NCBI GenBank assembly: GCA_902788095.1
Contig: CADAIT010000014.1
Location: 1-58,989, forward strand
Origin: an uncultured Bacteroidia bacterium
GTDB taxonomy: Bacteria; Bacteroidota; Bacteroidia; Bacteroidales; UBA932
Direction: 5' to 3'
DNA length: 58,989 bases
Numbering within the stretch: position 1 is the first letter of the stretch; the number at the start of each line of letters is the position of its first letter. The notes below the pieces were generated by a model. The model searched no databases and had not been told where the DNA came from. It saw only the letters and a list, made by a program, of their open reading frames with translations. Below are positions 1 through 58,989 of this stretch, piece after piece. The position numbers and the translations under genes are program-made.

Positions 1-2
1 GG

Positions 3-95
3 CAATGCTGTGAGGGATTCCTACGGGCCGGAGAACGCGTGACCTTGATTGATGAGAGCTTTGAAAAGGAAATGGAAACTCTACTGGACGTGTAA
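3..95 (+). CDS. C-terminal end of an unidentified protein (partial)
   Basis: An open frame enters from the left edge and runs 30 codons to a TAA at 93-95, ending in an acidic stretch (ESFEKEMETLLDV). Only the tail is present, so no family can be named. The next small gene starts 18 bases later on the same strand, so the two could be co-transcribed. The frame may be chance; nothing but its position and sensible composition supports it. Confidence 0.35.
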   Translation, partial: QCCEGFLRAGERVTLIDESFEKEMETLLDV

Positions 96-113
96 ATTCT
101 AATTTTCTTTTAG

Positions 114-320
114 ATGACCCTCCCCGAAGCCATAGTGTACCTCCTTGCCACTTCCAACCACGGCATGAAGACTGACCAGATCGCACGCCTGGTTAATGAG
201 AAGGGCTTATATCAGCGTTGGGATAAGCAGCCAGTGACGGGAAAACAGGTGTATGCAGTCGTTATGGCCCACCCTGATACGTTCGTCAAGAGTGAGGGGT
301 TGATAAGATTGATGATATAA
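114..320 (+). CDS. Small winged-helix (HARE-HTH-like) protein
   Basis: This 68-residue protein resembles a free-standing winged helix-turn-helix. An N-terminal helix (LPEAIVYLLATS) is followed by a recognition-type helix (MKTDQIARLVNEKGLY) and a C-terminal wing (FVKSEGLIRLM). The pattern 'I..L(V/I)..KGLY......P(V).....V....' is that of the HARE-HTH/ASXL family of small DNA-binding domains, which in bacteria often sit in restriction or chromatin-like proteins. Here the domain is alone. The family call is made by eye. No -7 box is obvious, and the gene may be the second of a unit with the truncated frame to its left. Confidence 0.6.
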   Translation: MTLPEAIVYLLATSNHGMKTDQIARLVNEKGLYQRWDKQPVTGKQVYAVVMAHPDTFVKSEGLIRLMI

Positions 321-752
321 TTTCTCAGTGAGCAACATCTTGGCACAAGCAAGCATTAGCTTTGCAGAAGTTAAACGATTTGAGCTATGTTTGAGATTGT
401 TGTTTCCGTTGCTTTGTACGTGGGGGCCCTGGTGCTCCTAGTGAAAGGTGCAATTGCTTTTTGCAATCACAGCCATGAGAACGTGGTCACCGAACCGTAG
501 ATTTTCCGCGACTTTTCCGGGAATTCTTCGTAACTTCGTATCCAATATGAGAACGTACAATGGAATAGAGCGTCCGGATTATACCCCGGACATGATATCG
601 GAGCTGAAGGCCGATGCGGCGGCCTGGAAATAATCGGCCAGGTTAATCTTTTCGTAGGTTTCCATAGAATCCAGTGTTTTCATTTTCTGTGATACTACGA
701 GCCTTACAGGATTGGACCGTGCCCAAAGCATAAGTCCAACCGTGCGGATGAT
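321..752. other. Gap with decayed coding fragments
   Basis: No intact gene is visible. A plus-strand frame at 547-633 (28 codons) resembles the start of a family whose N-terminus reads roughly 'Y.(T/P)..I..LK..EIFVFGSN', but it stops at 'DYTPDMISELKADAAAWK', before the diagnostic FVFGSN motif. On the minus strand a 34-codon frame (683-579) begins MKTLDSMETYEKINL. Both look like fragments rather than working genes. No terminator with a T-run was found before the amidohydrolase stop at 753. Confidence 0.35.
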
Positions 753-2522
753 CTACATCGGGTATACCTTCGTTCCTTCGAAGTAGGTAGCTACGGGTTC
801 GGTGGCATGAATCTGGTCGGCCGGGCAGGTGAACACGTCCTGGTTGAGCAGGAGGAAGTCGGCATACTTGCCGGTGCAGATGCTGCCCCGCTCATTCTCG
901 AGGAACATTTGCCTGGCTACGTTGATGGTGAGGGCAGTGAGGGCCTGCTCGCGGGTGAGGAGTTCTTCCGGCCACCAGGGCTTCCCAGGCTCTTGCTGGT
1001 AAACGCCCGTGACCGCAATCTCCATAATGCCAAACGGGTCGTCGGGAGCATCTGAGGTTGCCGGGAAGTCGGTGTGGGAAGACACGTTGATGCCGTAATC
1101 GAAGAAAGACTTCAGCGGATAGCCTTTGTCATTCAGGCCGGCCGGAAGTATCTCGAGCAACGCCTCCTGAAACTCCGTGTCGTTATAGTGCCAAAGCAGG
1201 CTGGCGGCGACATGGATATTGTGCTCGGCCATACGCAGATAATCCGCTTGCAGGACGTTATAGACATGTACCAGCGTATTGCGCATCTCATCCTTTCCAC
1301 CGCTGATGAACGCGTTGACCACGCGGTTGACACCCTTGTTGCCCATGGCATGCACATGCATCGTCAGGCCCTTTTCGTTGGCCTTCCGCGTAATTTCGGT
1401 CAGTTCCTCTTCCGACCAGTTGGCGTTACCCTGATGTCCGTCAGGATAGATGGGGTCTATGAATCCGGTGCCGCTTTCCACCGTGCCGTCCATGAAAAGC
1501 TTGAGCCAGTTGGTCCTGACATGCGTGGTAGCGTATTTCTGGACTGCTGCGGCTTTGGAGAGGACTTCATCCACATTCATCCAGCTTTCCAATTCGTAGG
1601 CTGTACCTAAAACGAAGTGCAGGTCACCTGCCAAATCCAGTTGCTGGGCCGCCTCGTAGAGATTCTCGTTGAAGAAGTAGGTGGACCATCCGTCGAGACA
1701 CATCGTGTAGCCCTCCGAAAGGAGCTGCTCCTGGGTGATTTCCAAACTCTTTTTTGCAAGGTCAAGGGAAAAGATGCTTTCGTAGTCCATGAAAGAGCGT
1801 ATGTAGGTGCCGGCCTGCTCCTTCACATAGCCGGAAGGAGTGCCGTCCTCATCTAGCACAATCTCGCCGCCCCGGATGTCGGTATTCATCACGGTACCGT
1901 CGGCCTTCATGATGCCGGCCTTAACCAGCGTAGCGGAGTTCACCAGCGCCTTGTGGCCTTCGTCGTCGGCAATGTAGATGGGAATATCACTGCAGATGTC
2001 ATCCAGCAACTTGCGGTAAGGCAGGTCTTCCGGGTAGAGCATCACGTTCCAGCCCAGGCCGAAGATGAGCGTCGCCCCCGTCTCTCTTGCCTTCCCGACG
2101 GCAGCGGGAACGATCTCGCCAAGGAAGGTGTCCACGTCATCCTCATAGCCTACAAATGTTCCAACTTCCCAGAGGGAAGCCACTGTCGCATAATGGGCGT
2201 GGCCGTTGCCACAGCCGGGCATCACAAGGCCCTCACCGCTGTAGTCCACCACTTCGGTCTTGCCATCCTGCACATAGGCAGCGGCTCCTGCCTTGTCGCC
2301 CACATAGACATACTTGCCGTCCTTTACGGCGAAGGCTTCCACCAGCTCATTGTCTTCGGCCGTGAATATCTTGCCATAGACCACCAGGTCGGCTTTCTCG
2401 GAGCTCGAGGGCTTATCCGATTCCGAGCAGTATGTGAACATCCCCATTCCCATCACAAGGCCAATCACCGCAATGGGCACTTTAAAGCTTTCAGAGACAG
2501 GCATTTTACCTTTTTCTTTCAT
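753..2522 (-). CDS. Secreted amidohydrolase (YtcJ-like, amidohydrolase family 3)
   Basis: A 589-residue metal-dependent hydrolase of the YtcJ type. The N-terminus (residues 14-31) is hydrophobic and ends in a Cys (MFTYCSE), so the product is probably an exported or membrane-anchored protein. The first metal motif is GNGHAHY (about residue 105) in place of the usual D.H.H, and a second histidine motif reads HVHAMGNKG (about 395). The C-terminus (CTGKYADFLLLNQDVF) is the family's small beta-domain signature. Family members hydrolyse amide or imide bonds, and the substrate cannot be read from sequence. The gene has its own promoter (-7 box at 2549-2556) and is separated from the radical SAM gene upstream by a long hairpin. 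Confidence 0.85.
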   Translation of the reverse strand: MKEKGKMPVSESFKVPIAVIGLVMGMGMFTYCSESDKPSSSEKADLVVYGKIFTAEDNELVEAFAVKDGKYVYVGDKAGAAAYVQDGKTEVVDYSGEGLVMPGCGNGHAHYATVASLWEVGTFVGYEDDVDTFLGEIVPAAVGKARETGATLIFGLGWNVMLYPEDLPYRKLLDDICSDIPIYIADDEGHKALVNSATLVKAGIMKADGTVMNTDIRGGEIVLDEDGTPSGYVKEQAGTYIRSFMDYESIFSLDLAKKSLEITQEQLLSEGYTMCLDGWSTYFFNENLYEAAQQLDLAGDLHFVLGTAYELESWMNVDEVLSKAAAVQKYATTHVRTNWLKLFMDGTVESGTGFIDPIYPDGHQGNANWSEEELTEITRKANEKGLTMHVHAMGNKGVNRVVNAFISGGKDEMRNTLVHVYNVLQADYLRMAEHNIHVAASLLWHYNDTEFQEALLEILPAGLNDKGYPLKSFFDYGINVSSHTDFPATSDAPDDPFGIMEIAVTGVYQQEPGKPWWPEELLTREQALTALTINVARQMFLENERGSICTGKYADFLLLNQDVFTCPADQIHATEPVATYFEGTKVYPM

Positions 2523-2548
2523 GGATATCTAAAACGCTTTTGCGGACG

Positions 2549-2556
2549 CAAAGATA
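2549..2556 (-). promoter_or_regulatory. -7 box of the amidohydrolase gene
   Basis: TATCTTTG on the minus strand matches the Bacteroidetes housekeeping consensus TAnnTTTG. It lies 26 bases before the ATG at 2522, giving a leader of about 20 bases. Confidence 0.65.
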
Positions 2557-2608
2557 GTATTTTTTCGCGGGATTAATCATGCAAAAAGGCTTCGATAATT
2601 GTCCCATT

Positions 2609-2650
2609 GCCCGCACGAGCCGGCCTCTTCGAGGGCCGGCTCGTGCGGGC
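2609..2650. repeat. 17-bp perfect inverted repeat (hairpin)
   Basis: The arms 2609-2625 and 2634-2650 are perfectly complementary (GCCCGCACGAGCCGGCC and its reverse) around an 8-base loop. The hairpin sits just after the stop of the minus-strand radical SAM gene and before the amidohydrolase promoter. No T-run follows on either strand, so it is not a canonical intrinsic terminator. An mRNA 3'-end stabiliser or a dispersed palindrome are the alternatives. Confidence 0.8.
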
Positions 2651-2654
2651 CACG

Positions 2655-3707
2655 TTATGGCGTGGAGAGGGTTTTGGCGTAGTGGCACTGGAGGAGGTGG
2701 CCGTCGTGCCAGTTGTGCATGTCGCCGCCACGGCAGTTTTTCCACTCGCGGCAGGTGGCGCAGGAGCCGGTGCGGGTCCATCGGCGGTCACGGAATTCCC
2801 GAAAACGGTTTTCCCAAACGTCCCAGAGGCTGTCGTGGTAAATGTTCCCTTGGGAGAAGGCGTCCCGGTCTATGTTGGGACATGCACAGATGCGGCCGTC
2901 TATCAGGACCGATGCGATATTCACGCCGGCGTGACAGAAGTATGGGACGTCCCGGACCTTTTCTTCGTATCGGCCCAGATACCCTTCGCAACTGAAGGTC
3001 ACTTTCATGGGTCCGCCTTCCATACGCTTGGACTTGATGAATTCCATGAGCGAGACGAATTCCCCGCCCGAAAGGTGCATGTCCGGGTCGGCCGCCGCCC
3101 TGCCGATGGGGATAATGGTGAACAGGCGCCACTGCTTAACGCCCATATCCTCCAGGGTGCGGTGCATGCGGGGAAGGGATGTCAGGTTCCGCTTGTGCAC
3201 GCAGGTGACTACATCGGCACTGAGGCGGGGCTCTTTGGCAAGCAGGCCGATGGCCCTGAGGGTGCGGCTATAACTCCCCACCCGTCCGCGCATCCAGTCG
3301 TGCGCATCCTCCAGCCCGTCGAGACTGATGGTGAGCGCGCCCATTCCGGCTCCCATGAGCCGGGAATGCATGTCTTCGTCGTAAAACCAGCCGTTGGAGA
3401 CCATACCCCAGTTCATGCCGCGCTTTCTGATTTCCACGCCGACGGTTTCTATGTCGGGCCGAAGCAGCGGCTCCCCTCCGGTGAGAACCACCAGGAAGTC
3501 CTTGGGGACGTTCTCCTTGGGAAGGGTATCCAGCGCCGAGAGGAAATCCTCCAGCGGCATGTCCTTTTCCCGGCTTTGAACCGTGCAGTCGCTGCCGCAG
3601 TGACGGCAGTGAAGGTTGCAGCGGGTTGTACACTCCCAAAACAGGTAGTTCAGTTCGTGCACTTTTATTTCATTGTCCCTGAGCAGGCGGAAAAACATAG
3701 GGTTCAT
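2655..3707 (-). CDS. Radical SAM/SPASM enzyme of an rSAM/lipoprotein pair
   Basis: The start is taken at the ATG at 3707 (reading MNPMFFRLLRD), giving 350 residues. The first ATG at 3764 would lie upstream of the promoter. The cluster motif CTTRCNLHC (about residues 26-34) holds the three Cys that bind the SAM-reducing 4Fe-4S cluster, and GGEP follows about residue 75. The C-terminal third carries a Cys-rich SPASM region (CHAG, CACPNIDR, CATCREWKNCRGG, HLLQCH) for auxiliary clusters. Divergent from it, 101 bases away, is a 128-residue lipoprotein with the FQACYG lipobox. This arrangement matches the Bacteroidetes 'rSAM/lipoprotein system' described from comparative genomics, whose product and reaction are unknown. 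Modification of the lipoprotein is the obvious inference. Confidence 0.85.
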   Translation of the reverse strand: MNPMFFRLLRDNEIKVHELNYLFWECTTRCNLHCRHCGSDCTVQSREKDMPLEDFLSALDTLPKENVPKDFLVVLTGGEPLLRPDIETVGVEIRKRGMNWGMVSNGWFYDEDMHSRLMGAGMGALTISLDGLEDAHDWMRGRVGSYSRTLRAIGLLAKEPRLSADVVTCVHKRNLTSLPRMHRTLEDMGVKQWRLFTIIPIGRAAADPDMHLSGGEFVSLMEFIKSKRMEGGPMKVTFSCEGYLGRYEEKVRDVPYFCHAGVNIASVLIDGRICACPNIDRDAFSQGNIYHDSLWDVWENRFREFRDRRWTRTGSCATCREWKNCRGGDMHNWHDGHLLQCHYAKTLSTP

Positions 3708-3711
3708 ACTG

Positions 3712-3719
3712 CAAATATA
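3712..3719 (-). promoter_or_regulatory. -7 box of the radical SAM gene (predicted leaderless)
   Basis: TATATTTG on the minus strand lies only 4 bases (CAGT) before the ATG at 3707. This puts the expected transcription start at or next to the A of the start codon and decides the start against the upstream ATG at 3764. Confidence 0.6.
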
Positions 3720-3796
3720 ATCCGCTTTCGGGAAAAATCCTGCATCTGTCATGCAAGATTCCACCGAGAAGAAGATTCTTTTTTATTGGAATTTGT

Positions 3797-3804
3797 TATT
3801 TTTG
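3797..3804 (+). promoter_or_regulatory. -7 box of the rSAM-associated lipoprotein (predicted leaderless)
   Basis: TATTTTTG is followed by 4 bases (CACT) and the ATG at 3809. It is the divergent partner of the promoter at 3712-3719 and has the same 4-base geometry. Confidence 0.6.
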
Positions 3805-3808
3805 CACT

Positions 3809-4195
3809 ATGAAATGGCTCCACAATCTTGTTAAAGGCATCTCCCTCACCGGGGCGCTTTTTGCGTTCCAGGCCTGCTATGGTACTGTAAGGCCGCCGGA
3901 AGACCAAAGCACACCCATGACCTTCTCACTGGTTTCCGCCAAATCCGGCGCTCCCATTGAAGGGGTGAAGATTTCCACCTCCCTGACCAGGGACACCTAC
4001 AATAACTATGGTGGGAGCGATGCCGGAATCACCGGCCCCGACGGCACCTGCAAGGTCATGCTCTATTACCGCCGCAGCCTGGAAAGTCCGTACATCCATT
4101 TTGACGGTCCCGACGGCCTCTATTTCCCCAAAGACACTACACTTGCAGACCTCCGGGAGCGGACCGTTGTGGTAAAACTCAATCCCGTGGAATGA
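3809..4195 (+). CDS. Lipoprotein of the rSAM/lipoprotein system
   Basis: A 128-residue lipoprotein whose signal peptide ends in the lipobox FQAC, with the anchor Cys at residue 23, followed by YGTVRPPED. The body has the pattern of a beta-sandwich of the transthyretin/Ig-like type (FSLVSAKSGAPIEGVKIST, GPDGTCKVMLYY, TVVVKLNPVE) and contains one further Cys in GTCKVML (about residue 82). It is divergent from the radical SAM/SPASM enzyme and expressed from a paired promoter. The combination ACYG lipobox plus adjacent rSAM is characteristic of a named but uncharacterised two-gene system in Bacteroidetes. I infer that it is the enzyme's substrate or that the two work in one envelope process; no modification site can be pointed to with certainty. 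Confidence 0.8.
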   Translation: MKWLHNLVKGISLTGALFAFQACYGTVRPPEDQSTPMTFSLVSAKSGAPIEGVKISTSLTRDTYNNYGGSDAGITGPDGTCKVMLYYRRSLESPYIHFDGPDGLYFPKDTTLADLRERTVVVKLNPVE

Positions 4196-4321
4196 GACAG
4201 AAATGCTGTTAACCCACAAAATGAGGCCGACATAAAATCGGCCTCATTGCCCAATGAAATTAACTACACACTAATGATTTGGGTTTCATTGGAGCCGCAT
4301 CTCGCGACGGGGTTACGGGGT

Positions 4322-4409
4322 GCGGTTAGCTGGCGAAAATTTTACCAGCTAACCTCAAAAAAGCCTATTTTTGCGTTTGGGCGGTCAAAAAATTACCAGC
4401 TAACCGCAC
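4322..4409. repeat. 88-bp double-hairpin repeat, copy 1
   Basis: Two consecutive imperfect hairpins are built from GCGGTTAGCTGG/CCAGCTAACC-type arms. The outer ends (GCGGTTAGCTGG at the left, CCAGCTAACCGC at the right) are also complementary to each other. A second copy of exactly the same length lies at 50939-51026, with about 73% identity by hand count and the arm bases largely conserved. There is no coding potential. Confidence 0.75.
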
Positions 4410-4425
4410 TGTGAATATGTGCTAA

Positions 4426-4641
4426 AGAGAAAAAGCAAAGGGGCAATATCACACCCATGCATCCTGGCTACGGCTATATGCCATCAGATTGGAATCTGGC
4501 CGATACATCATTACCGGGGGAGCCATTGAACATACTCTGGAGGAACTCCATAAGCTAAACAAAGTACGCGACTATCTGTTATCTCAGGGTATATTTGATT
4601 ACAACGGATTTGAAGACTATGATGAAGAAAGCAACGGATAA
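4426..4641 (+). pseudogene. C-terminal remnant of a toxin-like protein (two-gene module)
   Basis: The open frame between an upstream stop and the TAA at 4639-4641 encodes a 71-residue tail (core LRLYAIRLESGRYIITGGAI). This resembles the C-terminal half of a Bacteroidetes protein family that precedes an HTH gene, in an arrangement like a HigB/HigA toxin-antitoxin pair. There is no start codon in a sensible place and the N-terminal half is missing. The stop overlaps the following HTH remnant by 23 bases, as expected for the intact pair. The identification is from memory of the family pattern, not from a search. Confidence 0.45.
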
Positions 4642-4717
4642 AGAACTCTCTGTGCTACAAAAGCATGAGGTCAAAACCAATTGGAGAGAGAAAGCCCAAT
4701 GGCGACGGGAGAACCGC
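4619..4717 (+). pseudogene. N-terminal remnant of an XRE-type HTH antitoxin
   Basis: The frame starting at 4619 reads MMKKATDKELSVLQKHEV...NWREKAQWRREN, the typical N-terminus of the HTH protein that follows the toxin-like gene in Bacteroidetes modules. After 'WRREN' the sequence no longer resembles the family and the helix-turn-helix is absent. Together with the truncated partner upstream, this marks a decayed toxin-antitoxin-like locus. Confidence 0.45.
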
Positions 4718-4946
4718 CGAGCAGAAACTCTACGAGGCCGAAAGCCGGACGGCGGAAGCACAGGCCGGAAGCCTCATTCTGGAGAGGCTGAAGGCCGATA
4801 TCGGCTCTCTCCCGGCCACCAACCCATACCGGGAGGAGGCGCTGAAAGCCTTTTCCGTGGCGGATTTGGGAAAGCAGGCCGAAAGCGTCTATACCGTCCG
4901 CTACCGCCTCCGGCGCAAATTCCCCAAAGGCGCTCTGCCAGTGTAG
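4705..4946 (+). pseudogene. Unidentified C-terminal protein fragment
   Basis: In a different frame from the HTH remnant, about 80 codons run to a stop at 4946 (segments TAEQKLYEAESRTAEAQ and YRLRRKFPKGALPV). Composition and helical, charged character suggest a genuine protein tail joined to the broken HTH gene by a deletion or insertion. I do not recognise the family. Confidence 0.35.
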
Positions 4947-4967
4947 GAACGCAGTAGCCGGAAGGGA

Positions 4968-6566
4968 TCAGTACACCCACTGGCGGAAGTAGTCGAAGGC
5001 AGCGGTACCGGAGGGTCCCATGCAGTAGAGGGCGCTGCGGTAACCGGTGAAAAAGTCCAGGGTGTATTTCATTTCCAGGGTGTAGTCCAGCTCTGTCCAG
5101 TTCCTGCCGTCCAGGGAGTAGCTGAGGAAGGCGGTGTCAGCCTCGTCCCCGGGATCCCGGGGCGTGAACACATAGCGGATTCGGAGCCAGACCGGCACAG
5201 AGGCCGATGAAGCAGCAGCCGAAGCAACAGTAGCAGGAAGGGACAGGCGCCAGATTTCCTTCTCCTTTTCATGGGCCACCAAGGCAAAACCGCCGGCCTC
5301 GCGGATCACGCCGATACGGGCGCTGTGGCTCTGGAAGGCGCACAGCCCGGCTTCGGTCCCTGTCCCCAGTTCACCGGCATCCAGCAGCACTTCGCTGTAG
5401 CAACGCGGCCCCACGGTTCGCTGGGTGAGCGTTCCCAGCGTCCTGGACAAGCTGTCTCCCGGATGCGCCTGCAACTGCAGCCAACCCGGACGGGCCGTCA
5501 GCGAGGCATCCCCGGGGTCCTTGTGGTTCCACTGCCACACCAGCGCAAGCTGCTGAGTCTCAAATTCATCCGACGCCCATACATAGTCTCCGGCAGGATC
5601 TACGGGCAGTTTTACCGCCACCGCCTGCATGGGTTTTCCCGCCCGGCCCATAATCGGCCAACCCTTTTCCCAGGTAACCGGCTGAATGGTAGGAATACGG
5701 CCGACGGCGCCATGGTCCTGGAACTGGATGGCATACCAGTCCCCCTCGGGCGTATCCACGACAGGCCCCTGCGCTATGCCGTCCTTCTCGCGGCCGTCCA
5801 GCGTGCCCTTGAGCACCACCTTGCGCTCGTACGGGCCGTCGATAGCCTTGCTCCGCCAGCAGGTCGCCTGTCGGATGCCGCCTTTCGGCCAGTCTATCTC
5901 CACAATGTAATAATAGTCGCCGATATGGTAGAAATGGCAGCCCTCGGCCCGGAGGCCCATCCGCCATTTGGGCGCACGGACAATCACGCGCGGCTCCCCT
6001 ATTACGGCCGATCCGTCCGACGAAAGCTCCGCCAGTTTCAGCTCACCGTTGCCATACACCACGAACAGGCGGCCGTCGTCGAACAGCAGGCCCGGGTCAT
6101 GGAAGAAATAATCGTCGAAAACAGTGCGCTCCCAGGGTCCGTTCACCAGGTCTTTGGTACGATATAAGTAGCTCTTCTGCTGATCGTTGGAAGCAAACAG
6201 CGCATAATATACACCGTCGTGAAAGCGCAGCGACGTGGCCCACTGGCCGGCGCCGTAGGCATGTTTCCCGTCCCGGAGGTTGTAAACGTCGTCATCCTCC
6301 AGCAAGTCGTAAATATAACTGACGATACGCCAGTGCACCAAATCCCGCGAGTGCATGATGGGCGCGCCGGGGCAGAAATACATGGTGGTGCTCACCATGT
6401 AAAAGTCCTCCCCCACCCGGATGACATCGTTGTCCGGAATATCCGTAAAAGTGAGCGGATTCACCGCCAGAAAGGCGCCGTCCGGCACCACAAGTTCTTC
6501 GGATTGGGTATTCTGCGCGCAGGAAATGGCCGTGCAAGCGCATAAAATGGCTATCAATCTCTTCAT
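4968..6566 (-). CDS. GH43 family lipoprotein (alpha-L-arabinofuranosidase/beta-xylosidase type)
   Basis: 532 residues from the ATG at 6566. Upstream codons are excluded because the -7 box lies directly in front of this ATG. The signal peptide ends in a lipobox (AISC). The five-bladed propeller shows the GH43 residues: an Asp in FTDIPDNDVIRVG (base), an Asp in FFHDPGLLFDDG (pKa modulator) and a Glu in RAEGCHFYHIG (acid). A C-terminal beta-sandwich (about residues 335-532) follows, as in GH43 subfamily 12-like enzymes. It is divergent from the arabinose symporter operon, which fits a role in releasing arabinose from side chains or arabino-oligosaccharides. Exact specificity is inference. Confidence 0.87.
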   Translation of the reverse strand: MKRLIAILCACTAISCAQNTQSEELVVPDGAFLAVNPLTFTDIPDNDVIRVGEDFYMVSTTMYFCPGAPIMHSRDLVHWRIVSYIYDLLEDDDVYNLRDGKHAYGAGQWATSLRFHDGVYYALFASNDQQKSYLYRTKDLVNGPWERTVFDDYFFHDPGLLFDDGRLFVVYGNGELKLAELSSDGSAVIGEPRVIVRAPKWRMGLRAEGCHFYHIGDYYYIVEIDWPKGGIRQATCWRSKAIDGPYERKVVLKGTLDGREKDGIAQGPVVDTPEGDWYAIQFQDHGAVGRIPTIQPVTWEKGWPIMGRAGKPMQAVAVKLPVDPAGDYVWASDEFETQQLALVWQWNHKDPGDASLTARPGWLQLQAHPGDSLSRTLGTLTQRTVGPRCYSEVLLDAGELGTGTEAGLCAFQSHSARIGVIREAGGFALVAHEKEKEIWRLSLPATVASAAASSASVPVWLRIRYVFTPRDPGDEADTAFLSYSLDGRNWTELDYTLEMKYTLDFFTGYRSALYCMGPSGTAAFDYFRQWVY

Positions 6567-6570
6567 AATC

Positions 6571-6578
6571 CAAAGATA
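6571..6578 (-). promoter_or_regulatory. -7 box of the GH43 gene (predicted leaderless)
   Basis: TATCTTTG on the minus strand is followed by 4 bases (GATT) and the ATG at 6566. It shares a 145-bp divergent control region with the symporter operon. Confidence 0.6.
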
Positions 6579-6665
6579 CGCCTTTTCCCTCAATCTTCCG
6601 CACCCCTTGGACATTTATCCACCATTTTTGGACGATTTTTATAATGGGCGCGTTGAGAATTTTTG

Positions 6666-6673
6666 TAAATTTG
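6666..6673 (+). promoter_or_regulatory. -7 box of the symporter-araD-araA-kinase operon
   Basis: TAAATTTG lies 38 bases before the ATG at 6712, giving a leader of about 35 bases. The divergent GH43 promoter is about 90 bases away, so the operators for both units probably lie in 6579-6665. Confidence 0.6.
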
Positions 6674-6711
6674 TAAACTCAGACGCTAAAACTATTAACA
6701 ACTATAATTCT

Positions 6712-8661
6712 ATGAACATTCTTGACCAAATTGCAGCCTCCGGATTCAGGACTATCGATCTGGTGATTGTCCTCATCTATCTTGCGCTGCTTATCTTCCT
6801 GGGCCTGTTTCTGGGCCGCACCAAGAAAGGCGAAGAAAAGAGCGCCAGCGACTACTTCCTGGCCGGCAACACCCTCACATGGTGGGCCGTGGGTGCCTCG
6901 CTCATCGCCGCCAACATCTCGGCAGAACAGTTTATCGGCATGTCCGGAACCTCCTATGCGGACGGTATCGCGACGGCCGCTTATGAACTCATGGCCGCCG
7001 TCACCCTGGTGGTTATCGGCAAGTTCCTGCTGCCTATCATGCTCAAACGCAAAATTTTCACCATTCCGCAGTTCCTGCGCGAACGTTATAACGACGGTGT
7101 CGGCCTTGCGTTCTCCATCCTGTGGCTGTTCCTGTATGTGTTCGTGAACCTTACCTCCGTCGCCTGGCTGGGCGCCCTGGCCATCGAGCAAATCCTGGGC
7201 CTGCAAGGCGCCGTGCTCATGATTGGCAGCTGGAGCATTTCCATGCGCATGGTCATTGTGGTGGCCCTGTTCCTGATTGCCGGTATTTACTCCATCTACG
7301 GCGGTCTGGCCTCCGTGGCCTGGACGGACGTCCTGCAGGTTACCTTCCTGGTGGGCGGCGGCCTCATCACCGCCTGGTTCGCCCTCAAGGCCGTCGGCGG
7401 CGACGCCGGTGTCCTGGGCGGTCTGAACAACATCTTCACGGACCTCACCACCGGCGACCATCTGCACGACACACACCTCCACCTGGTCATCCAGGAAAGC
7501 CACAACCCGGCCGGCTTCGCCAATGTGCCCGGCATCGCCGCCGTCGTGGGTGGCGTATGGCTTACCAACCTGGGTTATTGGGGCTTCAACCAGTACATCA
7601 TCCAGAAGGGCCTTGCCGCCAAGAGCGTGGAAGAAGCCCAGAAAGGCCTGGTGTTCGCCGGTTTCCTCAAAATCCTCATCCCCTTCATCGTGTGCCTCCC
7701 CGGTATCTGCGCCTACTACATTTCGCTGCATCCGGAAGCCTTCACCCATCTGCAGGGTTCTATCAACGTGTCCGATGACGCCTATCCCTGGCTGGTGCGC
7801 AACTTTACCCCGGTGGGTGTAAAGGGCCTCACCTTCGCCGCCCTCGCCGCCGCCATCATCTCCTCCCTGGCCTCCATGCTCAACTCCACGTCCACGCTGT
7901 TTACCATGGACATCTACAAGAAGTACATCAACAAGGGAGCCAGCGACAAAAAGCTTGTCAACGTGGGCCGTATCACTTCCCTGTGCGCCCTCGCCATCGC
8001 CCTGATAGCCGTGAAACCGCTGCTGGGCAGCCTGGACCAGGCCTTCCAGTACATCCAGGAATACTCCGGCTTCATCTATCCCGGCATCATCGTGGTGTTC
8101 GGCCTGGGCCTGCTGTGGAAACGTTCTTCCGCCCGCGCAGCCGTGTGGAGCGCTATCATCGTCATTCCGCTGGGCGTCCTGTTCAAGGTGTTCCTGGGCG
8201 ATGTCCCGTTCCAGCTCCGTGCCGGTTACATTTTCATCATCCTGGTCACCTTCCACATTATCATGTCCCTGATTGACAAGAAGGTGGTGGATGCGGAGGA
8301 ACTGAAGGAAGAGGACAAGAAGAGCATGATCAAGTGGGCCCGCATCCTGGGCTGTGCCGGTCTCTTCTTCATCCTGGCCGCCGCCGTGGTCTCCATCTGG
8401 GGCGCCTGCCTGCCGGAAAGCGCTACGCCGGACAACCACTTCATCGCCTATTTGAACGACATCGGCTTCCAGGCCTTCTACTTCTTCGGCACCCTGGTGG
8501 GCATACAGGCCGTGTGGCTGTACAGCAACACCTTTGACAAGAAGAAAGACCCGAAGGCCCTTCCCATCGACCTGTCCCTGTTCCATACCAGCAAGGCATA
8601 CAACTGGGGCGCGCTGGCCATCTGCGTCATTGTCACTGCACTTTATGTAATTCTGTGGTAA
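6712..8661 (+). CDS. Sodium/solute symporter (SSS family), probable L-arabinose transporter
   Basis: About 649 residues from the ATG at 6712 ([12 protein letters not shown]). The protein is strongly hydrophobic with some 14 membrane segments, and carries the SSS-family signatures in the first helices ([35 protein letters not shown]). It imports a monosaccharide with sodium across the inner membrane. Position first in an operon with araD, araA and a sugar kinase, and inside an arabinan locus, points to L-arabinose (the AraP role in Bacteroides). Only 4 bases separate it from araD. Confidence 0.9.
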
Positions 8662-8665
8662 TACT

Positions 8666-9364
8666 ATGTTAGAAGCACTCAAAGAGAAAGTATGCAAGGC
8701 CAATCTGGACCTTGTAAAGCAAGGACTGGTGATATTCACCTGGGGCAACGTGAGCGCCATCGACCGCGAGAGCGGACTGGTGGTCATCAAGCCCAGCGGC
8801 GTGAGTTATGACAACATGAAACCCTCGGACATGGTCGTCGTGGACCTGGACGGGAAGGTGGTCGAAGGAGATTTGAACCCCTCCAGCGACACTCCTACCC
8901 ACGTGGAACTGTACAAAGCCTTCCCGAACATCGGGGGCGTCGTGCACACCCACTCCACCTACGCCACCGCGTTTGCACAGGCCGGCAAGGACATCCCCAA
9001 CATCGGCACCACCCATGCAGACTATTTCTACCAGGACATCCCCTGCACCCGCGACATGACGGAAGCGGAAGTGAAGGGTGCCTATGAGCTGGAAACGGGC
9101 AAGGTGATTGTGGACGAATTCCTGAACCGGCGCAAAATCAATCCGGACCATACGCCCGGCGTGCTGGTGAAAAACCATGGTCCTTTCTCCTGGGGAACCT
9201 CGGCCGACAACGCCGTGTATAACGCCAAGGTCATGGAACAGTGCGCCAAAATGGCTTTCATCGCCTTCTCAGTGAATCCCGCGCTCACCATGAACCCGCT
9301 CCTGATAGAAAAGCACTATCAGCGCAAACACGGCCCCAACGCATACTACGGTCAAAAGAAATAA
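8666..9364 (+). CDS. araD: L-ribulose-5-phosphate 4-epimerase
   Basis: 232 residues, the usual length for AraD. It is a class II aldolase-fold enzyme that converts L-ribulose 5-phosphate to D-xylulose 5-phosphate in the cytoplasm. Visible motifs are the phosphate-binding [10 protein letters not shown] and KPSGVSYD near the N-terminus, [11 protein letters not shown], the zinc ligands in VHTHSTYA (about residues 94-96), and KNHGPFSWG with the third histidine (about 170). It is second in the symporter-araD-araA-kinase operon. The start ATG follows the symporter stop by 4 bases. Confidence 0.95.
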
Positions 9365-9464
9365 ATTCTTTGACCAAAAACGATACACGTTACCCCCTCC
9401 CGAAACCCCTCCCCTCGGGGGAGGGACTTAACAGAAATAAACAAACACAAAACACAACACAATT
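9365..9464. repeat. Intercistronic hairpin of the CCCCTCCC/GGGGAGGG type
   Basis: The araD-araA spacer is 100 bases, long for this operon. It holds a perfect hairpin (9407-9414 with 9418-9425) inside a pyrimidine-rich block starting at 9392. Pyrimidine-rich repeats of this shape are dispersed in many Bacteroidetes genomes between genes of one operon. It has no T-run and could act as an mRNA processing or stability element. Confidence 0.55.
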
Positions 9465-11000
9465 ATGGCATTTGAAAACAACGAATTATGGTGGATCACC
9501 GGAGCACAGCTCCTTTATGGTGGCGACGCAGTAGTGAAAGTGGACGCTCATTCCAAGGAAATGGTGGCAGGCCTGAACGCCTCCGGCGTCATCCCCGTGA
9601 AGATTGTCTATAAAGGCACGGCCAACAGCAGCAAGGAAGTCGAAAGCCTGATGCGTGCCGCCAACGACGAAGCCAAGTGCGTGGGTGTCATTACCTGGAT
9701 GCACACCTTCTCTCCGGCCAAAATGTGGATCAAGGGCCTCCAGACCCTGCAGAAACCGCTGCTGCACTTCCATACGCAGTACAACGCGGAGATTCCCTGG
9801 AAAGAGATTGACATGGACTTCATGAACCTGAACCAGAGCGCCCACGGCGACATCGAGTTCGGCCACATCTGCGCCCGCATGCGCGTCCCTCGCAAGGTGG
9901 TGGTGGGCTACTGGAAGGATCCCGAGGCCCAGCGCCGCATCGCCGTCTTTGCCCGCGTGAGCGCCACCTTGGCAGACGCCCGCAATGTCCGCTGCCTGAT
10001 GTTCGGCATGAACATGAACAACGTTGCCGTGACGGACGGCGACCGCGTGGAATTCGAGCAGCGCCTGGGCTACCATGTGGACTACTGCCCCGTATCGTCC
10101 CTGATGGACTACTGGAAAAAGGTCACCCCGGAAGAGACCGAGGCCCTGGTGGAAGAGTACAAGAAGCTCTATACCATCAAAATTGACGAAACCGGTCCGG
10201 AAGTATATTGGGAGAAAGTGCGCAATGCCGCCCGTGCGGAAATCGCCCTCCGCCGCATCCTGGAGGACAAGGGCGCAACCGCCTTCACCACCAACTTCGA
10301 CGACCTGGGCGACGCCGACATCGACAATCCCAACTTCGTGGGCTTCGACCAAATCCCCGGCCTGGCCAGCCAGCGCCTGATGGCCGAGGGTTACGGTTTC
10401 GGCGCGGAAGGCGACTGGAAGACGGCCTGCCTGCAGCGCTCCCTGTGGGTGATGTCACAAGGCCTGGCCGGCGGCTGCTCCTTCCTGGAGGACTACACCC
10501 TCAACTTCGCCGGTGAAAAGAGTTCCTGCCTGCAGAGCCACATGCTGGAGGTTTGCCCCATGATTGCCAGCGACAAACCCAAGCTGGAGGTGCATTTCCT
10601 GGGCATCGGCATCCGCAAGCAGCCCACCGCCCGCCTGGTGTTCACCTCCAAGACCGGCGCCGGAACCAAGACCACCCTCGTGGACCTGGGCAACCGCTTC
10701 CGCGTCATCGTGCAGGATGTTGACTGCATCGAGCCCCAGCCCATGCCCAAACTGCCGGTTGCATCGGCCCTGTGGATTCCGCGTCCCAGCTTCGAGGTCG
10801 GCGCCTGCGCCTGGATTCTGGCCGGCGGCACCCACCACTCCGCCTTCAGCTATGACATTACGGCCGAATACTGGGAAGACTTCGCCGAGTTCACCGGCGT
10901 GGAATTCCTGCATATCGACAAGGATACCACCATCGAGAAGTTCAAGCACGAACTGAAGATGAACGAGGTGTACTATATGCTTAACAAGGCCCTCAAGTAG
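9465..11000 (+). CDS. araA: L-arabinose isomerase
   Basis: 511 residues, close to the family's usual 500. It interconverts L-arabinose and L-ribulose, with a manganese ion in the active site. The N-terminus (ELWWITGAQLLYGGDAV) and the segment WMHTFSPAKMWIKGL are typical AraA. Metal ligands sit in the AEGYGFGAEGDWKTA region (two Glu, about 306-333), in SHMLEVCP and in GGTHHSAFS near the C-terminus. It is the third gene of the arabinose operon and is followed one base later by the kinase. Confidence 0.96.
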   Translation: MAFENNELWWITGAQLLYGGDAVVKVDAHSKEMVAGLNASGVIPVKIVYKGTANSSKEVESLMRAANDEAKCVGVITWMHTFSPAKMWIKGLQTLQKPLLHFHTQYNAEIPWKEIDMDFMNLNQSAHGDIEFGHICARMRVPRKVVVGYWKDPEAQRRIAVFARVSATLADARNVRCLMFGMNMNNVAVTDGDRVEFEQRLGYHVDYCPVSSLMDYWKKVTPEETEALVEEYKKLYTIKIDETGPEVYWEKVRNAARAEIALRRILEDKGATAFTTNFDDLGDADIDNPNFVGFDQIPGLASQRLMAEGYGFGAEGDWKTACLQRSLWVMSQGLAGGCSFLEDYTLNFAGEKSSCLQSHMLEVCPMIASDKPKLEVHFLGIGIRKQPTARLVFTSKTGAGTKTTLVDLGNRFRVIVQDVDCIEPQPMPKLPVASALWIPRPSFEVGACAWILAGGTHHSAFSYDITAEYWEDFAEFTGVEFLHIDKDTTIEKFKHELKMNEVYYMLNKALK

Positions 11001-11001
11001 T

Positions 11002-12591
11002 ATGAACGCAAAACAGACCATCGATGCCGGGAAAGCCATCCTGGGTATCGAATTCGGCAGCACCCGCATCAAGGCTGTCCTGATTGACCAGGACCACAAT
11101 CCCATCGCCCAGGGCAGCCATGAGTGGGAAAACCAGTTCGAGGGCGGCTACTGGACTTACAGCCTGGACGCCATCTGGACCGGCCTGCAGAAGTGCTACA
11201 GCAACCTCCGCGAGGATGTCCGCGTACATTATAACACGGAAATCACCAACCTGGCCGCCATCGGCATCAGTGCCATGATGCACGGCTACATGGCCTTCAA
11301 CAGCGCAGACCAGCTCCTCACCCCCTTCCGGACCTGGCGCAACACCAATACCGGTGCCGCAGCCAAGCAGCTCAGCGCCCTGTTCAACTTCAACATGCCC
11401 CTCCGCTGGAGCCTGTCGCACCTGTATCAGTGCATCCTGGACGGAGAACCGCATGTGAAGGACGTGGTGTTCTTCACCACCCTGGCAGGCTACATCCACT
11501 GGAAACTCACCGGCCACAAGGTTCTGGGTGTCGGCGACGCCTCCGGCATGATGCCCATCGACGCCAAAACCAAAGATTTTGACGAGAAACGCATTGCGGC
11601 CTTCGACAAGTTGGTGGCACCCAAAGGCTATCCCTGGAAGTTGAAGAATATCCTGCCCAAAGTGCTGCTTGCCGGCGAAGAAGCCGGTGTGCTCACTGAG
11701 GACGGCGCCCGTTATCTTGACATCTCCGGCCACCTGAATCCGGGTGTGCCGTTCTGTCCGCCGGAAGGCGACGCGGGCACCGGCATGGCCGCAACCAACG
11801 CCGTCAAAGTACGCACGGGCAATGTATCCGCGGGCACCTCGTCCTTCTCCATGATTGTGCTGGAGAAAGACCTTCAGAAGCCGCACGAGATGATAGACAT
11901 TGTCACCACCCCGGACGGCGCTCCCGTTGCCATGGTGCACTGCAACAACTGCACGAGCGACCTCAACGCCTGGGTGAACCTGTTCAAGGAATACCAGCAG
12001 CTGCTGGGCATACCCGTGGACATGAACGAAGTCTTTGGCAAACTGTACAACAACGCCCTCAAAGGCGATGCGGACTGCGGTGGCCTGGTGGCCTACAACT
12101 ACTTCTCCGGCGAGCCTGTGACGGGCCTGTCGGAAGGACGCCCCCTGTTTGTGCGCAACGCCCAGGACAAGTTCAACCTGGCCAACTTCATGCGTGCCCA
12201 TCTGTACGCATCCGTAGGTGTGCTCAAGATTGGCAACGACGTCCTGTTCAAGGAAGAAAAGGTGAAAGTGGACCGCATCACCGGCCACGGCGGCCTGTTC
12301 AAGACTCCCGGCGTCGGACAGCGGGTGCTGGCGGCAGCCCTGGGCTCCCCCATTTCCGTGATGGAAACCGCCGGTGAAGGTGGCGCATGGGGTATCGCCC
12401 TCCTCGCCGCCTACGTAATCAAGGGGGCCGGCATGAGCCTCCCGGATTACCTGGAGAAGGTGGTCTTCCTGGGCAACACCGGTACGGAGATTGCCCCTAC
12501 CCCGGAAGACATCGCCGGATTCGACACCTGGATACAAAACTATACGGCCTGCATCCCCGTTGAGGAAGCCGCCGTAAAGCACAAAGCGTAA
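11002..12591 (+). CDS. FGGY carbohydrate kinase, probable L-ribulokinase
   Basis: 529 residues of the FGGY sugar kinase fold. The N-terminal phosphate-binding loop reads GIEFGSTRIKAVLID, a second nucleotide-binding segment reads VRTGNVSAGTSSFSM (about 275), and a late GHGGLFKTPG motif contacts ATP. It is not the classic AraB type but the version found in Bacteroides arabinose operons, where an FGGY kinase sometimes annotated as xylulokinase performs the ribulokinase step. The location directly after araA supports that use. Substrate is inferred from context only. Confidence 0.88.
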   Translation: MNAKQTIDAGKAILGIEFGSTRIKAVLIDQDHNPIAQGSHEWENQFEGGYWTYSLDAIWTGLQKCYSNLREDVRVHYNTEITNLAAIGISAMMHGYMAFNSADQLLTPFRTWRNTNTGAAAKQLSALFNFNMPLRWSLSHLYQCILDGEPHVKDVVFFTTLAGYIHWKLTGHKVLGVGDASGMMPIDAKTKDFDEKRIAAFDKLVAPKGYPWKLKNILPKVLLAGEEAGVLTEDGARYLDISGHLNPGVPFCPPEGDAGTGMAATNAVKVRTGNVSAGTSSFSMIVLEKDLQKPHEMIDIVTTPDGAPVAMVHCNNCTSDLNAWVNLFKEYQQLLGIPVDMNEVFGKLYNNALKGDADCGGLVAYNYFSGEPVTGLSEGRPLFVRNAQDKFNLANFMRAHLYASVGVLKIGNDVLFKEEKVKVDRITGHGGLFKTPGVGQRVLAAALGSPISVMETAGEGGAWGIALLAAYVIKGAGMSLPDYLEKVVFLGNTGTEIAPTPEDIAGFDTWIQNYTACIPVEEAAVKHKA

Positions 12592-12593
12592 AA

Positions 12594-12625
12594 AAAGTCC
12601 CGGGGCAAGCGCCTCGGGACTTTTT
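12594..12625. terminator. Bidirectional intrinsic terminator
   Basis: The hairpin AAAGTCCCGGGGC (12594-12606) / GCCTCGGGACTTTTT (ending about 12625) has A-runs and T-runs on both flanks. It sits between the converging ends of the arabinose operon and the arabinan PUL operon and can stop both. Confidence 0.85.
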
Positions 12626-12627
12626 CT

Positions 12628-14163
12628 TTATTTCACCTCCAAGGTTACCACCGAAGCGGCGGGGAGCGTAAGCGTTATGCTCGTACCCGAAACCTTGGCA
12701 TCGCGGAAAGCGGCGGTTTTCACCTGCGCCTCCTTGCCGAAGTCGTTGTAGGCATTGATGGACGGGGCCTGGATAATCTCACCGGACACGCTGTGCGGCT
12801 TGAGTTCCTCGAACTTCAATTCCACCTTCTGCGCACGGTCCAAATACGGATTGGCCATGGAGACATGCAGCACGTCCTTTTTGTCACGCGACACGGAAAC
12901 GCTGAAACTTTCCATCGTCGCGCCGCTGGTGGACGTGATGGAAGCGGCCCGGCAGCTCACCGGCACGTACGTGGCGTTCTGATGCACCTTGAACATCTTG
13001 AACACATAGTACGTAGGCGTAAGCACCATCCGCGGGCCGTCCGTGAGAATCATGGACTGCAGCACATTCACCACCTGGGCGATGTTGCACATCTTCAGGC
13101 GGCCGGTAAACTTGTGGAAGATGTTCAGGTTGATGGCGGCCACCATGGCGTCACGCATGGTATTCTGCTGATACAGATGTCCTTCGTTGAAGCCGGGCTC
13201 CACCTCGAACCAGGTGCCCCACTCGTCCAGAATCAGGGCCACCTTGCGGTCAGGGTCGTACGCGTCCATGATGGCGATGTGGTTTTTCAGGATTTCCTCC
13301 ACGCCGGCGGTACGGGTAAGGGTATTGTAGTAGTCCTCGCTCGTGAACTCGGTGGCGCTGCCCTTGTCGCAGTTCCAGCCGGGCACCGTGTAATAGTGCA
13401 GGGACAGGCCGTTAAGCCGTCCGCCCGCCTTCTTCATCACGGTTTTGGTCCACTCGTAGTCGTCCTCCGAGGCGCCGCAGGCAATCTTGAACAGCTTGTT
13501 GTCCGCATAATTGCGGGCATACAGGGCATAGCGCTTGTACACATCGGCATAATAGTCGGCCGTCATGTCGCCGCCGCAGCCCCAGCTCTCGTTGCCCACG
13601 CCGAGGTATTTGACCTTCCAGGGCTCCTTGCGGCCGTTTTTGGCGCGCAGCTCTGCCATGGTACCTTCCTCGGCGGTCATGTACTCCACCCACTTGGCCA
13701 GCTCTTCCACGGTGCCGGAACCCACGTTGCCGCTGATGTACGGCTCCGTACCCAGCATTTCGCACAGGTTCAGGAACTCGTGCGTGCCGAAGGAGTTGTC
13801 CTCGATGGTGCTGCCCCAGTTGTTGTTCACCAGTTTGGGCCGGTTTTCCTGCGGGCCGACACCGTCCATCCAGTGATACTCGTCGGCAAAACAGCCGCCC
13901 GGCCAGCGGAGAACGGGAATTTTAAGGTCTTTCAGGGCTTTGAGCACATCGGTGCGATATCCGTCCTTGTTGGGGATATTGGAATCTTTTCCTACCCAGA
14001 TGCCTTCATAGATGCACCGGCCCAGATGCTCCGAAAACTGGCCGTAAATCTCGGCCGGAATACGGGGCTGGTCCGTGGCGGTTTCATATACCTTGACCTT
14101 GACCTGGGCGGTGGCGCCCAGGGTCAAAGCCAAAGCAAAAATCAGTGTTAAAGCTCGTTTCAT
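12628..14163 (-). CDS. GH51 alpha-N-arabinofuranosidase (secreted)
   Basis: 511 residues with a cleavable signal peptide (ending ATAQ). The family removes terminal alpha-L-arabinofuranosyl units by a retaining mechanism. The catalytic acid/base Glu is in [11 protein letters not shown] (about residue 193) and the nucleophile Glu is in LILDEWGTW (about 314). [13 protein letters not shown] is the substrate-binding motif. It is the last gene of the minus-strand PUL operon and stops against the bidirectional terminator. Lacking a lipobox, it is probably periplasmic and acts on imported oligosaccharides. Confidence 0.93.
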
Positions 14164-14171
14164 GGGTGCGC

Positions 14172-15923
14172 CTACTTGATTTTCTTGCCCCAGACGGTTG
14201 CTTTCAAATTCTTGTGGGTGCCGGCAAAAACCACCGTCTCCTGACGGTCCATCACGGTTTGCACGGTACCGTCTTCTGCCGTAACCTCCTTGGTGCGCTC
14301 CCAGTCGGCCTCGTGAGCCACTACGGACACGACGGACAGGCCATCGTGCGTAACGGTAAGGAACTGCTTGGACTCGTCAAAGCTCCAGGTTCCGGCGGCT
14401 TCCCCACCCTTGGTGACAGTGCCGTCGGCGGCAAAGACAAATTCCTCGGACTCATCCTGCACGCTCAGCTTGTACTCGAGGTTGATAATCTCGTAGGTGC
14501 CGGGAATCTCGGAAGCCGTCACCGCCTTCTTTTCCAGGCCGGCATAGCGCTCCGGCAGGACAAGCGGCCACAGGTCGTCCAGGTTGTCGGCCGATGAAGG
14601 GGCCCACACGATCCGGCGGACATGGCCCATCATGAGGGCGTTGGAGCTGGCGTTTCCGTTCACGCCGGCCGGCAGGCGGCCCTGGGAGGCGTAGAACCAG
14701 TCGCCAGTCTCCTCCTGCTGGAAAATGCAGCAGTGGGCAATACCTACCCAACCGTCGCTGCCCGCAAACTTGTACGGGTGGGTGACGATGGGATAGCTGT
14801 CGCCGCCGTCCTGCGTATTGTTCCGGCCGGTGATGTCATAGTAGGGGCCTTCGATGCTGCTGGCACGGAGAACGCGGGTGTTGTAAGGAACATCCAGTCC
14901 GTCGTATGCCATAAACAGGTAATAGTAGTTGCCGTTCTTTACGATTTCGGGAGCCTCGGAACCCTGCCAGCGATACGTCTTGTGGCGGGTGGCGATGCGC
15001 TTTCCGTAACGGGTGGAAAGTTCATCGGCCGAGTCGGACCAAGGGTCGCCAAGTCCTACGTAATTACCCTGGGCGTCGTAGGCGTTGAGAGGCTTGCCGG
15101 TCTGGGGATTCAGTTCCAGGAGGGCAAAACCACTGTGCCAGGAGCCATAAATGAGCCAGTGACGGCCATTGTCCACAATATAGGCGGGGTCGATGGCATT
15201 GTAATAGAAATAGGCCTGGCCATAGCCGTCATTGATGGTGTTGTAGTCAAAGCCCCTGTCGGAGGAAGAGCACACGACAAAACCCTTGTCTTCCCAGGAA
15301 TCGGGGTCTTCGGGCGTGCTGGTTTCGCACATGCCGATGAAAGCCCGCTCCGTCCAGGAACCGTCCATGGCGGGTTCCGCCACGCCGGTCTTGATGCGGT
15401 TCAGAACAACAATACTGTAGTACATACGCACTTTGCCGTCAACCACGCGGATGACCGGAGCCCAGTACCCGTACACGGGGTTGTCGATGGGTTCCAGGTC
15501 CATGCGGCCACGGATGCTGTTCAGGGAGTCTTTCACCCAGGTGGGCGCGTCGTTGAACGGGCCATATACATGGGTCCAGTTCACCAGGTCCTTGGAACGT
15601 TTGCCCTGGAAGTGACGGCCGATGGAGGCCTTCTCGTGCTCGTTGCCATAGGAGGCATCGGTGCCGAACATGTAGTAGTAACCGTTGTAGTAGGCAACGG
15701 AAGGGTCGTGCATGTTGGCCAGGTTCCAATTCATGTGGTTACTCCAACTGCTGATGTCCACGTAATCATCGGCATAAGTGGGAATACCGTTTTCACTGGT
15801 TTTTCCTTTGTAGTCCTCCTGGGTCGGGATTCCGATTCCCGTTTCCTTGGAACACGCAGCGAACAACAAGGCGCTGCCAAGGAACAATACAAAGTATTTT
15901 TCGAGTTTCATATTCATTCGCAA
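14172..15923 (-). CDS. GH43 endo-arabinanase-like lipoprotein with C-terminal lipocalin-like domain
   Basis: 583 residues; the lipobox FAAC at about residue 23 predicts a surface lipoprotein. The catalytic triad of GH43 is visible: an Asp in [11 protein letters not shown], an Asp in [11 protein letters not shown] and a Glu in [11 protein letters not shown]. After the propeller a C-terminal beta domain (about 480-583: [35 protein letters not shown]) resembles the extra domain of endo-1,5-alpha-L-arabinanases of the GH43_4 type. It lies directly downstream of susD in the operon. An endo-acting surface enzyme is the usual partner of SusCD, so it probably makes the oligosaccharides that are imported. 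Confidence 0.88.
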
Positions 15924-15926
15924 TTA

Positions 15927-17747
15927 TTAGTTCAAGGAGACAACAGGATGGATTGACCAGGAAGGCGTGTTCGGCGTACTCTTGTTCGCCGAATTGCCTA
16001 CCAGCTTGGGATTGGCGCTCAGCGTACCCAGGAAAATCGGGAAATACTCATGTCCCTGGAGGAAGTAGGAGGTGTACGTGTCATCCGTGCAAGCCGTTTC
16101 GGTGCCGGCATTTTTTGCATCCAGCAAAGCGGTGGTAACAGGCTTGGGATTGGTTTCGTCAAAGCGCTCATAAAGATAACGGCTGTGCTCGCCCAGCTGC
16201 TGCATACGGTCCACGCTATAGAAGAATCCCCAACGGATGAGGTCCACGCCACGTCCGTTTTCACAGCCGAACTCCTTGGGGCGCTCCACGTTGGCAATCT
16301 GTTCGAAGAGTTTATCGGCGTTGCCGGAGAAAGTGGACAGGCTCAGCGGAGCAAGCGCAACGCGCCCGCGGACCTTGTTAATCCAGTCGATAGCCTGCTG
16401 GGTCGGGCCGGAAATCTCGTTCTCGCATTCGGCGGCACGCAGAAGGACATCGGAATAACGCATCAGGCGCAAGTTGATGCCGCAATGCAGGCCGAAAACG
16501 ATGGTCTCGCAAACATCGAGACGGGCATAGGTGTTTTTCGCGACAGGAATTCCGCCATGATCCTGGTGGACGCGAAGGACATACTTGTTGCCGTCATTGA
16601 TTTCCTCCCTGTAAACTACATTTTTGCGGGGATCGCCGGAAGGATAGGCAGCGGTGACGGTGCCCGTATAAGCATCGTATTCCGGCTCGTACGTCATGGC
16701 GGTCCAGTACAGACGGGGATCCAGACGGCCGTCCGTGCATTTCTCTGCCTTGTACAGGTTGTACAGCCAGTTGCTCATGGCCACATCGGCCCAACCGCCG
16801 TATCTGGACGGGCACAGGTTAGACTCTACGGCATGACCTTGCGTTGCATTGGAAGAAATATTTACCGGAGTCCATTCCTCATCTATACCGCCCGTGCCGA
16901 AATCCATAAACTGCACCTCGAACAGGCTTTCCGGATTGTTCTCGTCGGTTCCTTCACGGAAATTGGCGCCGTAGTCGGCAACCAAATCGTAGTGGCCATA
17001 CTTCTCGTTGCCGCCATCGTCCTTATTCAGGATGTCCTTCAGAACAGCGAGCGCATCTTCGTATTTGTGGCGGAACATCAGCGTACGGGCATAGTAACCG
17101 GCGGCAGCACCACAAGTGGCACGTCCCTTGGCCCATTCTCCGCCCACGTCGCGCTTGGGCAGCAGGGTCATGGCCTCCGTAAGGTCGGCCTCCACCAAAT
17201 CCAGAATTTCATCCTGGGAAGCATTTTGGGCATAAATGGTTTCAAGCGTTCCGTACTGGGAATAATCGTCAAACTTGGGCACCGTCTGATAATACGTTGC
17301 CAGCTGATAATATGCCAATGCGCGAAGGAACAGCGCCTCGCCACGCAAACGTTTGTAGCTCTCCTTGACTCCCTCTGACGTGGGAATTTTGGACAGCACG
17401 AAATTACAACGGTTTACGACGTGATAGCTGTCACGCCATACCCACTGATCGGTAAGGTCCACACTGCCTGCAGAATTCAGCTGGTCTGCAGGGGAATACC
17501 AACGGTTTCCCAACGTGTAGGTTTCATCTCCGCGAAGGACATCGTTCATATAACCCACACGGGCAAAAGTCCCTTCCAAACGGATACGGTTGTAACAGGC
17601 GATAACAGCCTCCTGCAAATCGGACTCCGTATTTCCGAAATCGTATGTGGTCTGCTGGTTGGTATTTTTAACCGCCAGCTCCTTATCGCAGGAAACCGTT
17701 GCAGCCAATACCGACAGCGCCATTAAAAAGACAGATATCTTTTTCAT
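15927..17747 (-). CDS. SusD/RagB-family outer-membrane glycan-binding lipoprotein
   Basis: 606 residues from the ATG at 17747 (MKKISVFLM). The signal peptide ends in ATVSC with the lipid-anchor Cys. The SusD pattern is clear: an N-terminal TPR-rich half (ALFLRALAYYQLATYYQTVP, RATCGAAAGYYARTLMF) and a late segment LRYSDVLLRAAECENE...AIDWINKVRGR. The protein forms the lid of the SusC channel and binds arabino-oligosaccharides. It follows susC by 15-20 bases, the normal SusC-SusD order. Confidence 0.95.
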   Translation of the reverse strand: MKKISVFLMALSVLAATVSCDKELAVKNTNQQTTYDFGNTESDLQEAVIACYNRIRLEGTFARVGYMNDVLRGDETYTLGNRWYSPADQLNSAGSVDLTDQWVWRDSYHVVNRCNFVLSKIPTSEGVKESYKRLRGEALFLRALAYYQLATYYQTVPKFDDYSQYGTLETIYAQNASQDEILDLVEADLTEAMTLLPKRDVGGEWAKGRATCGAAAGYYARTLMFRHKYEDALAVLKDILNKDDGGNEKYGHYDLVADYGANFREGTDENNPESLFEVQFMDFGTGGIDEEWTPVNISSNATQGHAVESNLCPSRYGGWADVAMSNWLYNLYKAEKCTDGRLDPRLYWTAMTYEPEYDAYTGTVTAAYPSGDPRKNVVYREEINDGNKYVLRVHQDHGGIPVAKNTYARLDVCETIVFGLHCGINLRLMRYSDVLLRAAECENEISGPTQQAIDWINKVRGRVALAPLSLSTFSGNADKLFEQIANVERPKEFGCENGRGVDLIRWGFFYSVDRMQQLGEHSRYLYERFDETNPKPVTTALLDAKNAGTETACTDDTYTSYFLQGHEYFPIFLGTLSANPKLVGNSANKSTPNTPSWSIHPVVSLN

Positions 17748-17768
17748 ATGCATATACTTGATAAATAA

Positions 17769-20700
17769 TTAGAAGGACAAGTTGACGCCCAGCATGAAAC
17801 TCATGGGGGCAGGATAGGAGCAATAGTTCAGGCCCGGGGTGAATACGCCGCCGGCGAAGTCGATGTTATACCCCTTGTAGGCCGTAATCGTAGCCAGATT
17901 CTGGCCGGACAGGTAAAGACGTACGCCGCTGATGAATTTATTCTCGAACCACTTGGAAGGCATATTGTATCCCAACTCGACATTGGCTATCTTCCAATAA
18001 GTGCCGTCCTGAAGAATACGGGAGCTCAGCCAGTCATTGCTTACGGTACCGGTTCCCTGGAAAGTGACACGGGGAATCGTAGTGCTGGGATGTTCAGGAG
18101 TCCAGGCATTTACCAGATCCACGCTCTTGTTGCGGGGGCCATAAGAACTGTGAAGTTCCCGGTCCACCCAGTCAATCAGTTTATGCCCGCCTGCACCATA
18201 AGTTGCAATCGTCAGGTCAAAACCTTTATACTCGAAACGGGCGCTCAGACCGAACTGGACTTTGGGCATGCCGCTGCCCAGATAGGTCCGGTCATCCGCA
18301 TTGATGATGCCGTCGTTATTCAAATCCTTATAGGCCACGTCACCCGGCTTGGAACCATCCTGATAAACGAAGTTTCCAAGCTCGTTCACGTGATGATCCA
18401 CCTCATACTGGTTCTGGAAAATGCCCTCGTAAACATAGCCGTAAAAACGACCGACCTCCTGTCCGACCTCCGTGCGGAATTCACCGTCATCCTGCATGTT
18501 GGTCGTCAAGCCCAGGGAGGTGACGACGTTCTTCGGGAAAGTTATGTTTCCGGAAAACTCGTATTTGAACTCGTTTTTATAATTGCGATAGGTCGCACTC
18601 AATTCAAAACCGGAGTTCACCATGGTAGCGGCGTTCATCGTAACGGCGCCGTTGGTGGCACCGGCCTCGGCAGGTACGGGCACTGAGTAAAGCAGGTCCT
18701 CGGAAATGTTGCGATAGTAGTCCGCGTTGAACTCTAAAGCGCCCCCGAACATGGAGTAGTCCACACCCACGTCAAGGGATTTCTTCTTTTCCCAACGGAT
18801 GTACTCGTTCACGTAGTTGGAGATGGCGGAACCCGTTACCTTGTTGCCGCCGAAGCTGTAGGTGTAGTTGCCACGGGCCATGGTATCCATGAAGGCATAG
18901 TCGCCGATGTTCTCGTTACCCAGGATACCGTAGGAAGCACGGATCTTGAGGAGGCTCACCAGCTGCGGATCCACGTTGTTGGCGAAGAAGGGCTCCTTGT
19001 CGATTCTCCAACCCAGGGAGAAGGACGGGAACCAATCCCAGCGGTTCACGCTCAGACGGGAGGAACCGTCCCGGCGGACGGTTGCCTGGAAGAGGTAGCG
19101 GCCGTCGTAGTCGTAGTTGACACGGCCGATGATGGAGGCCAGGACGTGTTCGCTCTGGAAAGTGCTGGCATCACGCGTTTCCGCATTCCCGATCTGAAGG
19201 TAGTACGGTTCGGGGAAGTTGTTGCCCCAACCGTCCAGACGATGGTGCAATTCCCGCTGGAAGGTGAAACCGGCCACCGCGTTCAGGTGATGTTTGCCGA
19301 ACTTGCCGTCGTAGGTGAGGTAGTTTTCCACCAGGAAGTCGGAATAGTTCCGGTATGCCTGCGAGAGACGCTCGTTGCTCTTTGACACGGAATTTCTGTT
19401 GGACAGAATCCACGCGGGCGTGAAAATGAAGTCGCGGGCAAAGGTCTGGCTGTAAGAAAGGTTCAGGTTATAATCCAGCTTATGGTTGTCATTCTTGTGA
19501 CCGATCATATCCAGGATATCAACCGTAGCGCTGCCCGTCGCCACAACACGGTCAACGGTGGTATTACGTTGAATCAGCTGGTTGTAAAGGAGAGGGTTGG
19601 CCAGTCCGATATCGCCATGTACGGTGTCATAGAACGTGCCGAAGCCATAGCCGTCATACGAGAATTCGGAGGCACCGCCGACAATGCGGTCAAGGAACCA
19701 GGTACCTTCGTCGTATGCTTTGATGGACGGGGGCATGAACAGCGTCGTGGCCATAATGGGATACTGTGCGCCATACAAGCCCTGGACATATTCGTTGGCA
19801 TTGGATGCCGCCATGTTGTTCTGCTTGCTGTGAGAGTAAACGATACCCGTACGCAATTTGACGAATTTGATATCGAAGGTATTGTTCACACGCGCGGTAA
19901 AACGGTCGTAGTCCGGACCGGCGCCCTTCAACGTTCCTTTCTGGGAGAAATAGTCCAGGCCGACGTTGTAGGTACTGTTCTCACCGCCGCCCGACACATT
20001 CACATTGTGGTTGTGACGAATACCGGTTTTGAACATCTCGTTGAACCAGTCGGTATTTACGACTGCCGGATCCAGGTAATTGTCAGATCCCTTGATGTAG
20101 CCGGTAGGGATATTTGCCTCCAGACCGGCATTTGTGTATGCCGTACGGATATAGTCGCCATATTGGGCGGCATCCATCACTTTGTAAACGCCCTTGCGGA
20201 TTTGGTCCACACCCACATAACCGCGGTAGTCCACCTTCACGGGCTGATTCTTCTTACCGTTCTTGGTGGTGATGATGACCACGCCGTTAGCGGCACGGGA
20301 ACCATAGATGGCGGCTGCGGAAGCGTCCTTGAGCACCTGGATGGTCTCGATGTCGTTCGGGGAGAAGTCGCGGATGGTGGTACCCATGGGCACGCCGTCA
20401 ATCACATACAGGGGGCTGGTGTCACCGAAGCTGCCGATACCACGGATGCGGACGGCAGGGTCCGCACCAGGCTGACCGTCGGAAGTAATCTGCACGCCGG
20501 CCACCTTACCTTCCAGCATGGAGGAGATGTTGGAGTGGGACACTTTCTTCATTTCATCGGCATCCACGATGGCTACGGAACCGGTGAGGTCCACCTTTTT
20601 CTGGGAGCCGTAACCCACCACGACGACCTGGTCCAGGAGGGTGGTTTCCGTCTTCATGGTGATGGTACCCAAGTTGCCGTTGGGGCCCACGGTGAGCTCG

Positions 20701-20939
20701 ATGGTCTCGAAACCCACGGAAATGAACTGCAGCACGGCGCCTTCCGGTGCAGTGAGGGAGAAGTTGCCGTCGAAGTCGGCGGTAGTACCGGTGGTGGTGC
20801 CCTTCACGACGACGCCGGTGCCCAGCAGAGGCTCGCCGGTTTCGTCGACAACGGTACCCTTCACCGTCACGTTATTCTGCGCCAGGGCCGAGAAAGCCAC
20901 GACCAGGAGCATCGCTATAGTTGAGAATAATTTTTTCAT
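17769..20939 (-). CDS. SusC/RagA-family TonB-dependent outer-membrane transporter
   Basis: 1056 residues from MKKLFSTIAM. Order of parts: signal peptide (cleavage after ALAQ), carboxypeptidase-regulatory-like domain (about 22-105, GTVVDETGEPLLG...), TonB plug (about 115-230, with the SusC signature VLKDASAAAIYGSRAANGVVII), then a 22-strand barrel ending in an aromatic residue (LGVNLSF). It imports arabinan oligosaccharides with TonB energy and pairs with the SusD downstream. Its start lies about 20 bases after the upstream binding-protein gene. Confidence 0.96.
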   Translation of the reverse strand: MKKLFSTIAMLLVVAFSALAQNNVTVKGTVVDETGEPLLGTGVVVKGTTTGTTADFDGNFSLTAPEGAVLQFISVGFETIELTVGPNGNLGTITMKTETTLLDQVVVVGYGSQKKVDLTGSVAIVDADEMKKVSHSNISSMLEGKVAGVQITSDGQPGADPAVRIRGIGSFGDTSPLYVIDGVPMGTTIRDFSPNDIETIQVLKDASAAAIYGSRAANGVVIITTKNGKKNQPVKVDYRGYVGVDQIRKGVYKVMDAAQYGDYIRTAYTNAGLEANIPTGYIKGSDNYLDPAVVNTDWFNEMFKTGIRHNHNVNVSGGGENSTYNVGLDYFSQKGTLKGAGPDYDRFTARVNNTFDIKFVKLRTGIVYSHSKQNNMAASNANEYVQGLYGAQYPIMATTLFMPPSIKAYDEGTWFLDRIVGGASEFSYDGYGFGTFYDTVHGDIGLANPLLYNQLIQRNTTVDRVVATGSATVDILDMIGHKNDNHKLDYNLNLSYSQTFARDFIFTPAWILSNRNSVSKSNERLSQAYRNYSDFLVENYLTYDGKFGKHHLNAVAGFTFQRELHHRLDGWGNNFPEPYYLQIGNAETRDASTFQSEHVLASIIGRVNYDYDGRYLFQATVRRDGSSRLSVNRWDWFPSFSLGWRIDKEPFFANNVDPQLVSLLKIRASYGILGNENIGDYAFMDTMARGNYTYSFGGNKVTGSAISNYVNEYIRWEKKKSLDVGVDYSMFGGALEFNADYYRNISEDLLYSVPVPAEAGATNGAVTMNAATMVNSGFELSATYRNYKNEFKYEFSGNITFPKNVVTSLGLTTNMQDDGEFRTEVGQEVGRFYGYVYEGIFQNQYEVDHHVNELGNFVYQDGSKPGDVAYKDLNNDGIINADDRTYLGSGMPKVQFGLSARFEYKGFDLTIATYGAGGHKLIDWVDRELHSSYGPRNKSVDLVNAWTPEHPSTTIPRVTFQGTGTVSNDWLSSRILQDGTYWKIANVELGYNMPSKWFENKFISGVRLYLSGQNLATITAYKGYNIDFAGGVFTPGLNYCSYPAPMSFMLGVNLSF

Positions 20940-20958
20940 ATTCACTTATGGCTTTAGC

Positions 20959-23529
20959 TTATTCAAAAATCAGATAGGAGAAGTCCGCCGCAACAGTGTA
21001 ACGAAGCGTTGCACCCTTGTCAACAGCCAAACGCTCATAATATTGATAGTGAGTCGTCTCATTCGCATATGTCACATTGAGACGGGCATCGGCATAGCCT
21101 TCTCCACCATTAGTGACTGTAATACAAACTTTTGCATTCGGCATATTATCCTTGAAATCGGTACCTTCAAAATTCCAGTCGCAGCTGCATCCTATAACGT
21201 CAGGATTACCCCATGACGTACCACCATTCCACCAACCGGCATTATCCAGACGGAGCGTGTAATAATCGTAAGGTGAAGCCATTCCGCGAAGTTCCAGGAT
21301 AGGGCAATCCCAATTGTTTTGCCCGCGTGTCCCGCCAATGGTGTAAGCGATGGTCTGACTTTCGTAAGGGGCTACCGTCCATTCCTTTGACCAACCACCA
21401 TCAACAAAGCCCTTCGCGATATCGCCAACCTGGCCGGCAGCCTGTTTTTCCTGTTCGCTGACAGCAATTGTCAGCGTACCTTTGCAGGTAAAGACATTGT
21501 TGGCCGCGTCGGTATATTTTACCTCATAAGCATCCTCGACAGTGCCGACAGTGGCAGCAAAAACCGGCTTGTCAATAACAATCGTGCAAGAATTGCGATC
21601 CAACTCTTTCGTCGTATTGTCGGACATGGCAGCAGTAACTTTAACCGCTAAAGGAGACAAGGTTACAAAACCGGCATTGCCGATAACATAAGCCTTTGCC
21701 TCCGCCGAAATACCAGTAATGGTAGGGTCGGACGGATCAATCGGAGCATCAGCGACGAATTCCAAATAGGAAGCCTCTGTCACCAGTGCGAACTGGACAT
21801 CGTTGGCATCCACCGGAATTTTGTCGTAACGCTGGAAGTGGGTTTCCTCACCATCAGGATAAATTACATAGTAGCTGATGCTGGCATAAGTGCCATCGTT
21901 GGCAACTGTAATGTTGACAGTAGAACCATTCAGATGCTCGGCAAAGTAGGTTCCCTCGAAATTCCAGTTACTGGTGATATCGATACGGGCGGGATAATTG
22001 GCGCTCGCAGGATCTGTATCGCCCGTGGCGGCACCCCAGCACCAATGATCCATACGCACCACACCGTATTCGCTCAAATCGGCACGACGAAGGATGGTGC
22101 AAGGACTCTGGTAATTGGCTTCTCCTTTAGAATAAAGAGTAAAACCGATGGTCTGGCTTTCGCCGGGAGCGACAACCCAGTCACGCGTGAAGGTGGACCA
22201 CCAGCCGTTGCTGAAGTCCTTGGCGCCCACATTTTCTTCCTGGGCCGGGAGGGAACTGGCAGCAATCACAAGGTCGCCAGTCGTAGTCATGGCATCAGCG
22301 CCGCTGCCGTAAGTCACGGTAAAAGCGTTGGCATACGTGCCGGGCACTGCGTCATACACCACCTTGTCTTCCGTGAAGCTGACAGTGCAGTCGGAAGAGG
22401 AGATGGGGAGGGTGGAACCGCCGGAATAGACACCGGTGACACTGATGGCCGAAGGGCTCAGGGTAATGTACTTGCCGTTACCGACGACATAGGCCTTGGC
22501 GCTTGCAGTGATGCTCTCGAGCTCTGTGGTGATGGTCACCTTGGTGAAACCGGCCACCGGAGTACTGGCGACAGCACCGCTCTTGGTCTTGTTATAGGTA
22601 TAAAGGATAACGTCTTCGCCGGGGACGGAAGCAAAGGTCTCGGAAACCGAGAAAGCGACATCCTCAAGGGCGATGTCACCGGAAGTTCCGTCTTCGTAGG
22701 TAACCTTTGCAGCCAAAGTGGCGCCTTCAAGCACTTCTTCCAGTGGAGTACCCTGGCTCACGCTGGCCGGGAAACCGGTAATCGAAATGCTGGCGGGCTG
22801 CACCTCCGCAATCTCCGTAATCTTGGAGTTGATGAGATACGCCTTCTGCATGTCGAAGTGGGAAGAGTCCGTCGTAAGGAAAGCGTAGATGATGGAGTCG
22901 TTCAGGGGGAAGTTGTACGTCTTGCTCACAATGGAGCCATCCTTGGCCTGGGCTTCCACCGTTATGAACGTGACACCCAGGGGGGAGCGGTCAATCTCCA
23001 TCACCACATAAGCGCCGTCCATTTTCTCTTTGAAGTCCGCCCAGAAGGCGTCACCGTAGTCGGCCAGTTCCACATCGTCGATGTAGTTCTTGTCCAGAGC
23101 GATGTCCCAACCGGCGCCCCAACCGAAGTGGTCCGCGCGCAGTACGAGACGCTCTGCGTAATCGGAGTTGTCTTCCGTACTGTGACCGAGGGTGGTGGCA
23201 AAAACGAGGTTCCAGTTGTTCCAGGTCTCTACCTTGGCCCCATAGTTAATGAACTCCAGGTGGAGCAGACGACCGGCCGGAACCTCGAAGGACTGGCTCC
23301 AGTCTCCCCACCAGCCGGTGGAATTGTCTTCAGCACCGACCATGGCATGAGTGATGTCCACAAGCACGGTATCTCCCTGATTGCGGGCTTCCTTCTCTGC
23401 TTTGTACTCGGCAATTTTGTCGGCCAGGTCTTCGGGAGCGTTAATCGTGTAGGGCTCCAGGCCTGTACAGCCGACCACTCCGAAGAAAGCCGCGCACATT
23501 GCACCAAGCAATAATTTTTTGGCTTGCAT
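20959..23529 (-). CDS. Surface glycan-binding lipoprotein with three repeated binding modules
   Basis: 856 residues; the lipobox VVGC sits at about residue 21. No enzyme domain is visible. The protein has three related beta-rich modules (about 65-225, 445-605 and 700-856), each opening with an aromatic-rich GWW..(W/F)....(W/F) motif. The last two share V(A)P(G/Y)ESQTI and NWNFEGT(Y/D)F and all end in a (T/Y)..SYL.FE-like strand. Bacterial Ig-like linkers (ITGFPASVSQGTPLEE, SITASAKAYVVGNGKYITLSP, ISAEAKAYVIGNAGFVTLSP) separate them. Position immediately upstream of SusC is the usual place of a SusE/SGBP-type protein. Tandem aromatic modules suggest multivalent binding of arabinan at the cell surface. 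The function is inferred from context; I cannot name a CBM family. Confidence 0.8.
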   Translation of the reverse strand: MQAKKLLLGAMCAAFFGVVGCTGLEPYTINAPEDLADKIAEYKAEKEARNQGDTVLVDITHAMVGAEDNSTGWWGDWSQSFEVPAGRLLHLEFINYGAKVETWNNWNLVFATTLGHSTEDNSDYAERLVLRADHFGWGAGWDIALDKNYIDDVELADYGDAFWADFKEKMDGAYVVMEIDRSPLGVTFITVEAQAKDGSIVSKTYNFPLNDSIIYAFLTTDSSHFDMQKAYLINSKITEIAEVQPASISITGFPASVSQGTPLEEVLEGATLAAKVTYEDGTSGDIALEDVAFSVSETFASVPGEDVILYTYNKTKSGAVASTPVAGFTKVTITTELESITASAKAYVVGNGKYITLSPSAISVTGVYSGGSTLPISSSDCTVSFTEDKVVYDAVPGTYANAFTVTYGSGADAMTTTGDLVIAASSLPAQEENVGAKDFSNGWWSTFTRDWVVAPGESQTIGFTLYSKGEANYQSPCTILRRADLSEYGVVRMDHWCWGAATGDTDPASANYPARIDITSNWNFEGTYFAEHLNGSTVNITVANDGTYASISYYVIYPDGEETHFQRYDKIPVDANDVQFALVTEASYLEFVADAPIDPSDPTITGISAEAKAYVIGNAGFVTLSPLAVKVTAAMSDNTTKELDRNSCTIVIDKPVFAATVGTVEDAYEVKYTDAANNVFTCKGTLTIAVSEQEKQAAGQVGDIAKGFVDGGWSKEWTVAPYESQTIAYTIGGTRGQNNWDCPILELRGMASPYDYYTLRLDNAGWWNGGTSWGNPDVIGCSCDWNFEGTDFKDNMPNAKVCITVTNGGEGYADARLNVTYANETTHYQYYERLAVDKGATLRYTVAADFSYLIFE

Positions 23530-23568
23530 ACGTTTGTTGTTTTTGGTTAATAATTATTTCTGGTTTAG

Positions 23569-24609
23569 TTATAGTTTCACCACGGGCCAGCCGCCGGTCC
23601 AGTCGATGGGCCGCACCAGCAGATGGGCGTTGTACTTAATTTTCTTGTCGTAGGCGTGGAAGAACAGTTTGTCCCCCACCACGGCGCAGTGCCCTACGCC
23701 GGGGAACTGCTCGTTACCGCTGACCACAAGCGTTCCGCCGCCTTCCAGCAGTGATTTTCCCTCCTTGTCCACGTAAGGACCCATGACGTGTTTCGCGCGC
23801 CCGCACACTACCTTATAAGTACTTTTGGGGCCGCGGCAGCAAAGGTCATAGCTGGCAAAAAGGTAATACCATCCGTCATGCTTGACGATAAACGGAGCTT
23901 CCACGGCGCCGTTGCCCGGGTCGAAGGCCTTGCCGCGCGGGTCCGCCTTGATGGCGTCGTCCGTGGTGGAGGTATCCTCCGCCGTACCTTCCGGGCGCTC
24001 GCAGAGCGGATACCATACCTGCGGTTCCGCCGGACGGGTCAGCGTGCTGTCCAGCTGCACCAGTTTGAGGCCGCCCCAGAAGGAGCCGAAGCTGAGCCAG
24101 GCGCTGCCGTCATCGTCTATGAAAAGGTTGGGGTCGATGGCATTCCAATTGTCCCGGCCGCCCCAGGAGCGTACCACACAGCCCTTGTCCTCCCACTTGT
24201 AGTCCGGAGAGGCGGGATTGAGGGTTTTATTCACCGCAACGCCGATGGCGCTGTCGTTCTTGCCGAAAGAAGAGCAGGAATAGTACAAGTAATACAGACC
24301 GTCGTGGAAAGCAATGTCCGGGGCCCAGGTATGGCCACGATAGCCGGGAACGCTCTCCAGCGCCCACTGCGGCGGAGTGTCAAACACCTGACCGCCGAAT
24401 TTCCAGTTTTTCTGGTCTTTGGAAGTGAAGAAATGTACGCCGAAACCCGTGGAATACAGATACCACGTACCCTCGCACTGGATAGCTGCAGGATCATGTG
24501 CCGGCGGCTCCGAAGGACGGAATTTGGGCATACGGCCGCCCGGCTGTGCACAGGCGCTGCAAAGGGTGATGAAAAGGGCCGCGGAGGCCAGGAAATGTTT
24601 CAGTGTCAT
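23569..24609 (-). CDS. GH43 endo-1,5-alpha-L-arabinanase-like enzyme
   Basis: 346 residues, a single five-bladed propeller, with an N-terminal signal peptide and a likely lipobox (CSAC). The GH43 triad is visible: an Asp in PAHDPAAIQ, an Asp in AIDPNLFIDDDG and a Glu in AVEAPFIVKHDG. The motif SFWGGLKLVQLD is typical of GH43 endo-arabinanases (subfamily 5-like). It is the first gene of the PUL operon and has its own -7 box. With the second, larger GH43 it would depolymerise the arabinan backbone. Confidence 0.9.
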   Translation of the reverse strand: MTLKHFLASAALFITLCSACAQPGGRMPKFRPSEPPAHDPAAIQCEGTWYLYSTGFGVHFFTSKDQKNWKFGGQVFDTPPQWALESVPGYRGHTWAPDIAFHDGLYYLYYSCSSFGKNDSAIGVAVNKTLNPASPDYKWEDKGCVVRSWGGRDNWNAIDPNLFIDDDGSAWLSFGSFWGGLKLVQLDSTLTRPAEPQVWYPLCERPEGTAEDTSTTDDAIKADPRGKAFDPGNGAVEAPFIVKHDGWYYLFASYDLCCRGPKSTYKVVCGRAKHVMGPYVDKEGKSLLEGGGTLVVSGNEQFPGVGHCAVVGDKLFFHAYDKKIKYNAHLLVRPIDWTGGWPVVKL

Positions 24610-24630
24610 TTACAAATGGTTAACCACTGG

Positions 24631-24638
24631 CAAAGATA
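24631..24638 (-). promoter_or_regulatory. -7 box of the arabinan PUL operon
   Basis: TATCTTTG on the minus strand lies 21 bases before the ATG at 24609. The site recognised by the locus regulator should lie just upstream, in 24640-24730, although that stretch also holds the 3' end of the regulator gene's transcript. Confidence 0.65.
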
Positions 24639-24730
24639 GACACTATCCCGGCCCGAAAGGGGTATAAAAAAACATTTCGGGTGGATTTTTGAACAAGCCC
24701 GCCTCTTTCCGCATCCGGCGGAAAAGCGCG

Positions 24731-27652
24731 TCAAGCGTTCTTGCCCACAGCGCTTGGGGCTATGCCGAATTCCTTGGTGAAGCAGCGGGTGAAGTATTTG
24801 GGATCGTTGAAGCCCACTTCGTAGGCCACTTCCGCAACCGTGGCGTCGGTTCCGCTTTCCAGCATTTCCTTGGCCACCGCCAGCCGGTACGTACGGATAA
24901 AATGTCCGATGGACTGGCCGAAAGCATCCTGCAGCTTATTGTTGAGCAGCGTTTTGCTCACGCCCATGGCCTGACAGAACGCATTCACGTCCAAATCCGG
25001 ATTCTTATACATGGTACGGAGAACATCCAGCGCCTTTTCACGGAAAGGATTGTCCTGAGGGGCAGCCTGGCTCTCCGGCGAGAACAGCATTTTCCGCGAG
25101 GCCAATTCCTCGTTCTGATGTGCCAGCACCTCGTTTTGCCGGCGCAGTTCCTCCGCCTTCCGTTCCACCAGGCGCTTTTGGGCGAAGATTTCGCGGGTGC
25201 GCAGTTCCACCGTCTGTTCCAGTTCCTCCTGCCTGCGCCGCAGCGAGCGTGTGCGCAACAGGATGGCCAGCCAGCCCAGCAGCAGCGCCGCGGAAATCAC
25301 CAGGAGATAGAACCACCAGGTCCGGTAAAAATACCGGTGCACCAAGACCGGGAGCATAATGCTGCCGGTCACATTCCCATACGGGTCCACGGCGCGCACC
25401 TTGAAGGTGAAACGCCCGCCGGGCAAGGTGCTGTATTTCGCGTCTCCCTGCCCCGCCGGCAGCGACGTCCACGTTTTGTCGAAGCCCTCCAGCTTGTACT
25501 GGAAATGCGTCCGGCTGCCGCTCAGTCCCAAAATGGAGAAACAGAAACGAATGGAACGGTCCCGTTCGTGCAGGCGCAGTTCCCGGAGAAAAGGGTCCCG
25601 GTATTCCACATCGCCTACGCTCACCCGGGTCAGGCGCAAGGGGTCCACCGCCGTCTGCTCATGGAAACGGTCGGGGTTCAGGACGATAATCCCTCCCGCA
25701 TAACCAAAGTACAACATCCCGTCGTTCCCCTGAAACGCATTGTTCCAATGGAAAACATCTCCCGGCAGGCCGTCGGCACGGAAAAACGGAACGACGGCGC
25801 CGTTCTGGGGAGAAATCCTGTTGAGGCCGTGCACCGTGCTTGCCCATACATTGCCACGGGCATCCGCGCAAATCCCTCTTACCTGATCGCTGGACAGGCC
25901 CTGGGCCGACGAATACCCCTGAAAACGCCACCCGTCCCCCGTCTCCACGGCCCGGTACACGCCGCCGCCGTTGCTGCCTATCCAAATCGTGCCGTCCGGC
26001 GCCTCCGCGATGCAGCAAACTTTGTCCTCCACCTGCAGCTCCGGATCGTCCAGTTTGGTGGCATAATGCCGATAGGAGAACGTCCCGTCGGCCTTTCGCC
26101 CATTCAGGTCAAAGACGAACAAGCCCTGCTGGCTGCCCACCCACAGGTTTCCTTTTTGGTCGATGCAGGAGCCGATGCAGCCGGAAACCGCCTCCTTCGT
26201 AGCCTGCACGTACGTACGCGTACACGCGTCATATTGGAAGATACCCTGGTTGGAACCCACCCAGAGCAGGCCGTTGCGCTTGTCGTATTCCAGCAGCCCC
26301 ACGAAATCCGTCAGGGTACCATGGGCCGGCAGATGCGACAGAACGGTATGGGGTTTGTCCGCCCGCACGACATCTATGCCGCCTCCCCAGGTTCCCACGT
26401 ACAGGGTATTGTCCGGCCCGGGACGCAAGGCGCTTACGCTGTTGTGCGAAAGTCCGCCCTGGTTATGCGTCAGGCGGGTGAAGTGGCGTTGGCCCGGCTC
26501 GCGGACATTCAGCCCGCCTTCCACCAGCCCTACCCACAGGCGGCCGCCGGGCTCCTGCCAGATAGAATTCACCCCACCCTCCGGCAGGCCTTCGCTCCTT
26601 CCCAGGCTGGTAAAACTCAGCTGCTGCGGGAAAATCACTCTCCAGCCGTCATTCTCCGTAGCCACCAGCAAACCGTTCGGCTGCGCCTTCATCCCGTTGA
26701 TTACGTCCTCGCCGAAGTGCGTGAAATTATCGCTCAGCGGATTGTAGATATTCAGGCCGTGCAGTGTTGAAGCAAGTAACTGACCGTCAGGAATTTTGGC
26801 CAGACCAGTCACAAAATTCTGCGTAAGCGAACGCGGGTCCGCGGGATTGTGTGCATAGTGCTTCCACCCGCCGGAAACCCGGTGCAGCACATACAGGCCG
26901 TTTTCCGAGGAAATCCACACCTGCGAACCGTCCGGGAGATAATCGGACACATAGGTTCCCGCACCCAAGTCCAGCGTGGTTTCCAGCGGACGGGCCGCCA
27001 GCGTTTCCCCGGACACGACCATCTTATGAAGCCGCCCTTCCAGCGTCAGCCATACACTGCCGTCCCCGTCCACATCCTTGAAGACAAAATTGACGGGAAC
27101 AAGGCCGGGATGCCTGAACGACAGGACCTTCTCCACCGCGCCGTCAGCGTCAAACGACAGACGGTATAACTTGTCCGAGAACTTGGCCCACAGCCCCCCG
27201 GCGGCATCAACAGTCACATACGAGCAGCAGATATTCTCTTCCAGCTCGGGGATGGGGACTTCGAGCGCCGCCGTTTTGAGATGCTTCAAATCCAGGACAT
27301 CCAGGCCCCCTTCGGAGGCCACCCAAAGCCGGTTGAATCCGTCCTCCGCCACAGTCCGCACAAAATTGCTTTTGACGGACGGAACGGTGGAATAGGAAAA
27401 ACAGAGCTGCTCGGAGCCGTCAAAGCGGCACAGCCCTCCGCCGCCTGTGGCAATCCAGAGGAAGCCGGCACTGTCAATGAACAGGTCATCCACATAATTA
27501 CTGGGCATTCCTTTTTCCATGTTTACCACAGAAATGCTATATTTGTCCTCGAAATCGCCTTGTGCCGCAGAAAGAGCCGGTACAAGGAGCAGAAAAAGTG
27601 CAGAAAGAGCAATTGATTTTACACCCGTATTGTTCATTTGTCCACCATTCAT
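24731..27652 (-). CDS. Membrane-spanning propeller sensor/AraC regulator without kinase domain
   Basis: 973 residues. After a signal peptide, residues about 35-640 contain repeated two-component-regulator propeller blades (FLWIATGGGGLCRFDG, RLWVASEGGLDVLD, TIWIGSNGGGVYR). A Y_Y_Y domain follows (FQYKLEGFDKTWTSL ... FTFKVRAVDPYGN, about 690-760), then one membrane helix (WWFYLLVISAALLLGWLAIL), a long coiled coil (about 790-850) and a C-terminal AraC-type HTH (VAEVAYEVGFNDPKYFTRCF). The histidine kinase and receiver domains of the usual hybrid two-component regulator are absent; only about 90 residues separate the membrane helix from the HTH region. It lies upstream of the PUL on the same strand, so it is the probable arabinan regulator, acting from the membrane without phosphotransfer. 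Confidence 0.9.
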   Translation of the reverse strand: MNGGQMNNTGVKSIALSALFLLLVPALSAAQGDFEDKYSISVVNMEKGMPSNYVDDLFIDSAGFLWIATGGGGLCRFDGSEQLCFSYSTVPSVKSNFVRTVAEDGFNRLWVASEGGLDVLDLKHLKTAALEVPIPELEENICCSYVTVDAAGGLWAKFSDKLYRLSFDADGAVEKVLSFRHPGLVPVNFVFKDVDGDGSVWLTLEGRLHKMVVSGETLAARPLETTLDLGAGTYVSDYLPDGSQVWISSENGLYVLHRVSGGWKHYAHNPADPRSLTQNFVTGLAKIPDGQLLASTLHGLNIYNPLSDNFTHFGEDVINGMKAQPNGLLVATENDGWRVIFPQQLSFTSLGRSEGLPEGGVNSIWQEPGGRLWVGLVEGGLNVREPGQRHFTRLTHNQGGLSHNSVSALRPGPDNTLYVGTWGGGIDVVRADKPHTVLSHLPAHGTLTDFVGLLEYDKRNGLLWVGSNQGIFQYDACTRTYVQATKEAVSGCIGSCIDQKGNLWVGSQQGLFVFDLNGRKADGTFSYRHYATKLDDPELQVEDKVCCIAEAPDGTIWIGSNGGGVYRAVETGDGWRFQGYSSAQGLSSDQVRGICADARGNVWASTVHGLNRISPQNGAVVPFFRADGLPGDVFHWNNAFQGNDGMLYFGYAGGIIVLNPDRFHEQTAVDPLRLTRVSVGDVEYRDPFLRELRLHERDRSIRFCFSILGLSGSRTHFQYKLEGFDKTWTSLPAGQGDAKYSTLPGGRFTFKVRAVDPYGNVTGSIMLPVLVHRYFYRTWWFYLLVISAALLLGWLAILLRTRSLRRRQEELEQTVELRTREIFAQKRLVERKAEELRRQNEVLAHQNEELASRKMLFSPESQAAPQDNPFREKALDVLRTMYKNPDLDVNAFCQAMGVSKTLLNNKLQDAFGQSIGHFIRTYRLAVAKEMLESGTDATVAEVAYEVGFNDPKYFTRCFTKEFGIAPSAVGKNA

Positions 27653-27656
27653 GCCG

Positions 27657-27664
27657 CAAAAATA
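27657..27664 (-). promoter_or_regulatory. -7 box of the PUL regulator (predicted leaderless)
   Basis: TATTTTTG on the minus strand is followed by 4 bases (CGGC) and the ATG at 27652. It forms a perfect palindrome with the divergent box at 27667-27674 (CAAAAATA-TG-TATTTTTG). Confidence 0.6.
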
Positions 27665-27666
27665 TG

Positions 27667-27674
27667 TATTTTTG
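27667..27674 (+). promoter_or_regulatory. -7 box of the GH51-mutarotase operon
   Basis: TATTTTTG lies 29 bases before the ATG at 27704. The two divergent boxes are only 2 bases apart, so RNA polymerase cannot occupy both promoters at once. Confidence 0.6.
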
Positions 27675-27703
27675 ACAAAAATAAAAACTGGTAACCCGTT
27701 TAT

Positions 27704-29680
27704 ATGAGAAAAAGCTTCCTTTCACTTGCGGCTACGCTGCTCTCCATGGCCGGACTGGCCCAGACGCACCAGCTGGATATCAACCTCAAAAAGGCAGGTG
27801 CACCCATCCCCTCAACCCTTTACGGCATCTTCTTCGAGGACATCAATTACGCGGCCGACGGCGGGCTCTATGCGGAACTGGTGAAAAACCGTTCCTTTGA
27901 ATTCCCGAACGACGCCCTGCAAGGCTGGAAGGCCTTCGGCAAGGTGGAAGTACGTGAAGACGGCCCCTTCGAGCGCAATCCGCACTATGTCCGCCTCAGC
28001 GACCCCGGCCATCCGCACAAATGGACCGGCCTGGACAACGAAGGCTTTTTCGGCATCGGCGTAAAGGAAGGCGCGGCCTACCGTTTCTCCGTCTGGGCCC
28101 GCGTGCCGGACGGCGGCGAGTCCCAGCTCCGCATAGAACTGGCCAATACCGCTTCCATGGGCGAAAACCACTACCTGTGCCAGGAAACTCTCCCGGTGGC
28201 TGGCAAGGAGTGGAAAAAATACCAGCTCATCATCCGCCCGGACCGGACGCTGGACAAGAGCGTCCTGCGCATTTTCCTGACGGGAGGGCGCAACACCGTG
28301 GACCTGGAGCACGTTTCCCTGTTCCCCGTGGACACCTGGATGGGCCACGAGAACGGCCTGCGCAAAGACCTGGCCCAAGCCCTGTATGACCTCCGTCCCG
28401 GCGTTTTCCGCTTCCCCGGCGGCTGCATCGTGGAAGGTACGGACCTCGAAACCCGTTACAACTGGAAAAACTCCGTGGGTCCCGTGGAAAACCGTCCGCT
28501 CAACGAGAACCGCTGGGAGTACACCTTTCCCCACCGCTTCTACCCGGACTATTACCAGAGTTACGGCCTGGGCTTCTACGAGTTCTTCCAGCTCAGCGAA
28601 GAAATCGGCGCGGAACCGCTTCCCATCTTGAGCTGCGGCCTGGCCTGCCAGTTCCAGAACGAAAACCCGGACGCCCACTGCCCGGTGGACGAACTGCAGC
28701 CTTTCATCCAGGACGCCCTGGACCTCATTGAGTTCGCCAACGGCCCCGTGGACAGCCCCTGGGGCAAGGTGCGCGCCGAAATGGGCCACCCGGCTCCCTT
28801 CAACATGAAATACATCGGCATCGGCAACGAACAGTGGGACAGCCTGTATCCGGAGCACCTGGAGCCGTTCCTCAAAGCCATCCGTGCCGCCCATCCGGAA
28901 ATCAGAATCGTGGGCTCCAGCGGCCCGGATTCGGAAGGCAAACAGTTCGATTACCTGTGGCCGGAGATGAAACGGCTCAAGGCAGACCTGGTGGACGAGC
29001 ATTTCTATCGTCCCTACGACTGGTTCCTCGCCCAGGGAGCGCGCTACGACAAATACGACCGCAAAGGCCCCAAGGTGTTTGCCGGCGAGTATGCCTGCCA
29101 CGCCAAGGGTAAAAAATGGAACCACTTCTACGCCTCCCTGCTGGAAGCCGCCTTCATGACCGGCATCGAGCGCAACGCGGACATCGTGGAGATGGCCACC
29201 TACGCTCCCCTCTTCGCCCACGTGGAAGGCTGGCAGTGGCGTCCGGACCTTATCTGGTACGACAACCTCCGCTCCTTCCGCAGCGTGAGCTGGCACGTGC
29301 AGCAGCTGTACGGCCAATACCGCGGCTCCAACTGCCTCAAACTCACCATGAACGACGCCAATGTCACCGGTGCGGAAGGCCAGGACGGCCTCTTCGCCAG
29401 CGCCGTGCTCGACGGGAACAGAATTTACGTCAAAGTGGTGAACACCACCGACAAGGAACAGCCCATCAGCTTGAACTTTACCGGCCTCAAGAAAAAAGCC
29501 ACGGTAAAAGCGCTTGGCGGCACTCGTCTAAGCGCCTGTAACTGCAAGCTTTACAAGGACAATACCCTGGACGAACCGGAGCTGTTCAAACCGGCCCCCT
29601 TCAGCTTCGAGGGCGAAGGCAAGCGTATCGACACCACGGCTCCCGCCTATTCATTCAGCATCTACGTTTTAGAAAAATAA
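27704..29680 (+). CDS. GH51 alpha-L-arabinofuranosidase with N-terminal CBM-like domain
   Basis: 658 residues with a cleavable signal peptide (GLAQ). An N-terminal strand region (IPSTLYGIFFEDINYAADGG) is followed by a carbohydrate-binding-like beta-sandwich inserted at about 75-215, then the catalytic barrel and a C-terminal all-beta domain. The acid/base Glu is in GIGNEQWDS (about 376) and the nucleophile Glu in FAGEYACH (about 462). FRFPGGCIVEGTD is the substrate motif. It is the larger of two GH51 enzymes at the locus and the type often seen in Bacteroides arabinan PULs. The downstream mutarotase gene follows after 11 bases. Confidence 0.92.
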   Translation: MRKSFLSLAATLLSMAGLAQTHQLDINLKKAGAPIPSTLYGIFFEDINYAADGGLYAELVKNRSFEFPNDALQGWKAFGKVEVREDGPFERNPHYVRLSDPGHPHKWTGLDNEGFFGIGVKEGAAYRFSVWARVPDGGESQLRIELANTASMGENHYLCQETLPVAGKEWKKYQLIIRPDRTLDKSVLRIFLTGGRNTVDLEHVSLFPVDTWMGHENGLRKDLAQALYDLRPGVFRFPGGCIVEGTDLETRYNWKNSVGPVENRPLNENRWEYTFPHRFYPDYYQSYGLGFYEFFQLSEEIGAEPLPILSCGLACQFQNENPDAHCPVDELQPFIQDALDLIEFANGPVDSPWGKVRAEMGHPAPFNMKYIGIGNEQWDSLYPEHLEPFLKAIRAAHPEIRIVGSSGPDSEGKQFDYLWPEMKRLKADLVDEHFYRPYDWFLAQGARYDKYDRKGPKVFAGEYACHAKGKKWNHFYASLLEAAFMTGIERNADIVEMATYAPLFAHVEGWQWRPDLIWYDNLRSFRSVSWHVQQLYGQYRGSNCLKLTMNDANVTGAEGQDGLFASAVLDGNRIYVKVVNTTDKEQPISLNFTGLKKKATVKALGGTRLSACNCKLYKDNTLDEPELFKPAPFSFEGEGKRIDTTAPAYSFSIYVLEK

Positions 29681-29691
29681 CCACTCCATTT

Positions 29692-30822
29692 ATGAAAAAA
29701 ACACTGTCCATCCTGTGCACAGTCCTCGCAGTAGCCTGCGCACCCAAGGCCCAGCTCACCCGGAGCGGCCTCAATCCCAAAGATTTTGAAAGCACGTACA
29801 ACGGCGCTCCCACGGCCCTGTACACCCTCACCAACGCCAACGGCATGGAGGTGTGCATCACCAACTTCGGCGGCCGCATCGTATCCATCATGGTTCCGGA
29901 CAAAGACGGCCGGATGAAAGATGTCGTGCTGGGATTCAGCACCGTCAAGGAATACTTCCCGGAAAACAACGCCAGCGACTTCGGCGCCGCCATCGGCCGG
30001 TATGCCAACCGCATCAAACAGGGAAAAATCACCCTGGACGGCGTTGAGTACCAGCTTCCGCAGAACAACTTCGGCCACTGCCTGCATGGTGGTCCCACCG
30101 GATGGCAGTATCAGGTGTACCAGGTCGTAGAGGCCGACGGTTCCCACATCAAGCTCCTCCGCGAATCTCCGGACGGCGACAACAACTTCCCCGGCAACGT
30201 GCGGGCCTACGTCACCTACACCCTTACGGAAGACAATGCCATCGACATTGCCTATGAGGCCACCACGGACGCCCCTACCGTCATCAACATGACTAACCAT
30301 TCCTACTTCAATCTTTCCGGGGATCCCGCCGGCCACTCCGTCGTGGATGACGAGCTCTACATCAACGCCGCCAACTTCACCCCCGTGGACAGCACCTACA
30401 TGACCACCGGCGAAATCCGCCCCGTGGAAGGCACGCCGTTCGATTTCACCACGTCCAAGCTCATCGGCCGGGACATTGCCGCCGACTGCGAACAGCTCCG
30501 CAACGGCAACGGCTACGACCACAACTGGTGCCTGGACACCGCCGGCGACATCACCAAGGTGGCCTGCGAACTCTACTGCCCTGAGACCGGCATCGTCCTC
30601 AAGGTCTATACCGACGAGCCCGGCGTACAGGTGTACAGCGGCAACTTCCTGGACGGCACCGTCACCGGAAAGCAGGCCGTCCCGTACAAGATGCGCACCG
30701 GCATCTGCCTGGAAACCCAGAAATATCCGGACACGCCTAACAAGCCCGAATGGCCCAGCGCCGTGCTCCGTCCCGGTGAAACCTACACCAGCCACTGCAT
30801 TTTCGCATTCGGCACAAAATAG
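29692..30822 (+). CDS. galM: Aldose 1-epimerase (mutarotase), lipoprotein-type
   Basis: 376 residues. The N-terminus has a lipobox (AVAC), so the enzyme is probably anchored in the periplasm. It equilibrates alpha and beta anomers of free sugars. Motifs include GRIVSIMVPDKDG, GRYANRI, TNHSYFNLSG with the catalytic histidine, NGYDHNW and GVQVYSGNFLDG (with the catalytic Glu region near FETQKYPD-type 'LETQKYPD'). In this operon it would speed conversion of released arabinose to the anomer taken by the transporter. Activity towards arabinose is inferred; the family is commonly active on galactose and glucose. Confidence 0.92.
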   Translation: MKKTLSILCTVLAVACAPKAQLTRSGLNPKDFESTYNGAPTALYTLTNANGMEVCITNFGGRIVSIMVPDKDGRMKDVVLGFSTVKEYFPENNASDFGAAIGRYANRIKQGKITLDGVEYQLPQNNFGHCLHGGPTGWQYQVYQVVEADGSHIKLLRESPDGDNNFPGNVRAYVTYTLTEDNAIDIAYEATTDAPTVINMTNHSYFNLSGDPAGHSVVDDELYINAANFTPVDSTYMTTGEIRPVEGTPFDFTTSKLIGRDIAADCEQLRNGNGYDHNWCLDTAGDITKVACELYCPETGIVLKVYTDEPGVQVYSGNFLDGTVTGKQAVPYKMRTGICLETQKYPDTPNKPEWPSAVLRPGETYTSHCIFAFGTK

Positions 30823-30823
30823 C

Positions 30824-30831
30824 TATCTTTG
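30824..30831 (+). promoter_or_regulatory. -7 box of the transketolase operon
   Basis: TATCTTTG lies just after the galM stop and 20 bases before the ATG at 30852. It allows transketolase to be expressed independently of the GH51-mutarotase unit. Confidence 0.65.
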
Positions 30832-30851
30832 CAAATATTCCTATTATACAT

Positions 30852-31703
30852 ATGGCTAAAACAAACGAAGAACTCAAGCAGATTGCCACACAGGTGCGCC
30901 GGGACATCCTGCGCATGGTGTGCATGGCCAAATCCGGCCATCCGGGCGGTTCCATGTCCTCCACGGATGTGCTCACCACTCTCTATTTCAACGAGATGAA
31001 CCAGAATCCCGTCACCTGGCGCCGCGACGGCAAGGGACAGGACATGTTCATCCTCAGCGCCGGCCACATGACTCCGGTGTATTATTCCGTGCTGGCGCGC
31101 GCCGGATATTTCCCGGTGAGCGAACTGGCCACCTTCCGCCAGATGGGCACCCGCCTGCAGGGCCACCCGTCCATCCGCAAGGGCCTGCCGGGCATTTTCC
31201 AGGCTTCCGGTTCCCTGGGACAGGGACTGAGCGCCGCCGCCGGTCTGGCCTTGGGCAAAAAGCTGGACAAGGACGATAATTTTGTATATTGCCTCTGCGG
31301 AGACGGTGAATCCGAGGAAGGCCAGATCTGGGAAGCCGGCATGTTCGCCGTATTCCACAAGCTGGACAACCTCATTGCCATGACGGACTGGAACGGCAAG
31401 CAAATTGACGGTCCCGTGGACCAGGTAGCCGGCGAAGGCGACCTGGCCGCGAAATGGGAAGCCTGGGGCTGGCGTACCATCGTGGCCGACGGCCACGACT
31501 TCGAAGCCATCCGGAAGGCCTTTGAACTGGCCAAGGCCGGCAAGGGCAGCGGCATCCCCACCATGATTCTCTTCAAAAGCGAGATGGGCCACGGCGTGGA
31601 CTTCATGGCCGGCACCCACAAATGGCACGGCTCCGTTCCCAAGCCGGAACAGCTGGAAGACGCCCTCAAACAATTAGGTGAAACCCCGCTGGGTGATTTT
31701 TAA
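30852..31703 (+). CDS. Transketolase, N-terminal subunit
   Basis: 283 residues holding the thiamine diphosphate-binding half of transketolase. SGHPGGSMSSTDVLTTLYF lies near the N-terminus, GSLGQGLSAAAGLALG at about 120 and GDGESEEGQIWEA (Mg/ThDP-binding GDG motif) at about 150. Transketolase is encoded in two pieces, as in many archaea and some Bacteroidetes; the second piece follows after a short repeat-bearing spacer. It uses xylulose 5-phosphate, the product of the arabinose pathway. Confidence 0.93.
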   Translation: MAKTNEELKQIATQVRRDILRMVCMAKSGHPGGSMSSTDVLTTLYFNEMNQNPVTWRRDGKGQDMFILSAGHMTPVYYSVLARAGYFPVSELATFRQMGTRLQGHPSIRKGLPGIFQASGSLGQGLSAAAGLALGKKLDKDDNFVYCLCGDGESEEGQIWEAGMFAVFHKLDNLIAMTDWNGKQIDGPVDQVAGEGDLAAKWEAWGWRTIVADGHDFEAIRKAFELAKAGKGSGIPTMILFKSEMGHGVDFMAGTHKWHGSVPKPEQLEDALKQLGETPLGDF

Positions 31704-31755
31704 TCTCCCTGTCATCCCAGACAAAGTCGAGGGATCCATAAAAAAAGTAAAAGAT
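31704..31755. repeat. Short dispersed-type repeat between transketolase halves
   Basis: The spacer contains GTCATCCCAGACAAAGTCGAGGGATCC, part of an inverted motif class (GTCATCCC...GGGAT) widely scattered between Bacteroidetes genes. It is not coding. It separates two genes that must be produced in equal amounts. Confidence 0.4.
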
Positions 31756-32709
31756 ATGAAAAAATACATCGATACAGGTAAAAAAGACACCCGCAGCGGT
31801 TTTGGCGTAGGCCTTCTGAAAGCCGGACAGGCCGACAAGCGCGTAGTGGCCCTGACGGCCGACCTCAAAGGCTCCCTGAAAATGGATGCCTTTGCCGCTG
31901 AATTCCCGGAGCGCTTCATCCAGTGCGGCATCGCGGAAGCCAATATGGTGGGCGCCGCCGCCGGCCTCGCCATCACCGGAAAAATTCCCTTCATCGGCTC
32001 CTTTGCAGAGTTCGTGACCGGCCGCGTGTACGACCAGATCCGCCAGGAAGTCGCCTACGGCAACACCAATGTGAAAATCGCATCGTCCCACGCCGGCATT
32101 ACCCTGGGCGAGGACGGCGCCACCCACCAGACCATGGAAGACATCGCCCTGATGCGCGCCCTTCCCGGCATGGTGGTGCTCAACCCCTGCGACTTCAACC
32201 AGACCATGCAGGCCACCATCGCCGCCGCCAAATACGAAGGCCCCGTGTATCTGCGCTTCGGCCGTCCCAGCGTGCCCAACTTCACGCCGGAGGATGAACC
32301 GTTCGAGATTGGCAAGGCCATCGTCCTGAACGAAGGCAGCGACGTTACGCTCATCGCCACCGGTCACACCGTGTGGGAGAGCCTGCTGGCCGCCGAAGCC
32401 CTGGAGGCGGAAGGCATCAAGGCCGAGGTCATCAACATGGCCACCATCAAGCCCCTGGACGAGAAAGCCGTCATCGCCTCCGCCAGGAAGACCGGTGCCG
32501 TGGTTGTCGTCGAAGAGCACAACATGGCCGGCGGACTCGGAGAGGCTGTCGCCGGTGTCCTGGCCCGCGAACTGCCCACGCCCATGGTTTTTGTGAACGG
32601 TGAGGACAAATTCGGCCAGTCTGGCACGCCTTCTGCATTGATGGCTGCGTATGGCCTTGACGCTCTGCACATTGCGGAGGCCGCCAAAAAGGCTGTCGCC
32701 AAAAAATAG
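31756..32709 (+). CDS. Transketolase, C-terminal subunit
   Basis: 317 residues from the ATG at 31756 (MKKYIDTGKKDTRSG). It holds the pyrimidine-binding and C-terminal domains. The catalytic Glu lies in FIQCGIAEANMVGAAAGLA (about 60), followed by FAEFVTGRVYDQIRQEVAY. It forms the active enzyme with the preceding subunit. The stop codon (32707-32709) abuts the ATG of the sigma factor gene without a gap. Confidence 0.93.
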   Translation: MKKYIDTGKKDTRSGFGVGLLKAGQADKRVVALTADLKGSLKMDAFAAEFPERFIQCGIAEANMVGAAAGLAITGKIPFIGSFAEFVTGRVYDQIRQEVAYGNTNVKIASSHAGITLGEDGATHQTMEDIALMRALPGMVVLNPCDFNQTMQATIAAAKYEGPVYLRFGRPSVPNFTPEDEPFEIGKAIVLNEGSDVTLIATGHTVWESLLAAEALEAEGIKAEVINMATIKPLDEKAVIASARKTGAVVVVEEHNMAGGLGEAVAGVLARELPTPMVFVNGEDKFGQSGTPSALMAAYGLDALHIAEAAKKAVAKK

Positions 32710-33225
32710 ATGGAAACCCTTGAGCAGGTATTCAACGATATCGTAAAGAAATACAGCGAGCGCCTTTACTGGCATGTCCGCCGCATGGTGGGCACCCACG
32801 AGGACGCGGACGACCTGCTGCAAGACATTTTCCTGAAAATATGGACTGCGCTTCCCTCTTTCCGGGGGGAGGCGCAGCTTTATACCTGGGTATGGCGCAT
32901 TGCCACCAATGAAACCCTCAACTGGCTGCGGCGGGAGAAGGTACGCGCCGCCCTGCGCTTCCAGCGCGTGGACGAGGAACTGGAGCGCCGCATCATGGCC
33001 GACCCGTATTTCAACGGGACGGACGCGCAGCGGGAACTGTTCAAGGCGCTGGCCCGGCTGCCGCAAAAACAGCGTCAGGTGTTTGTCATGCGCTGGTGGG
33101 ACGAGCTCACGTACGAGGAAATATCGGCCATTACGGGAACGTCCGTGGGAGCGCTCAAGGCGTCTTATCACATCGCACAGGAAAAATTGAAATTAAACCT
33201 TTCGCAGGCGGAGGTGTCAAAGTAA
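32710..33225 (+). CDS. ECF-type RNA polymerase sigma factor
   Basis: 171 residues. Region 2 is visible at about 8-80 (YSERLYWHVRRMVG, EDADDLLQDIFLKIW, TYLWRIATNETLNWLRR-like) and region 4 at about 108-165 (LPQKQRQVFVMRWWDELTYEEISAITGTSVGALKASYHIA). It starts on the base after the transketolase stop. Two small envelope genes follow, so this is the first gene of a sigma/anti-sigma/periplasmic-protein unit. No separate promoter is visible; read-through from transketolase is likely. Confidence 0.92.
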   Translation: METLEQVFNDIVKKYSERLYWHVRRMVGTHEDADDLLQDIFLKIWTALPSFRGEAQLYTWVWRIATNETLNWLRREKVRAALRFQRVDEELERRIMADPYFNGTDAQRELFKALARLPQKQRQVFVMRWWDELTYEEISAITGTSVGALKASYHIAQEKLKLNLSQAEVSK

Positions 33226-33231
33226 GCAGTT

Positions 33232-33603
33232 ATGACAAAGAAAACAGGCATATCGGTCCCCGAAGGATACTTTGCCCATCTGGAAACACGTTTGCAAAGC
33301 ATTCCCGGCCGTGAGGTCAAGCCCACGGTGATACAAAAAGTGTCGCCCTGGCTCGCGTACGCCGCCTCGCTGGCCGTTCTGGCGGGCCTCGGAAACTTCA
33401 TCTTCGGCCGTGCTGCAGCTACGGAAGAAGAAATGGGGCTGGATTATATTTCCTATCTGTCACAGTCACTGGATCCGGACGGACAGATTGAGCTCATGGA
33501 AACGCCCGCCCTCACCGAGGAAGACGATATCCGCAGTTATCTTATTGCCAGCAACATTTCCGTTGAACACTTAAATGAACTTGATTATGAAGAAGATTAT
33601 TAG
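33232..33603 (+). CDS. Small membrane protein, probable anti-sigma factor
   Basis: 123 residues. The N-terminal 40 residues (VPEGYFAHLETRLQSIP) match the cytosolic segment of Bacteroidetes anti-sigma-like proteins, one membrane helix (WLAYAASLAVLAGLGNFIFG) follows, and the periplasmic part is acidic. It lies 6 bases after the sigma gene. The function is inferred from position and topology. Its last 17 bases overlap the start of the next gene. Confidence 0.7.
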   Translation: MTKKTGISVPEGYFAHLETRLQSIPGREVKPTVIQKVSPWLAYAASLAVLAGLGNFIFGRAAATEEEMGLDYISYLSQSLDPDGQIELMETPALTEEDDIRSYLIASNISVEHLNELDYEEDY

Positions 33604-34099
33604 TGTATTGTGCGCCCTGGCGCTGGTGAGCGCCGTGGCCTTTGCCCAGAAACCGGAGAAGAAAGGAAACAAGGAACAGTGGAGAGAAAGGGCCCGCGCA
33701 GAACAGGTGGCCCTCATTACCGAGGAGCTGAATCTCACCGAGGCGGAAGCCCAGGCTTTCTGGCCCGTTTACAATGAGGTGCAGGCGCAGCGCCGCGAGG
33801 CCTTCAATGCATCGGTCGAAGCCATGAAAGCCCTGAAGAAGGGCGTGGACAGCGACGAGGCCGCCAAGCTGCTGGACCTGTACGTAGAAGCCAAGGACCA
33901 TTGCCAAAAGGTGGAAGCCCAGGCGCTCAAGCGTTATAAGCAAGTGCTCCCGACAGAGAAGGTGGCCAAGCTGTTGCTCGCCGAAGAAAAATTCCGTCAC
34001 CGCCAGATTGGCAAGTTGGGGAAGAGGGACGATGATTCCCGCCGCGGCCCGGGCCGTAAGGGACTTCAGCCCGTAAAAGAAGAGATTGTGGCTGAATAA
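33587..34099 (+). CDS. Periplasmic Spy/CpxP-like protein
   Basis: 170 residues from the ATG at 33587, inside the 3' end of the anti-sigma gene. A cleavable signal peptide (AVAFAQ) is followed by a highly charged helical protein with the motif LNLTEAEAQAFWPVYNEV. This resembles the LTxxQ-type repeats of Spy/CpxP envelope-stress proteins and their Bacteroidetes relatives. The overlap suggests translational coupling. With the sigma pair it forms a probable envelope-stress module; no binding partner is evident. Confidence 0.75.
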   Translation: MKKIISVLCALALVSAVAFAQKPEKKGNKEQWRERARAEQVALITEELNLTEAEAQAFWPVYNEVQAQRREAFNASVEAMKALKKGVDSDEAAKLLDLYVEAKDHCQKVEAQALKRYKQVLPTEKVAKLLLAEEKFRHRQIGKLGKRDDDSRRGPGRKGLQPVKEEIVAE

Positions 34100-34100
34100 T

Positions 34101-34754
34101 TTACAGCCAAGCACCGTCCTGCAGGGTGCAGGTGCGGTCACACAGTTGGGCCAGACCGGCGTCATGCGTAACGATGACAATGGTCTGGTTCAACTTTTCC
34201 CTGAGCCGGAACAGGAGCGTGTGGATTTCCTCCTTGGTGCGGGTGTCCAGGTTGCCGGTGGGTTCGTCGGCAAAAAGGACGGCCGGCGCATTGACGAGGG
34301 CGCGGGCGATGGCTACGCGCTGCTGTTCGCCGCCCGAGAGCTCCGACGGTTTGTGCCCGAGCCGTTCGGATAGGCCCACCGCATGGAGCAATTCCTGCGC
34401 CTTTTCACGGGCCTGCCGGGACTTTTCCCCACCGATCAGCGCAGGTATCATCACGTTTTCCAAGGCCGTGAATTCCGGCAGCAGGTGATGCGCCTGGAAC
34501 ACGAAGCCGATTTTCCGGTTGCGGAAGGTGGACAGTGCTTTCTGCGGGAGCGCAAGCACCTGGGTACCATCTATCTGCAACGAGCCTTCATCCGGGGTAA
34601 GCAAGGTCCCCAAAATTTGCAGCAGGGTCGATTTCCCTGCACCGGAGGCACCTACAATGGCCATAATCTCCCCGGCATCGGCACAAAAATCCACCCCCTT
34701 GAGAACGGGAAGCACCCCAAAAGACTTCCGGATATTCTTGGCTTCGATAATCAT
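34101..34754 (-). CDS. lolD: ABC transporter ATP-binding protein, LolD-like
   Basis: 217 residues with a complete ATPase: Walker A GASGAGKST, signature LSGGEQQR, Walker B VLFADEPTGNLD and the H-loop THD. The EPTGNLD form and small size place it in the LolD/MacB group, which moves lipoproteins or drives mechanotransmission exporters. No permease gene is adjacent, so LolD is a likely but not certain name. It converges with the Spy-like gene (1 base apart) and is divergent from the phospholipase D-family gene. Confidence 0.85.
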   Translation of the reverse strand: MIIEAKNIRKSFGVLPVLKGVDFCADAGEIMAIVGASGAGKSTLLQILGTLLTPDEGSLQIDGTQVLALPQKALSTFRNRKIGFVFQAHHLLPEFTALENVMIPALIGGEKSRQAREKAQELLHAVGLSERLGHKPSELSGGEQQRVAIARALVNAPAVLFADEPTGNLDTRTKEEIHTLLFRLREKLNQTIVIVTHDAGLAQLCDRTCTLQDGAWL

Positions 34755-34760
34755 TTTTAC

Positions 34761-34788
34761 TATCTTTGCATGCTATATCACAAAGATA
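34761..34788. promoter_or_regulatory. Face-to-face overlapping divergent promoters
   Basis: A plus-strand -7 box (TATCTTTG, 34761-34768) and a minus-strand -7 box (34781-34788) form an 8-bp perfect inverted repeat with a 12-base spacer. Each box lies downstream of the other promoter's predicted start, so the two transcripts begin at nearly the same point and polymerase binding must be mutually exclusive. Left: lolD; right: the phospholipase D-family gene. Confidence 0.65.
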
Positions 34789-34797
34789 GAAACAATC

Positions 34798-35955
34798 TTG
34801 CAAAAGCGCAACTCCATATTACTCCTGTTCGTTTTCCTGTGTTCGCTCGTTCATGCGCAGGTACCTCAGGGAGAGCCGGTCGGCGGAAACACCCTCTGGA
34901 TGACCAAATCCGGAGAGCAATACCTCCAGCGGCTGCTGCAGGACATCGCTGCCGCACAAAACACCATTGAAATAGAATATTACTGGTTCGACTCCGACAA
35001 AGCCGGCACCCTGGTGCGCGACGCCCTCATTGCCAAGGCGCAGGAAGGGGTGCAGATACGGGTGCTGATGGACAACCTCATCACGCCCACCTCGCCGGAA
35101 GCCTTCTACCGGAAAATGCGCAAGGCCGGAATTGATGTACGATATGTGCACAATTTCGAAAAAATGTGCCCCGGGCAGGCTGCAGCCAGCATTTTCCGCT
35201 TCCGGGACCACCGGAAAATCGTGGTGATAGACGGAAAAATCGCCTATACCGGCGGCATCAACTTCAACGACCAGACCGTTTACGACTGGAACGATACCCA
35301 GGCCCGGATTGAAGGTCCCGCCGCGGCACAGCCGAGGGCCCTGTTCGAGCAAGGCTGGGCAGACCTCACCGGCGGCACGGCAGCGCCCGTCATACATCCG
35401 GAAGCCGTGGGGAATGCCGTCATTCAGGCCATCGGGACCGTCAGCCGGGACACCACGCTCACCCACCTGTATGTGGAGACGCTTGCGCAAGCCAAGGATT
35501 ACTTTTACCTGCAGACGCCCTACTTCGGCCCGCCGGCCCAGGTGCTGCAGGCCCTGAAAGACGCCGCCGCGCGCGGGGTGGATGTACGTCTGCTCTTCCC
35601 CAGGGAATGTGACTGGTGGTTCATGAACACCCTCACGCGGGACTATATCCCCGAACTGACGGCCGCCGGCATCCGCGTGTTCATTTTCAACGGCATATAC
35701 GACCATTCCAAACTCTTCGTCATGGATGACCGGCTGTCCAGCTGCGGCACCGTGAACATGGACGGACGCAGTTTCCACGTCAATTGGGAGAACACCCTCC
35801 TGTTCCACGACACGGAAAGCGCCCTGCAAGTGAAGCAGGCGTTCCTGGACCTGCAGGCGAAGTGCGAAGAAATGGACGTAAACTATCCAAAGGCAAAGGG
35901 ACCCATCAACAAGGTCTGGAGAAAGTTCCTGCGGAAAATCTACCGCATGTTGTAA
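34798..35955 (+). CDS. Phospholipase D-family protein, cardiolipin synthase-like
   Basis: 385 residues if translation starts at the TTG at 34798. No ATG in this frame lies between the promoter and the signal peptide, and the in-frame region further upstream belongs to the opposite gene. The signal-like N-terminus (NSILLLFVFLCSLVHAQ) predicts export. Two HKD motifs are present: HRKIVVIDGKIAYTGGIN (about 140) and HSKLFVMDDRLSSCGTVN (about 303). These catalyse phosphatidyl transfer, as in cardiolipin synthase. The exported location is a little unusual for a synthase. Confidence 0.87.
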   Translation: MQKRNSILLLFVFLCSLVHAQVPQGEPVGGNTLWMTKSGEQYLQRLLQDIAAAQNTIEIEYYWFDSDKAGTLVRDALIAKAQEGVQIRVLMDNLITPTSPEAFYRKMRKAGIDVRYVHNFEKMCPGQAAASIFRFRDHRKIVVIDGKIAYTGGINFNDQTVYDWNDTQARIEGPAAAQPRALFEQGWADLTGGTAAPVIHPEAVGNAVIQAIGTVSRDTTLTHLYVETLAQAKDYFYLQTPYFGPPAQVLQALKDAAARGVDVRLLFPRECDWWFMNTLTRDYIPELTAAGIRVFIFNGIYDHSKLFVMDDRLSSCGTVNMDGRSFHVNWENTLLFHDTESALQVKQAFLDLQAKCEEMDVNYPKAKGPINKVWRKFLRKIYRML

Positions 35956-35963
35956 TTTTTTAG

Positions 35964-35971
35964 TACCTTTG
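35964..35971 (+). promoter_or_regulatory. -7 box of tRNA-Pro
   Basis: TACCTTTG lies 7 bases before the first base of the tRNA. Confidence 0.7.
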
Positions 35972-35978
35972 TAATAAT

Positions 35979-36052
35979 CGGGGTGTGGCGCAGTTGGCTA
36001 GCGCATCTGCTTTGGGAGCAGAGGGTCGTGTGTTCGAGTCACATCACCCCGA
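35979..36052 (+). tRNA. tRNA-Pro (anticodon TGG)
   Basis: A 74-base cloverleaf. Acceptor arms CGGGGTG (35979-35985) and CACCCCG (36045-36051) pair fully, the discriminator is A, the anticodon loop reads TTTGGGA, and the T-loop is TTCGAGT. CCA is not encoded. Confidence 0.96.
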
Positions 36053-36338
36053 CGCATGTATCTCTTACGAACTCTACGAGACGTTCCTGAACCCGTACGC
36101 GAAGCAGGCTTCACGCCTGTCCCCGCGTGCGTCTCACTCCGCGCCGGTCGGCAGGTGCCATTGTAGGAGTGATCGTTAAACCCCTGTCGTTCAGCGTGTT
36201 ACATACTAATCCTCGTTCAAAAAATGAACGAGGATTGTCAGCATTTTCCTGATAGTCAGACACTTATCGATCACCCCAAAACGGGAGACAAGGCAGGCCG
36301 GATGGGCTGAAATGGTCCGGCAGCTTATCGTCCGGGAA
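36053..36338. other. Gap after tRNA-Pro holding a mobile-type repeat
   Basis: No gene is seen. Positions 36169-36274 hold copy 1 of an inverted-terminal repeat (listed separately). The first 110 bases contain short inverted stretches around the tRNA end but no T-run terminator. Confidence 0.5.
36169..36274. repeat. 106-bp repeat with terminal inverted repeats, copy 1
   Basis: The ends are GTGATCGTTAA and, inverted, GTGATCGATAA (10 of 11 match). A central hairpin has 11-bp arms AATCCTCGTTC/GAACGAGGATT (36208-36218, 36226-36236) and a 7-base loop. A second copy with the same geometry is at 58074-58180. It has no coding capacity and looks like a miniature inverted-repeat element. Confidence 0.7.
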
Positions 36339-36827
36339 TCAGTCCAGGTCCAGGATTCCCTCCGGGAGGGACAGGGTGATGGTTTGGGTGCTTTCCTCGA
36401 CGGAGAGGATCAAATCTTCATGGAAGGGAACCAGAACCTGTCCGCCGTCCGGGCGTTCCACCCAGAGACAGGTGTTGCCGGGGATGTCCTCGTAGTCCAC
36501 TACGGTGCCCACGGCCTGGCCGTCCGCGTTGCAGAGCGTCCAGCCCACCAGGTCTTCTTCCTCCTCTTCCTCAAAATAATCGGCATAGACAGCCTGTCCG
36601 GCCAGTTCGTCCGCGTCTTTTAACGAGCGGACGCCAGTGAGGCGCACCAGGGCGCGGTTGGTGCCTCTGGGCGTAAACGACTCAAAATAAAAGGGAACCG
36701 GCAGTCCATCGAAGTCGATGAATACCGGTTCCTGAAGGTCCATATCCTCCGGGGCGACGTCGAAAAAGCTCAGGAGCAGTTCGCCATCGGTGCCGTTGGA
36801 TTTGAGTACCTGGGCTACTCGCAGCAT
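36339..36827 (-). CDS. rimM: 16S rRNA processing protein RimM
   Basis: 162 residues. RimM binds ribosomal protein S19 and helps mature the 30S head. The N-terminal beta-barrel (VAQVLKSNGTDGELLL) and C-terminal PRC-barrel (GQAVGTVVDYEDIPGNTCLWV, VPFHEDLI) are recognisable, with an acidic linker EEEEEEDL between them. The start overlaps the rpsP stop (TAATG), so translation is probably coupled, and rpsP-rimM is a conserved order. Confidence 0.93.
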   Translation of the reverse strand: MLRVAQVLKSNGTDGELLLSFFDVAPEDMDLQEPVFIDFDGLPVPFYFESFTPRGTNRALVRLTGVRSLKDADELAGQAVYADYFEEEEEEDLVGWTLCNADGQAVGTVVDYEDIPGNTCLWVERPDGGQVLVPFHEDLILSVEESTQTITLSLPEGILDLD

Positions 36828-37369
36828 TATTCTGCCGGAGCTTCCACGGGTTCTGCGGCGGGAGCCTCTGCAGCGGCTTCTTCGGCGGCCTTGGCGGCAG
36901 CAGCTTCTGCTTCTGCTTTCTTGGCGGCGATAGCCTTGGCGCGGGCCTCGTTTACCTCGACCTCGTGCTTCTTGGCGGCCTGGGCCTTGGAGATGGCCTC
37001 GTTCTTGAGACCGCTCTTCTTGGCAGCGATCTTTTCATCGTGCTGGGCTTTCCAGGCAGCGAATTTGGCATCTGCCTGGGCCTCGGTGAGGGCACCCTTG
37101 GCAACGCCTTCTGCCAGGTGTTTGCGCAGCAGCACACCCTCGTAGGAGAGAATGCGGCGTGCGACGAGCGTGGGCTGAGCACCTACCTTGAGCCAAGCCA
37201 GGGCCTTTTCACCGTCCAGGACGATGGTAGCAGGGTTGGTGTTGGGGTTGTAGGAGCCGATTTGCTCGATGAATTTACCGTCGCGCGGTGCGCGGGAGTC
37301 CGCCACAACAATGTGGAAGAATGCGAAATTCTTCTTTCCGTGGCGCTGGAGTCTGATTTTAACAGCCAT
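36827..37369 (-). CDS. rpsP: 30S ribosomal protein S16
   Basis: 180 residues. The first about 80 are the S16 fold ([35 protein letters not shown]). The rest is an Ala/Lys/Glu-rich extension typical of Bacteroidetes S16 and roughly doubles the length seen in Proteobacteria. It heads the rpsP-rimM operon, with a leader of about 48 bases. Confidence 0.97.
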
Positions 37370-37421
37370 TGTGAATCTGTTTTAATTAGTTAAACGTATT
37401 GCCCCAACTCGTGGGAGCCTG

Positions 37422-37429
37422 CAAAGGTA
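37422..37429 (-). promoter_or_regulatory. -7 box of rpsP-rimM
   Basis: TACCTTTG on the minus strand, 52 bases before the rpsP ATG. Confidence 0.65.
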
Positions 37430-37548
37430 GTAATTAATTTTGAATCAATGAAAATATTTTTTGATTTTCAAGGGCGTACCCTCACTGCCCCGTTCATGCC
37501 CGGCTTGTAAAAAAGTGGAAAAAATTTTGGGAATTCAAAAATGCTCAC

Positions 37549-37556
37549 TATCTTTG
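37549..37556 (+). promoter_or_regulatory. -7 box of tRNA-Leu
   Basis: TATCTTTG lies 14 bases before the tRNA. A TTTG at 37526-37529, 19 bases further up, matches the -33 element, making this the clearest full promoter in the window. Confidence 0.75.
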
Positions 37557-37570
37557 CAATCCCAAATCAA

Positions 37571-37653
37571 GCGGGTGTGGTGAAATGGTAGACACGCCAC
37601 TTTGAGGGGGTGGTGGGCATTAGCCCGTGGAAGTTCGACTCTTCTCACCCGCA
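37571..37653 (+). tRNA. tRNA-Leu (anticodon GAG)
   Basis: An 83-base class II tRNA. Acceptor arms GCGGGTG and CACCCGC pair fully, the anticodon loop is TTGAGGG, and it has a long variable arm and T-loop TTCGACT. No CCA is encoded. Confidence 0.95.
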
Positions 37654-37656
37654 CAC

Positions 37657-37687
37657 AAAAGGCCGACTCTTCAGGAGCCGGCCTTTT
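37657..37687. terminator. Bidirectional intrinsic terminator
   Basis: Hairpin AAAAGGCCG (37657-37665) / CGGCCTTTT (37679-37687). It ends tRNA-Leu on the plus strand and the DUF2207 gene on the minus strand. Confidence 0.85.
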
Positions 37688-37695
37688 CATTCATC

Positions 37696-39357
37696 CTAAC
37701 GGGCGCCACCGCCGAAGCCGCCGCCGGAGAAGCCGCCACCGCCGCCGAAGGAGGTGTGGCCGCCCATGCCGGAGATGCTGCCGGCCCGCTGCGCCGCGTT
37801 GGTGAACGCACGCGTGCTCATGCTGTTGGTCCAGTTCATGGTGTAAATCATGGTGCTGACATCCATGCCGGAGGACTGCGCCACCATGGCAAACTCTGCC
37901 GGATACAGCTTTTTGAACTGCTGCGCCACCTTGTCAGCGATGCCAAACAGCTGGGCATACACCAGGTACTCCTTCCACAGGCTCACTTCCGCTGCGCCAC
38001 GCTGGTCGCTCAGGGTGAAGTCCGAGAGGAAATTCTTGAATTCCACCACATGGCGGGCCTCCGCGGCACCCTGAGGCGTACACACGCCGTCGCGCCCAAA
38101 ATACCCTTTGTCATGGAACCAGGTTTTGCCCCGGGCCACGGCGCGGTCCGGCCAACCGGCCATCTTGGCGGCGTTCTTCTTGCTCCACTTCTCAAATTCG
38201 TTCTTTTCCAGCAGCAGGTTGTCTCCGGCCGCACTGCGCGCCCAGTCAAAGAGGTCCTGCTCCACGTCATCGGCAGAAACTTTCTCGCTCTTGAACAGCA
38301 GATTCACGCGTTTGTAGTCCTTGGCATCCGGCTGCACCACCAGGTCTCCGTTCATAATCCAGCGGAGGAACATGGCGCCAATGATATTCTGCGCCTCCGC
38401 CACGGTGCCAAAGCGCTTGCCTTTCACCAGCACGTACTCGGCCGCCAGGAGGTTCCCCTCCAATGGCACGTCCCGGTACCAGCCGTCAATCTTGGTGGTG
38501 CCGAACAGTTTCTTGCTCCACTTATACCCGAGCATGGTAGCCACCAGCATAAACACACAGATGCCGATAAAGCACAGGAAGCACAGGGCGACGATGACGA
38601 GGAACCACACCGGCGGGCCGTCCTCCTCATAGGCGCTGCCGTCCAGGGCGCGGTCCAGCAGGTCCTGGAACGGGCCGCCTACAGTTACCGTCGGCTGAAA
38701 CAGGCCCTTTTCGAACTTCACCAGGCCTATCACGGCGCTGGAAGAAGAAAGGCTCTCCGACGATTCCTCCACGACGGTGCCGTCCACCACGTTGATATCG
38801 CCATAGAAGCCGAAACCCCATACGCGCGTATTGTCGGTGGTCCAGACAGGGCAATCAAAGGCCGGGACAATGGTCACCCGCACATGCTCCGGCGCCGGCG
38901 ACATGCCGCGGTTCACGAACATGAAATTGAAAGCGTCGGCATCGTCATAGGCCTGCACCAGGCCGGTCACATAAAAACGCGCCGTCCACCGGTGCCAGCC
39001 CTCCTGACCCAGGCCCCAGCACAATTCCACGCCGTTGTCTTTGGGAACGATACCGCATTTCCCCTCCTTCCAGCTGCGGGAACGGTGGATATCCCAGTCC
39101 TCCCCCAGCGACTCGAACGGCATCCCGTTCTCCGACACCTGCAAGTTGCTCACCGTCATGGAGCCCAGGTTGCTCACGGGCATGTACCACTCCGTTCCGG
39201 AGCTGTTCACCTTCACGTCCCACTCCTGGGTAATCCAGGCGGAACCGTCCGGCTGCAACTCCGCACGGATGTTTACGTCACGAATGCAGTCCACACTCTG
39301 CGCCGCAGCCCCCAGACAAAGGACTGCAGCCGCCCAAAAGGCCAATAAGCGCCTCAT
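37696..39357 (-). CDS. DUF2207-family membrane protein
   Basis: 553 residues from the ATG at 39357 (MRRLLAF). A signal peptide is followed by a periplasmic beta domain of the DUF2207 type (about 20-240: DGSAWITQEWDVKV, ELCWGLGQEGWHRWTARFYV). One strong hydrophobic segment (VWFLVIVALCFLCFIGICVFMLVATMLG) leads to a soluble domain and a glycine-rich tail (GGGGGFSGGGFGGGAR). It lies 1 base after lemA, and the LemA/DUF2207 pair recurs across bacteria. The role is unknown. The glycine-rich tail is typical of the family and not a frameshift. Confidence 0.87.
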   Translation of the reverse strand: MRRLLAFWAAAVLCLGAAAQSVDCIRDVNIRAELQPDGSAWITQEWDVKVNSSGTEWYMPVSNLGSMTVSNLQVSENGMPFESLGEDWDIHRSRSWKEGKCGIVPKDNGVELCWGLGQEGWHRWTARFYVTGLVQAYDDADAFNFMFVNRGMSPAPEHVRVTIVPAFDCPVWTTDNTRVWGFGFYGDINVVDGTVVEESSESLSSSSAVIGLVKFEKGLFQPTVTVGGPFQDLLDRALDGSAYEEDGPPVWFLVIVALCFLCFIGICVFMLVATMLGYKWSKKLFGTTKIDGWYRDVPLEGNLLAAEYVLVKGKRFGTVAEAQNIIGAMFLRWIMNGDLVVQPDAKDYKRVNLLFKSEKVSADDVEQDLFDWARSAAGDNLLLEKNEFEKWSKKNAAKMAGWPDRAVARGKTWFHDKGYFGRDGVCTPQGAAEARHVVEFKNFLSDFTLSDQRGAAEVSLWKEYLVYAQLFGIADKVAQQFKKLYPAEFAMVAQSSGMDVSTMIYTMNWTNSMSTRAFTNAAQRAGSISGMGGHTSFGGGGGFSGGGFGGGAR

Positions 39358-39358
39358 G

Positions 39359-39904
39359 TCAGATAGTAGGATAATCTTTCTTGGACGTGTCCTCCGCCAG
39401 ATAGTCGCGCTTGGCAAAACCCAGCATGCCGGCCACGGCCGATGCCGGGAAAGCGCGCACCTGCTGGTTGAAACGGGTGACGGTGTCGTTGTAGGTCATG
39501 CGGGACAGGCGGACGTTCTCCTCATACTTCTCGATGCTCTGCATGGTTTGCTGATAGTTCTGGTTGGCCTTCAGCTCCGGATAGGCCTCCGCCACGGCGA
39601 TGAGCTTGGCGCCAATCTCCTTCAGCGCCTGCTCGTTGGCGTTGATTTCCGCCGCCGTGGGAGCGGCGGAAGAGGTGATTTTGCGGGCATCCACGATTTT
39701 CTGAAGCGTTTCCGCCTCATAGGAGGCATACTCACGGGTGAGCTTGACAAGCGCCTGAAGGGCATCGAAACGGCTGATTTGCTGCACATTGATCTGCTTG
39801 AGGGCATTGTTGCAGAATTCGTCGCTCCTGACCAGCTTGTTCTGGACGGAAATCACCCACAGTACCAGGACTGCGATGACGGCAATGATAATAATCAGGG
39901 TCAT
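39359..39904 (-). CDS. LemA family protein
   Basis: 181 residues from the ATG at 39904 (MTLIIIIAVIAVLVLWVISV). A single N-terminal membrane anchor is followed by helical LemA core motifs: LVRSDEFCNNALKQINVQ, YASYEAETLQKIV and a C-terminal FPASAVAGMLGFAKRDYL. LemA proteins are membrane-anchored helical bundles of unclear role, often next to DUF2207 proteins or peptidases. An upstream in-frame TTG is less likely to be the start. Confidence 0.92.
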   Translation of the reverse strand: MTLIIIIAVIAVLVLWVISVQNKLVRSDEFCNNALKQINVQQISRFDALQALVKLTREYASYEAETLQKIVDARKITSSAAPTAAEINANEQALKEIGAKLIAVAEAYPELKANQNYQQTMQSIEKYEENVRLSRMTYNDTVTRFNQQVRAFPASAVAGMLGFAKRDYLAEDTSKKDYPTI

Positions 39905-39944
39905 AGTTAAAGCATATTTGTTGTACAAATATCTAAAAATTGTG

Positions 39945-39952
39945 TAAATTTG
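39945..39952 (+). promoter_or_regulatory. -7 box of the DUF975 gene
   Basis: TAAATTTG lies 24 bases before the ATG at 39977, within the 72-bp divergent gap shared with lemA. Confidence 0.6.
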
Positions 39953-39976
39953 TCAATAGATAACAACGATTTACGC

Positions 39977-40714
39977 ATGAAAACGAACCATTTTTTCAAA
40001 AATGCAGCCCTGGAAGCCCTCCGTGGAAACTGGGGAAAGGCCGTAATCCTTACGCTTTTGTACATCCTGCTGGCCGGCGCCTTTGCCGCTCCCACGGCCT
40101 ATACGTCCGTAAAAATGCAGCAGTACACCCGGGAAAATATCAGCGGAATGAATTCCATTTCCAAATTGGCCTCCATCATCCAGAGTCCGGAATACCTGAC
40201 GCTGCAGCGCCAGTCCAATGGGACCAGCGGCATCACCACCCTGGCGCAGATTTTCCTGCTCATGCCCATCGGCCTGGGCTTTGCCAATGCGTTCCGGCGC
40301 CTCTTGGTGCACAAGGAAAACCGGCTCCTGCACAATACCGTACACATAGCCTTTTCCAATTACTGGCACAAGGTATGGGGCATGTTGCTGATGGCTATTT
40401 TCACCGCCCTGTGGAGCCTGCTCTTCATTATCCCGGGCATTGTCAAGGCCTATGCCTATTCCATGACGCCATATATCCTGGAAGAAAATCCCGAACTGAG
40501 CGCGAATGAGGCCATCGACCGCAGCCGCTTCATGATGCGCGGCCATAAGTTTGACCTCTTCTGGCTGCAGCTCAGCTTCATCGGCTGGTTCTTCCTGTGC
40601 ATCTTCACGGGCGGCATCGGCTTCCTCTGGCTGCAGCCTTACTACAGCTGCGCCAAAGCCGCTTTCTATGAGGAAGTGAAAGCCGACTACGCCCTGAACG
40701 GCGGTCTGGCCTAA
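39977..40714 (+). CDS. DUF975-family integral membrane protein
   Basis: 245 residues from the ATG at 39977 (MKTNHFFKNAALEALRGNW). About five membrane helices are visible (AVILTLLYILLAGAFAAPT, IFLLMPIGLGFANAF, MLLMAIFTALWSLLFIIPGIV, WLQLSFIGWFFLCIFTGGIGFLWL). The conserved KAYAYSMTPYILEENPELSANEAIDRSRFMMRGHK region is the DUF975 signature. The function is unknown. Its last bases overlap the 3' end of the convergent phosphatase gene by 4 bases. Confidence 0.85.
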   Translation: MKTNHFFKNAALEALRGNWGKAVILTLLYILLAGAFAAPTAYTSVKMQQYTRENISGMNSISKLASIIQSPEYLTLQRQSNGTSGITTLAQIFLLMPIGLGFANAFRRLLVHKENRLLHNTVHIAFSNYWHKVWGMLLMAIFTALWSLLFIIPGIVKAYAYSMTPYILEENPELSANEAIDRSRFMMRGHKFDLFWLQLSFIGWFFLCIFTGGIGFLWLQPYYSCAKAAFYEEVKADYALNGGLA

Positions 40715-42648
40715 GCGAGTTTAAGACAAAGCATGGTGAGGTCGTCGCTGGCCTCGGCAATCCCGACATGCGACGCCACCGCAGCATGCATCTTCTCTAC
40801 GACGCCCTGCGCATTTTCCGAAGGGGAAAGTGATGCCAGGGCGTTCATCATGCGCTCGTTGCCGAATTCCTCGTGGTTCTGGTCCTCCGCCTCGTTGAGA
40901 CCGTCCGTGTACAGGAAGATGCGCACGTCGCGCATGTTTTCCATGGTCTGGCCCTCGAATTCGTAGCCGGGCATGATGCCGATGGGCGTGTTGGGCAGGC
41001 AGGACATGAAGCGCGGCTCCGGAGTAAAGAGCACGGGCGGGTTGTGGCCGCAATTGCAGTAGTTCAGACACCCGGTCTTGAGGTCCAGACAGCCGATGAA
41101 CATCGTCACGAACATAAGCTGCTCATTGTGACGGGACATCTCGTTGTTAATCTGGCGGGCCACCTCTTCCGGCGAGTTACCCTGCCAGGACAACACGCGG
41201 AACAGGTTGCAGGCCACGGCCATGAACAGGCTGGCCGGAACGCCTTTGCCGCTTACGTCGCCGATGCAGAAGTAGAGTTGTTCGTCCCGGATAAAGTAGT
41301 CGTACAGGTCTCCTCCCACCTCTTTTGCCGGGGACATAAACGCATATAAATCAACTTCTTTATGATCCGGGAACGGCGGGAATTTGCCGGGAACCATGTC
41401 CATCTGGATGGAACGGGCAATCTGCAGTTCTCCCTCGATGCGCTCCTTCTTGGCGGTGGTCGTCGTGAGTTTGTCGATATACTCTACGAGCGATGTCTGC
41501 ATTTCCGCAAAGGAGCGGCTCAGGACCCCGATTTCGTCGTTCCGCGTATTCTCCGGAAGCACCGTGTTGAAGTTTCCGTAGGCAATGGATTCCGCCTGCA
41601 CCGCCAGCGTCCGCAACGGATTCAGCTGCTTGCGGATGAGCTTGGAGAACACCAGATACATGATCAGCAGACCCAGCAGGACAATGACGATGATAATGTT
41701 CCGCAGGCGATGGAAGCCGCCGAAAACGTCGCTCTCGGGACACACGATGGCCACGCTCCAGCCGGTGGTCATCATGGGTTTGTAGAATACGAAGCAGTCC
41801 ACGTCGTCAAAGCGGATTTCCTGCATCCCTTCTTTCCAGTCCTGCATATCCTCCCCCAGTTTCATGATTTCCGGATTGGGGCTCACCAGCCCTTCCGTGA
41901 AAATGCTCTGGTAAAAGAGCAGCTGCGGGTCCGGATGCACCAAAAAAGTGCCGCCGCGGCCCACCAGGATGGAGTAGGAGTTGGGGTAAGGCTTCACGGC
42001 CGATATGGTTTTCGACAGCCATTCCAGGGAAATGTCCATCGAGAGAGTCCCCACAAAACTGCCATCGTTTCCGATAAGCGGTTTGCAGTAGGATACCATC
42101 ATCTTGGAATCCATGGTTTTGTCGTCGAACTCCTCCTGGTCCGTATAGGGTTCCGTCCAGCAGGGCTGTCCCATCAGTTTGGGCAGCAGATACCAGTCCA
42201 GATAAAAGTACTGGTAACTGTCCTTCCCTTCCTGCTGGGTGTACACGTTTGCGCCAATCCGGTTGGAATAGGCGGAAAAATACCGGCCTTTCTCCTTGAA
42301 GTAATACGGTTCGAAAGATATGGAACAGCCGTTGAGGAAAGCATTGGTGAGCACCACGTCACGGGAAAGGGTGAACATGTAATCCGGATCGTCCAGATGC
42401 TGGTAAATGCGTCCCTCCAGGTTGTTGGCCACCAGCTGCACGTCTTCCAGGATGCCGTTCACGCGGAGAACGGTATTGTCCAGGATGCGGTTGGCGCCCA
42501 AAATAGCCTCCCGACGTACGGCTTTTCTGGCGACGACGGCCATATACCCCAGCGACGCCAGGAAAATGGCGGCGGCGAAAAAGACAATCCACCCGCTCAG
42601 ACGGGCCGACAAAGATTGACGGGCTTGTTTTATATCGGCTATCGGCAT
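40711..42648 (-). CDS. Membrane serine phosphatase (Cache-HAMP-PP2C/SpoIIE)
   Basis: 645 residues. Order: membrane helix 1 (about 19-40), a periplasmic Cache-like sensor (about 45-325), membrane helix 2 (IIIVIVLLGLLIMYLVF), HAMP (about 355-405), a short coiled coil, and a SpoIIE/RsbU-type PP2C phosphatase (about 430-645). The phosphatase metal-binding motifs are SPAKEVGGDLYDYF, FCIGDVSGKGVPASLFMA and EASDDLTMLCLK. Such enzymes dephosphorylate anti-sigma antagonists or STAS proteins; no such partner is in the window. It overlaps the upstream binding-protein gene by 10 bases, so the two are coupled. Confidence 0.9.
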   Translation of the reverse strand: MPIADIKQARQSLSARLSGWIVFFAAAIFLASLGYMAVVARKAVRREAILGANRILDNTVLRVNGILEDVQLVANNLEGRIYQHLDDPDYMFTLSRDVVLTNAFLNGCSISFEPYYFKEKGRYFSAYSNRIGANVYTQQEGKDSYQYFYLDWYLLPKLMGQPCWTEPYTDQEEFDDKTMDSKMMVSYCKPLIGNDGSFVGTLSMDISLEWLSKTISAVKPYPNSYSILVGRGGTFLVHPDPQLLFYQSIFTEGLVSPNPEIMKLGEDMQDWKEGMQEIRFDDVDCFVFYKPMMTTGWSVAIVCPESDVFGGFHRLRNIIIVIVLLGLLIMYLVFSKLIRKQLNPLRTLAVQAESIAYGNFNTVLPENTRNDEIGVLSRSFAEMQTSLVEYIDKLTTTTAKKERIEGELQIARSIQMDMVPGKFPPFPDHKEVDLYAFMSPAKEVGGDLYDYFIRDEQLYFCIGDVSGKGVPASLFMAVACNLFRVLSWQGNSPEEVARQINNEMSRHNEQLMFVTMFIGCLDLKTGCLNYCNCGHNPPVLFTPEPRFMSCLPNTPIGIMPGYEFEGQTMENMRDVRIFLYTDGLNEAEDQNHEEFGNERMMNALASLSPSENAQGVVEKMHAAVASHVGIAEASDDLTMLCLKLA

Positions 42649-43589
42649 AATTCTTCCAAAGTAACGGGACGCGGAATCAGACCGGCCTTCAACATGATGT
42701 CGTTGGTCAGCTGCAGCATGTCCGGACGGATACGGTATTCCTTCTCGCCGGAATCCGGGTCATATTGCAGGTTCAGGATCTCCTTGAGCATCAGGGACTG
42801 CAGGATGCGGTTGGTGGCGATGTGGTTCCTGTCCACATAACGCATCACAATGTCCAGGGCCTGATCCGGATGGGCCTCCGCATAGTCCCAGCCCCGGCGG
42901 CTGGCCCGGGCGAATTTGTCCGCCAGCTCCTTGTGTTTCTCGTAGTATTCCCGGGTAACGTACAGGCCGTCTTCCTGGATGTTGTAACCGTGGTCTGCCA
43001 GGCGGTAAATGCAGTTTTCCGGCAGATTGAAGCCGGCCTGCTTCACCTGGTAGTACTCGTTGTAGGTCATGGCCACAATGGCGTCCAACGCTCCGGCGAT
43101 GTACAGGTTCACCATGGTGGCGGCCTGAATCCACTCAAACCGCAGATTGGCTTCTTTCACCACGCTTTCCAGCAGCTGCGTGAAACCGCCGGCCCAGATG
43201 CCCACTTTGGCGCCGCGCTGCTCCATGGGATTCTTTCCCCTGCGGGAAATCACCACCATCCCGCTGTTCATGGACGTCTGCAGCAGGTTCACCAGCGGAA
43301 CGCCGTTGGCCGCAATTTCCACGGCCTGGGCCAGCTGTAAGGTGGTGGCGTGGCTCAGATGGGAGCGCAGACGGCTTTCCGCGCTCTGGGTGACGTTGGG
43401 ATGGATAATCTGCACGTTCACCCCTTCCTCCTCATAGAAGCCCATATCCTTCGCCACGTAATAACCGGCAAACTGCGCCTGCGCCGTCCACTGGGGGGTA
43501 AACACAAGGGTATCGGATACCTCCCGCGGCCGGGCCGGCAAAAGGAGCGCCGGAAAAAGGGCAAGCAATATGAGGACAAATCGTTTCAT
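42639..43589 (-). CDS. Periplasmic substrate-binding protein, NMT1/THI5-like
   Basis: 316 residues with a signal peptide (ALFPALLLPAR). The fold is the SsuA/NMT1 type: VFTPQWTAQAQFAGYYVAKDMGFYEEEGVNVQIIHP at the N-terminus and a DAIVAMTYNEYYQ segment where ligand-binding residues usually sit. Such proteins normally feed an ABC importer (thiamine precursors, sulfonates), but no permease or ATPase gene is near. The next gene, overlapping by 10 bases, is a membrane phosphatase with a periplasmic sensor. I infer that this is the ligand receptor of a signalling pair. The near-absent leader leaves no room for a TPP riboswitch. Confidence 0.85.
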   Translation of the reverse strand: MKRFVLILLALFPALLLPARPREVSDTLVFTPQWTAQAQFAGYYVAKDMGFYEEEGVNVQIIHPNVTQSAESRLRSHLSHATTLQLAQAVEIAANGVPLVNLLQTSMNSGMVVISRRGKNPMEQRGAKVGIWAGGFTQLLESVVKEANLRFEWIQAATMVNLYIAGALDAIVAMTYNEYYQVKQAGFNLPENCIYRLADHGYNIQEDGLYVTREYYEKHKELADKFARASRRGWDYAEAHPDQALDIVMRYVDRNHIATNRILQSLMLKEILNLQYDPDSGEKEYRIRPDMLQLTNDIMLKAGLIPRPVTLEELCR

Positions 43590-43597
43590 TCGACGTG

Positions 43598-43605
43598 CAA
43601 AGGTA
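43598..43605 (-). promoter_or_regulatory. -7 box of the binding protein-phosphatase operon
   Basis: TACCTTTG on the minus strand lies 8 bases before the ATG at 43589, predicting a leader of about 4-5 bases. Confidence 0.6.
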
Positions 43606-43612
43606 CAAAAAA

Positions 43613-46600
43613 CTAATCAAAATAATTCAAGGAATGCAGATTGTCGAGCATCTGGTCCAGATAGGCCGAGCTGGTAGCGGTCCAATGGAAGCCCAGACGC
43701 ATGAGTATCTGCACGGTAAACTGCGTGGAAGGCCAGTTCAGCACCTGCGGAACCTTGTCCGGAGCCTGGTTGTAGGCTACCAGGGCGGACAGCTGGGGTG
43801 CCTGTTCGGGGTCCGACATGGCCTGCGCCAGTGCAGCGTTGAATTCCTCCAGCTCCACATATTCCAGCGCCTGCTCCCCTACCAGGGACAGCCGGCCCAG
43901 CACATCCTCCATGGGGATGAGGTGGTTGTTGGACACGTGCAGCACACAGGTCTCGCGGGGCGTTTCGCTCAGCAGGACCACGGCGCGGGCCGCCTCGTCG
44001 ATGGGCGTGAATTCCATCCTTGCGGTAAGCGAGGCGTACGGAACCTTTCCCAGCCGCCTGCAGGCCCTGAGCCTTCCCATGGCGGCGTTGTTGCCCATGT
44101 TCATCTGGAATTCGCCGTCCGTGGTCCGGGGCGACAGATTGCCGGCGCGCAAAATTTTGGCGTTGAGCGTTCCGTTTACCATGTGCTCCAGAATCAGGCG
44201 CTCCGCCAGGAACTTGGAATGGACATACTGGTTGCCGGTCTTCTGCCCGAAGAACAGCTCTTTCTCATTGAATACGATGGGCTGGATGCCCTCGGTGCTG
44301 CCGCCCACGCTCTCCGTGGAAATGTGTACCAGGCGGGCCTGGGACTGCTCGCAGAAGGACACGATGTTTTTGACGCCGCCGTAGTTCACGTCCTCGATGT
44401 CCGTGCCCTTGGAGAAGTGCTTCACGTTGGCCGCGCTGTTGATGACCAGGTCCACGGGCGTACCCGACATCAGGATGGACTGGAACACCTCGGGTTCGGT
44501 GATATCGCCCTGGATAATGCGGATGCGCTTGCCCAGGAGCGGGAAGAAGTCCTCCTCGAAGTAATACACCAGCATTTCCTTGAGCCAGCCCGTGGTGGAA
44601 CCGGCCTTGCGGGAGCGGATGAGGCACCAGATGACGGTATCCTCCGGCGTATTGAGCACCAGTTCCCGCAGGATGTGGATGCCCAGGAAACCGGTGACGC
44701 CCGTCAGGAGGATATTCTTCCCCAGCGGCTGCCGCCCGCCCTTCAGGAAAGCTTCCAGCGTATTGCCGGAGAGCAGCTTATGGATGGCCGTGTAGTCATA
44801 ATCTTTCACGCTCACTTCGCTCTGCGCGGAGTCGCCGCTCAGGAACGCCGCCAGGCTGCGGGCCGTCGGATGCGCAAAGACATCGGCATAGGCAAACGTG
44901 AGCCCGGCTTTCTGGGCCGATACCAGCACGTTGGTAACCACCAGCGAGGTGCCGCCCAGGTCGAAGAAATTGTCCGTAGCGCCTACCCGGTCCATTTCTA
45001 GCACCGAGGCAAAAATATCGCACAGGGTCTTCTCCAGGGGCGTTTCCGGGGCCACGTATTCCACCGTGGCGCGAAGGGCCGGGGCGGGCAGCGCCCTGCG
45101 GTCCACCTTCTGGTTCACGTTCAGCGGAATCCGGTCCACCTGATTGAAGCTTTCCGGCACCATGTACGGCGGTTTGCGCTCGCGGATGAACGCCCCGGCC
45201 GCCTTGGCGTCCAGTTCCCCGTCCATCACCACATACGCGGCCAGGAACTTGCCGCCGGAAGGCTTGTCGAAGGCCTGCACGGTCACGTCCTTCACGCCCG
45301 GCATCTCGCGCAGCACGGCCTCCACTTCCTTGGTCTCGATACGGAAACCGCGGATTTTCACCATGGAGTCCCGTCGGCCCACAAACTCGATGTTGCCGTC
45401 CGGCCGGTAGCGCACGATGTCACCGGAACGATAGGCGCGCATCCCCTTGCAATAGGGATTGTCGATGAAGCTTTCCGCCGTCTTCTCCGGCTGGTTCAGG
45501 TAGCCGCGTCCCACGCCCGCACCGGCAATGAGCAGTTCGCCCGGAGCGCCCACCGGCAGGCGGCGGAACTGGCGGTCCACCACGTACAGGCGCCAGTTGT
45601 CCAGCGGATGTCCGATGGGGATGTTCTCCTCCCGCTCCTGAACCTTGAAAATGGTGGAGAAAATGGTACATTCCGTGGGGCCGTAGCCGTTGTAGAAAGC
45701 GTATTTGGGCGGGTCCACGGACACCAGTTTCTCGCCGCCCACGGACAGGTGTTTGAGCGAAGGGTTCGCCGGGAAGTACTTCTCGTACATCACGCCCACC
45801 TGCGTGGTCATGAAACTGTGCGTAATGCCGTTGTCGGCAATGAAACGGTCCAGGGCCATCATGTCGTGGCGCGTTTCTTCCGGGATGATGCACACCGCCG
45901 CGCCGCTGGTAAGGGCGGGATACATGTCCATCATGCAGGCGTCGAAGCCGTAACTGGCGTAGGCGGCCACCTTGTCCTGCGGCTTGAGGTCATAATAGGC
46001 CCGGTACCAGGCGCAGAAATTCACCAGGTTCCGGTGTTCCAGCATCACGCCCTTGGGGACGCCGGTGGAGCCGGAGGTATAGAGCAGGACAAAGAGGCTG
46101 TCCGGAGCCGGGCCCTCGGGCACCTTGCCGTCCTCCAGCGTTTTAATAGCATCCGTCGTCAGCACGGGGCCCCGGTAATCCTTCAGGAGGGGCAGGAGGT
46201 CTTTGTCGGCAATCAGCAGCCTGGCCGATGCGTCGCCAATCATGAAGTTCAGCCGCTCCTCGGGATAGGAAGCGTCCAGCGGCTGGTAGGCGCAGCCGGC
46301 TTTCAGGATGCCCAGGGAGGCCAGCACCATCCACTGGTCCCTGCCGATGAGCACCGACACCACGTCCTCGCGGCCCAGCCCCATACCGCCGATATACGCC
46401 GCCAGGCGGTCCGTGATGCGGTCCACGTCCGCGTACGTCCAGGAAACGCCCCCGGCCACCACCGCCACATGGTCCGGCGCTGCGGCCGCCTGTCTGCGGA
46501 AGAGCGAGACGATGGTTTCGTCGCAGCTGACCTCCCGCGTATAGCGGTTGAAGCCGTCCAGCTCGCTGAGCTGCGACTCGGAAAGGAAGGGAACCTCTTC

Positions 46601-49600
46601 CACGCTGTCGTACTGCAGCATCCCGCGCGCCACGGCGGCAAGCGTCCTGGCCAGGTTCTGCATGATGCCCCGGCTGTAGAGTTTGTCGTCGTAGGCCACC
46701 ACAAAGCGTTCCTTGCCTTCTTCGCCATCGACAAAAATGCTTACCGGGAACTTGGGATAGCCGGTTTCCAGCACTTCGCTCCGCATGCCGGTATAGCCTT
46801 CCACCACCCCTACCTCATAGGCGAGCATAATCTGGGGCTGGAAGCCGAAGTCCGACGCCACCAGCGAGAAGGGATAATTCTCGTGCCGAAGCGACTCGGA
46901 AAAGTCCGCGTGAACGGCCTTCAGGTAATCGTCCACGGTTCCGGGGCGCACGTCGCCGCTCAGGGCGAGCGTGTTCACGAACATGCCCATGGTGCCGGCG
47001 GTCTTCAGCTTGCCGCGGCCGCCGGACACGGTACATAGATACACTTTCCGCTTTCCGGTAAAGGCCGATATGGCCATGTACGTGGCCGCCAGGAAGTAGC
47101 TGGCCGGCGTAATGCCCAGCGCCTTGCAGCGCTCCGCGATGCCGGGGGCCTGCACCGTTTCCGCCACATACTCCTCCCGGCCCTTGCCTTCGTGGGCGGG
47201 CATGTCGGAAAGAATCTCGGAGGCTTCCTCCAGGCCGCTCAGCTGTTCGGCAAAGAAGGCCTTGTCCTGCTCATAGGACGCGGAACCCACCTCCTCCTTC
47301 TGGGCCGCCGCATATTGCGCATACGTGAATTTCTCCGCCTCCGGCTGCGTTCCCTGCAGGGCCGCCGCCAGCTGCTTGCCGAAAATGTCATAGGACGCAC
47401 CGTCGAATATCAGGTGGTGGAAATCGGTGGCCAGCACCACGCCCTCCGGCGTATCCAGCACCTTCACCCGGTACAGCGGCGCCTCGGACAGCTTGAAGGG
47501 CGCCACAAAAGTTTCGCGGAAGCTTTCCGCCACCACGGGCTCCTCCGTCTTATCCATGCTTACCTGCGGCTCCAGTTCCACGGGGACGGCATACACCTTG
47601 CCTTCAATCTGCCGGAACACGGTGTTCAGGCTGGGATGGGCCTTGAGAACGGCCACGGCGGCATCGCGCACGGCTTCCGGCGTCACGCCCTCAGGGAAAC
47701 GCCAGAGCATGGGAATGTTGTACAGGGTCTCATGCGGCGCCTTCATGCAGTCAAAATAGACCCCTTCCTGCTGGAAGGTAAGCTCCTGCGGCTCCGTGAC
47801 GGCCGATGCCTCTTCCTGCGCCTTCCCCCCGCCCGCCATGAGCACTTTCAGCACTTCGTTCTCGATACTCTGCAGGGTGGCCGTGCGGGCAAAACTGCCC
47901 ATGTCCAGCTGTACGCCGTATTTCTTGTACAGTTCCGTGGCTATGCGCAGGGCGCTCAGCGAGCTGAGCCCGTAGTACATGAGCGGTTCCGTGAGGCCGA
48001 AACCGTCTATGTTGGCGCTCTCTCGAATCAGGGTGGCGATTTCCTCTTCCAGGATGTTCAGCGGGGCGTTTTCCGCCGCTTTGGCCGCACTTTGCCGCTG
48101 CGGTTTGGGCAGGGCTTTCCTGTCCACTTTCTGGTTCACGTTCAGCGGTATGGCCTCTATCTGCATGGTGATGGCCGGCACCATGTACGGCGGCTTGCTT
48201 TCCGCGATAAAGGCGTTGAGCTTGTCGATGTCCACAGGGGTATCGGCCACGATGTAAGCCGCCAGGAACTTGCCGCCGCCTTCGGCCTCGTCAAAGGCCT
48301 GCACGGTGACGTCCTTGATGCCCTCGTACGCACGGATGACGGTTTCCACTTCCTTGAGCTCGATGCGGAAGCCGCGAATCTTCACCTGGGAGTCCTTGCG
48401 GCCGATGTATTCAATCTCGCCGTCGGCCCGGTAGCGGACCACGTCGCCGGTGCGGTAAAGGCGCCGGTAAGCCTTGTCGCTTTCATAGGGATTGTCGGCA
48501 AAGACCTCCGCCGTCTTGTCCGGACGGTTCAGGTAGCCGTCGCCCACCTGCTCGCCGGCCTCCAGGAGCTCTCCGCAGGCCCCCACGGGCAGTCTTTGGC
48601 CGCCCTTGGCCACCACGTAGCAGTGGATGCCGGGAATGGGCTTGCCGATAGGCACTTCCGCCTCCGGTTCCACTTCCTTGCACACCACGTAGGCCAGGCT
48701 CTCGGTGGGTCCGTAACAGTTGAAAAGGCGGTACTCCGGCAGCGGGAAGGAGGAGAGTTTTTCGCCGCCGGTATAGAGCGCTTCCAGGCCCTTGCACCTG
48801 GGGTAGTTGATAACGAACTGGGTGGCTACCTGGGTGGTCATGAAGGCATGCGTGATGCCGTTTTCCTCATAGTAGCGGTGCAGTGCGGGCAAATCCAGGC
48901 GAATCTCTTCCGGAATGATGTACAGCGCGGCGCCGGATGCCAGGGTGCCGAACAGGTCGCTCACGAAGGCGTCGAAGCCGAAGCTGGCGTAGGCAGTCAT
49001 GCGGGAATGTTTGCCCAGGCCGATGATGGCGCAGTGGCGCCGGGCGTAGAGGCTTACGCTCCGGTGCGGCAGCATGCAGCCTTTGGGCTTGCCGGTGGTG
49101 CCGGAGGTGTACAGCAGGACGAAGAGGTCGTCGGCCTTGGGGCGGGCCGTGGGCTTGCCTTCCGGCAGCGTGCCTATCTCCTTGGTGACAAGGCGCGGCC
49201 CTTCGAAGCCTTCCACGTCCAGGCCCTCGTCATGAATGAGCAGGGCGCTTTCCGCATCCTGCACCATGAAGCGGAGGCGGTCCATCGGGTAGGACGGGTC
49301 CAGCGGCTGATAGGCGCAGCCGGCCTTGAGGGCGCCCAGCGGGGCAATCATGTTGAATTCGTTTCGGCCCAGCAGGATGGAAACCACTTTGCCGGTACCG
49401 ATATTTTTCTCAATATAAGCGGCCAGCCGGTCCGAGAGGGCATCCACCTGCCCGTAGGTCAGGCGCAGGTCCCGGTACACCAGCGCAGGGCTGGCCGGGT
49501 CCTGCTCCCGGAACAGGTCCAGGAGGGTTTTTTCGGCCGTGATGCCATCTTCCGCCGGCTGGAAGCCGTCCAGGGTTTCCAGCTGTGCCGGGCTGGCGTA

Positions 49601-50821
49601 TGACAGGTCCCGGACGGTTTCCGCATCGGCCATGGACAGGACCGTCGCGGTGAAACTTTCCGCCAGGCTGCGGAGGATATCCTCGCTGTAGCGGCCGCTG
49701 CGATACCAGAAACGCATCTTGTACGGCCCTTCCGCGGCCGTGAAGAACTCGATGGACAGGCCGATTCCCGGGGAATTGGTACGCAAATCCTCCCCTTCTA
49801 TCCGGTGGTCTCCCAGCTCCAGCACGGGGTGCTCGCCCAGGAAGTTGCCCTGGAAACCGAAGTTGATGCCGTTGGTGAGGCCCAGTTCACGGACGCAGTC
49901 CGCAAAGGAATAGAAACCGCGGGAACGGATGCCGAGGGTTTGGCCCTTCATGGCCTCCAACACGTCCTTGAGCGCTTTGTCCGGCTGCGCTTCCACATAC
50001 ACGGGAATGGTGTGCACCTGCATGCCAATACCGCCGGAAAAACCCTTGCGGCCATTCCAGATACTGGTGAAGGCGGCTTTGTCGTCCGCATTCCAGGCGG
50101 CCAGGGTGAGGCCGAACGCCGCCGTGAAAAGAATGCTGTCCGCATAGCGGTAGCGCTCCAGCACGGCCTGCATGGCGTGCCGGTCCAGCGCCAGGTCCAC
50201 GTCCAGCTCCCTGTAAGGCCCCTCTTCCCCGTACTTGTCCGGAATAATGCGGGACTCGGTTTCCGCTCCCGGGCCGAAGGTGCCGGCGTACCACTCCCGT
50301 GCCTCCTTGTAGGCGTCGGAATTGCGTTGCTCCTGCTCTTTCAGGGCCACGTCCGCACCACTCATCCTTTCCTTTTCCAGGGATTCTCCGTTGAAGGCTT
50401 TGTTCAGGTCCGTGAGGAAAAGATAAGTGGAGGCGCCGTCGAAGAGGATGTGGTGGGCATCGAAATAGAAGTAATTGCCCGCCGCCGTCCGGTAAAGTTC
50501 CGTACGCGTGAGAAGGCCGCTCGGCATGTCCAGCGGCATGGCCTTGGCCAGCGTGCTCCTGTCCAGCACATTGTAAACGGGCACCTCCGCCTGCGGATTG
50601 TCCGGGGTTTCCATGCAGGGCTCCCCGTCATGGAGAACCAGGCGCGAAAGCATGTACGGATGCGCCAGCTGAACCGCCTCCAAGGCCGTTTTCAGGCGGG
50701 CGAGATCAATGCTGTCCGGAAGTTTGAACAGCATGGCAAGCTGGTAGTTGCCGTCTTCTTCCTTGAGTCCTTGGCTGGCAAGGTAAATGCTGAGCTGCGC
50801 TTGGGAAAGAGGGGATATCAT
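43613..50821 (-). CDS. Nonribosomal peptide synthetase, C-A-T-C-A-T-reductase
   Basis: 2402 residues, complete. C1 has HHILFDG at about 123; A1 has LLYTSGTTGKPKG (about 567), YGPTES and GRKDSQVKIRGFRIEL. T1 is at about 953 with GLSSLSAL in place of LGGxS; C2 has HHLIFDG (about 1134). A2 has LLYTSGSTGVPKG (about 1584) and YGPTEC. T2 has DLGGTSL (about 1957). The terminal thioester reductase has the NAD(P)H site GVTGFLG (about 2041) and the catalytic pair YVHSK (about 2199). Two residues are joined and released reductively as an aldehyde, which may cyclise to a dihydropyrazinone or pyrazinone. A starter C domain raises the possibility of N-acylation. Single-gene synthetases of this architecture are known from gut bacteria. 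No phosphopantetheinyl transferase is in the window. Every catalytic motif looks intact. Confidence 0.95.
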   Translation of the reverse strand: MISPLSQAQLSIYLASQGLKEEDGNYQLAMLFKLPDSIDLARLKTALEAVQLAHPYMLSRLVLHDGEPCMETPDNPQAEVPVYNVLDRSTLAKAMPLDMPSGLLTRTELYRTAAGNYFYFDAHHILFDGASTYLFLTDLNKAFNGESLEKERMSGADVALKEQEQRNSDAYKEAREWYAGTFGPGAETESRIIPDKYGEEGPYRELDVDLALDRHAMQAVLERYRYADSILFTAAFGLTLAAWNADDKAAFTSIWNGRKGFSGGIGMQVHTIPVYVEAQPDKALKDVLEAMKGQTLGIRSRGFYSFADCVRELGLTNGINFGFQGNFLGEHPVLELGDHRIEGEDLRTNSPGIGLSIEFFTAAEGPYKMRFWYRSGRYSEDILRSLAESFTATVLSMADAETVRDLSYASPAQLETLDGFQPAEDGITAEKTLLDLFREQDPASPALVYRDLRLTYGQVDALSDRLAAYIEKNIGTGKVVSILLGRNEFNMIAPLGALKAGCAYQPLDPSYPMDRLRFMVQDAESALLIHDEGLDVEGFEGPRLVTKEIGTLPEGKPTARPKADDLFVLLYTSGTTGKPKGCMLPHRSVSLYARRHCAIIGLGKHSRMTAYASFGFDAFVSDLFGTLASGAALYIIPEEIRLDLPALHRYYEENGITHAFMTTQVATQFVINYPRCKGLEALYTGGEKLSSFPLPEYRLFNCYGPTESLAYVVCKEVEPEAEVPIGKPIPGIHCYVVAKGGQRLPVGACGELLEAGEQVGDGYLNRPDKTAEVFADNPYESDKAYRRLYRTGDVVRYRADGEIEYIGRKDSQVKIRGFRIELKEVETVIRAYEGIKDVTVQAFDEAEGGGKFLAAYIVADTPVDIDKLNAFIAESKPPYMVPAITMQIEAIPLNVNQKVDRKALPKPQRQSAAKAAENAPLNILEEEIATLIRESANIDGFGLTEPLMYYGLSSLSALRIATELYKKYGVQLDMGSFARTATLQSIENEVLKVLMAGGGKAQEEASAVTEPQELTFQQEGVYFDCMKAPHETLYNIPMLWRFPEGVTPEAVRDAAVAVLKAHPSLNTVFRQIEGKVYAVPVELEPQVSMDKTEEPVVAESFRETFVAPFKLSEAPLYRVKVLDTPEGVVLATDFHHLIFDGASYDIFGKQLAAALQGTQPEAEKFTYAQYAAAQKEEVGSASYEQDKAFFAEQLSGLEEASEILSDMPAHEGKGREEYVAETVQAPGIAERCKALGITPASYFLAATYMAISAFTGKRKVYLCTVSGGRGKLKTAGTMGMFVNTLALSGDVRPGTVDDYLKAVHADFSESLRHENYPFSLVASDFGFQPQIMLAYEVGVVEGYTGMRSEVLETGYPKFPVSIFVDGEEGKERFVVAYDDKLYSRGIMQNLARTLAAVARGMLQYDSVEEVPFLSESQLSELDGFNRYTREVSCDETIVSLFRRQAAAAPDHVAVVAGGVSWTYADVDRITDRLAAYIGGMGLGREDVVSVLIGRDQWMVLASLGILKAGCAYQPLDASYPEERLNFMIGDASARLLIADKDLLPLLKDYRGPVLTTDAIKTLEDGKVPEGPAPDSLFVLLYTSGSTGVPKGVMLEHRNLVNFCAWYRAYYDLKPQDKVAAYASYGFDACMMDMYPALTSGAAVCIIPEETRHDMMALDRFIADNGITHSFMTTQVGVMYEKYFPANPSLKHLSVGGEKLVSVDPPKYAFYNGYGPTECTIFSTIFKVQEREENIPIGHPLDNWRLYVVDRQFRRLPVGAPGELLIAGAGVGRGYLNQPEKTAESFIDNPYCKGMRAYRSGDIVRYRPDGNIEFVGRRDSMVKIRGFRIETKEVEAVLREMPGVKDVTVQAFDKPSGGKFLAAYVVMDGELDAKAAGAFIRERKPPYMVPESFNQVDRIPLNVNQKVDRRALPAPALRATVEYVAPETPLEKTLCDIFASVLEMDRVGATDNFFDLGGTSLVVTNVLVSAQKAGLTFAYADVFAHPTARSLAAFLSGDSAQSEVSVKDYDYTAIHKLLSGNTLEAFLKGGRQPLGKNILLTGVTGFLGIHILRELVLNTPEDTVIWCLIRSRKAGSTTGWLKEMLVYYFEEDFFPLLGKRIRIIQGDITEPEVFQSILMSGTPVDLVINSAANVKHFSKGTDIEDVNYGGVKNIVSFCEQSQARLVHISTESVGGSTEGIQPIVFNEKELFFGQKTGNQYVHSKFLAERLILEHMVNGTLNAKILRAGNLSPRTTDGEFQMNMGNNAAMGRLRACRRLGKVPYASLTARMEFTPIDEAARAVVLLSETPRETCVLHVSNNHLIPMEDVLGRLSLVGEQALEYVELEEFNAALAQAMSDPEQAPQLSALVAYNQAPDKVPQVLNWPSTQFTVQILMRLGFHWTATSSAYLDQMLDNLHSLNYFD

Positions 50822-50847
50822 AAGGCCTATTGGTTATCTTGTACTGA

Positions 50848-50855
50848 CAAATATA
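50848..50855 (-). promoter_or_regulatory. -7 box of the NRPS gene
   Basis: TATATTTG on the minus strand lies 26 bases before the ATG at 50821. It shows that the NRPS is transcribed on its own and not from the genes to its right. Confidence 0.6.
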
Positions 50856-50938
50856 CAAAGAATTACTGTCATTTACCAACTGCGTTGTGTTTTAGCGGAG
50901 TGAGATACAATCACCGCGCCCGGTATGACAAAAGGGAT

Positions 50939-51026
50939 GCGGGTAACTGGCGAGAAAATGACCAACTACCCGCAAAAAGCGCTGATTTTGCGGGTAAGTG
51001 GCAAGAAATTTACCAGTTAACCGCAC
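50939..51026. repeat. 88-bp double-hairpin repeat, copy 2
   Basis: It has the same length and design as 4322-4409: GCGGGTAACTGG/CCAACTACCCGC arms in the first half and GCGGGTAAGTGG/CCAGTTAACCGC in the second, with A/T-rich loops. Base changes between the copies often keep arm pairing. Confidence 0.75.
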
Positions 51027-51170
51027 AAGGGGCCGGGAGGAGATGCCCGGTCGGGTCGAGCATGACAGGAAGGACGGGTATGACAGGAAAGCCGGGCAGG
51101 ATGAGGGATGGCCGGGCAGGATGGGATGGTCGGGAAGGACGGGAAGGACGGCCAAGGGAGCGTTTGGGGG
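51027..51170. repeat. Purine-rich imperfect tandem repeat block
   Basis: Short G/A-rich units (variants of GACAGGAA, CCGGGCAGGATG and GGGAAGGACGG) recur in tandem on the plus strand, following a CATGACAGGAAGG motif. The reverse strand is correspondingly pyrimidine-rich. It resembles dispersed intergenic repeats of other Bacteroidetes. No protein signature is seen. Confidence 0.5.
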
Positions 51171-51472
51171 CGAAAACGTGGCGACAGAAGACCAAAAGGT
51201 CCGCCAGTGCTACGGTTTGGGCCATTTCCGTGCCCATGGAGAGACCGGGGTGTCACTAAATTGTTGACCAACAGCCGTTTCCGATTATTCCTCGGCTCTT
51301 TTTGCGCCGAGGATTTTTGGTAAGTGGTTGATTGTTAACCAGTTCCCGGCCAGCCATGAGATATTGTTAATCCGGTGCTGCATGGAAAACGCCATTCATC
51401 CCGGGCTGCCGGGGAAACGCCATTCGCAGAGATGGGGATGCTTACTGTCCAAACACCTTGCCTTTTTACAGA

Positions 51473-51507
51473 ATCCCCACATCTTCAGCGATGGAAGATG
51501 TGGGGAT
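51473..51507. repeat. 14-bp perfect inverted repeat
   Basis: Arms 51473-51486 (ATCCCCACATCTTC) and 51494-51507, with a 7-base loop. It lies 38 bases beyond the stop of the minus-strand adhesin-like gene. There is no T-run, so it may mark or protect the 3' end of that mRNA rather than terminate it intrinsically. Confidence 0.65.
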
Positions 51508-51544
51508 GAGTTATTGGATGTGGAGTAAAGATCCGGTGCGTGAG

Positions 51545-53497
51545 CTAATTCAGAATAAACATTATGCTGTTCACTCTTGACTGGTCAAGCCAGTCGTCGC
51601 TGTCAAATAGAGACACCGTACTTGCATTGCCTGTCCATGTGACTTTATATCCAGTCATGTAATCGCCACTAACCGTCCAGCCAGTACCCAGGTTTGCATA
51701 TTCCCACGCATAGCCATCGTCGGGGTCTATTTCTATCTTGGTGAAGTTCTTACTGAGCGAATTCGAGAATACAAAGTTACCTTTAGCGCCATAATGGCTA
51801 CACGCTATTGTGGCATCTCCCCAATAACTAATACCGAATACAGCATTTCCGTTCATAGTCAACGTAATGTTGCTATTGGTATAAGGCGCTCCTTGTTGAT
51901 AGCTATATTCGCTACCCCAATTGCTTTCATCCCATACAATCGCACCTTCCGGATAAACTGTAATCGAGCAGGTGGCCGTTGCACCACCGCCGTCGTTGGC
52001 GGTAGCGGTGATGGTGGCAGTGCCGCCAGCCACGGCGGTAACTTCACCCGTAGAGGCATTGACTTTGGCGACGGAAGTATTGCTGCTGCTCCAGCTCACT
52101 GTCTTATCTACGGCATCGGAAGGGGAAGAGTATGAAACGGAAAGCGTTACGGTGCCTCCGATAAACAGGTTGGCTGATGTCTTATTCAAGTTGATGTAAG
52201 ACAATTTCTTCGCATTCATCGGCACACGGATGTCGTAGTATTTGCCATTTTCGAAGGTAATGCCACTCTTGCTAAAAGTATAGGTACCACTTCCGACCGT
52301 GGCCGTCAGGGTGTATGTATCGGCGCCGGCGTTCTCGTTACGCAGAGCCACGGTGAGCTCGCTTGCAGCGGCATCGGGCGTTACGGTAATATTGCCATAA
52401 GAGGTTCCTTGACCAAAGTCGGCATACTTGAACAGCCGCATTTCCGAGAGTTGCATATATCCTCCATTCCCTTTGTTGTTGCTTATTTCAAGGCGGAAAT
52501 AGCGGTACTCACCGGGAGTAGCCACATCAAAGTCCGTCTCAGTATTATTTGCATTGGGCAGGTCATTGTTGTTGACTTTCGTATCGATGACAGTCCAACT
52601 GTCCCCACTGTTCTTTTTGGCTTTCAGCACCCAGTCTGTAGGATTTCGATTAGATTGCCCCCCCGTGTCATTGCCTGTTCTGAGCATATATCCTTCCACC
52701 TGGATGGCACTGGCGGTGTGGAACTCGATGTACCAGCCACCACTGGGCTTATTCTGGCCCCATTTAGTACCCAGGTCGTTGTCAACCAACTTATTGTGCA
52801 CCTCGTTGTCATTAAATCCTCCCGAACCTGCATCCACGGTGTAGTATCCGTTTCCGTAATAGTAGGTCTTGGGCTCCAATCCCCGGTAACTCTTATTAGT
52901 TACTAACTTGCCACTGTTAGCCCTGATTGTCAAACTATTAACTGCAACGGGGCTGACGCCGTCGGTCAGGCGGAACTTCACAATAGCCTGTTGGCTGGTG
53001 AAGTTGGCGGCATCGGTAGTGATGGTAGTACCATCTACCTCGTTCACCGTCACGGTAGCTGCGGCGTAGTCGTATTTCTTCTCGATGGAGTTCTCGTCAC
53101 TCAAAAGAATACCCTTCTGGCCGGTGTAGTTCCATTCGGCACGGGGGAAGAGGAAGTTCAGATTATCACCTTTATTGGCACCGGTGACGGCGCCCGTCAG
53201 GGTGGTGCTGCCGGTTTCGCTGGCGGCGGCAGTCAGGGTGCCCATCGGATCACCGCTCCAGTCTCCGGCGAAAACGCTCACCTGGTCGGTATCGGCCCAC
53301 TTTACGTTCAGGACCTGGCCGTCCAGGGACAGCGCCTTGGTATCGTCACCCTTGGTGGCATCCACGGTAAGGGTGTACGTCTTTGCCGACGGCTGCTCTG
53401 GGGCAGGAGCAACGACAGGAGTCATTTCTTTTTGGCAGGAGGCCAGGGCTGCGATGCTGACAGCGCTCAGGCAAGAAATCTTCAACATGCTTTTCAT
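51545..53497 (-). CDS. Multidomain surface lipoprotein with discoidin and Ig-like (Big2) domains
   Basis: 650 residues from the ATG at 53497, chosen because AAGGAGG lies 9-15 bases before it and the lipobox signal (SIAALASC) follows directly. The N-terminal about 200 residues resemble fimbrillin/Mfa-like surface proteins (FPRAEWNYTG, KFRLTDGVSPVAVNSLTIRA). A discoidin-like F5/8C domain follows (about 205-365: NKLVDNDLGTKWGQN, YFRLEISNNKG), then a Big2 domain (about 420-505: VSWSSSNTSVAKVNASTGEVTAV) and a C-terminal beta domain. It probably sits on the cell surface and binds glycans or matrix. The ligand is unknown. A 54-codon gene precedes it by 16 bases. Confidence 0.85.
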   Translation of the reverse strand: MKSMLKISCLSAVSIAALASCQKEMTPVVAPAPEQPSAKTYTLTVDATKGDDTKALSLDGQVLNVKWADTDQVSVFAGDWSGDPMGTLTAAASETGSTTLTGAVTGANKGDNLNFLFPRAEWNYTGQKGILLSDENSIEKKYDYAAATVTVNEVDGTTITTDAANFTSQQAIVKFRLTDGVSPVAVNSLTIRANSGKLVTNKSYRGLEPKTYYYGNGYYTVDAGSGGFNDNEVHNKLVDNDLGTKWGQNKPSGGWYIEFHTASAIQVEGYMLRTGNDTGGQSNRNPTDWVLKAKKNSGDSWTVIDTKVNNNDLPNANNTETDFDVATPGEYRYFRLEISNNKGNGGYMQLSEMRLFKYADFGQGTSYGNITVTPDAAASELTVALRNENAGADTYTLTATVGSGTYTFSKSGITFENGKYYDIRVPMNAKKLSYINLNKTSANLFIGGTVTLSVSYSSPSDAVDKTVSWSSSNTSVAKVNASTGEVTAVAGGTATITATANDGGGATATCSITVYPEGAIVWDESNWGSEYSYQQGAPYTNSNITLTMNGNAVFGISYWGDATIACSHYGAKGNFVFSNSLSKNFTKIEIDPDDGYAWEYANLGTGWTVSGDYMTGYKVTWTGNASTVSLFDSDDWLDQSRVNSIMFILN

Positions 53498-53505
53498 GAT
53501 GCTTT

Positions 53506-53512
53506 CCTCCTT
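53506..53512 (-). promoter_or_regulatory. Strong Shine-Dalgarno sequence
   Basis: AAGGAGG on the minus strand lies 8 bases before the ATG at 53497. Such a match is rare in this window and in Bacteroidetes generally. The window's own 16S 3' end carries CCTCC, so pairing is possible. Confidence 0.65.
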
Positions 53513-53513
53513 C

Positions 53514-53678
53514 TTACCAAGTCCAAATACCATTACCGTCCAGCGAACCGGAATCAATCCCGTCGTTGGCGTTTCCGTACGAGCCACGCCGTCCGCTTTG
53601 GCAGACAACGCCTTCAGCCTTCACCTCCACAGTCTCCGCCATGGGGGGGGCATAAATGATTTTGTTCTTTGGTTCCAT
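53514..53678 (-). CDS. 54-residue peptide ending in WTW, upstream of the surface lipoprotein
   Basis: A 55-codon frame with ATG at 53678 and TAA at 53514-53516, just inside the same transcription unit as the lipoprotein. The peptide reads MEPKNKIIYAPPMAETVEVK at the start, has CQSG at about 26-29, a Gly/Asn/Asp-rich middle and ends GNGIWTW. It has no signal peptide or membrane helix. Small proteins with a P..E....(E)G..C.SG core and an aromatic end occur before fimbrillin-like or adhesin genes in Bacteroidales, from memory. The -7 box at 53721-53728 precedes it. Function is unknown; a leader peptide or chaperone-like role is speculation. Confidence 0.7.
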   Translation of the reverse strand: MEPKNKIIYAPPMAETVEVKAEGVVCQSGRRGSYGNANDGIDSGSLDGNGIWTW

Positions 53679-53720
53679 TTATTGTTGTGTATTACGATGT
53701 TACTCCCCATACGAATTGAG

Positions 53721-53728
53721 CAAATATA
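53721..53728 (-). promoter_or_regulatory. -7 box of the small peptide-surface lipoprotein operon
   Basis: TATATTTG on the minus strand, 42 bases before the ATG at 53678. Confidence 0.6.
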
Positions 53729-53799
53729 TAAAACAAATACTGCTCGGACACAACTGCCCGGGCAGAAATTGACGCAGAATGTTTTTTGGGCGCAATTTT

Positions 53800-54942
53800 T
53801 TACGCAGGATTACATTTTTTAAACCATTCGCGTGGCGAAACGCCTTCCTCGCGGGTGAACACGTTGGAGAAAACCGTGCGGGAAGAGAAGCCGCAGCGCG
53901 CGGCGATTTCGTTCATTTTCAGATCCGGTTGCTCCAGTTTCAGGCGCTTGGCCTCCGCGACGCGATAGCGGTTCACAAACTGGTAGAAGGTGCAGCCATA
54001 TTCCGCCTTGATGAAGTGGGACAAGTAGGTCCGGTTCATGGGCAGGACCGCCCCCAGGTCCGACAGCTGGAAGGCCGGATTGACATAGGGCTTTTCCTCC
54101 TCCATCCAGCGGTCCAGTTTTTGGCGAAGTTCACTGTTCTCGGGCGAGGGCGCGGGTTCCGTTATGGCCTCCGGCGCCGGTTCCCTTGCCTTTTCCCGCC
54201 CACGCACCATCTCCCAAGGGTCCTTGCGGTAAAGGATTTGCTCCGTGCTGTAGGCGAACATGGCAATCGTGAACCACAGCTGGGTGAAGCCGCGTGCCGG
54301 GGCCTGGGTGACGCAGATGAAAATATAATTGACGCCCACCAGCGCCACCATCCACAGGTAGTGGACAATCCACTGGACATCAAACGCATCCAGGGTGGAG
54401 AAATTCTCTTCGCACCAGTTTTTATACGTGCGGACATGGGTAATAAGCAGCGGAATGAGCGCAAAAGGATATAACGCGATAAGGAGCCTCAGGCTTAGGG
54501 GAATCAGGTAATCCAGGCCTACCAGCACACACATGGGAAGAACTTGCCATAGCCCGGTCCGGAACGACAGCCATCCGGGCCGGACGGCTTCCGTAGGATA
54601 CATCAGCAGCAGCCAGCCCAGCAGGTTGCCCAAAAGCAGCTCTATGGTAGTGATATGCTGAGCGCCTATATCCATTATCTGAGAATGGGCAAAGATATGG
54701 CCGACAAGATAGGTTGAGTCGATCAGACCCCAGATGAGGAGCGTCCAGCCCCATACTCTCCGGATACGCAGGCCGTCCGCATGTTTGAAAACAAGGAATG
54801 AGCCGAAAAACGTCACGGTAACCGTGGTGGTAAACAGGAGCGGAGAAAGGATTTGCTCGAAGGCACCAGCAGGGATATAGCGCGAAAGCCACAGACTAAG
54901 CGCTACGCAAACGGTGGTAATGATGAAAAACCCTTGTTTCAT
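53800..54942 (-). CDS. Membrane-bound AraC-family transcription regulator
   Basis: 380 residues from the ATG at 54942 (MKQGFFIITTVCVAL). The first 230 residues carry about seven membrane helices (FIITTVCVALSLWL, ILSPLLFTTTVTVTFFGSFLVF, LLLGNLLGWLLLMYP, VLPMCVLVGLDYLIPLSLRLLIALYPFALIPLLI). A charged linker precedes an AraC HTH (about 275-378: LSDLGAVLPMNRTYLSHFIKAEYG, MNEIAARCGFSSRTVFSNVFTREEGVSPREWF). It lies directly behind the surface-protein promoter and is likely to control it or a nearby gene. The signal sensed is unknown. Confidence 0.87.
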   Translation of the reverse strand: MKQGFFIITTVCVALSLWLSRYIPAGAFEQILSPLLFTTTVTVTFFGSFLVFKHADGLRIRRVWGWTLLIWGLIDSTYLVGHIFAHSQIMDIGAQHITTIELLLGNLLGWLLLMYPTEAVRPGWLSFRTGLWQVLPMCVLVGLDYLIPLSLRLLIALYPFALIPLLITHVRTYKNWCEENFSTLDAFDVQWIVHYLWMVALVGVNYIFICVTQAPARGFTQLWFTIAMFAYSTEQILYRKDPWEMVRGREKAREPAPEAITEPAPSPENSELRQKLDRWMEEEKPYVNPAFQLSDLGAVLPMNRTYLSHFIKAEYGCTFYQFVNRYRVAEAKRLKLEQPDLKMNEIAARCGFSSRTVFSNVFTREEGVSPREWFKKCNPA

Positions 54943-54991
54943 ATCACAAACCAGAATCCTCCGCAAAAAGTGAAACGGGCGGCCCAAAAAT

Positions 54992-55426
54992 TTACCGAAT
55001 TTCGTTGGCGTTGTAAATATAAGTATAGTCTTGATTCCGGCTAAAAATCCAGCGGTCTGCGGCTACGGTGGTATACGTATCCCAGCCCACAATGTTCTCC
55101 GGACGGGCCGGTGCCTGCACGGGAAGGACAAAGTGTCCCTCTTCCTTGAAGGCACGGTACGCCTGTGAGGCGTAGCTTCCATCCGGCCTGACACCGCCGC
55201 TGAGCTCGATATAAGGCAGGGCGCGGCCCTGGGCGTAGGTCATGTCTTCCACAGGCTCCACGCCTACGCCACCGGAGGAAATGTAGAACGTATCCTCAGC
55301 GGTGACCCCTTCCTGATAGGTGAGCGTGGGGGTATCGCCCAGATTCCTGATTTGATGCACCTTGGGACTCCGGTTGCACGCAGCCAGGAGCAGCAAAGCG
55401 GTCAGAATGATGAAAGTTCGTCTCAT
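54992..55426 (-). CDS. Small lipoprotein of unknown function
   Basis: 144 residues from the ATG at 55426 (MRRTFIILTALLLLAACN), with a clear lipobox LAAC. The remainder is soluble, beta-rich and without a family I can name (TLTYQEGVTAEDTFYISSGGVG, YRAFKEEGHFVLPVQAPARP, NQDYTYIYNANEIR). Its -7 box directly precedes the ATG. The downstream AraC regulator begins 50 bases after its stop on the same strand. Confidence 0.75.
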   Translation of the reverse strand: MRRTFIILTALLLLAACNRSPKVHQIRNLGDTPTLTYQEGVTAEDTFYISSGGVGVEPVEDMTYAQGRALPYIELSGGVRPDGSYASQAYRAFKEEGHFVLPVQAPARPENIVGWDTYTTVAADRWIFSRNQDYTYIYNANEIR

Positions 55427-55430
55427 ACTG

Positions 55431-55438
55431 CAAATGTA
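55431..55438 (-). promoter_or_regulatory. -7 box of the small lipoprotein gene (predicted leaderless)
   Basis: TACATTTG on the minus strand is followed by 4 bases (CAGT) and the ATG at 55426. The same CAGT-ATG junction occurs at the radical SAM gene. Confidence 0.6.
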
Positions 55439-55486
55439 CAAAAAATCCCATCAGCGCCCAACGGTACCGACGAATCGGCCGCTTAT

Positions 55487-57274
55487 TTACCCTTCGATGG
55501 TCTTTGCGATTTTCTCAATGTTCAGGCTTCGGGCCGACGCATCGATGATGTCCTTGTATATGCCGCCCTTGCGATAAATCTCGTCGGGATTGCCGGACTC
55601 CTCCACACGTCCCTTCCTGAGGGCGTAAATCATCTCGCTGTCAATGATTTGCGAAATGCTGTGGGAGATGATAATCACGGTCCTGTCTTTCTTGATTTCG
55701 TCTATGGCGCTCTTGATTTGCTCGGTGGCGATGGCATCCAGCGAGGCCGTGGGCTCGTCCAGGAAGATGACAGGCGGGTTCTTGAGGAACATGCGGGCAA
55801 TGGCGATGCGCTGCTGCTGGCCGCCGGACAGGTCCGAGGCCTTGTTCTGAAACTGCTTGGGCAAGGCCATCACCTGGTCGTAAATATAGGCCTTGCGGGC
55901 AGCCTCCACCACCTCCTCGTGCGTGGCGTCGGGCTTTCCGTAAAGGATGTTCTCTTCGATGGTCCCGTCAAAAATATGGTTCTTCTGCAGCACCAGGCCG
56001 ATGTTGTCCCGCAGGAAGTGCGTATCGTATTCGCGCAAATCCACCCCGTCCAGGGTGATGCAGCCTTTCTGCGGCTGGTAGAATTTGTCCAGGAGATTCA
56101 CAATGGTACTCTTCCCCGCCCCGGACAGGCCCACCAGGGCCGTTATCTTGCCGGGCTCTATCACCATATTCACGTCAAAGAGCGCCTGGGTGCCGTTGGG
56201 GTAGGTGAAATCCACGCCTTTCAGTTCGAATCGACCCTGAATCTTTTGAGGCCGATAACTGCCACTGGGCTCCACCTCCTCCTCCGAATCCAGGATGTCG
56301 AAGAAGCCCTCGGCATAGATGAGGGCGTCGTTTACGTCGTCGAAAATGCGCTGGAGCTGGGTGATGGGGGCAATCACGTTGGAAAAGAGCATCACGTGGT
56401 ACATGATTTTACCGATGGTCATGCCCGGATACTCGATGAGCACCAGATAGGCGGTAAGAATGATGACCAGCACCGTTCCCACCTGTTTCACAAAGCTCTT
56501 GACGCCGTTGTAGTAAAAACTGACCCGGCGGGTTTTCACCTGATTCTGCGTCACCTGATTCTGGATGTCCAGCTGCTTGCGCGCCTCGATGCCCTCCCGG
56601 TTGAAGGACTTGATGACGCCGATGGAGTCGATGATGTTCTTGATGCCCTGGCTCTTGGTTTCCAGGTGATGGCGCATCTCCCTTCTCCATCCTTTGAGCC
56701 GCCGCGCCTGGCGGACGGTAATCCAGAAATACACCGGCACGATGGCCAGGGCCACCAGCCCCACATAGACATTGGCGGCGAACATGAGGATAAGGGCCAG
56801 GAGGGCGCTGGTGAAAAGCGGCAGCAGGTCGATAAAGAAATTCTGCACCGTACGGGACAAACTGCTCACGCCCTGGTCTATACGGGCCTGCACCTTTCCG
56901 GTGGCGTTGTCGTCCTCCGAGAAAAAGGCCATGCGGAAGGTAAGCACCTTTTCAATCACCGCCTGCGAAAGGTCCCGGGACACGAAAATGCGCATGCGCT
57001 CCCCGTAATAGTTCTGCGCAAAAGTAATAAGGGCCGACAGCACTTCCTTCCCCAGCAGCACCGCGGAGATGACGGTAAGGATGCGCGCCGCCTCGTTCCA
57101 GCTGAAATCCGTGCCGATGAGGGCGTTGATGGCGTCCACCGTCCGGTCCAGGACAATGGCGTTCACCTGCTGCATGAGCGAGCCCACCAGGGTAAGGACA
57201 AGGGTAATGGCCACCAGCAGCCGATACGGCTTCACAAAGGGCCGGATGTTCTTGAAAAGTCCGAATAGATTCAT
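55487..57274 (-). CDS. ABC exporter, fused membrane and ATPase domains
   Basis: 595 residues from the ATG at 57274 (MNLFGLFKNIRPFVKPYR); an in-frame TTG 6 bases upstream falls inside the promoter box and is rejected. Residues 1-310 form the six-helix ABC exporter transmembrane domain. Residues about 345-595 are the ATPase with Walker A GLSGAGKST, signature LSGGQQQR, Walker B VIFLDEPTASLD and H-loop SHS. This is the MsbA/lipid or drug exporter type, working as a homodimer. The substrate is unknown. Confidence 0.92.
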   Translation of the reverse strand: MNLFGLFKNIRPFVKPYRLLVAITLVLTLVGSLMQQVNAIVLDRTVDAINALIGTDFSWNEAARILTVISAVLLGKEVLSALITFAQNYYGERMRIFVSRDLSQAVIEKVLTFRMAFFSEDDNATGKVQARIDQGVSSLSRTVQNFFIDLLPLFTSALLALILMFAANVYVGLVALAIVPVYFWITVRQARRLKGWRREMRHHLETKSQGIKNIIDSIGVIKSFNREGIEARKQLDIQNQVTQNQVKTRRVSFYYNGVKSFVKQVGTVLVIILTAYLVLIEYPGMTIGKIMYHVMLFSNVIAPITQLQRIFDDVNDALIYAEGFFDILDSEEEVEPSGSYRPQKIQGRFELKGVDFTYPNGTQALFDVNMVIEPGKITALVGLSGAGKSTIVNLLDKFYQPQKGCITLDGVDLREYDTHFLRDNIGLVLQKNHIFDGTIEENILYGKPDATHEEVVEAARKAYIYDQVMALPKQFQNKASDLSGGQQQRIAIARMFLKNPPVIFLDEPTASLDAIATEQIKSAIDEIKKDRTVIIISHSISQIIDSEMIYALRKGRVEESGNPDEIYRKGGIYKDIIDASARSLNIEKIAKTIEG

Positions 57275-57277
57275 GCC

Positions 57278-57285
57278 CAAAAATA
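57278..57285 (-). promoter_or_regulatory. -7 box of the ABC exporter gene (predicted leaderless)
   Basis: TATTTTTG on the minus strand is followed by 3 bases (GGC) and the ATG at 57274, the tightest spacing in the window. Confidence 0.6.
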
Positions 57286-57338
57286 CAAAAAATCAGGCAA
57301 TTTTTCCGTAAACACAAGGAAATCAGGCATAATTTGAC

Positions 57339-57346
57339 TAACTTTG
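57339..57346 (+). promoter_or_regulatory. -7 box of the acetyltransferase gene
   Basis: TAACTTTG lies 20 bases before the ATG at 57367. Confidence 0.55.
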
Positions 57347-57366
57347 ACTGAAAATTACGCCGGAAT

Positions 57367-57921
57367 ATGACTGAACTCGAGAAATGTTATGCAGGACTGC
57401 CCTACCGCTTCAACGACCCCGAAATGGTTGCGCTGAAAAAGGCCGCCATCCGGGAATGTGAACGATTCAACAGCATAGACGGGACCGACAACATGGCCCA
57501 GCATGAGCAGCTTGAGAGAATGCTGGGTTCCGTGGGCGAGCACATCTGGATTGGCAAAACCTTCAACTGCGACCGCGGGAAGAACATCTACATCGGAAAC
57601 AATTTCACGGGCAATCACAACCTTACCATCCTGGACATCCGGGAAGTCAGGATAGGCGACAACGTCATGATCGGCCCGCACACGCTCATCACCACCGTGA
57701 GCCATCCCCTTTCCCCCGAAGAGCGAAGGGAGGCTTATGCCTGGGCAAAACCGGTGACCATCTGCGATGACGTATGGATTGGAGGCAACGTGACCATCCT
57801 CCCCGGGGTAACCATCGGGAAAGGAGCCGTGATTGGTGCCGGGGCCGTCGTTACGACCGACATTCCGGCACGATGCGTGGCGGTAGGCTCGCCGGCACAC
57901 GTCGTCAAGGAAATTGGCTGA
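57367..57921 (+). CDS. Sugar O-acetyltransferase (maltose/galactoside acetyltransferase family)
   Basis: 184 residues, the usual length. An N-terminal helical domain (EKCYAGLPYRFNDPEMVALKKAA) precedes a left-handed parallel beta-helix built from hexapeptides (IYIGNN, VRIGDNVMIGPH, VTICDDVWIGGN, VTIGKGAVIGAG). The catalytic histidine lies in TTVSHPLSPEER. It transfers acetyl from acetyl-CoA to a sugar in the cytoplasm. Its stop is 8 bases from the broken end of a truncated kinase gene on the opposite strand. Confidence 0.93.
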   Translation: MTELEKCYAGLPYRFNDPEMVALKKAAIRECERFNSIDGTDNMAQHEQLERMLGSVGEHIWIGKTFNCDRGKNIYIGNNFTGNHNLTILDIREVRIGDNVMIGPHTLITTVSHPLSPEERREAYAWAKPVTICDDVWIGGNVTILPGVTIGKGAVIGAGAVVTTDIPARCVAVGSPAHVVKEIG

Positions 57922-57929
57922 GCGGCGCG

Positions 57930-58070
57930 GCCGTTCACGCTCACAAGCTCCAGCATACGGGGCGTGGATACCCCCAGCTCATAGATGGCCTTTGAAACAT
58001 TGAATTCCTGTACCAGGTCGTCGGCGTTGGCCAATTCCAGGTAACTTTCCTTCAGCAGGACGCCAGGTTC
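57930..58070 (-). pseudogene. N-terminal fragment of an aminoglycoside phosphotransferase/kinase-like gene
   Basis: The minus-strand frame reads LLKESYLELANADDLVQEFNVS...AIYELGVSTPRMLELVSVNGR. This is the first-lobe pattern of an APH/protein-kinase-like family, where 'E(F)..(S/T)KA(I/V)YE.G(I/V).TP' and 'V(N/D)GR(Y/A)G' are typical. After NGR the similarity ends at the back of the acetyltransferase gene, so most of the protein is gone. Its 5' side runs into the mobile-type repeat at 58074-58180. Confidence 0.5.
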
Positions 58071-58073
58071 CGA

Positions 58074-58180
58074 GTGACAGCTAAACGCCTGATACTCATA
58101 CAAATACTGGATAATCCTCGTTCGGTTTTTGAACGAGGATTTTCCAGCAAGCGACTGACAGTCAGATACTTAACGATCAC
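58074..58180. repeat. 107-bp repeat with terminal inverted repeats, copy 2
   Basis: Same orientation and design as 36169-36274: left end GTGACAGCTAA, right end inverted GTGATCGTTAA, and a central 11-bp arm hairpin AATCCTCGTTC/GAACGAGGATT (58113-58123, 58131-58141) with a 7-base loop. The right half (GTCAGA.ACTTA.CGATCAC) is nearly identical between the copies. Confidence 0.7.
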
Positions 58181-58396
58181 ACCTCGTTGTCCCTCGGCCT
58201 TCGAAAAAGTTTGATGAGGTTGTTTGTCGTCACGGGATATGTTGTTTCTGGCAGACATAGTGTAGTTTCAGTTTACAAACAATGCTAGCAAAAGTCCGTG
58301 GATAGTGGAGCCGAATATATTAAAAGAAAATACGCAAAACTTACGATATTATGCGTAAAGTTCTGCGTAAATCTTGTAACAAGCTGATTATCAGTC
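58181..58396. other. A/T-rich gap without genes
   Basis: No gene is seen. The stretch 58323-58395 is A/T-rich and contains two copies of a TGCGTAAA motif. It ends in TTGTAACAAGCTGATTATCAG, a phrase that in Bacteroidetes often lies beside tyrosine-recombinase attachment sites. It runs straight into the duplicated tRNA-Ala end. Confidence 0.4.
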
Positions 58397-58420
58397 TTGT
58401 TTGTGGAGGTAGTCGGATTC
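58397..58420. repeat. Duplicated tRNA-Ala 3' end (att-like direct repeat)
   Basis: 24 bases identical to 58580-58603, the last 17 bases of tRNA-Ala plus 7 bases of flank. The distance between copies is 183 bases. Duplication of a tRNA 3' end is the footprint left by tRNA-targeting integrases. Confidence 0.65.
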
Positions 58421-58545
58421 CGCTTCGCGCTATCCGAACTTGCTCCCGCAGGGCCGCTTAAATAACGGAAACCACCTTGGGGCATTGCCCCAAATATTTT
58501 TTCGTATCCGGTAGATATCGAACGAGTTCGAATCTTCCCGATACG

Positions 58546-58575
58546 AAAAAACCACCGAACTGGCGTTCGGCGGTT
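58546..58575 (-). terminator. Intrinsic terminator after tRNA-Ala
   Basis: On the minus strand, AACCGCCGAAC (58575-58565) pairs with GTTCGGTGGTT (58560-58550), followed by T-residues to 58546. It begins 12 bases after the tRNA-Ala 3' end, so transcription of the rRNA/tRNA unit should stop here. Confidence 0.8.
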
Positions 58576-58586
58576 TCCGTTGTTTG

Positions 58587-58659
58587 TGGAGGTAGTCGGA
58601 TTCGAACCGGCGACCCCATGCTTGCAAAGCATGTGCTCTACCAGCTGAGCTATACCCCC
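58587..58659 (-). tRNA. tRNA-Ala (anticodon TGC)
   Basis: A 73-base cloverleaf. Acceptor arms GGGGGTA and TACCTCC (one G-T pair), anticodon arm CATGCTTTGCAAGCATG with TGC, T-loop TTCGAAT. CCA is not encoded. Confidence 0.96.
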
Positions 58660-58768
58660 TCGATGCCAGGGGCTCTGCCCCTTAATACCCCGCGGCCTTT
58701 CCGCCTTTCCGTATTTTCTCACGAAAATACCCGGCACGGCCGGTCGCCTGCAGGCGACTTTAATACGG

Positions 58769-58796
58769 AAAATGCCGGTCTGGTGGCCGGCATTTT
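58769..58796 (-). terminator. Terminator-like hairpin directly after tRNA-Ile
   Basis: On the minus strand, AAAATGCCGG (58796-58787) pairs with CCGGCATTTT (58778-58769), starting at the last base of the tRNA's CCA. The four-T tail is short, so termination may be partial. Confidence 0.6.
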
Positions 58797-58872
58797 GGTA
58801 GGCCCTGGCAGAGTTGAACTGCCGACCTCTACATTATCAGTGTAGCGCTCTAACCAACTGAGCTAAGAGCCT
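58796..58872 (-). tRNA. tRNA-Ile (anticodon GAT)
   Basis: A 77-base tRNA including an encoded CCA. Acceptor arms AGGCTCT (from 58872) and AGGGCCT pair with one G-T, and the anticodon loop reads CTGATAA. It lies 70 bases after the 16S 3' end. Confidence 0.95.
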
Positions 58873-58941
58873 GTATAATAATGAAAGACTAAAGTACAAC
58901 CTTGTACTTGCCGAGCGTCCTCAAGTCAAGAACGCGCTCCA

Positions 58942-58989
58942 AAAAGGAGGTGTTCCAGCCACACCTTCCGGTACGGCTACCTTGTTACG
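58942..58989 (-). rRNA. rrs: 16S rRNA, 3' end (partial)
   Basis: The last 48 bases of the 16S gene on the minus strand: GTAACAAGGTAGCCGTACCGGAAGGTG-type sequence ending GGCTGGAACACCTCCTTT, including the anti-Shine-Dalgarno CCTCC. The rest continues beyond the window. No 23S or 5S gene follows downstream on this strand. Confidence 0.96.

Follow-up and report, generated by a model that had tools for sequence, protein, structure and literature searches.

The window analysed here, a stretch of 58,989 nucleotides from an uncultured Bacteroidia bacterium, a rumen-type species of Bacteroidales, carries a stand-alone dimodular non-ribosomal peptide synthetase (NRPS) that probably makes an N-acyl dipeptide aldehyde and no pyrazinone. 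The NRPS gene (43613..50821) lies on the minus strand and encodes a protein of 2402 aa with the domain order C-A-T-C-A-T-R. Its open reading frame is exact and free of internal stops, and the plus-strand frame over the same region is interrupted by stops. Pfam profiles matched two Condensation, two AMP-binding, two PP-binding, one AMP-binding_C and one NAD_binding_4/Epimerase domain in the protein, with a lowest E-value among these domains of 7.6e-136. The N-terminal condensation domain C1 (49547..50809, minus strand, as are all domains below), read here as a putative acylating starter, carries HHILFDG at residue 123 and is followed by the adenylation domain A1 (48107..49540; nine-residue code DASFYGCAY) and the carrier domain T1 (47822..48064; serine in GLSSL, residue 951). 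The second module comprises C2 (46637..47788; HHLIFDG at residue 1135), which is predicted to form the peptide bond, A2 (45107..46501; code DAMFSGGIF) and T2 (44840..45028; serine in GGTSL, residue 1956). The core of the terminal thioester reductase R (43952..44716) contains TGVTGFLG (residue 2040) and YVHSK (residue 2199). YTSG and YGPTE are each present twice, and all core motifs searched for were found. The preliminary description had proposed the same intact architecture at these positions without stating the strand, and the domain and motif searches bear it out. Searched with Rfam at gathering scores, the whole window yielded tRNAs only.

With two A-T modules, a C domain between them and a thioester reductase at the end, the protein is a reductase-terminated dimodular NRPS of the gut and rumen kind, as had been suggested earlier, and is an intact, ordinary-looking representative of an already known kind of synthetase. 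The T-R part matches 6vtj, which we take to be an archaeal PCP-R didomain, over the whole length of that structure (481 residues, E 3.6e-89), followed by the AusA reductase (4f6l; E 5.8e-41). This homology supports the earlier proposal of reductive release as a dipeptide aldehyde. The producers of ruminopeptin (Ruminococcus bromii) and of N-octanoyl-Met-Phe-H (BGC0001686, Clostridium) belong to a different phylum from the host of the window. Their synthetases are likened to the window NRPS by product class: both are gut NRPSs of the class predicted here (PMC8518294, PMC12327764). AusA/PznA of Staphylococcus, responsible for the aureusimines, is likewise dimodular and reductase-terminated. However, the published domain order of AusA (about 273 kDa), A1-T1-C-A2-T2-R, includes no starter C domain, and its free-amine products cyclise to pyrazinones (PMC12153313). 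A further counterpart is mru_0068 of the methanogen Methanobrevibacter ruminantium, with two C-A-T modules and a terminal reductase like the window NRPS, although its last domain is called a thioesterase in the main text and a thioester reductase in the legend of Figure S8 (PMC2812497). The host of mru_0068 is archaeal, and the likeness is one of description. Across 8,160 rumen genomes, Bacteroidota included, 5,346 NRPS clusters have been counted (PMC8241843); the words 'reductase', 'aldehyde', 'condensation' and 'phosphatase' are absent from the main text of that survey.

The expected chemistry hinges on C1. It spans positions 6-445 of the 456 of the Pfam Condensation model (E 2.6e-31) and, compared with six relatives, has dN/dS values of 0.15-0.20, against 0.11-0.20 for C2 in the same comparison; C1 is under purifying selection. 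Its predicted structure is that of a complete C domain (pLDDT 89.5). Foldseek listed 50 solved structures for it, with TM scores, normalized on the query, of 0.67-0.80. The 15 top-ranked of these are from Txo, TycC and LgrA, with starter domains lower, CDA C1 from rank 16 and RzmA from rank 39. By sequence, C1 compares weakly with PDB entries, and starter and elongation subtypes are inseparable by either sequence or fold. An N-terminal C domain with its active-site motif is a feature shared with ruminopeptin-like synthetases. The genome, 83% complete with 2.16 Mb in 28 contigs, gave no Condensation-domain match beyond the two of the NRPS. Because no upstream module was found and C1 is intact and constrained, C1 is best read as a putative acylating starter. 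Several observations count against acylation. Starter domains rank below elongation domains among the solved structures. Relative to the three nearest relatives, no other domain is as weakly conserved as C1 (80-82% identity, compared with 84-95% for the other domains). With the genome 83% complete, an upstream partner could also be missing from the assembly, and a number of relatives do have another NRPS frame next to the first.

In the proposed pathway, both carrier domains would be armed by a phosphopantetheinyl transferase, for which the genome has one gene (233 aa) on a different contig from the NRPS. C1 would cap the amino acid loaded by A1 with an acyl group, most likely a fatty acyl, drawn from acyl-CoA or acyl-ACP, C2 would couple this acylated residue to the one loaded by A2, and R would reduce the thioester and release an N-acyl dipeptide aldehyde, a step in print for homologues. 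An amine capped by the acyl group could not attack the aldehyde, and therefore no pyrazinone ring would form; the cyclisation foreseen in the preliminary description is thus probably wrong, given an intact and constrained C1 with no upstream module found. The reactive aldehyde, of a type known for protease inhibition, would instead persist and may inhibit cysteine or serine proteases. N-octanoyl-Met-Phe-H and ruminopeptin are both N-acyl dipeptide aldehydes made by gut NRPSs (PMC8518294), and the N-acyl tail may stabilise dipeptide aldehydes of this type (PMC8210680).

The family of the window NRPS is common in Bacteroidota. Of 353 pattern hits from a single scan across species genomes, 349 were relatives, and the best 80 were kept, representing 79 loci. 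Seventy-seven of these loci are titled as Bacteroidota groups and two as 'bacterium' only; many carry titles of rumen or ruminant-gut metagenomes. Within the genus of the window, 10 of 61 genomes gave matches that extend beyond 1100 residues at 59% identity or higher, and five more contain other NRPS pieces, so the gene is patchily distributed. The comparison of C1 across this family is, in our view, the most interesting part of the analysis. Among the 97 open reading frames of the NRPS cluster, 81 exceed 1900 aa and were aligned and placed in a tree. C1 is full in 69 of them, reduced to its C-terminal lobe in seven and absent from three; the remaining two (L011 and L044) are cut by contig ends and were assigned no state. 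HHxxxD[G/A] is kept in 67 of the 69 full domains. On the unrooted FastTree phylogeny, the catalytic lobe or the entire C1 was lost at least four times, and the changes forced by the starred branches also number four. We infer losses rather than gains because C-lobe remnants remain. A search of the ten loci with shortened genes for remnants of the catalytic lobe itself found none: the strong matches were to C2 or to a complete synthetase neighbouring the shortened gene of L008, and four weak matches (E 0.36-0.92) lie far off and look like chance. For L032 and L015, this search had little upstream sequence to work on, 515 and 1818 bases, respectively. All three states occur within the genus of the window, where C1 is present in five of ten genes (one of them contig-cut), halved in one and absent from four (G037 judged from coordinates only), although these genomes overlap with the 79 loci and are not independent evidence.

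Selection on the C-terminal lobe mostly differs between the half and full forms. In four of five pairs of half-C1 genes the lobe is relaxed (dN/dS 0.25-0.43), with the caveat that the five pairs share five genomes, whereas pairs of full-C1 genes with that lobe fully aligned show dN/dS of 0.11-0.21. L011/L017, a pair with only 71 codons aligned, has a value of 0.27. The exception among the half-C1 pairs, L012/L016 (dN/dS 0.09), is not relaxed and counts against the acylation reading. Judged from their domain content, relatives that lack the catalytic lobe or the whole of C1 are the likelier pyrazinone makers.

These losses also bear on the possibility that C1 in the window is catalytically idle and that the enzyme, like AusA, releases a dipeptide aldehyde with a free amine, which then closes to a dihydropyrazinone or pyrazinone ring. 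Relatives evidently dispense with C1, and the best NCBIfam model for the window NRPS is that of AusA (NF047350; 979.6 bits), a synthetase with pyrazinone products (PMC12153313). Residue 356 of the window protein aligns to position 338 of this model (length 2373), so that a large N-terminal region is possible without acylation. However, the score falls far below the model cut-off of 2500, the HHxxxDG motif of C1 is intact, its dN/dS is close to that of C2 and its predicted fold is complete, unlike the fast-diverging lobe left in four of the five pairs of lobe-less relatives. We therefore consider an idle C1 unlikely and retain the acylating starter.

Nine-residue adenylation codes were extracted from the 81 aligned synthetases, window included, with code positions mapped by GrsA numbering. 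The A2 code of the window, DAMFSGGIF, recurs in 44 of the 81, and there are only 10 distinct A2 codes overall, compared with 42 distinct A1 codes; the aldehyde residue would therefore be rather conserved and the first residue variable. To our knowledge, neither code of the window matches a described one, and we claim no amino acid for either. Eleven of the 81 synthetases (for instance, L060, L064 and L075) have the A2 code DAQSRGCVA, which is quite unlike the main code and suggests a different aldehyde residue in this subgroup. Eight of the ten shortened genes have the A2 code DAMFSGGIF, and the other two, L032 and L080, have DAMFSGAIF. The A1 codes of the eight shortened genes nearest to the window differ from that of the window at 1-5 of the nine positions, with L032 and L080 differing more. 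On these codes, a product switch through loss of C1 would mainly concern the cap.

Upstream of the NRPS, the window, L004 and L005 share a conserved TTTGTATATTTG even though their flanks differ; in L006 and L007 it is unaligned. This conservation supports the earlier claim that the gene has its own promoter. The predicted Bacteroidota-type -7 box, TATATTTG (50848..50855, minus strand), is likewise conserved in L004 and L005. The box consensus, which we take to be TAnnTTTG, occurs 39 times in the window, compared with 18.4 expected. An imperfect tandem repeat with periods of 9 and 18 lies further upstream (51064-51151). Tailoring enzymes next to the NRPS, whose absence had been noted before, were indeed not found. 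In L005:8120-17209, an ABC exporter gene directly upstream of the NRPS is 97% identical to the one at window 55487-57280, where AraC, Big_2 and a small gene separate it from the NRPS (window 43613-57280); the NRPS/ABC site thus seems common to L005 and the window, but rearranged.

Downstream of the NRPS on the same strand are genes for an NMT1-type periplasmic binding protein (42639..43589, minus strand, 316 aa), with a Sec-type signal recognized by eye, and a Cache-HAMP-SpoIIE sensor phosphatase (40711..42648, minus strand, 645 aa) in which Pfam matched no kinase domain. No intrinsic terminator was found in 43300-43700. The three genes could form one signalling operon that senses the product or its target: the binding-protein gene follows the NRPS after a 23-base gap and overlaps the phosphatase gene by 10 bases, the gene order is kept in L004, and 36 of 45 family loci have a SpoIIE-cluster gene no more than 5 kb from the NRPS. 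In G047, moreover, the pair is located about 2.6 kb from a different NRPS on the same contig. Against a single operon, a second box, TACCTTTG (43598..43605, minus strand), lies in the gap between the NRPS and the binding-protein gene, also in L004, and hints at a separate promoter for the downstream pair. Furthermore, the L005 NRPS is 85% identical to that of the window but lacks such a pair nearby. Of the 61 genus genomes, 14 encode the binding protein, in every case with the phosphatase adjoining it, yet only one of the five genomes with both pair and NRPS has them on the same contig (G005 could not be judged, its NRPS being cut by the contig end). A shared signalling operon is accordingly improbable, and the binding protein and phosphatase are best read as an independent sensor pair that is usually located elsewhere.

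The wider family presents a different picture. The 45 loci are those in which 5 kb or more of sequence flanks the NRPS on either side. From the number of copies per genome, about 0.8 of them would be expected to have a SpoIIE-cluster gene within 5 kb, against the 36 observed, although the loci are mutually related and the counts hence not independent. The nine without one are L005, L007, L008, L016, L018, L035, L058, L059 and L080. In all seven genomes with one SpoIIE match, that match sits near the NRPS. Other recurrent neighbours in the 45 loci are STAS (21), an outer-membrane barrel (20), MatE (10) and a phosphopantetheinyl transferase (8), frequently in the order SpoIIE, STAS, outer-membrane barrel, NRPS, in some loci with MatE next; no sigma factor gene was identified among them. 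Because the gene caller took the longest non-overlapping open reading frames, genes were lost to antisense frames (for example, the ABC gene at 55487-57280 and STAS in L090), and these neighbour counts may be underestimates. Membership of the SpoIIE cluster was assigned by BLAST, with some short pieces among the members, and Pfam was run on the proteins of L014, the window and contig C18; the L014 member, the one of its type scanned, is a Cache-SpoIIE-HATPase fusion. The neighbours of mru_0068, namely, serine phosphatases, an anti-sigma antagonist and MatE (PMC2812497), resemble those at the loci of these Bacteroidales relatives.

In the clade of the window itself, the SpoIIE link is mostly absent, and the window NRPS, which differs in this from mru_0068, is not flanked by a SpoIIE-HATPase and STAS module. 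Instead, both genes are found as an adjacent pair on contig C18 (L090:6104-8592), encoding a SpoIIE-HATPase fusion with dCache (724 aa) and a STAS protein (102 aa), which hold the sole above-cut-off HATPase_c_2 match and the sole STAS match of the genome. A gene for an M20 peptidase follows the pair on the same strand. That the C18 module is linked in trans to the window NRPS is a guess.

Tandem synthetases occur in several relatives. L008 (L008:3965-17245) has an A-T-C-A-T-R gene without C1 followed directly by a full C-A-T-C-A-T-R gene, the two with the same A2 codes and with A1 codes that differ at one of nine positions. In L045, L059, L064 and others, one NRPS reading frame is immediately succeeded by another, and some of these relatives may be multi-gene assembly lines. 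It is very improbable that C1 of the window accepts an aminoacyl or peptidyl donor from another synthetase to give a product larger than a dipeptide: the top-ranked solved structures for C1 are elongation C domains, the genome is incomplete and a second NRPS frame lies beside or near the first in, for example, L008, L019, L035, L045, L056, L059 and L064, but the genome yielded no further Condensation domain and both L008 neighbours are complete through the reductase.

Taken together with the acylating role preferred for C1, these observations allow a broader reading, which we put forward tentatively and regard as rather unlikely as a whole. The N-terminal C domain may have acted as a chemical switch in the evolution of rumen Bacteroidales, with repeated loss of its catalytic lobe converting N-acyl dipeptide aldehyde synthetases into free-amine pyrazinone formers and leaving the aldehyde-residue code almost unaltered. 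In addition, production in the wider family may be governed by a dedicated Cache-SpoIIE-kinase/STAS partner switch, shared with a methanogen, whose target would have to differ from a classical anti-sigma/sigma pair. In our literature search, conducted mostly outside subscription papers, we found neither recurrent loss of a starter domain described for rumen NRPSs nor a partner switch described for NRPS loci of Bacteroidota. The occurrence of full, half and absent C1 within one genus amounts to a natural experiment on the role of a starter domain, and the recurrent SpoIIE/STAS neighbours provide a candidate regulator, open to testing, for the NRPS products of the rumen and perhaps of methanogens too. 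If C1 acylates, the product in the rumen would be a reactive, long-lived protease inhibitor and not a pyrazinone formed by rapid cyclisation, and capped aldehydes and pyrazinones should differ in their targets and lifetimes.
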